DNA of 22,446 nucleotides from Oscillospiraceae bacterium (GTDB lineage Bacteria > Bacillota_A > Clostridia > Oscillospirales > CAG-272). Made by a program: the position numbers and the translations under genes. The stretch covers positions 1-22,446 of the forward strand of contig SVSO01000020.1 in NCBI GenBank assembly GCA_015064195.1, written 5' to 3'. This document shows positions 1-22,446 of the stretch, piece by piece. The stretch's first letter is position 1; every line of letters starts with the position of its first letter. Below the pieces are notes generated by a model. The model made no database searches. It was given only the letters and a program-made list of their open reading frames with translations, and was not told the DNA's origin.

Positions 1-382
1 CCTTCACCTCAAGAAACGTCACCCGCTCCGCCGATCCGATGCAAAAATCGAACCGGGACGCGCCGTGTTTCACCTCCCGCCGAATGTCTGCGCCGGGCAG
101 CTTTTCCCGCAGCCATTCCTCCGCCGCATCGTTGACGATCTGCGAATCCAGATTGACCAGCCCCAGCGACGGCGTTTCCACGGCGATGAGATCATATTTG
201 GTTTTTCGCGCCAGATTCTGCGACCGGCTCAGGATCACGCGCCGTCCGGGAATGAGCAGTTCCCTGCACCGCCCGGTATTTTTCACATGGACGCTCTCCT
301 CCGCTCCATCCAGCATCACCCGCGCAATAAATCGGTTGGGCCGCTCGATAAACACTGCCCATACTGTTTCAAGATACCGCAT
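1..382 (-). CDS. sfsA: SfsA family protein, N-terminal part (runs off window edge)
   Basis: The minus strand reads MRYLETVWAVFIERPNRFIA from an ATG at 382, preceded by a strong AGGAGG-type ribosome site. Recognisable SfsA features follow in order: the N-terminal OB-like segment (RFIARVMLDG), the VHVKNTGRCRELL block, the KTKYDLIAVE block, LVNLDSQ, and the start of the nuclease-like core (REVKHG, SRFDF, FLEVKG). About 127 residues are present against a usual 230 or so, so the C-terminal half lies outside the window. SfsA was described as a sugar-fermentation-stimulation or maltose-gene regulator in E. coli. Its fold is nuclease-like and its exact biochemical role is unsettled. It is transcribed away from the abrB operon from a back-to-back promoter. 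Confidence 0.93.
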   Translation of the reverse strand, partial: MRYLETVWAVFIERPNRFIARVMLDGAEESVHVKNTGRCRELLIPGRRVILSRSQNLARKTKYDLIAVETPSLGLVNLDSQIVNDAAEEWLREKLPGADIRREVKHGASRFDFCIGSAERVTFLEVK

Positions 383-402
383 AATACGCCTCCTTTTCTT
401 CC

Positions 403-431
403 ATTATAGCGAATTTTTTGAAAAAAATCAA
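403..431 (-). promoter_or_regulatory. sigma-A promoter for sfsA
   Basis: On the minus strand, TTGATT (431-426) and TATAAT (408-403) are separated by 17 bases. The -10 lies about 20 bases upstream of the sfsA start codon. The -35 is only 8 bases from the -35 of the divergent abrB promoter. Confidence 0.8.
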
Positions 432-439
432 GAGGCATC

Positions 440-468
440 TTGACAAACGGCGGATTTTGTGGTATAAT
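440..468 (+). promoter_or_regulatory. consensus sigma-A promoter for the abrB-ABC operon
   Basis: TTGACA (440-445), a 17-base spacer, then TATAAT (463-468) with an extended -10 TG at 460-461. This is a perfect consensus promoter. It closely resembles, spacer included, the phosphoesterase promoter at 18308-18336. Confidence 0.9.
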
Positions 469-488
469 AAGTATAACAAATCATACTT
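469..488. promoter_or_regulatory. inverted repeat at the abrB transcription start, candidate operator
   Basis: AAGTAT (469-474) and ATACTT (483-488) form 6-base arms around 8 bases, directly after the -10 and across the expected start of transcription. The position suits repression. The first gene of the operon encodes an AbrB-like DNA-binding protein, so autoregulation is a reasonable inference. Confidence 0.45.
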
Positions 489-505
489 TTTGGAGGAATC
501 ACACC

Positions 506-730
506 ATGCATCAGAATCCCATGAATCCGAATCAGTTCGCGTGGACAGTCACAGTGGGCGAGAAGGGACAGATCGTCATCCCGAAACAGGCCCGTGAGCT
601 GTTCGGCATCAAGCCGGGCGACACGCTTCTGCTGCTCGGCGACACCGCACGCGGCATCGCCATTCCGCCCCGCTCCGCTCTGCAGGAGCTTCACAACGAC
701 ATCTTCTCAGCGACGGAGGACGAGGAATGA
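506..730 (+). CDS. AbrB/MazE/SpoVT-type transition-state regulator
   Basis: A 74-residue protein. The start at 506 (MHQNPMNPNQ) is chosen because TTTGGAGGA sits 9 bases upstream. An upstream in-frame ATG at 440 would lie inside the promoter. Residues about 11-50 form a SpoVT-AbrB swapped-hairpin domain: TVTVGEKGQIVIPKQARELF, then GIKPGDTLLLLGD. Such small proteins bind DNA as dimers. The stop overlaps the start of the ABC ATPase (ATGA), so the three genes are translationally coupled. In Clostridia this AbrB-ATPase-permease order is common, and the regulator is thought to control its own exporter. It could in principle be a MazE-like antitoxin, but no toxin gene follows. Confidence 0.88.
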   Translation: MHQNPMNPNQFAWTVTVGEKGQIVIPKQARELFGIKPGDTLLLLGDTARGIAIPPRSALQELHNDIFSATEDEE

Positions 731-1437
731 ATCTGCTTCATGTGAATGCGCTCACCAAACGCTATCCCGCCTTCACGCTGGACGGCGTATCCTTTGACAT
801 CCATGCCGGCGAGATCGTGGGCTTCATCGGCCGCAACGGTGCGGGCAAGACCACCTCGCTCAAATCCCTCTCCGGCCTTGTTCATCCCGACGGCGGCGAG
901 ATCACCTTTTTCGGCGGCGCATCGGAGAGCGAGGTCAAACAGCGCGTCGGCTTCGCATCCGGCGGCATCGCGTACTATCCCAAGGTGAAGCTGCGCACCA
1001 TCACGGACACCACACGTCGGTTTTATACGCGCTGGGACGAGGATGCATACCGCCGGCTGATGGCGGAATTTTCGCTGGATGAAAACAAAACGCCCTCGGA
1101 GCTTTCCGAAGGCATGAAGGTGAAATATTCGCTGGTGCTGGCATTGTCCCACGGCGCGGAGCTGCTCATTTTGGATGAGCCGACCAGCGGTCTTGATCCC
1201 TTTTCCCGGGATGAGCTTCTGGAGATCTTCCGCAGTCTGCGGGAGCGCGGCATCGGCATTCTCTACTCCACCCACATCATCCGGGATCTGGAGCGCACTG
1301 CCGACCGCATTCTTTACATCCGGAGCGGCCGCATCTTTGGTGATGCGCCCATGGACGATTTTGTCAGAACACACCGCATCTCCGACGGCGAATCGCTGGA
1401 GGATATCATGCTGAGAATGGAGAGGGAGAGCCGATGA
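727..1437 (+). CDS. ABC transporter ATP-binding protein (YtrB/BcrA-like exporter ATPase)
   Basis: 236 residues. Walker A is GRNGAGKT at residues 35-42. The signature is LSEGM at 126-130. Walker B plus D-loop LLILDEPTSGLD begins at 146, and the H-loop His is H183 (STHII). The usual Q-loop position reads VGFASGGIAYYP, with no Gln. I believe this SGG-x-x-YYP form is characteristic of a clostridial subfamily rather than a defect. It is overlapped by 4 bases on each side by the AbrB regulator and the permease, so it should form an ABC-2 exporter with the latter. Substrate unknown; relatives are linked to antibiotic or peptide efflux and to cell-envelope stress. Confidence 0.93.
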   Translation: MNLLHVNALTKRYPAFTLDGVSFDIHAGEIVGFIGRNGAGKTTSLKSLSGLVHPDGGEITFFGGASESEVKQRVGFASGGIAYYPKVKLRTITDTTRRFYTRWDEDAYRRLMAEFSLDENKTPSELSEGMKVKYSLVLALSHGAELLILDEPTSGLDPFSRDELLEIFRSLRERGIGILYSTHIIRDLERTADRILYIRSGRIFGDAPMDDFVRTHRISDGESLEDIMLRMERESR

Positions 1438-2081
1438 AAGAACTGATCCGCAAGGAATTCCGCCTTGCCATGCATCCCACTGCCGTCATGTTTCTTTTTC
1501 TGTCGGCTATGCTGATGATCCCCAACTATCCGTTTTATGTCATCTGCTTCTATACATCGCTGGGGCTGTTTTTCATCTGTCTAACCGGCCGGGAAAACCG
1601 TGACATCGAGTACACGCTCCTCCTGCCCATCGCCAAGCGTCAGCTGGTTTATGCGCGCATTCTGCTGGCGGTGATTCTGGAGATGGCACAGCTGGCGGCG
1701 GCGGTTCCCTTCGCCATCCTGCGAGGCTGCCTGCCCATCCCGCCGAATGTGGTGGGCATTGAAGCAAATACAGCATTTTTCGGCTCGGCATTTGCGCTGT
1801 ACGGGCTGTTCAATCTTATTTTTTTCACCGCCTATTACCGTGCGCCCGACCATGTGGGCCGCGCGTTCATCGGGGCATCCGCGGCGCAGGCGGTGTATAT
1901 GCTCCTCGCGGAAACGGCTGTCCACGCCATTCCCTTCGCAAAAGCGGTACTGGATACGCCCGATCCGGCGAACATGGGGGCAAAGCTCCCCGTGCTGGCC
2001 GCCGGGATCGTCATTTTCGCAGTCCTCACATGGATCGCCGCCAAACGAGCCGTCAAAAGCTTCGAGACGCTGGATTTATAA
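1434..2081 (+). CDS. ABC-2 type membrane permease
   Basis: 215 residues, start ATG overlapping the ATPase stop (ATGA) with GGAGAGGGAGAG just upstream. The N terminus MKELIRKEFRLAMHPT is typical of ABC-2 permeases. The protein then has about six hydrophobic stretches (roughly residues 14-32, 33-50, 75-98, 112-130, 140-160, 185-205). The cytoplasmic loop ENRDIEYTLLLPIAKRQLVYAR (residues about 56-77) matches the ABC2_membrane_5-type coupling region. It probably dimerises or pairs with the ATPase to make the exporter. Its 3' end overlaps the convergent araC-type gene by 6 bases, with no hairpin between them. Confidence 0.85.
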   Translation: MKELIRKEFRLAMHPTAVMFLFLSAMLMIPNYPFYVICFYTSLGLFFICLTGRENRDIEYTLLLPIAKRQLVYARILLAVILEMAQLAAAVPFAILRGCLPIPPNVVGIEANTAFFGSAFALYGLFNLIFFTAYYRAPDHVGRAFIGASAAQAVYMLLAETAVHAIPFAKAVLDTPDPANMGAKLPVLAAGIVIFAVLTWIAAKRAVKSFETLDL

Positions 2082-2885
2082 GCCGCGCATTTTGCGGTAC
2101 TGCTGAGGCGTGATGCCGAATTTCGTCTTGAATTTGCGGGAGAAATAGAACTGATCGCAGAAGCCGAAGTGTTCGCTGATCTGGCGCACCGACTGATCGC
2201 TGCCCGACAACAGCTGCTCGCACCGCATCATGATCTCACCGTCAATATATTCGCCGATGGGAAGTCCCACCTCCTCGGCGAATTTTTTATTGAGCGTGCT
2301 CCGGGCGGCATAGACGCTCCGGCAAAGCTCATCCACCGACAGCTGGATGGACAAATTTTCATGGATGTACTCCAGCGCATCCGTGACGCACTGGGAATAT
2401 TTCTGATTGGTAAGATGCACGTCGGGCATGGTCTCCATGAGCCGAAGCACCGTGGACATGAGCCGCTCCTTGACCAGCAGCGCATCGCCGAACTCCGTAG
2501 AACGGTAGAGCTTCACCAGCTCCCGCGTCGCTTCCACGGGATAGGGCATTTCCAGCATCTCCGGATAATTGGCCAGAAAATCATAGCCGCTCTTGCTGAT
2601 CAAGCGGATATTGAAATACAGGAAATCAATATTCGTCTCGCAGCCGTTGTTGTAAATGAGATCGGTGGGGATGAGATACACGCGCCCGGGGAGAAGCGGA
2701 TGGGTGACACCGTTGTAGTTGATGTATGCATCCCCGCCGATGATGAAATACAGCTTGGAATAATGGGGGGACAGGGAGCGGACTTTATTCCATTCCACGC
2801 CGGCACGCTGATAACCGCTGATCAGAATTTCCAGTGAAACGTGGTTGACAATATCGTTGCAGAAACCGTTTGAAATCACAGGCAT
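2076..2885 (-). CDS. AraC family transcriptional regulator 1
   Basis: The start chosen is the ATG at 2885 (MPVISNGF), which has TGGAGA at a normal distance. An ATG nine codons upstream would contain that ribosome site. About 269 residues. Residues about 35-110 look like an AraC cupin sensor domain (LYFIIGGDAYINYNG, PLLPGRVYLIPT). The last 100 or so form the double helix-turn-helix: LSVDELCRSVYAARSTLNKKF, then VRQISEHFGFCDQFYFSRKFK and the family C-terminal TPQQYRK. It is clearly paralogous to the regulator at 4010-4813: GFCDQFYFSR is shared, as is the leader. Divergent from the secreted protein at 3041, its probable target. Confidence 0.92.
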   Translation of the reverse strand: MPVISNGFCNDIVNHVSLEILISGYQRAGVEWNKVRSLSPHYSKLYFIIGGDAYINYNGVTHPLLPGRVYLIPTDLIYNNGCETNIDFLYFNIRLISKSGYDFLANYPEMLEMPYPVEATRELVKLYRSTEFGDALLVKERLMSTVLRLMETMPDVHLTNQKYSQCVTDALEYIHENLSIQLSVDELCRSVYAARSTLNKKFAEEVGLPIGEYIDGEIMMRCEQLLSGSDQSVRQISEHFGFCDQFYFSRKFKTKFGITPQQYRKMRGL

Positions 2886-2889
2886 AGAC

Positions 2890-2907
2890 AAATCTCCATA
2901 TTTTTTG
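2890..2907. repeat. 18-bp element shared by the two AraC intergenic regions (copy 1)
   Basis: AAATCTCCATATTTTTTG occurs here and, identically, at 4823-4840. It covers the ribosome site of the AraC gene on the minus strand. Its first base is 30 bases from the first base of the divergent target's -35 at both loci. Degenerate half-sites 21 bases apart overlap or flank it: GACAAATCT at 2887-2895 and TACATATTT at 2908-2916, 6 of 9 bases the same. Confidence 0.75.
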
Positions 2908-2919
2908 TACATATTTACA

Positions 2920-2948
2920 TTGAAGTGTGAACAGAAATAGTATATAAT
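2920..2948 (+). promoter_or_regulatory. promoter of the secreted protein gene
   Basis: TTGAAG (2920-2925), 17-base spacer, TATAAT (2943-2948). It lies three bases after the distal candidate AraC half-site, a position typical of AraC-type activation next to -35. Confidence 0.78.
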
Positions 2949-2959
2949 CTAATTGTGGT

Positions 2960-2976
2960 ATCGGTAATATACCGAT
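2960..2976 (+). promoter_or_regulatory. palindrome / 5' stem-loop in the leader of the secreted protein gene
   Basis: ATCGGTA (2960-2966), ATA, TACCGAT (2970-2976): 7-base perfect arms with a 3-base centre, 11 bases after the -10. In the mRNA this would be a hairpin almost at the 5' end, a known way of stabilising abundant transcripts. In DNA it could be an operator. There is no T-run, so it is not a terminator. Confidence 0.55.
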
Positions 2977-3040
2977 CGGCAAAAAAGTGACGCATATTTT
3001 GTTTATGCTGCACAATTTTTCTTGAAAGGAAGAAATCGCA

Positions 3041-3961
3041 ATGAAAAATCTGAAGCTCATTCTCTGTGGTCTTATCCTCGCTGGCATGGCTATTCCCGCA
3101 GCTGCAGGCGTTGTTCAGGAGGGCAAGGTCAATGCTGCAAAGCTTGAAGAAGGTACCCTGATCTACGTTGAAGATTTTGACGGTTTTACCGAGACTGACT
3201 GCGACAAGGCACTGGAAAAGCTCGGCTGGAAAAAGGTTGAAGACTTCTCCCCCTTCACCGCAAGCTACACCGTTGAGAACGGCAAGCTCATCATCAAGAA
3301 CAACAAGGACGGCTCCAAGGACTCCTACGCTCTCATGATGGACTCCGACTACCTCAAGAATGTTTGCAACCAGGACTACACCTACGAGTACGAAGTAACC
3401 TACAAGGGTGCTGCAAACACCACCCGCTACGTATCCCTGCTCTGCAACTACGACGGCATGAACAACTACAACACCGTTGATATGCGTATCGGCGGCGACG
3501 GTTACAACCAGACTCGCCGTGAGGGTCAGTGGCCGCACTACAACGGCACCACCGATCCCATCCGTCAGAAGGACGATCTCTCTGTATTTACCCAGCTGTT
3601 CGGCACTCCCTTCAATGGTGATGCTCTCCAGCTCGTTGACAAGACCATCACCATCCGCGTTGAAACCTCCATCGAAAACGGTCCGGTTGTTTATGTAAAC
3701 GACCTCAAGGCTTCCGAAATGCTTCAGAACGAGAGTCTCTGGCAGACCATCGACGCTTACGCAATGGCATTCAAGGCTTCCCACAGCATCGACGCTGAGG
3801 TTGACAACATCAAGGTATGGACCGGTCTTTCCGACGAGCCCCTGCCTCTGCCCGAGCCCGAGCCGGAAGCATCCGCTTCTACCGCTGATATGACCGCTCT
3901 CCTCGCTCTTGCAGCAGCTGCAGCAGCAGGCGTGGCATTCACCGCTTCCAAGAAGAGATAA
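3041..3961 (+). CDS. secreted, C-terminally anchored jelly-roll-like surface protein
   Basis: 306 residues, AAAGGAAG ribosome site. Residues 1-23 are a signal peptide (MKNLKLILCGLILAGMAIPA, AAG). The body begins LIYVEDFDG and ends EVDNIKVWTG, which is characteristic of concanavalin/LamG/DUF1080-like jelly-roll domains that often bind or process carbohydrate. No catalytic residues can be assigned. A Pro/Glu linker (PLPLPEPEPEAS) leads to a C-terminal STADM, a hydrophobic Ala/Leu stretch and TASKKR. This has the shape of a wall- or membrane-anchor signal but lacks LPxTG. Codon use is unusual for the window (Ala gct/gca, Val gtt, Lys aag, Tyr tac, Asn aac), suggesting very high expression. It has its own promoter and a strong terminator, and is divergent from AraC regulator 1. 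Confidence 0.85.
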   Translation: MKNLKLILCGLILAGMAIPAAAGVVQEGKVNAAKLEEGTLIYVEDFDGFTETDCDKALEKLGWKKVEDFSPFTASYTVENGKLIIKNNKDGSKDSYALMMDSDYLKNVCNQDYTYEYEVTYKGAANTTRYVSLLCNYDGMNNYNTVDMRIGGDGYNQTRREGQWPHYNGTTDPIRQKDDLSVFTQLFGTPFNGDALQLVDKTITIRVETSIENGPVVYVNDLKASEMLQNESLWQTIDAYAMAFKASHSIDAEVDNIKVWTGLSDEPLPLPEPEPEASASTADMTALLALAAAAAAGVAFTASKKR

Positions 3962-3982
3962 ATTCCATAATCTCCCTTTTTT

Positions 3983-4011
3983 CCGCAGAGCGTATGCTCT
4001 GCGGATTTTTT
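3983..4011 (+). terminator. intrinsic terminator after the secreted protein gene
   Basis: CCGCAGAGC (3983-3991), loop GTAT, GCTCTGCGG (3996-4004), then ATTTTTT. The 9-base stem is perfect. The T-run is on the plus strand only, and it overlaps the stop codon of the convergent AraC gene by two bases. Confidence 0.93.
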
Positions 4012-4813
4012 ATATCAGCCGCAGCTTGCGGTATTTCTGGGGTGTTTCGCCGTATTTCATTTTGAATCGACGAGAGAAGTAGAATTGGTCGCAGAAGCCA
4101 AATCGCTCGCTGATCTGCAGGATCGTCAGGTCACTCTTCAAAAGCAGCTGTTCCGCTTCAAACAGGATGGCATCGTCGATATAGCTGCCGATGGTCATGC
4201 CCACCTCGCTCTTGAATTTTTTCGCCAGCGTGCTTTCGGATACAAACGCGCTGGCCGCCAGCTCACCGATTCCAAGCTGGAGAGACAGATGGGTCTTGAT
4301 GTATTCGATGGCCAGCAGCACGCATCGGGAAAAGCACACCGATTCCAGATTCACCCGATATTTGTCCACCATGGTCAGAATGGTAGAATAAATCTCCTGC
4401 CGGAGCATGAGACCGTCGTACAGATTCTCGCTTTCGGAATAGCGGATCAGATCAGCAATCTTTTCCGTGCCAAGCTTGTACTGCATGATATTCTTACAGC
4501 TGCGGAACAGATCGGTGCCATTATAATCGGTGAGATTTACGTGAAAAAACAGCTGCTCCATGGAGGTTTCGCAGGCGTAGCGGAAGGAGAAGCCGGTGGG
4601 GATGAGATAGCAGAAGCCCACCTCCAGCGGGATACGGGTATCGCCCAGCATGATGTAGGGATCACCGGCGACAATATAGTAAAGCCGCGTATAGGGCGGC
4701 GATACGATATTGCCCACCCACTCTTCTTTGGATTTTGCGTGTCCGCACTCGATCAGTCTCAGCTGGATATCATTGATGTTGTCGAGCATGGTGTAATTTG
4801 TGTTGATGATCAT
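4010..4813 (-). CDS. AraC family transcriptional regulator 2
   Basis: 267 residues starting MIINTNYTMLDN, with TATGGAGATT upstream. The cupin-like sensor spans roughly residues 40-95 (LYYIVAGDPYIMLGD, GFCYLIPTGFSF). The C-terminal pair of helix-turn-helices comprises LGIGELAASAFVSESTLAKK and LTILQISERFGFCDQFYFSR, then TPQKYRKLR. It is a paralogue of regulator 1 along its whole length. It is divergent from the alpha-L-fucosidase, its probable target. The direct repeat CCGAAATCT in the intergenic region is the best binding-site candidate. The ligand is unknown; a fucose-containing glycan or breakdown product is only a guess from context. Confidence 0.92.
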   Translation of the reverse strand: MIINTNYTMLDNINDIQLRLIECGHAKSKEEWVGNIVSPPYTRLYYIVAGDPYIMLGDTRIPLEVGFCYLIPTGFSFRYACETSMEQLFFHVNLTDYNGTDLFRSCKNIMQYKLGTEKIADLIRYSESENLYDGLMLRQEIYSTILTMVDKYRVNLESVCFSRCVLLAIEYIKTHLSLQLGIGELAASAFVSESTLAKKFKSEVGMTIGSYIDDAILFEAEQLLLKSDLTILQISERFGFCDQFYFSRRFKMKYGETPQKYRKLRLI

Positions 4814-4816
4814 AAT

Positions 4817-4849
4817 TTACCGAAATCTCCATATTTTTTGCCGAAATCT
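4817..4849. promoter_or_regulatory. AraC-type direct-repeat operator upstream of the fucosidase
   Basis: TTACCGAAATCT (4817-4828) and TTGCCGAAATCT (4838-4849) match at 11 of 12 bases with a period of 21 bases, two helical turns. The distal copy ends 3 bases before -35. Between and across them lies copy 2 of the 18-bp element AAATCTCCATATTTTTTG (4823-4840). This is the geometry expected of AraC-family activator half-sites. Confidence 0.75.
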
Positions 4850-4852
4850 AAC

Positions 4853-4881
4853 TTGCATCGGCGAAACGGCTGGATTATAAT
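4853..4881 (+). promoter_or_regulatory. promoter of the alpha-L-fucosidase gene
   Basis: TTGCAT (4853-4858), 17-base spacer, TATAAT (4876-4881). The -35 is imperfect, as expected for an activator-dependent promoter. Spacing to the 18-bp element equals that at 2920-2948. Confidence 0.8.
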
Positions 4882-4965
4882 GAATACAGGGTTGTTTCTA
4901 TATATATGATACACCCAAAATGCAAGAATTGCAAGAGATTTTTTTAAAATTCGGGAGGATTTTTT

Positions 4966-6282
4966 ATGTCAAGCTACAAAGTGCGCAAAACCCCCGGCGA
5001 TACCGTCTGGTTCCGCCACGACCGTTTCGGTATGTTCATCCACTGGGGACTCTACGCCATGCCCGCGCGTCATGAGTGGATCAAGACCCGCGAATTCATC
5101 ACCGAGGAAAAATATGACCTTTACTTCAAACATTTCAATCCCGATCTTTACGATCCGAAGGAATGGGCGCGTCAGGCGAAAGCGGCCGGCATGAAGTATG
5201 CGGTGCTGACCACCAAGCATCACGAGGGCTTCTGTATGTGGGACAGCGCATACACCGACTACAAATGCACCAACACCCCCGCAGGCCGCGATCTGGTGCG
5301 CGAATATGTGGACGCATTCCGCGCCGAGGGACTTCGCGTAGGCTTCTACTATTCCCTCATCGACTGGCATCATCCGGAATATCCCATCGACCGCAACCAT
5401 CCCCGCCGCAGAGATGAAGATGCCCGTGAGAAAAACAAGACCCGCGACATGAAGAAATACGCGAAATATATGCGCGATCAGGTGACGGAGCTGCTGACCA
5501 ATTACGGCAAGATCGACATTCTCTGGTTCGATTTCTCCTATCCCTCCGCGCCGGATGCAGGCGATGATCCTCAGAAGATCGGCAAGGGCAAGGATGACTG
5601 GGAGGCGGAGGAGCTGATCGCCACCGCACGCGCCATCAATCCCGACATCATCATCGACAACCGCACACAGATCGAGCAGGATCTCTGGACGCCCGAGCAG
5701 TATCAGCCAAGCGAATGGGTGAAGGATTCCGAGGGCAATCTGGTCACATGGGAAGCCTGCCAGACCTTCTCCGGCTCATGGGGCTATCATCGGGACGAGC
5801 AGACATGGAAATCCCCGGAAATGCTCATTCAGATGCTCATCAACACCGTTTCCATCGGCGGCAATCTGCTGATGAACGTGGGCCCCACCTCCCGCGGATA
5901 TCTGGATTACCGCGCAGAGGCAGCGCTGAAGACCTACGCCGACTGGATGAAATACAACAGCCGCTCCATCTACGGCTGCACCATGGCTGAGCCGGAGCTG
6001 CGGGCACTTTGTCCGGGCGGCTGCAAATTCACCCAGAGCGAGGACGGTTCCCGCCTGTATGTGCATCTGTTCGATTATCCCTTCCAGTTCCTTGAGCTGC
6101 CGGGCTTTGCCGGCAAGGTGGAGTACGCGCAGTTCCTCCACGACGGCAGTGAGATCCTGTTCACCGAAAAGGTGGAGCATTTCAGCGAAGGAAAAACGCA
6201 GTGCGACAATCTGCTGGTTCTGCGCCTTCCTGTCGTCAAGCCGCCGTTCATCGTTCCCGTTATCGAGCTCATCCTCAAATAA
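4966..6282 (+). CDS. alpha-L-fucosidase, GH29
   Basis: 438 residues, ribosome site GGGAGG. It starts straight into the GH29 barrel: RFGMFIHWGLY (His26-Trp27-Gly28), then TTKHHEGFCMWDS (from residue 82), where the paired His bind fucose. ILWFDF follows, with Asp189 as predicted nucleophile, then IDNRT and GGNLLMNVGPTSRG near residue 300. It hydrolyses terminal alpha-L-fucosyl linkages by a retaining mechanism. The acid/base residue differs between GH29 subfamilies and I do not assign it. There is no signal peptide, so it should act in the cytoplasm on imported fucosylated oligosaccharides. It is a single-gene transcript with an upstream AraC-type operator and a terminator. Confidence 0.95.
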   Translation: MSSYKVRKTPGDTVWFRHDRFGMFIHWGLYAMPARHEWIKTREFITEEKYDLYFKHFNPDLYDPKEWARQAKAAGMKYAVLTTKHHEGFCMWDSAYTDYKCTNTPAGRDLVREYVDAFRAEGLRVGFYYSLIDWHHPEYPIDRNHPRRRDEDAREKNKTRDMKKYAKYMRDQVTELLTNYGKIDILWFDFSYPSAPDAGDDPQKIGKGKDDWEAEELIATARAINPDIIIDNRTQIEQDLWTPEQYQPSEWVKDSEGNLVTWEACQTFSGSWGYHRDEQTWKSPEMLIQMLINTVSIGGNLLMNVGPTSRGYLDYRAEAALKTYADWMKYNSRSIYGCTMAEPELRALCPGGCKFTQSEDGSRLYVHLFDYPFQFLELPGFAGKVEYAQFLHDGSEILFTEKVEHFSEGKTQCDNLLVLRLPVVKPPFIVPVIELILK

Positions 6283-6288
6283 ACCGAG

Positions 6289-6322
6289 GGGAGCTGCACA
6301 AACGTGCAGCTCCCGCTTTTAT
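6289..6322 (+). terminator. terminator after the fucosidase gene
   Basis: GGGAGCTGCAC (6289-6299), loop AAAC, GTGCAGCTCCC (6304-6314), then GCTTTTATT. It is an 11-base perfect stem between convergent genes. The minus-strand side has only a weak T-run (CTCGGTTTATTT), so it may terminate the phosphodiesterase transcript less well. Confidence 0.9.
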
Positions 6323-7107
6323 TCTTCAAAAATCGCGTGTTCGCCTTCCATGCGGGCATCGCCGGGACGCAGTGTCCACACGAATCGCCCCGCATGATAC
6401 AGCTCCGCCGCAATGCGGACGGGAATTGCGCGCCGCTCAGCCTTGTCATAGGCGATGAAATCCGGCTTCGCGAGGAAGTTGAATGCCATCAGCGTGAGCA
6501 GGATGTTGAGGAGCGTGGTCTTTTTCTTCGCCTTGCAGACGTTGGTGTACAAAAGGCCGATGTATGCATCCGGCAGACGCTTTTTCATGGCGTGGAGCAG
6601 CATCGGATTGAAGGATTCGATGCAGTACGGGCCATGATAGCGGGACAGAAGCTCCGCCGCACGGTCACACAGCGCCGTATCCATGCTCTCGCCCTTCAAT
6701 TCCACGAGGATCGGCACGCGGCCGTTCACCAGCGAAAGCACCTCCGACAGCTGGGGAATATGCTCCGCCGTGCCATAAAGTCTGAGGTCGAACAGCACCG
6801 CCGCCGTCTGCTCCGACAGCTTCACATTGTATCCCGTCATGCGCAGGAGCGTGGGGTCGTGGAACACCATCACCGCGCCGTCCGAGGACAGCTGAATATC
6901 AAGCTCAATGCCGTATCCCGCTTCGCACGCCGCAGAAAATGCCGCCAGCGAATTCTCCGGCGTTTCCCGGGAATGGAGTCCCCGGTGCGCATAATCGCAG
7001 AGCAGGCGGGTATCCGTGGGAATCCGCGACGCAGGCTTGATGAAATACAGGAAATATGCCGCGATCAAAGCGACAAGGATCACCAGAAAAATTACCAGAA
7101 CTATCAT
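6319..7107 (-). CDS. membrane-anchored glycerophosphodiester phosphodiesterase
   Basis: 262 residues. Residues 1-23 are one hydrophobic helix (MIVLVIFLVILVALIAAYF), followed by a GDPD barrel: HRG at 41-43, PENS at 50-53, ELD at 68-70 and HD at 83-84. These are the metal and catalytic residues of the family (His41, Glu68, Asp70, His83). Further on are VPILVELKG and CIESFNP. It should cleave glycerophosphodiesters to glycerol-3-phosphate and an alcohol, at the membrane. The start codon directly abuts the stop of the MFS gene, with GGAGGA inside that gene's end, so the two are one transcriptional and probably translationally coupled unit. Confidence 0.92.
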   Translation of the reverse strand: MIVLVIFLVILVALIAAYFLYFIKPASRIPTDTRLLCDYAHRGLHSRETPENSLAAFSAACEAGYGIELDIQLSSDGAVMVFHDPTLLRMTGYNVKLSEQTAAVLFDLRLYGTAEHIPQLSEVLSLVNGRVPILVELKGESMDTALCDRAAELLSRYHGPYCIESFNPMLLHAMKKRLPDAYIGLLYTNVCKAKKKTTLLNILLTLMAFNFLAKPDFIAYDKAERRAIPVRIAAELYHAGRFVWTLRPGDARMEGEHAIFEE

Positions 7108-8490
7108 CTATTCCTCCACATCCAGATGCTCTAAAATGCTCTTCTTTTCGATGGGCTTTGCATCGCCGTGACGCACCATCAGCATGGTGACGAATGCGCC
7201 CGCAACGAAGATCGCCGCATAGGGGAACAGGGTCTCCATGCCCACATAGGTGAGGAAAATTCCGCTCACCATGGGCGTGATGATCTGCGCCGCCATGCTG
7301 GCTGTGTAGTAGTAGCCGGTGTATTTGCCCACATCGCCGGCACTTGCCAGCTCAACGGCCATGGGATAGCTGTTGACATTGATGGTCGCCCAGCCGATGC
7401 CCGCCAGCGCAAAGAGAATGTTCATTACGATCGCATTGCTTCCCTCCCGCATGAAGGCGGCGCAGGTGAAGGCGATGCCCAGCATGACGACACCCGCGAG
7501 GATGGTCTTTTTGCGGCCCAGCTTCTGAGAGATGATGCCAACGGGGATGTAGGAGAGGATGGCCGCGCCCTGTGCCACGATGAGGGTCATGTTGAAGTCC
7601 AGCTTGAGCACTTCGCCGGCGTAGACGGAATATTTGCTCGTCACCGCGTTGTAGCCCATGTACCAGAGCACCACCGATGCGAGGATGAAGAAAAGCGACC
7701 GCCGTTCCTCCTTGGTAAGGCCGCGCTTTTCGCTCACCGTCTCCGTCTTCGGCTCATCGGCAAGCGTGTCGTTGATGGCATCCGCCTCCTTCGCCCACGG
7801 CTTTTCTTTGACAGTGAGCATGAAGATCACCAGCGCCGTCAGCATAACCGCCGATGTCACAGCGAAAAATCCGGTGTAGCTCATCAGCGCATTCTCCGGC
7901 TTGCCCGTGCCGAATGCAATGCCCAGCACCAGCACTAAAATGCCGCCGAAGGTGCCCATGAGATTGATCATGGCGTTGGCCTTGGAGCGGAGAGGGCGGG
8001 GCGTCACGTCGGGCATGAGAGCCACTGCCGGTGAGCGGAACAGTGCCATTGCCAGCAGGACGAGGAACAGCAGTGCCATGAAAATGACGAGCGCGGTGGG
8101 ATTTTCCGCCGTCAGGGATGCGGCGACTGCCTGACGCGCCTCGGTATCGGTCATCTCCATTGCCCCTGCAGCCGCCAATGCATTCCGCTGGAGATTGTCG
8201 GCGATGGAAAGTCCGATAAAAATCACCGATGCGGCGATGGTGCCGACGAGGATGAAAGGAGTGCGACGGCCGAGTCTGCCGTTATGCTTGTCCGACAGTG
8301 CGCCGAACAGGGGCAGAAGCACCACGGCAAGGATGTTGTCCAGTGCCATGATCGCGCCCGACCAGAACTGTGATAAACCGAATTTATCAGTGAGGATTTT
8401 GGGGACGATGCTGTCGTAAGCCTGCCAGAATGCCATGATGGCGAAGAAGGCAAAGCCCACCAGCAGTGTCCGTTTGTAGTTGAGCTTCAT
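7108..8490 (-). CDS. MFS transporter (GPH/SLC45-like)
   Basis: About 460 residues from ATG 8490 (MKLNYKRTLLVGFAFFAIMA), which has GGAGGTTTTT upstream. The frame stays open further 5' but crosses the promoter. Twelve hydrophobic segments are evident, with a long charged central loop (KEKPWAKEADAINDTLADEP) between halves. The signature FGALSDKHNGRLGRRTPFI after helix 2 is the MFS loop motif. The N-terminal IVPKILTDKFGLSQFWSGAIM pattern resembles sugar carriers of the SLC45/GPH type. The substrate is not identifiable. Being cotranscribed with a glycerophosphodiesterase, it could serve glycerophosphodiester or sugar uptake, but that is inference. Confidence 0.88.
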   Translation of the reverse strand: MKLNYKRTLLVGFAFFAIMAFWQAYDSIVPKILTDKFGLSQFWSGAIMALDNILAVVLLPLFGALSDKHNGRLGRRTPFILVGTIAASVIFIGLSIADNLQRNALAAAGAMEMTDTEARQAVAASLTAENPTALVIFMALLFLVLLAMALFRSPAVALMPDVTPRPLRSKANAMINLMGTFGGILVLVLGIAFGTGKPENALMSYTGFFAVTSAVMLTALVIFMLTVKEKPWAKEADAINDTLADEPKTETVSEKRGLTKEERRSLFFILASVVLWYMGYNAVTSKYSVYAGEVLKLDFNMTLIVAQGAAILSYIPVGIISQKLGRKKTILAGVVMLGIAFTCAAFMREGSNAIVMNILFALAGIGWATINVNSYPMAVELASAGDVGKYTGYYYTASMAAQIITPMVSGIFLTYVGMETLFPYAAIFVAGAFVTMLMVRHGDAKPIEKKSILEHLDVEE

Positions 8491-8521
8491 AAAAACCTCC
8501 GCGGATTCACATAATACTATC

Positions 8522-8550
8522 ATTATATCATGTTTTGTCTGAATAATCAA
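8522..8550 (-). promoter_or_regulatory. promoter of the MFS-phosphodiesterase operon
   Basis: On the minus strand, TTGATT (8550-8545), 17-base spacer, TATAAT (8527-8522) with an extended TG before the -10. It gives a short leader to the start at 8490. Confidence 0.82.
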
Positions 8551-8594
8551 TAAAAATTTCAAAATTCTTTTGTTTCGTTCGGGAATATTAGCAA

Positions 8595-8623
8595 TTGAAT
8601 GATTCTTCGGTTTATGATATAAT
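8595..8623 (+). promoter_or_regulatory. promoter of the AEC transporter gene
   Basis: TTGAAT (8595-8600), 17-base spacer, TATAAT (8618-8623), with TG at 8615-8616 (extended -10). It is divergent from the MFS promoter; about 45 bases separate the two -35 elements. Confidence 0.82.
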
Positions 8624-8650
8624 ATTAACATACACATTTGGGAGGTTTCT

Positions 8651-9556
8651 ATGTTTATCACTGTCTTTGAGCAGGTGCTCCTGCTCTTCATTTTCGCCAT
8701 CGCCGGTTATACACTGGCAAAAACCGGGCTTGTAAAATCCGAGCATTCCAAAATTTTATCAACACTGCTGGTCTATCTTTTCCTGCCCTGCAACGTCATC
8801 AAAACCTTCAATCAGAACTTCACCATTCCCTATATCACCAAACGCTTTGACCTGATCCTCGTCTCCATCATTCTGCTGGCTGTCCTGATGATCGTCACCG
8901 AGATCATCGTCCGGCTCATCGAAAAGGAAAAATACCGTCAGACTGTCTACCGCTATTCCCTCATCATCCCCAACATCGGCTACATGGGCTGGCCCTTCAT
9001 CGGTGCGCTCTGGGGCGATGAAATGATGCTGTCGGCCATGATCTTCTGCCTGCCGCTCCACATCTATATCTACACCTACGGCTATGCGGCGCTGACCAAG
9101 GGTGGGCTCAATCTGAAGACCCTGCTCAATCCCACAGTTATTTCGCTGGTTGTTGGCATCATCCTCGGCCTCACCGGTATTAAGCTGCCCGAATTCGTTC
9201 TCACCGCCATGGATAAGAGCAGTGCGTGCATGGCACCGGTCAGCATGATCCTCGCCGGCATCGTCATCTCGGAATACAAGCCGAAGGAGATCCTGAAGGA
9301 TTGGCGTGTCTGGCTTGTCACCGCGCTCCGGCTCATCGTGTTCCCCTTCGCCATCGGCCTTGCCGCGCGTCCCTTCGTCAGCACCGAAGTGCTGGCCGTC
9401 GCGGTCGCACTGGCTGCCATGCCCTGCGGACTCAACACTATCGTTTTCCCCCGCCTTGTGGGGGAAGACTGCAAGCCCGGTGCCGCACTGGGACTCATCT
9501 CCAACATCCTTGCCTGCGGAACGATCCCGCTGTGCATTACAGTTTTGTTATCATAA
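8651..9556 (+). CDS. AEC (auxin efflux carrier) family transporter
   Basis: 301 residues, GGGAGG ribosome site. About ten hydrophobic helices fall into two halves. The first half has AGYTLAKTGLVKSEHSKILST and LVYLFLPCNVIKTF, the typical AEC start. The second has MAPVSMILAGIVISEYK, LRLIVFPFAIGL and AAMPCGLNTIVFPRLVGED, the family's second-half signature. Bacterial AEC members move small organic anions such as malate or malonate. The substrate here is unknown. The serine hydrolase follows 18 bases downstream, so both are likely cotranscribed. Confidence 0.9.
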   Translation: MFITVFEQVLLLFIFAIAGYTLAKTGLVKSEHSKILSTLLVYLFLPCNVIKTFNQNFTIPYITKRFDLILVSIILLAVLMIVTEIIVRLIEKEKYRQTVYRYSLIIPNIGYMGWPFIGALWGDEMMLSAMIFCLPLHIYIYTYGYAALTKGGLNLKTLLNPTVISLVVGIILGLTGIKLPEFVLTAMDKSSACMAPVSMILAGIVISEYKPKEILKDWRVWLVTALRLIVFPFAIGLAARPFVSTEVLAVAVALAAMPCGLNTIVFPRLVGEDCKPGAALGLISNILACGTIPLCITVLLS

Positions 9557-9574
9557 AAAACGGAGGTATTCACC

Positions 9575-10653
9575 ATGCTGGAAAAACTCGATTCTCTCCT
9601 CGACAGCTTTGCCGGAATCGGCGTGCCGTCCTTCGACTGCCTTGTGTATCATCACGGAAAGCCCGTTTACCGCCGGATGCACGGCTTCTCGGATTATGAG
9701 AAGCAGACGCCCATCTGCGGCAATGAGCGTTATTTCATCTACTCCTGCTCCAAGCCCATCACCGTTACCGCCGCGCTGACACTTTACGAAAAGAAGCTGT
9801 TCGATCTCGACGACAAGCTGTCCGATTATCTGCCGGAATTTGCCAATATGACCGTGCGCGACGGCGATACCGTGCGCCCGGCCGAGGGTGCCATCACCAT
9901 CCGTCAGCTGTTCACCATGACCGCCGGCTTCACGTACAATCTCGGCTCGGCCAATCTGAAGGATGGCATCGCGGCAACCGGCGGCAAGGCTCTCACCCGC
10001 GAGATGATGAAATATCTGGCAAAAGATCCCCTCGCCTTCGATCCCGGTGCGCGATTTGAATACAGCCTCTGCCACGATGTGCTGGCGGCGCTGGTGGAAG
10101 TGCTCTCCGGCATGAAATTTGGCGATTACGTAAAGAAAAACATCTTCGATCCGCTGGGCATGAAGGATTCCACCTTCTGTCTGCCTGTGTCGGACTACGA
10201 CACCCTCTGCGCCCAGTACCGGTCAATGCGCAGACAGCGGAATTTGAAAACTTCGGACGAAAAAACGGCTATATTCTGGGCGCGGACTATGCCAGCGGCG
10301 GCGCGGGCTGTGTATCCTCGGTGGAGGATTACATCCGATTCCTCGAAGCCCATCGCACCGACGCGATTCTCCGCCCGGAGACCCAGCGGCTCATGACCAC
10401 CAATATGCTGACGGAGGAGCAGGCTGTGACCTACGGACTCAAAGCCAACGGCTACGGCTACGGACTTGGCGTGCGCTGCCCCGTTGACCGCACCCGCGTC
10501 TCCGACTTTGGATGGGGCGGTGCAGCTGCGGCGTTCCTCGTCTGCGACAAGGAAGCGGACGCGACCCTGTATTATGCCCAGCACGTTCTTGGCTCACCCA
10601 ATCAGGACAAGCGCATCCAAATGGCGGCTATCCTGCGCGATGCATTTGTTTAA
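9575..10653 (+). pseudogene. beta-lactamase-fold serine hydrolase with a one-base frameshift
   Basis: Reads MLEKLDSLLDSFAGIGVPSF with a GGAGG ribosome site. The nucleophile motif SCSK is at residues 57-60, and the second catalytic Tyr is probably Y163 (FEYSLCHD). The frame is good to about residue 216 (TLCAQYR). Near 10221-10226 (cggtcaatg) one base is missing, and the protein continues in the other frame: NAQTAEFENFGR, NGYILGADYASGGAG, VEDYIRFLEAHR, GYGLGVRC, SDFGWGGAAAAF, to a stop at 10651-10653. As it stands the first frame ends at 10396 with about 57 wrong residues. Restoring one base gives about 359 residues, normal for class C-like esterases/peptidases (PF00144). It could be a true pseudogene, phase variation or a sequencing error. 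Confidence 0.9.
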
Positions 10654-10658
10654 TGACA

Positions 10659-10694
10659 AGCGAGACTCTACTTTCCGTAGAGTCTCGCTCGTTT
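10659..10694 (+). terminator. terminator after the serine hydrolase
   Basis: AGCGAGACTCTAC (10659-10671), loop TTTCC, GTAGAGTCTCGCT (10677-10689). The 13-base stem is perfect and is followed by CGTTTC, a weak T-run. It sits 5 bases after the hydrolase stop. Confidence 0.78.
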
Positions 10695-10732
10695 CATTCC
10701 GCCATTCCACCAAATATTTCTTCTCAGCGTAG

Positions 10733-10781
10733 GTTTACTTTGTCACAATATTATGATAAAATGAAAGTAGATCAAGTAAAC
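10733..10781. promoter_or_regulatory. inverted repeat flanking the promoter of the sugar operon
   Basis: GTTTACTT (10733-10740) overlaps the -35. Its exact reverse complement AAGTAAAC (10774-10781) lies downstream of the -10, just before the ribosome site. The arms are about 41 bases apart centre to centre, roughly four helical turns. The first gene of the operon has an XRE-type DNA-binding domain, so looping or double-site autorepression is plausible. Confidence 0.55.
10734..10762 (+). promoter_or_regulatory. promoter of the HTH-kinase operon
   Basis: TTTACT (10734-10739), 17-base spacer, TAAAAT (10757-10762) with TG at 10754-10755 (extended -10). CGGAGG follows just before the start codon at 10793. 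Confidence 0.72.
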
Positions 10782-10792
10782 GGAGGATTTCT

Positions 10793-12016
10793 ATGGATAC
10801 CTACACCATTGGCAGCACCATTGCCAAGCTGCGAAAAAAGAGCGGCATGACGCAGCTGTCCCTCGCTGAACAGCTCAATGTCAGCGACAAGGCGGTCAGC
10901 AAGTGGGAGAACGGTCAGGGATACCCTGACATCACCCTGTTTCCCACCATCGCATCCCTGTTCGGCGTCAGCATCGATTATCTGATGACCGGCGAGAAAA
11001 AGAGCATCACCATCGCCGGCAATATGCTGGTGGACATCGTCAAAAACATCGATGATTATCCCAAAGTCGGCACACTGGCCAACATCCACGAGATCGACAA
11101 AGCGGTTGGCGGATGCGCCGCCAATACCCCCATCGATCTTGCCATCATCGACCACAGCGTTCCCATCCATGTGCTGGGCAAGGTGGGCATGGACGAAAAC
11201 GGACGGTACATCATCTCCAAGCTCCAGTCCCACGGCATCAACACCGACGGCATCAGCTACTCCACCTCCATGGGCACCAGCTTCTCCGATGTGATGAGTA
11301 TGCCCACCGGTGAGCGCACCTTCTTCCATCAGAGAGGCGCAAATGCAGAATTCGCCCCCTCCGATATCAATCTTGACAGGCTGGACTGCGAGATTCTGCA
11401 CATCGGCTACATTCTCCTGCTGGACAAATTCGATGCGCCGGATAAGGTTTACGGAACGGTCATGGCCCGCTTTCTCCACGATGCGCAATCCCGCGGCATC
11501 CGCACCTCCATCGATGTTGTCAGCGCCAACACCGATGATTACGACCAAAAGATCATCCCCGCGCTCCGCTACTGCAACTTTGCCATCATGAACGAGATCG
11601 AAGCGACCGCCACATGGAAGCTGCCCGCTCGTCGTGCCAATGGAAAAATCCACCGGGAAAATGTCCGCCTTGCCATGCAGAAAATGGCGGTGGCAGGCGT
11701 CAAGGATAAGATCATTGTCCACGCAAAGGAGATGTCCTTCATCCTCGATGTGGCGACCGGCGAATTCGACGAGGTTCCGTCGCTGAAGATCCCCGCGAAG
11801 GAGATCATGGGAAGCGTTGGAGCCGGCGATGCATTCTGCGCAGGCTGCCTCTACGGACTTTACAACAACTACGCCGACAAACAGATCCTGGAATTCGCAT
11901 CCGCCGCTGCCGCCTGCAACCTTTTTGCGGCGAACTCGGTGGACGGTATGCGCTCCCGCAATGAAATTTTGCAGCTGACCGGAAAATACGGCAGACTGAA
12001 TTTGGAGGAATTATAA
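10793..12016 (+). CDS. XRE-type HTH fused to a PfkB-family sugar kinase
   Basis: 407 residues. Residues about 5-62 are a complete XRE/Cro helix-turn-helix: IAKLRKKSGMTQLSLAEQLN, then VSDKAVSKWENGQGYPDI. After a short junction (YLMTGEKKS), a PfkB kinase runs from ITIAGNMLVDIVKNID at residue 71. It has the substrate-side signature KAVGGCAANT (from 103) and the catalytic GSVGAGDAFCAG at 340-351, with Asp346 as predicted base. Both halves look intact, so the protein may phosphorylate a sugar and sense it to control its own operon, as ROK-type proteins do in a different kinase family. The substrate (fructose, xylulose or similar) is inferred from neighbours. The stop overlaps the next start (TAATG). 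Confidence 0.92.
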   Translation: MDTYTIGSTIAKLRKKSGMTQLSLAEQLNVSDKAVSKWENGQGYPDITLFPTIASLFGVSIDYLMTGEKKSITIAGNMLVDIVKNIDDYPKVGTLANIHEIDKAVGGCAANTPIDLAIIDHSVPIHVLGKVGMDENGRYIISKLQSHGINTDGISYSTSMGTSFSDVMSMPTGERTFFHQRGANAEFAPSDINLDRLDCEILHIGYILLLDKFDAPDKVYGTVMARFLHDAQSRGIRTSIDVVSANTDDYDQKIIPALRYCNFAIMNEIEATATWKLPARRANGKIHRENVRLAMQKMAVAGVKDKIIVHAKEMSFILDVATGEFDEVPSLKIPAKEIMGSVGAGDAFCAGCLYGLYNNYADKQILEFASAAAACNLFAANSVDGMRSRNEILQLTGKYGRLNLEEL

Positions 12017-12552
12017 TGAAACGTGAAATCTATGAAAGACAAGTAAGAGCCGCGCTGGAACTGTATGATAAGGCCGGCATTGTTCTGACCGATGCGGAAA
12101 AAAAGAACATTGAGGTGGTCGATTTTGAGATCGGCATCGTCAACGAAGTGGGGCTCCAGCTGCTGACTTACATCAACACCGAGCGTGTTTGCGCCAAGGA
12201 AATGGTGCTCCTGCCCGGCCAGACCTGCCCCCAGCACAAGCACGTGCCCACAAACGGTATGCCCGGCAAGGAAGAAACCTTCCGCTGCCGCTATGGTAAG
12301 GTTTATCTGTACGTCACCGGCGAGGGCGACAAGGACAAGATCGGTGCGAAAATGCCCAAAACCGACGTGGACGTGTTCCATGAGATCATCCTGAATCCCG
12401 GCGAGCAGTACACCATCTATCCGGAAACGTGGCACTGGTTCCAAGCCGGTGAGGATGGCGCAGTCATCTCGGAATTTTCCACCAGAAGCACCGACGAGAC
12501 AGATGCCTTCATTGATCCCCGTCTGGTACGCAAAGTAAAGATCGAAGACTGA
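12016..12552 (+). CDS. D-lyxose/D-mannose ketol-isomerase (YdaE-like cupin)
   Basis: 178 residues, ribosome site TTTGGAGGA. Single-domain cupin of the D-lyxose isomerase family. Predicted metal ligands are His74 and His76 (CPQHKHVP), Glu87 (GKEETFRC) and His140 (PETWHWFQ), in the expected order and spacing. Characterised members interconvert D-lyxose with D-xylulose and, usually more slowly, D-mannose with D-fructose, using a divalent metal. Length matches the short YdaE-type members. Start overlaps the kinase stop by one base. With a beta-mannosidase in the same operon, mannose-to-fructose conversion is the attractive role; lyxose-to-xylulose is the alternative. Confidence 0.9.
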   Translation: MKREIYERQVRAALELYDKAGIVLTDAEKKNIEVVDFEIGIVNEVGLQLLTYINTERVCAKEMVLLPGQTCPQHKHVPTNGMPGKEETFRCRYGKVYLYVTGEGDKDKIGAKMPKTDVDVFHEIILNPGEQYTIYPETWHWFQAGEDGAVISEFSTRSTDETDAFIDPRLVRKVKIED

Positions 12553-12588
12553 TCACAAAACAGACATATTTTTTAAAGAGGAATTACC

Positions 12589-13413
12589 ATGTTAGTTACC
12601 ATGAACGAAATCCTGCCGAAAGCGCAGGCAGAACACTACGCGGTCGGACTTTTCAATGTGCTCGACACCAGTATGCTTCAGGCGGCCATCGAAGCCGCAG
12701 AGGAAGCAAGATCCCCCATCATCATCGGCACGGCTGAGGTGCTTTGCACACCCGCGGAGATGGAGCTGCTTGCCCCGGCCATGGTGAACGCCGCCAAACG
12801 CGCATCGGTTCCGGTGGCCGTCCATTATGACCACGGCCTCACCTATCAGAGATGCGTGGATGCGCTCCGTCTGGGCTTCTCCAGCATCATGTTCGACGGC
12901 TCTGCCGGCGATCCCGCGGAAAATCTCGCCGCCACCCGCGAAATGGTGAAGATCGCCCATTCCTTCGGATGCTCCGTTGAAGGCGAGATCGGCCACGTGG
13001 GTACCATCGGCGCGGATGAAAGCACCAGCGACAACTACACCACCCCCGAAGAAGCGGTGGATTTCGTGAAAGCCACCGGTGTGGATGCGCTGGCCATCGC
13101 CATCGGCACGGCTCACGGTGCATACAAAACCAAGCCCAAGCTGGACGTGGAGCGTCTGTCCGCAATCCGTGCGGCTCTCGATACGCCGCTGGTGCTTCAC
13201 GGCGGCTCCGGTCTGACCGATGACGATTTCCGCGGCACCATCGCACGGGGCATCACCAAGGTCAACATCTACACCGACCTGTGCAATGCCGCCGAAAAAG
13301 CGACGAATGCCCTCTCCGGCCCCTATTTTGACATCCGCAGACAGATCGTCGATCAGGTCAGACAGGCCATCCTTGGTAAGATGGAGCTGTTCGGATCGGT
13401 CGGCAAAGCATGA
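12589..13413 (+). CDS. class II (zinc) ketose-bisphosphate aldolase
   Basis: 274 residues, ribosome site AAAGAGG. It has the class II pattern: HYDHG at 79-83 (Asp81 catalytic, His82 zinc), VEGEIGHVG, IGTAHGAYK (zinc His), LHGGSGL (zinc His) and KVNIYTDL at the phosphate site. It resembles the FbaA/GatY/KbaY/AgaY group. These cleave fructose- or tagatose-1,6-bisphosphate, and some relatives act on ketose-1-phosphates, giving dihydroxyacetone phosphate. It lies 36 bases after the isomerase and 24 before the mannosidase, so it is in the same operon. The exact substrate cannot be set from sequence by eye. Confidence 0.92.
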   Translation: MLVTMNEILPKAQAEHYAVGLFNVLDTSMLQAAIEAAEEARSPIIIGTAEVLCTPAEMELLAPAMVNAAKRASVPVAVHYDHGLTYQRCVDALRLGFSSIMFDGSAGDPAENLAATREMVKIAHSFGCSVEGEIGHVGTIGADESTSDNYTTPEEAVDFVKATGVDALAIAIGTAHGAYKTKPKLDVERLSAIRAALDTPLVLHGGSGLTDDDFRGTIARGITKVNIYTDLCNAAEKATNALSGPYFDIRRQIVDQVRQAILGKMELFGSVGKA

Positions 13414-13437
13414 CTTTGATTGCAAGGAGGATGCAGC

Positions 13438-15774
13438 ATGGATAAGAAAGTTCTCACCCTCGATGGAAGCTGGAAATTCAGCTTTACCTTCGACAATAAG
13501 CAGTATCAGGCCGAAGCTCCCGTTCCCGGCAATGTGGAGCCTGTGCTTCAAAAGCTGGGGCTGGTGGATGATTATCTCCCCGCAGACAGCATTTACGCCA
13601 CAGAGCAGTTTGACACCGTGGACGACTGGACCTACACCACCACCTTCGATCTTCCCGAGCTTGCAGAGGGCTGGAAGCGTGAGCTGGTATTCGACGGCAT
13701 CGACACCATCGCCGAGATCTACTTAAACGGCGAAAAGCTGGGCGACTGCGAAAATATGCATATGCAGTACCGCTTCGACATCGCGGACAAGTGTAGATCC
13801 GCCGGCAACGAGCTGACCGTCGTCATCCGCAGTGTGGATCTGTGGTCACGCGCCCATTCCCGGGACGAATTCGGTATGCCCCACGGCGGCATGGGCTTTT
13901 ACGATTCCCAGACCTATGTGCGCAAGGCCCGCCATCAGTGGGGCTGGGACAATGCGCCCCGTCTCATCACCTCCGGCATCGTCCGTTCTGTCACGGTAGA
14001 GGATCTGCCGCCCAAGCGCTTCACCGATGTGTATGTTTACACCAACGCTGTGAGCGAGTCCACGATCAGCATGGGCATCTCCTACAACTATCTGACGGAT
14101 GCGCCCTCTCTGCGGGATCTCACCCTCCGCGTTTCCATGCTGGACGGCGAGGAGATCCTTCACACGGCCAGCCATCACTCCTATTTCACTCAGGGCCTGC
14201 ATCGTCTCTCCCTCGGCCGTGACAAATTCAAGCTCTGGTGGCCGTCGGGCTACGGTGAGCCGCAGCTGTACACCATGCGCCTCGAAATGCTGGAGGGCGG
14301 CGAAGTGACCGCTGTTTATGAGACAAAGGTGGGTCTGCGCACGCTGAATACCATCCACACCAACGACATGGATGCGGACGGAAACGGCGAATTCGTATTC
14401 CTCGTCAACAACGAAAAAGTCTTCATCCGCGGCGCAAACTGGAAGCCTCTGTCTCCCATGGCATCCGAGGCCGACGTGCGCACACGGGAAGGCAAAGCCC
14501 TCGCTGAGCTGACCAACCTCAACTGCAACATGGTGCGCATCTGGGGCGGCGGCATCTACGAGGACGAAGCATTCTTCGATTACTGCGACAGCCACGGCAT
14601 CATGGTATGGCAGGACTTCATGTTCGCCTGCGAGATCCCGCCTACGGATGAAGCATTCTGCCGCCTTGTATCGAAGGAAGCAGTGCAGATCATCAAAAAG
14701 CAGCGCAATCATGCATCCATGGCCATCTGGTGCGGTGACAATGAGAACGACCAGAATCTCGGCGGATGGGGCTCGGCCATGAGCAATCAGCGGCCCTCCC
14801 ATTCGGTCATCAGCCGCCGCATTCTCCGCGACGCGGTGCTGCATTTCGATCCCTATCGGGATTATGTGGACAGCTCCCCCGTTTATTCCGACGAATACGC
14901 CGCTCTGCGCGGCAAGGACGGCCGCTATCCCACGGAAATGCATCTCTACCCCAACTCCCTCACCTTCGGCGATTCTCTGCGGAACTGCCGCTCCAAGCTC
15001 ATCGGCGAGACCGGCCCCATCAATTTCAACGCCATCGCGCCGAATGACGCCATCTATGAGCGGGAAAAGGCACGCATGGAGCGTCTGTGGGATTCCCCGT
15101 GGCTCGGCTCCAACGGTGCGCATCAGAACGACGGCTATTTCACTGTATGGCGCAATACCGGCAAGGATAACTGTCTGCGCCGCTACGGACGGGACTTCAC
15201 CTTCGCTGAGTGGAAGGATTATACCCTCGCCATCAACATCATCTGCGCGGAGATCTTCAAGGATGTCCTCGAATACAGCCGCATCGTCAAGTGGTCGAAA
15301 ACCGGCATCATCTGGTGGTCGCTCTACGATATGTGGCCCATGGCGTTCAACTATTCGGTCATCGACTGCGACGGCAATTACAAGCTGCCCGCACACTGGA
15401 TCCGCCAGTCCCAGCAGGCATTTCTCCTCGCCGCATCGCGGGTGGAGATCGGCGGCGAGATGTCCCTCTACGCCGCAAACGATACGCTGACCGATCACAA
15501 GGTGAGCTACACCGTCACCGCCTACGGAAGCGACTGCCAGCCCCGCACCATCGCATCGGGCATTGTTTCGCAGACGAAAAATTCCACCAGCCTCATCCAG
15601 CGCATCGCCGAGCCGGAATCCCCCGAGCTGTGGATCATCCGTTGGGAGGAGGACGGCAAGGTTTCCTACAACCACGCCTTCACCGGCTGGACAGCATATG
15701 AGACTATGCGCGAATGGGTGAAGATCATCGGCCGCGAGTGCGGATTCCTTGACGGTATTCTGGAGCTGAAATAG
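13438..15774 (+). CDS. beta-mannosidase-like glycoside hydrolase, GH2
   Basis: 778 residues from ATG 13438, with AAGGAGG seven bases upstream. The N-terminal sugar-binding jelly roll begins LDGSWKFSF and includes ELVFDGIDTIAEIYLNGEKL. An Ig-like domain follows, then the TIM barrel: IRGANWKPL, NMVRIWGGGIYEDEAFFDYC, IMVWQDFMFAC. Predicted acid/base is Glu436 in WCGDNEN, and the predicted nucleophile is Glu524 in LIGETGP. These motifs match beta-mannosidases. No signal peptide, so it probably cleaves imported beta-mannosides, for example N-glycan core Man-beta-1,4-GlcNAc or mannan oligomers, in the cytoplasm. Last gene of the operon. No clear hairpin follows; only 76 bases separate it from the convergent AraC gene. 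Confidence 0.92.
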   Translation: MDKKVLTLDGSWKFSFTFDNKQYQAEAPVPGNVEPVLQKLGLVDDYLPADSIYATEQFDTVDDWTYTTTFDLPELAEGWKRELVFDGIDTIAEIYLNGEKLGDCENMHMQYRFDIADKCRSAGNELTVVIRSVDLWSRAHSRDEFGMPHGGMGFYDSQTYVRKARHQWGWDNAPRLITSGIVRSVTVEDLPPKRFTDVYVYTNAVSESTISMGISYNYLTDAPSLRDLTLRVSMLDGEEILHTASHHSYFTQGLHRLSLGRDKFKLWWPSGYGEPQLYTMRLEMLEGGEVTAVYETKVGLRTLNTIHTNDMDADGNGEFVFLVNNEKVFIRGANWKPLSPMASEADVRTREGKALAELTNLNCNMVRIWGGGIYEDEAFFDYCDSHGIMVWQDFMFACEIPPTDEAFCRLVSKEAVQIIKKQRNHASMAIWCGDNENDQNLGGWGSAMSNQRPSHSVISRRILRDAVLHFDPYRDYVDSSPVYSDEYAALRGKDGRYPTEMHLYPNSLTFGDSLRNCRSKLIGETGPINFNAIAPNDAIYEREKARMERLWDSPWLGSNGAHQNDGYFTVWRNTGKDNCLRRYGRDFTFAEWKDYTLAINIICAEIFKDVLEYSRIVKWSKTGIIWWSLYDMWPMAFNYSVIDCDGNYKLPAHWIRQSQQAFLLAASRVEIGGEMSLYAANDTLTDHKVSYTVTAYGSDCQPRTIASGIVSQTKNSTSLIQRIAEPESPELWIIRWEEDGKVSYNHAFTGWTAYETMREWVKIIGRECGFLDGILELK

Positions 15775-15850
15775 GAAAATGTGTGATCATTCAGCCTGAT
15801 TTCGGCGAATTTTATCGGATGGAATCCATCGCCGGACACGCTTTGGCCGG

Positions 15851-16735
15851 TCATTCACCGCCTGTTCCATCGTTCCGGTGGTTCAGGCGGTATTCGCCCG
15901 GCGATTCACCGGTATGTGCGCGGAACACGCGGAAAAAGGTGCGCACACAGTCATAGCCGACCACGGACGAAACAGCTTCCACGCTGTCATCGGTGGTCTG
16001 GAGCAGCCGCGTTGCCTCTCGGATGCGCAGGGTATCGATGTATCGCTTGACGCCCACGCCCGTTTTTGCGGTGAACAGCTTGGACAATGCGCTCTGGGAA
16101 TAACCGAACATCCGGCAGAGCTGCTCCGTATTCAGCGCGGGATTGTTGTAGTTGGAATAGATATATTTCATAATATTCACATCCGCATAGGCGCATTGTG
16201 CATCCACCAGCGATTCGGCCATGCGGTCATAGCACAGGGCCATAATAGAACCGGCAAGCAGATTCAGCCGCGGGAGATACGTTTTATCCCGCGGCATTTC
16301 CATTGGGGCAGAGCCGTTGGGCAGATTTTCAAGATGGGGGATCTTCCGGTAGATCCGGTACAGCTCCGTGACCAAGGCCGTGATGATGCCGCCCTCGTCG
16401 CGGATCGCCTCCCCCGGTGTCTGACCGATGCCGAAGCTGAGGGATGGCGGCAGACAGTTCGGCGGCAGATAGGCGAGCCACTGCATCGCGTCCACCTTCA
16501 GAACATCGTGAATCACGCCGCTGTTGATGATCAGGAATTCGCCCGCATTTACGGTTATTTCCCGGAATTTGCGCGCGCCGTCGTACAGCCCCACCACGGA
16601 TTTTCCCGAAAGAAGCATCAGAAGCTCGATATTGTAATGCATATGCTGCTTGGAATAATGATTCGGCGTTCCCGCTCCCGGAAAACACACCGGTATGCTG
16701 TAGCTGTCCCGCATCGGCTCATAGTTCCAATCCAT
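15851..16735 (-). CDS. AraC family transcriptional regulator 3
   Basis: The start at 16735 (MDWNYEPMRDSY) is preferred because AAAGGAGA is 6-7 bases upstream. A further ATG five codons earlier contains that site. About 294 residues. The cupin sensor has HMHYNIELLMLLSGKSVVGL and AGEFLIINSGVIHDV. The C-terminal double helix-turn-helix has LNTEQLCRMFGYSQSALSKL and VEAVSSVVGYDCVRTFFRVF, ending SPGEYR. It is not close to regulators 1 and 2. It is divergent from the solute-binding protein gene, with overlapping promoters and a direct repeat between them, so it very likely controls that gene and itself. Confidence 0.92.
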   Translation of the reverse strand: MDWNYEPMRDSYSIPVCFPGAGTPNHYSKQHMHYNIELLMLLSGKSVVGLYDGARKFREITVNAGEFLIINSGVIHDVLKVDAMQWLAYLPPNCLPPSLSFGIGQTPGEAIRDEGGIITALVTELYRIYRKIPHLENLPNGSAPMEMPRDKTYLPRLNLLAGSIMALCYDRMAESLVDAQCAYADVNIMKYIYSNYNNPALNTEQLCRMFGYSQSALSKLFTAKTGVGVKRYIDTLRIREATRLLQTTDDSVEAVSSVVGYDCVRTFFRVFRAHTGESPGEYRLNHRNDGTGGE

Positions 16736-16750
16736 AGCGTCTCCTTTCAT

Positions 16751-16781
16751 AAATTGTCATAATTGAAATGCAAACTGTCAT
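16751..16781. promoter_or_regulatory. AraC-type direct repeat between araC-3 and the solute-binding protein gene
   Basis: AAATTGTCAT (16751-16760) and AAACTGTCAT (16772-16781) match at 9 of 10 bases with a 21-base period. The second copy touches the plus-strand -35 and also lies at the start of the minus-strand araC-3 transcript. Binding could thus activate the lipoprotein gene and block araC-3. Confidence 0.78.
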
Positions 16782-16809
16782 TGCAATTATACCATTTTTG
16801 CGCTATAAT
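16781..16809 (+). promoter_or_regulatory. promoter of the solute-binding lipoprotein gene
   Basis: TTGCAA (16781-16786), 17-base spacer, TATAAT (16804-16809). It lies directly after the AraC-type repeat. Confidence 0.85.
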
Positions 16810-16814
16810 GTCAA
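16786..16814 (-). promoter_or_regulatory. promoter of araC-3, superimposed on the lipoprotein promoter
   Basis: On the minus strand, TTGACA (16814-16809), 17-base spacer, TATAAT (16791-16786), with extended -10 TG: a full consensus promoter. Its -10 overlaps the opposing -35 by one base and its -35 overlaps the opposing -10 by one base, so both cannot be occupied at once. Confidence 0.88.
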
Positions 16815-16846
16815 TAGCAGAAGAAAATTTATAAAGGAGAATGCAT

Positions 16847-18304
16847 ATGAACAAGTCAACCATCCGCTTTCTGACAGCCATTCTGGCACTCAGCCTGACC
16901 TTCGGCATTGGTACATCCTGCGGCGGCGATGCACCGGTTTCCGGTGACACCACGACGACCGTTGCAGCAGAGACTGCCGATCCCAACGCACCGGATATTC
17001 CCGATGATCTCAATTTCGGCGGCAAAACAGTCAATATCTTTAACTTTGACTCCGGATCATGGAACAATCAGCTCGTCGCCGAATCCCAGAACGGTGAGGT
17101 TCTCAATGATGCCATTTACGCGGCACAGATTGCAGTTGAGGAGCGGCTGAATGTCACCCTTTCGGAATACCGTGGGGAAGGCGACTGGTCAGGCGCGTTT
17201 TCCGAGGCGCAGAAGATACTCGCCGCAGGTGACGATGCCTACCACATCTACTTTCAGGTAGACCGCAATGCACTCATCATGGCACAGGAAGGCTACCTCG
17301 AACCTTTGCAGAATATGCCTTATGTTGACCTCGACCGCGAATACTGGGCACAGTCGGTCAATCACGACCTCTCTATCGCCGGCAATCTTTACTTCTCTTA
17401 CGGTGACTTCAATCTGACCGGCTATGAGTGTGTAAATGCGCTGCTGGTCAATAAATCTATGATCACCGACTTCGGCCTCGGCAATCATTACGACATGGTT
17501 CTCGACGGCTCCTGGACGCTCGATGTGATGAACAACAATATGCTGACTGTCGCACAGGATCTCAACGGTGACAACAAGTACGATGATCAGGACCGCTACG
17601 GCATCACCTCGCACAACAAGCAGGTTCTCCCCAACTTCTGGATCGCGGCAGGTCTCCGCTCCATTGAGAAGAATGATGAAGACCTCCCGGTATTTGCACT
17701 CCCCGGCAACGAGGCCTTCGCAGTGCTCTACGACCGTATCCTCAGCATGATGTATGACAATCCTGTCTACTTCAACTCCAAAGTGTATCCGGATTACGCC
17801 AACAACACGCTCTTCATAAACGGTCAGTCTCTCTACAACATTGTCCGTATTGCATTTATGAGATTCTACCGCGATATGGACTACGACTACGCGATTATTC
17901 CATATCCCAAGGCGGACAAAGCACAGACGGATTACTACAGCCGTTTTGAGGGCGGTGCCGTCAACTTCACGCCCAAGCTCTGCGTGGATAAGGAGCTTGC
18001 CGGTGCTGTCATGGAGCAGATGGCTTATGAATATCAAAAAACCGTTATACCCGCGTATTACGATGTCGTACTCAAGAACAAGTACACACGCGATGAAAAA
18101 TCCGTTGAAATGCTGGATATCATCTACGAGAACCGTATTTGCGATCTGGGTGATACCATTTGGTCGAATGCCATCCGTGATGGCGTATTTGCCGGAAAAT
18201 TTGATAGAAACGACCGCAATCTCCAGAGCACCATTTCCTCTATGACACCCAAGGTGGAAAACACGATCAGTCAGGCAATCGAAGCATTCAACGCCATCGA
18301 ATAG
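16847..18304 (+). CDS. extracellular solute-binding lipoprotein, orphan
   Basis: 485 residues. The ATG at 16847 is chosen over 16841 because AAAGGAGA ends directly before the latter. The signal peptide is MNKSTIRFLTAILALSLTFG, with a probable lipidated Cys25 (GIGTSC, a non-ideal lipobox) and a Thr-rich linker. The mature part starts FGGKTVNIFNFDSGSWNNQL, then NDAIYAAQIAVEERLNVTL, typical of a large clostridial family of carbohydrate-type solute-binding proteins. No permease or ATPase gene is adjacent, so it must share a transporter encoded elsewhere or act as a binding or sensing protein. Regulated by AraC regulator 3, by inference from the shared intergenic region. No hairpin follows; the phosphoesterase promoter lies directly after its stop. 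Confidence 0.88.
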   Translation: MNKSTIRFLTAILALSLTFGIGTSCGGDAPVSGDTTTTVAAETADPNAPDIPDDLNFGGKTVNIFNFDSGSWNNQLVAESQNGEVLNDAIYAAQIAVEERLNVTLSEYRGEGDWSGAFSEAQKILAAGDDAYHIYFQVDRNALIMAQEGYLEPLQNMPYVDLDREYWAQSVNHDLSIAGNLYFSYGDFNLTGYECVNALLVNKSMITDFGLGNHYDMVLDGSWTLDVMNNNMLTVAQDLNGDNKYDDQDRYGITSHNKQVLPNFWIAAGLRSIEKNDEDLPVFALPGNEAFAVLYDRILSMMYDNPVYFNSKVYPDYANNTLFINGQSLYNIVRIAFMRFYRDMDYDYAIIPYPKADKAQTDYYSRFEGGAVNFTPKLCVDKELAGAVMEQMAYEYQKTVIPAYYDVVLKNKYTRDEKSVEMLDIIYENRICDLGDTIWSNAIRDGVFAGKFDRNDRNLQSTISSMTPKVENTISQAIEAFNAIE

Positions 18305-18307
18305 GGC

Positions 18308-18336
18308 TTGACAAACCGCAGATTTTGTGCTACAAT
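18308..18336 (+). promoter_or_regulatory. promoter of the phosphoesterase gene
   Basis: TTGACA (18308-18313), 17-base spacer, TACAAT (18331-18336), with extended -10 TG. The -35, spacer and -10 match the abrB promoter at 25 of 29 positions. Confidence 0.85.
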
Positions 18337-18371
18337 ATCAGGGAAATCTTACCGGACAGGAGCGATTACCT

Positions 18372-19202
18372 ATGAATACCTTAAAAACCGAGCTTACCAT
18401 CGGCCTTGACGCGCCGGTGACGCTTCTTCACATCAGCGATACCCATCTGGCGCTGGCGGACGAGCGTGACTGTGAGCGCAAACGGGAGCTTGCCGAACGC
18501 CGTGCGCCCAGCTTCCGCAGAGCCGAGGAGATGCTGCAGGCCGCTTCGCAGATGCAGAAGGAGACGGGGCATCTCATCATCCACACCGGCGATCTGCTGG
18601 ACTTTGTGTCCGAGGCGAATCTTGACCGCGCAAAGGCATTCGTCACGGAAAACGACGTTTTTTTCGCGGCGGGCAATCACGAATTCAGCCAGTATGTGGG
18701 CGAAGCTTTCGAGGATGCGGATTACCGCAATCAGAGTCTTGCCAAGGTGCAGGCGGCGTTTGCGAATGACATCCGGTTCGCATCCCGCATTGTGGGCGGC
18801 GTGAATCTGGTGGCCATTGACGACGGATATTATCTGTTCGACGGGGAGTTTCTCCCCCGCCTGAAAGCCGAAGCCGCCAAGGGTCTGCCCATCATCCTGC
18901 TCATGCACAATCCGCTGTTTGAAGAAAAGCTGTACGATGTGATGATGGAGCGCGACCGTGCGAAGGTGGCCTATCTCACGGCAACGCCCCTGCCGCTGAT
19001 GGCGCACTACAGCGAATACCGCCTCCGCCAGCAGACCGCCGATGAAGCGACACTGGCCATGGTGGACTACATCAAATCCGAGCCCCTCATCCAAGCCATC
19101 ATCGCCGGCCATCTCCACTTCGACTACGAAGGCATGGTGACGGATACCCTGCCGCAGATCGTGACAGGCACGACGACGGTGCGGGAGATTTTGGTGAAGT
19201 GA
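18372..19202 (+). CDS. calcineurin-like metallophosphoesterase
   Basis: 276 residues, start ATG 18372 with AGGAG ten bases upstream. All family blocks are present in order: DTH (Asp23, His25), GDLLD (Asp74), GNHE (Asn102, His103), MHNP (His179) and GHLH (His247, His249). They form a two-metal active site. No signal peptide. The substrate is unknown: members cleave phosphomonoesters, cyclic nucleotides or other phosphodiesters. It has its own strong promoter and terminator, so it is monocistronic and not functionally tied to the lipoprotein gene upstream. Confidence 0.92.
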   Translation: MNTLKTELTIGLDAPVTLLHISDTHLALADERDCERKRELAERRAPSFRRAEEMLQAASQMQKETGHLIIHTGDLLDFVSEANLDRAKAFVTENDVFFAAGNHEFSQYVGEAFEDADYRNQSLAKVQAAFANDIRFASRIVGGVNLVAIDDGYYLFDGEFLPRLKAEAAKGLPIILLMHNPLFEEKLYDVMMERDRAKVAYLTATPLPLMAHYSEYRLRQQTADEATLAMVDYIKSEPLIQAIIAGHLHFDYEGMVTDTLPQIVTGTTTVREILVK

Positions 19203-19207
19203 ATAGG

Positions 19208-19238
19208 AAAACGGTAAGCCGAATGGCTTACCGTTTTT
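19208..19238. terminator. bidirectional terminator, left hairpin of the islet
   Basis: AAAACGGTAAGCC (19208-19220), loop GAAT, GGCTTACCGTTTT (19225-19237), then T. The 13-base stem carries A/T ends usable in both directions. It serves the phosphoesterase and the convergent membrane-protein gene. The stem core GGTAAGCC/GGCTTACC recurs at 20639-20658. Confidence 0.92.
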
Positions 19239-19241
19239 AAG

Positions 19242-20243
19242 TTATTTGAGAAATGTATCATAAAACTGAATATCTCGGATGTCCTGTGCAACTCGATTAT
19301 TGAATGCCAGCAATTGATTTTGCTCCCGCTGAACAGCCTGTATATTACCCGAAGATTGAACAACGGCTTGCGAACAGCTGCTGATTTCACGGCAAAGCTG
19401 GGAAGCAATGGAATTGGATTCGCTTATGGCTTCAAATAACATGAATTGGTTGCTCTGGATCTGATCCAGTTTTTCAGCAATAGAATCCAGCTTATCGAGG
19501 ATCAGATTGGCGCGCAATTCCGACTCATAAATATTATATGCACCTTCATGTCCCTCTAAGCCGTTGCAACGCCCTGATTCCAGATATTCACAGAACATGG
19601 CGACGGGAACCAGTGAGCGATATTTTTTAAAAACGATCCCCGGCGCATATGCTTTTTCGATCACTGCATCCAGATCGTTTCGCTCCTTCAGCAGTTCATC
19701 CCACTGTTTTCTCAATTCGTTTGCAAATTTCAACAGAGTACGCTTATACTCCTCACACTCATATTCAGCATCCCGACATTCCTGATTATATCGATTCTGC
19801 GCTTCGGCATACTGTTTGTTGAGTGTATCCACTTGCGCAAGATACTCCTGATACGCTAACTCTTTTTTCTTGTTTTGCGATGCAATCACTGCTGCGACAA
19901 CAATAATCGCGCCCCACACCTGACAAGTCGCCACAACAGCCATAGCAATCGTTGATAGATCACCTCCCAACGCTGATGCCAACACCATAACTGCTACAAT
20001 AAAAATGATTGCAATGACAATACCGGCAGTCATCACCTGCTTTGGTGTATACTTTGCTTTCGGCGGTTGTTCCGGCATATGCGGAGGGTATACACGGCGT
20101 GGATATTCCGGCTGCAGCGTTGAAGATTTATTTTCAATTGTCTGAATATTATTGATAATATTATGCATTGTCACCGTGTATGTATACCTGTGTTTTTCCA
20201 GCGTTAATACGCTTCTCAAATATTCCCGTAAATTGATATCCAT
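19242..20243 (-). CDS. two-TM coiled-coil protein of unknown function
   Basis: 333 residues, ribosome site GAGGTGG. I do not recognise a named family. Visible parts: a soluble N-terminal 70 residues with a Pro-rich stretch (YPPHMPEQPP), TM1 about 71-91, TM2 about 96-121, and a Lys/Glu/Gln-rich coiled coil about 123-195. A Cys-containing block YRSLVPVAMFCEYLESGRC, then LEGHEGAYNIYESELR, spans 208-244, and a second coiled region about 246-325 is rich in Gln and Ser. The 208-244 block looks like a conserved core that I associate with uncharacterised Firmicutes proteins. Base composition is visibly less GC-rich than the flanks. Divergent from an XRE regulator with shared operators, so repressed by it in all likelihood. 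Confidence 0.8.
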   Translation of the reverse strand: MDINLREYLRSVLTLEKHRYTYTVTMHNIINNIQTIENKSSTLQPEYPRRVYPPHMPEQPPKAKYTPKQVMTAGIVIAIIFIVAVMVLASALGGDLSTIAMAVVATCQVWGAIIVVAAVIASQNKKKELAYQEYLAQVDTLNKQYAEAQNRYNQECRDAEYECEEYKRTLLKFANELRKQWDELLKERNDLDAVIEKAYAPGIVFKKYRSLVPVAMFCEYLESGRCNGLEGHEGAYNIYESELRANLILDKLDSIAEKLDQIQSNQFMLFEAISESNSIASQLCREISSCSQAVVQSSGNIQAVQREQNQLLAFNNRVAQDIRDIQFYDTFLK

Positions 20244-20280
20244 TGTTCCACCTCATGATTCGTTTTGAAAGTCCACTATT

Positions 20281-20309
20281 AGTATACCATAGTATTTGAT
20301 AAAAGTCAA
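20281..20309 (-). promoter_or_regulatory. promoter of the two-TM protein gene
   Basis: On the minus strand, TTGACT (20309-20304), 17-base spacer, TATACT (20286-20281), with extended -10 TG. It overlaps the opposing XRE promoter and the AGTATTTG repeats. Confidence 0.85.
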
Positions 20310-20341
20310 GTATTTGTTATAAAATAGTATTTGAATATTTG
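20291..20341. promoter_or_regulatory. AGTATTTG operator repeats between the divergent genes
   Basis: AGTATTTG occurs at 20291-20298, 20309-20316 and 20326-20333, with a fourth variant AATATTTG at 20334-20341. The first three are 18 and 17 bases apart. They cover the -35/-10 regions of both promoters, as expected for operators of the XRE protein encoded next to them. Confidence 0.72.
20296..20323 (+). promoter_or_regulatory. promoter of the XRE regulator gene
   Basis: TTGATA (20296-20301), 16-base spacer, TATAAA (20318-20323) with TG at 20315-20316. It lies inside the operator cluster. Confidence 0.7.
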
Positions 20342-20358
20342 ACTATGTGAGGTATACC

Positions 20359-20643
20359 ATGATGCTCAACGAAACGATCAAAGCACTGAGGCAGTCTTTT
20401 CATCTGAGTCAGGTGGAGCTTGCAAAGGCGCTGGGGGTGTCCAAACAGTGCGTGTCCAACTGGGAAAATGATAACATCCAGCCATCCATCGATATGCTGG
20501 TACGGCTGGCGGGATTTTTTCATGTCACCTGTGATTATTTACTGGGGCTGGAGCGCACACAGCTCGTGGATGTGAGCGGGCTTTCCGATACGGAGATCGC
20601 CCACATCAAGCTGCTCATCAGCGATCTGAAAACGAAAGGGTAA
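20359..20643 (+). CDS. XRE family transcriptional regulator
   Basis: About 94 residues. GTGAGG at 20347-20352 is the ribosome site, so the start is ATG 20359 or, equally possible, 20362. Residues about 5-60 are an XRE/Cro HTH: IKALRQSFHLSQVELAKALG, VSKQCVSNWENDNIQPSIDM, CDYLLGLE. A short C-terminal tail (LSDTEIAHIKLLISDLK) may dimerise. Its promoter overlaps AGTATTTG repeats and the divergent promoter of the two-TM protein, so it probably represses both. The stop codon lies inside the 20630-20667 hairpin. Confidence 0.92.
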   Translation: MMLNETIKALRQSFHLSQVELAKALGVSKQCVSNWENDNIQPSIDMLVRLAGFFHVTCDYLLGLERTQLVDVSGLSDTEIAHIKLLISDLKTKG

Positions 20644-20667
20644 GCCTCAAGGCTTACCCTTTCGTTT
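20630..20667. terminator. bidirectional terminator, right hairpin of the islet
   Basis: AAACGAAAGGGTAAGCC (20630-20646), loop TCAA, GGCTTACCCTTTCGTTT (20651-20667). The 17-base perfect stem spans the stop of the XRE gene and the last codons of the convergent membrane-protein gene. The core GGTAAGCC/GGCTTACC equals that of the hairpin at 19208-19238. Confidence 0.88.
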
Positions 20668-21484
20668 CATCCTCCTCTTCCCGCCGCCGCAGACGCAGAC
20701 CGTCCACGATGGGAGCGCTTTTATTGGTGCCCGTGTATTTGGCATAGAAGAATCCGAATACCGAGAACACCACCGCGCCGATGAAGTTGACGAACATATC
20801 CTTCATCGTATCAAACAGCCCAATGTCAAGATACCCCGAAATGCCCAGTACCTCGCCGTTCACCGCTGTCTCGGTGATGCCGGTGATCTTCACCGCTGTG
20901 TTGGTCATGGCCGGGTTGAGCAGCACTGATGAGATGGATGTAACCACCGTATCCTTCTGCATATCCGTTTGCAGAAGCATATCCGCACCGAACTCGAGAA
21001 ATTCCCACAAAACGCCGATGGTCATGGAAAAACAGAAGGATACCAGCGCCACAAACAGCGGCGACAGGTAGAATTTGAACCGCTCGCTCCGGTTGAGGAT
21101 ATCGATGAGCGACAGTCCCACCGCCGCCGCAAGGAAGCCGGTGGTGGTATGCAGCATGGTATCCCACAGGGGATAGTTGACGTAATAATCGCCGATCTCG
21201 CCCATGATCTCCGCCGCGAAGATGAAGATGAGCACCACTTTTTCAAGGAGCGACGGCACGACCACCCGGAAGGTCTTCTCGATGAATGCCGGCACGAGAA
21301 ACAGTGCCAGCGTCAGCACGCACAGAAACACGTTCTCGTAATTGCCGATGAACAGCTGTCGGATGCCGACGAGAATCACCAGCGTCCGCAAAACGATAAA
21401 CAGGATAAATGTGGACTTTGAGCGGCGGAATTCGTTTGACAGCTGCCGCCAGAAGCTTGGCTTTTTCGCTTTTTTCTCTTTCAT
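20654..21484 (-). CDS. multi-TM membrane protein (YjdF/DUF2238-like)
   Basis: 276 residues, start ATG 21484. No Shine-Dalgarno sequence is visible before it: the upstream bases are the T-run of a hairpin. There are about six hydrophobic stretches. The conserved-looking blocks EIGDYYVNYPLWDTMLHTTTG, GVLWEFLEFGADMLLQTDMQ and LDIGLFDTMKDMFVNFIGA resemble the YjdF/DUF2238 membrane family, whose members lack a firm function. The C-terminal tail is cytoplasmic and charged (RLRRREEEDE). It follows the flotillin gene in the same direction, separated only by a hairpin, so it may be expressed by read-through. Confidence 0.75.
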   Translation of the reverse strand: MKEKKAKKPSFWRQLSNEFRRSKSTFILFIVLRTLVILVGIRQLFIGNYENVFLCVLTLALFLVPAFIEKTFRVVVPSLLEKVVLIFIFAAEIMGEIGDYYVNYPLWDTMLHTTTGFLAAAVGLSLIDILNRSERFKFYLSPLFVALVSFCFSMTIGVLWEFLEFGADMLLQTDMQKDTVVTSISSVLLNPAMTNTAVKITGITETAVNGEVLGISGYLDIGLFDTMKDMFVNFIGAVVFSVFGFFYAKYTGTNKSAPIVDGLRLRRREEEDETKG

Positions 21485-21489
21485 ATGAC

Positions 21490-21527
21490 AAAAAATGCAT
21501 GGCGCGGGCAGATAAAATCTGCCCGCG
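21490..21527 (-). terminator. hairpin between flotillin and the membrane-protein gene
   Basis: On the minus strand, CGCGGGCAGA (21527-21518), loop, TCTGCCCGCG (21512-21503), then CCATGCATTTTTT. The stem is 10-11 bases and strong. The T-run begins 7 bases after the stem, so termination may be partial. It ends just 5 bases before the next start codon. Confidence 0.65.
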
Positions 21528-21535
21528 AGCCGGAA

Positions 21536-22446
21536 TTATTCCGCAGTGGTTTCGGTGATGTCGGATTTCTCCGTACCGAGATAATCCGGAAGCTTCATAC
21601 CGGCCATATCGAACATTTCGTTCATCGGCGGGATGGATTTCATCATGCCGGACAGGAAGTTCGCAGTGGCAGTCTTGCCGTTTTCGCCGGAATTGCCGCC
21701 GTCCCAGACCGTAACCTTGTCGATCTTGAGGTTCTTGATGGCCTCGACCTGGATCTTGGTCAGCTCCTCCAGCTTGTCGGCGATCATCAGGCGGATCGCG
21801 TCGTTCGACTCGCCGCCCGCAGACTTGACGATCTCTGCGAAACCTTCTGCCTGCTTCTTGAGCATTTCGCGCATACCGTCAGCCTCAGCCTGCATTCTCA
21901 TGAGGGTTGCATCCGCTTCACCCTTTGCACGGCGGCGGATCTGCTCAGCCTCGGCCTCAGCCTTCAGCTCCATCTGCTTCTTTTCGATCTCAGCCTTGAC
22001 GATGATGTCCGCTTCCAGCGTTGCCTGTTCGAGAGACGCACGTGCCTGCTCGGCTGCCTGCTGAGCTGCATATGCTTCTTCCAGTGCCTTTGCCGCCTGA
22101 ATCTTCTCGGCAGCGGTCGCACGCTTGAGAGCCTCAGCCTCGCGCTCACGGCGGAGTGCCTCGGACTCGGCTACCTGAACCTTCGCCTCGTTTTCACCCT
22201 TGATCGCCTCGGAATTTGCCAGCGAAACGGAGATACGCTGGTCGCGCTCTGCGTTTGCGGAACCGATGGCACCCTCGCGGTCAGCCTGTGCGACGGAGAT
22301 CTTCGCGTCGTTGATGGCCTTTGCAGCGGCTTCCTTACCGAGAGCCACGATGTAGCCGGACTCGTCGGTGATGTCGGTGACGTTTACGTTAATGAGCCGT
22401 AAACCGATCTTCTTCAGCTCTGTTTCCACGTTGCGGGAAACGGCTT
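21536..22446 (-). CDS. flotillin family protein, C-terminal part (runs off window edge)
   Basis: About 303 residues are visible, in frame to the window end (AVSRNVETELKKIGLRLINV), so the N-terminal membrane segment and most of the SPFH/PHB domain lie outside. Visible: the end of the SPFH domain (VNVTDITDESGYIVALGKEA), then a long Ala/Glu/Lys/Arg coiled coil to about residue 195 of this part with the repeating EA pattern of flotillins. A C-terminal region follows (LKIDKVTVWDGG, NFLSGMMKSIPPMNEMFDMA) that is typical of the oligomerisation end. Flotillins scaffold membrane microdomains and affect membrane fluidity and signalling. The gene is followed by a hairpin and a membrane-protein gene in the same direction. 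Confidence 0.92.
   Translation of the reverse strand, partial: AVSRNVETELKKIGLRLINVNVTDITDESGYIVALGKEAAAKAINDAKISVAQADREGAIGSANAERDQRISVSLANSEAIKGENEAKVQVAESEALRREREAEALKRATAAEKIQAAKALEEAYAAQQAAEQARASLEQATLEADIIVKAEIEKKQMELKAEAEAEQIRRRAKGEADATLMRMQAEADGMREMLKKQAEGFAEIVKSAGGESNDAIRLMIADKLEELTKIQVEAIKNLKIDKVTVWDGGNSGENGKTATANFLSGMMKSIPPMNEMFDMAGMKLPDYLGTEKSDITETTAE

Follow-up and report, generated by a model that had tools for sequence, protein, structure and literature searches.

Introduction

In anaerobes, mannose and fructose are usually depicted as entering glycolysis by way of hexose-6-phosphates or FruK. Fructolysis in animal liver relies on ketohexokinase and aldolase B, and the YdjH/YdjI pair of Escherichia coli follows a ketose-1-phosphate logic. 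Sugar kinases that act as regulators are found in the ROK family and in the E. coli YeiI type.

The locus described here lies in a 22,446-nucleotide stretch of DNA from an Oscillospiraceae bacterium, the whole of which is referred to as the window, and resembles each of these systems in part. Gene content and order, active-site residues, the state of one aldolase arginine and the association of an upstream palindrome with a helix-turn-helix (HTH) domain are computed directly. YdjH (3h49/3in1) and YdjI (6ofu) are the best PDB sequence matches of its kinase and aldolase, respectively, and the aldolase, like YdjI, has a Cys where the TDLR motif has its Arg; unlike the E. coli pair, the cassette includes an isomerase of the lyxose/mannose type and an XRE domain fused to the kinase, and nothing in it indicates the Ydj substrates. 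If the reading preferred below is right, a PfkB-type kinase followed by fructose-1-phosphate-type cleavage, without phosphofructokinase, would be held in common with animal fructolysis, whereas the class II aldolase, the mannose-feeding isomerase and the HTH fusion would not. The isomerase agrees with group 1 D-lyxose isomerases (2y0o, 7nzo) in sequence and in all eight active-site residues, but stands within a kinase-aldolase cassette. As in ROK and YeiI-type proteins, an N-terminal HTH precedes the sugar-kinase domain; in contrast to them, the fusion joins an XRE-type HTH to PfkB, keeps its catalytic residues and is accompanied by a predicted operator common across species. Judged by title and abstract, no paper describing the operon or an HTH-PfkB fusion was recognised in open-access PMC text.

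Organisation and conservation of the cassette

The four genes at 10793-15774 are real (Table 1), and their annotation in the original prediction as an XRE-PfkB fusion, an isomerase, a class II aldolase and a GH2 enzyme is upheld by their ORFs and Pfam matches.

Table 1. Coordinates of the genes and upstream elements in the window.
Feature	Position	Strand	Basis or remark
XRE-PfkB fusion kinase	10793..12016	+	407 aa ORF; Pfam; sequence and fold comparison
Domains of the fusion kinase	HTH 10820-10984, PfkB 11006-11929	+	Pfam
Short (group 1) cupin D-lyxose/D-mannose-type isomerase	12016..12552	+	178 aa ORF; Pfam; alignment
Class II aldolase, YdjI-like, without TDLR Arg	12589..13413	+	274 aa ORF; Pfam; alignment
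GH2, beta-mannosidase-like, no apparent signal peptide	13435..15774	+	Pfam; PDB sequence matches; optional member
Predicted operator, palindrome CTCTAC-N5-GTAGAG	10666..10682	.	Exact sequence match
Conserved TAGGTTTAC element	10730..10738	+	Comparison of upstream stretches
-35 hexamer TTTACT; -10 hexamer TAAAAT; 17-bp spacer	10734-10739; 10757-10762	+	
Ribosome-binding site GGAGG of the kinase gene	10782..10786	+	Sequence

Three of the genes, for the HTH-PfkB kinase, the lyxose/mannose-type isomerase and the class II aldolase, make up a conserved cassette, and their order recurs across many uncultured Clostridia. Kinase, short isomerase and aldolase are consecutive at 26 of 80 related kinase loci, and isomerase and aldolase are both present near the kinase at 31 of the 80. 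Close homologues of the GH2 gene lie 3' of the cassette at L001, L004 and L008, and the beta-mannosidase-like gene is an occasional extra, not a constant member. Conserved co-occurrence of all four genes, proposed as a check in the original prediction, holds for the first three in order and fails for GH2; nor is a self-contained route supported, since GH2 is optional and no gene dealing with glyceraldehyde is conserved. At 17 of the 80 loci none of the tested partners is found, partly owing to contig ends. Samples for gene neighbours and trees are non-independent, and the kinase tree leaves out L038, L051, L053 and L066, each with a stop inside the matched stretch.

Related kinases have other feeder genes beside them, among them a second (long) lyxose-isomerase type. 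At L066, from the cultured relative Herbinix hemicellulosilytica, a long isomerase, the kinase and an aldolase are accompanied by genes for an ABC transporter and a two-component system. A PIG-L gene with a NagB-like one (whose predicted structure, pLDDT 53.9, was of no help) lies beside the kinase at 8 of 80 loci, and at L033, L035 and L159 such genes adjoin a kinase-aldolase pair. GH32 occurs near the kinase at one locus only (L023), and a fucose-isomerase-like gene adjoins some kinases (L039, L042). Among the feeders (long isomerase, PIG-L with NagB-like, MtlD-like, GH32), most would suit D-fructose better than D-xylulose.

The HTH-PfkB kinase

Pfam places HTH_3 at residues 10-64 and PfkB at residues 72-379 (PF00294, 98.7 bits). 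Profile, fold, GAGD motif and N-x-x-E are those of a PfkB carbohydrate kinase; the predicted structure has the ribokinase fold (pLDDT 92.4), GAGD and E270 are retained in 40 of 40 aligned kinases, and the kinase domain of the fusion is apparently enzymatically active. Against NCBIfam, no equivalog reaches its cut-off and PRK09954 matches weakly. Ribokinases head the fold search, with YdjH at rank 3 and the sulfofructose kinase YihV (7ag6) at rank 11, and no ketohexokinase is among the 50 matches listed. With ribokinases leading, the search is of little use for choosing a substrate.

The ranks of YihV and YdjH are what a sulfoglycolysis-like or modified-sugar route (sulfofructose, a uronate or a heptose) would lead one to expect, the isomerase-kinase-aldolase logic being the same and the substrates of YdjH/YdjI being longer acidic sugars. 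No sulfonate-pathway gene was recognised in the sample of neighbours scanned, and the usual sulfoquinovosidase belongs to GH31, whereas the glycosidase here is GH2; such a route is decidedly improbable.

A predicted operator linked to the HTH fusion

The palindrome CTCTAC-N5-GTAGAG, newly described here as the site that the fused HTH is predicted to bind, precedes 32 of 36 kinases with the HTH fusion as against 1 of 43 unfused ones, a count made without L034 and L044 (upstream stretch below 150 bp) and with L053 (match from residue 21, HTH probably broken) and L036 (HTH perhaps encoded by its own ORF) scored as unfused. Hold-out loci carry it at 8 of 10 fused and 0 of 10 unfused kinases. From 32 hold-out matches 23 were taken, the other nine being judged already-counted loci by handle or coordinates, and L169, L172 and L175, duplicates of earlier loci, were left out. 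This element was no part of the original prediction.

The palindrome stands 53-56 or 62-66 bp from the conserved -35 element, two spacing classes one helical turn apart, with L006 (104 bp) as an outlier. In the window it is the sole match at up to two mismatches, and at 29 of 35 loci no other site of the locus outscores the one upstream of the kinase; L008 has a second, 11/12 site within the GH2 gene, and in L013 and L016 the top-scoring site changes when the upstream stretch is taken as 230 bp and not 200 bp. In L171, an unfused hold-out locus, the -35 motif is matched at 8/9, on the upstream side of the best palindrome there. A reversed, non-complemented control of the exact palindrome likewise yields 8 sites, spread over 6 of 21 genomes, so the sites are not unusually numerous; what stands out is where they lie.

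That the palindrome is instead a terminator or RNA hairpin is very improbable. In the window it does lie at the centre of a hairpin of 13 pairs (10659-10689) soon after the upstream ORF, and its flanks are A-rich on the left and T-rich on the right across loci. Its letters are conserved, though, while the outermost pair varies without compensation, and neither its near absence from unfused kinases nor its position upstream of the promoter at helically phased spacings agrees with a hairpin, any more than does the further copy ahead of a separately placed aldolase at L029 and L031. An operator-like site at the kinase promoter, linked to the HTH, is what an autoregulating HTH-kinase would be predicted to have, and the fusion is probably a kinase regulating its own operon. 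Its XRE domain would bind the palindrome at 10666-10682 and so couple the kinase to its own promoter, whichever sign that regulation may take.

Isomerase and glycosidase

The isomerase matches Pfam Lyx_isomer with 33.2 bits (cut-off 20.8), B. subtilis 2y0o at 1.6e-57 and TsLI (7nzo) at 3.4e-55. Eight metal and substrate residues are defined for the Thermofilum enzyme in PMC8378251, and the positions, mapped by alignment, are invariant in 35 of 35 isomerase rows; the cupin metal ligands, already proposed to be intact, and the substrate residues are those of a group 1 D-lyxose isomerase.

Pfam recognises GH2 domains in the fourth gene, whose ORF spans 13420-15774 if read from a TTG, AGGAGG preceding the alternative ATG at 13435. 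Its best match is 9nfe (320.7 bits), the title of which names no substrate and on which, or on whose relatives, no paper was found in open-access PMC text; the beta-mannosidase 5n6u follows with 267.2 bits. E437 and E525 (ATG numbering) align with A in 9npn and Q in 9np9, as expected if these are acid/base and nucleophile mutants and the two Glu hence catalytic. Similarity and both Glu point to a beta-mannosidase.

Published kinetics lend themselves to a pentose route, in which D-lyxose would pass through D-xylulose and D-xylulose-1-phosphate to DHAP and glycolaldehyde, regulation being unchanged. In PMC6746899 all tabulated lyxose isomerases favour lyxose, every mannose/lyxose kcat/Km ratio being below 1 (0.0165-0.8607), and in PMC8378251 TsLI is nearly lyxose-specific, its activity on mannose (<2%) being attributed to R175, for which 35 of 35 rows here have the counterpart R172. 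The same Arg is present in the E. coli enzyme, which nevertheless uses mannose, and preferences of both kinds are described (PMC8378251, PMC6746899). The pentose route, given as the alternative in the original prediction, is weakened by the PIG-L/NagB-like, MtlD-like and GH32 neighbours that would fit D-fructose, the first and last of which make no sense with xylulose, and by the similarity of GH2 to beta-mannosidases. Free lyxose is also scarce in nature, and the pentose route is unlikely.

The aldolase and the ketose-1-phosphate question

The aldolase scores 302 bits against F_bP_aldolase (PF01116), and D81, H82, H176 and H204, which we take to be its catalytic Asp and three His, are conserved at at least 90% of 39 rows, as befits a class II enzyme. 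The Arg of the TDLR motif, which in fructose-1,6-bisphosphate aldolases has a role in C6-phosphate binding and is present in 1rv8, is found in 0 of 38 readable rows, the window row included. The protein falls under the fructose-1,6-bisphosphate aldolase equivalog cut-offs and above that of the subfamily TIGR00167. A ketose-1-phosphate is favoured as substrate because this Arg is missing, and together with the YdjH/YdjI matches its absence lends support, at the level of sequence, to the fructolysis-like logic first suggested.

Were the kinase product fructose-6-phosphate, the aldolase would have a different sugar phosphate as its substrate, or would come into play once a second kinase had acted. 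An MtlD-like gene, of a family interconverting mannitol-1-phosphate and fructose-6-phosphate, does lie beside the kinase at 10 of 80 loci, never together with the aldolase; an aldolase without the TDLR Arg and nearest to YdjI speaks against this product, a second kinase is not a regular neighbour, and such a product is improbable.

Proposed pathway and its significance

The chances are about even that the locus is a local, self-regulated catabolic cassette leading from mannose through fructose and fructose-1-phosphate to DHAP and glyceraldehyde, with the XRE domain on the palindrome. GH2 would free D-mannose from beta-mannosides inside the cell, the isomerase would convert a manno/lyxo aldose, most likely D-mannose, to the ketose D-fructose, the PfkB domain would phosphorylate D-fructose at C1, and the aldolase would cleave the resulting ketose-1-phosphate to DHAP plus D-glyceraldehyde, an aldehyde without phosphate. 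More tentatively, and somewhat short of an even chance, the cassette may belong to a fructolysis hub widespread in gut Clostridia, in which interchangeable feeders (mannose isomerase, amino-sugar deacetylase with NagB-like protein, fructosidase) would supply D-fructose for C1 phosphorylation by a self-regulating kinase and cleavage to DHAP and glyceraldehyde, under a helically phased operator common to the species.

Several points weigh against this best explanation: TsLI is near-inactive on mannose, ribokinases lead the fold search, a ManA-like protein is present in most of the genomes examined, glycerate kinase is unenriched, some kinase loci are partnerless or have fucose-isomerase-like neighbours, and GH32 is confined to a single locus. 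Type I (ManA-like) mannose-6-phosphate isomerase is matched in 17 of 25 genomes with the kinase locus, and the suggested bypass of this enzyme does not hold in the sense of a cell without it. That it is bypassed because missing is rejected, as 14 of 19 genomes whose kinase has isomerase and aldolase as neighbours have a match, these MAGs being perhaps incomplete. Glycerate kinase, considered as a marker of glyceraldehyde production, lends no support, exceeding its cut-off in 8 of 21 genomes with the cassette vs 5 of 20 lacking the isomerase, and xylulokinase, which does so in 10 of 21 vs 5 of 20, is of no help as a marker against the pentose route.

If the mannose-to-fructose-1-phosphate reading is true, the cassette would be a recurrent exception to the usual entry of these sugars, cleaving the ketose ahead of phosphofructokinase. 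The HTH-PfkB fusion would be a PfkB-based counterpart to the ROK regulators, and since its operator was predicted in one genome set and recovered in others, a single protein and a single DNA fragment would suffice to test whether the enzyme itself does the sensing.

Kinase and aldolase

The four open reading frames and domain assignments of the original prediction were borne out by ORF calls and domain profiles, and the cassette enzymes are members of known families. The kinase, of 407 amino acids, consists of an HTH_3 domain (residues 10–64) and a PfkB domain (72–379). This XRE-PfkB architecture is not peculiar to the window, with 5458 database proteins matching at E ≤ 0.001 among 7997 candidates scored and both domains present in the 120 matches listed. 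GAGD and E270 are intact in 40 of 40 aligned kinases. The structure model is confident; in a fold search ribokinases came out nearest, with YdjH of E. coli third and the sulfofructose kinase YihV eleventh. By sequence, the kinase matches YdjH (3h49) best among PDB entries, and the aldolase matches YdjI (6ofu), the partner of YdjH; this pair acts on ketose-1-phosphates.

The aldolase retains D81, H82, H176 and H204. The last residue of its TDLR motif is Cys, as in YdjI, whereas Thermus aquaticus FBA (1rv8) carries Arg, which in FBP aldolase binds the C6 phosphate. This Arg was found in none of the 38 readable aldolase rows, window included, the row of related locus L028 being cut. Another HTH-sugar kinase fusion, of a MerR HTH with an FGGY kinase, lies near a cassette in locus L001 (4139–5875).

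Isomerase

All eight substrate and metal residues named for TsLI, the characterised group 1 D-lyxose isomerase of Thermofilum (7nzo), are intact in the aligned cassette isomerase, and the Arg blamed for TsLI lyxose specificity is also present. PMC8378251, which attributes this specificity to the Arg, also places an equivalent in the E. coli enzyme, and the mannose/lyxose kcat/Km ratios given in PMC6746899 range from 0.0165 to 0.8607 (E. coli, 0.7529). The isomerase alone therefore does not separate hexose from pentose.

Conservation of gene order

A set of 20 aligned kinases, used to scan genome contigs, retrieved 403 relatives, of which the best 80 loci were kept; these derive mostly from Clostridia or Oscillospiraceae MAGs, many with a ruminant gut site in the record title, and one (L080) from a record titled Lentisphaerae. 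Within ca. 6 kb of the kinase and on its strand, an aldolase occurs in 44/80 loci, a lyxose isomerase of short or long type in 41/80 and both in 31/80, while 17/80 have none of the tested partners in this range, partly owing to contig ends. Kinase, short isomerase and aldolase are directly consecutive in 26/80 loci; GH2 follows the cassette in few. Close GH2 homologues lie downstream in L001 (three copies), L004 and L008, the last without the isomerase; distant ones follow in L003, L017 and L044, that of L017 best matching 9nfe and beta-mannosidases, like the window GH2.

A sample drawn by the isomerase (23 of 295 genomes, one order; flank up to 1.5 kb) contained a cassette-family kinase (at least 55% identity) in 6, another PfkB-type match (25–33%) in 5 and an aldolase in 6. 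At L106 (4253–6846), isomerase (69%) and aldolase (63%) are preceded by a different PfkB kinase (25%), which has apparently displaced that of the cassette. An open-access literature search found no description of the enzyme combination, the feeder swapping or the HTH-operator pair.

Feeder genes

Around kinases of the same tree the short isomerase is replaced by other genes: a long PF07385 isomerase (e.g. L066, L077, L079), an MtlD-like dehydrogenase (10/80 loci), or a PIG-L deacetylase with a NagB-like protein (the latter in 8/80). PIG-L and NagB-like genes follow the kinase-aldolase pair in L033 and L035; in L159, where the kinase shares 69% identity with the window kinase, they are convergent neighbours. 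Members of the NagB-like family retain NMDE and the HIAF-EP region but not the PTGGTP stretch, which in NagB holds the phosphate; the protein would thus use free glucosamine. This amino-sugar module adjoins kinases in L064 (5333–11000), L071, L033, L054 and L159, sometimes with a GFO/IDH/MocA oxidoreductase and an MtlD-like protein, and could represent a route for amino sugars in unphosphorylated form.

L023 carries, starting 86 bp past the aldolase, a GH32 protein with NDPNG, FRD and ECP motifs, which has no further homologue in the 80 loci (E ≤ 1e-5); a weaker GH32/GH43-like protein lacking NDPNG lies upstream of the L001 kinase. Aldolase and MtlD-like genes share a locus in 0/80 (Fisher p 0.00015, uncorrected for kinship). 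The sugar that most simply links most of the feeders is fructose; xylulose would suit only the isomerases, perhaps also the dehydrogenase. The kinase substrate may differ in some branches, since a fucose-isomerase-like gene adjoins the kinase in L039 and L042. There (L039, 3555–6309), downstream of an HTH-fused kinase, a fucose-isomerase-C-domain protein and a zinc-type dehydrogenase take the place of isomerase and aldolase.

Predicted operator and promoter

Inspection of the regions upstream of fused kinases (those with the N-terminal HTH) revealed two elements. One is a palindrome, CTCTAC-N5-GTAGAG; the other is a promoter whose -35 hexamer lies within TAGGTTTAC or TAGGTTGAC and, in nearly every locus, stands 17 bp from the -10. 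The palindrome (at least 9/12 positions) precedes 32/36 fused kinases, window included, against 1/43 unfused; at least 10/12 positions match in 22/36 and 0/43, and the -35 motif (8 of 9) occurs in 26/36 and 0/43, respectively. Among 5952 background stretches of 200 bases taken from these loci, 232 reached score 9 and 20 reached score 10. Among 32 loci with both elements, the palindrome lies 53–56 (11 loci) or 62–66 (20 loci) from the -35 motif, never 57–61, with one outlier at 104; the two classes differ by roughly one turn of the helix, a pattern that a DNA-bound protein would be expected to give. A single clade accounts for part of the shorter class, which is also represented by L002, L009, L011, L023 and L028. 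L029 and L031 have their aldolase upstream of the kinase, and there a palindrome accompanies each of the two genes.

A hold-out scan found the kinase in 31/391 genomes of the class and yielded 20 new regions. The 10 fused ones contained the palindrome (at least 9) in 8 and the -35 motif in all, spaced 53–56 or 63–65, against 0/10 and 1/10 for the unfused. By coordinate comparison, all 8 exact palindromes, in 7/21 genomes, lie at the cassette; a reversed control pattern also gave 8 sites. In the window, the palindrome also forms the core of a 13-pair hairpin shortly past the upstream ORF and may there double as a terminator.

Surrounding genes

Features of the window flanking the cassette
Feature	Position	Description	Basis
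Upstream neighbourhood	4010–9556	AraC-type regulator, GH29 alpha-L-fucosidase (4966–6282), MFS-type sugar transporter, membrane transport protein	
Beta-lactamase-family serine hydrolase (PF00144)	9575–10653	Two frames, 9575–10396 and 10321–10653	ORFs and profiles
Perfect TTGACA-17-TATAAT	16753–16814	Minus strand, before AraC-type regulator gene (15851–16750)	
487-aa protein	16841–18304	Lipoprotein/solute-binding look	By eye

The hydrolase, whose nearest NCBIfam match is methyl acetate hydrolase, appears split as by frameshift or assembly error, and the upstream neighbourhood is perhaps a separate glycan-use region. The 487-aa protein matched no Pfam family; a 31% homologue adjoins a lyxose-isomerase gene in L108. 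Opposed to the minus-strand TTGACA-17-TATAAT, a promoter-like site points towards 16841.

Proposed route

Most likely, GH2 would release mannose from beta-mannosides, the isomerase would convert it to fructose, the kinase would form fructose-1-phosphate and the aldolase would cleave this into DHAP and glyceraldehyde. In the same reading, the promoter would be controlled by the HTH of the kinase, acting at the upstream palindrome and perhaps also at a GTAGG half-site at -35. Mannose-6-phosphate isomerase had been expected to be bypassed; as ManA-like proteins occur in 17/25 genomes examined, the cassette route would be an addition to it rather than a replacement.
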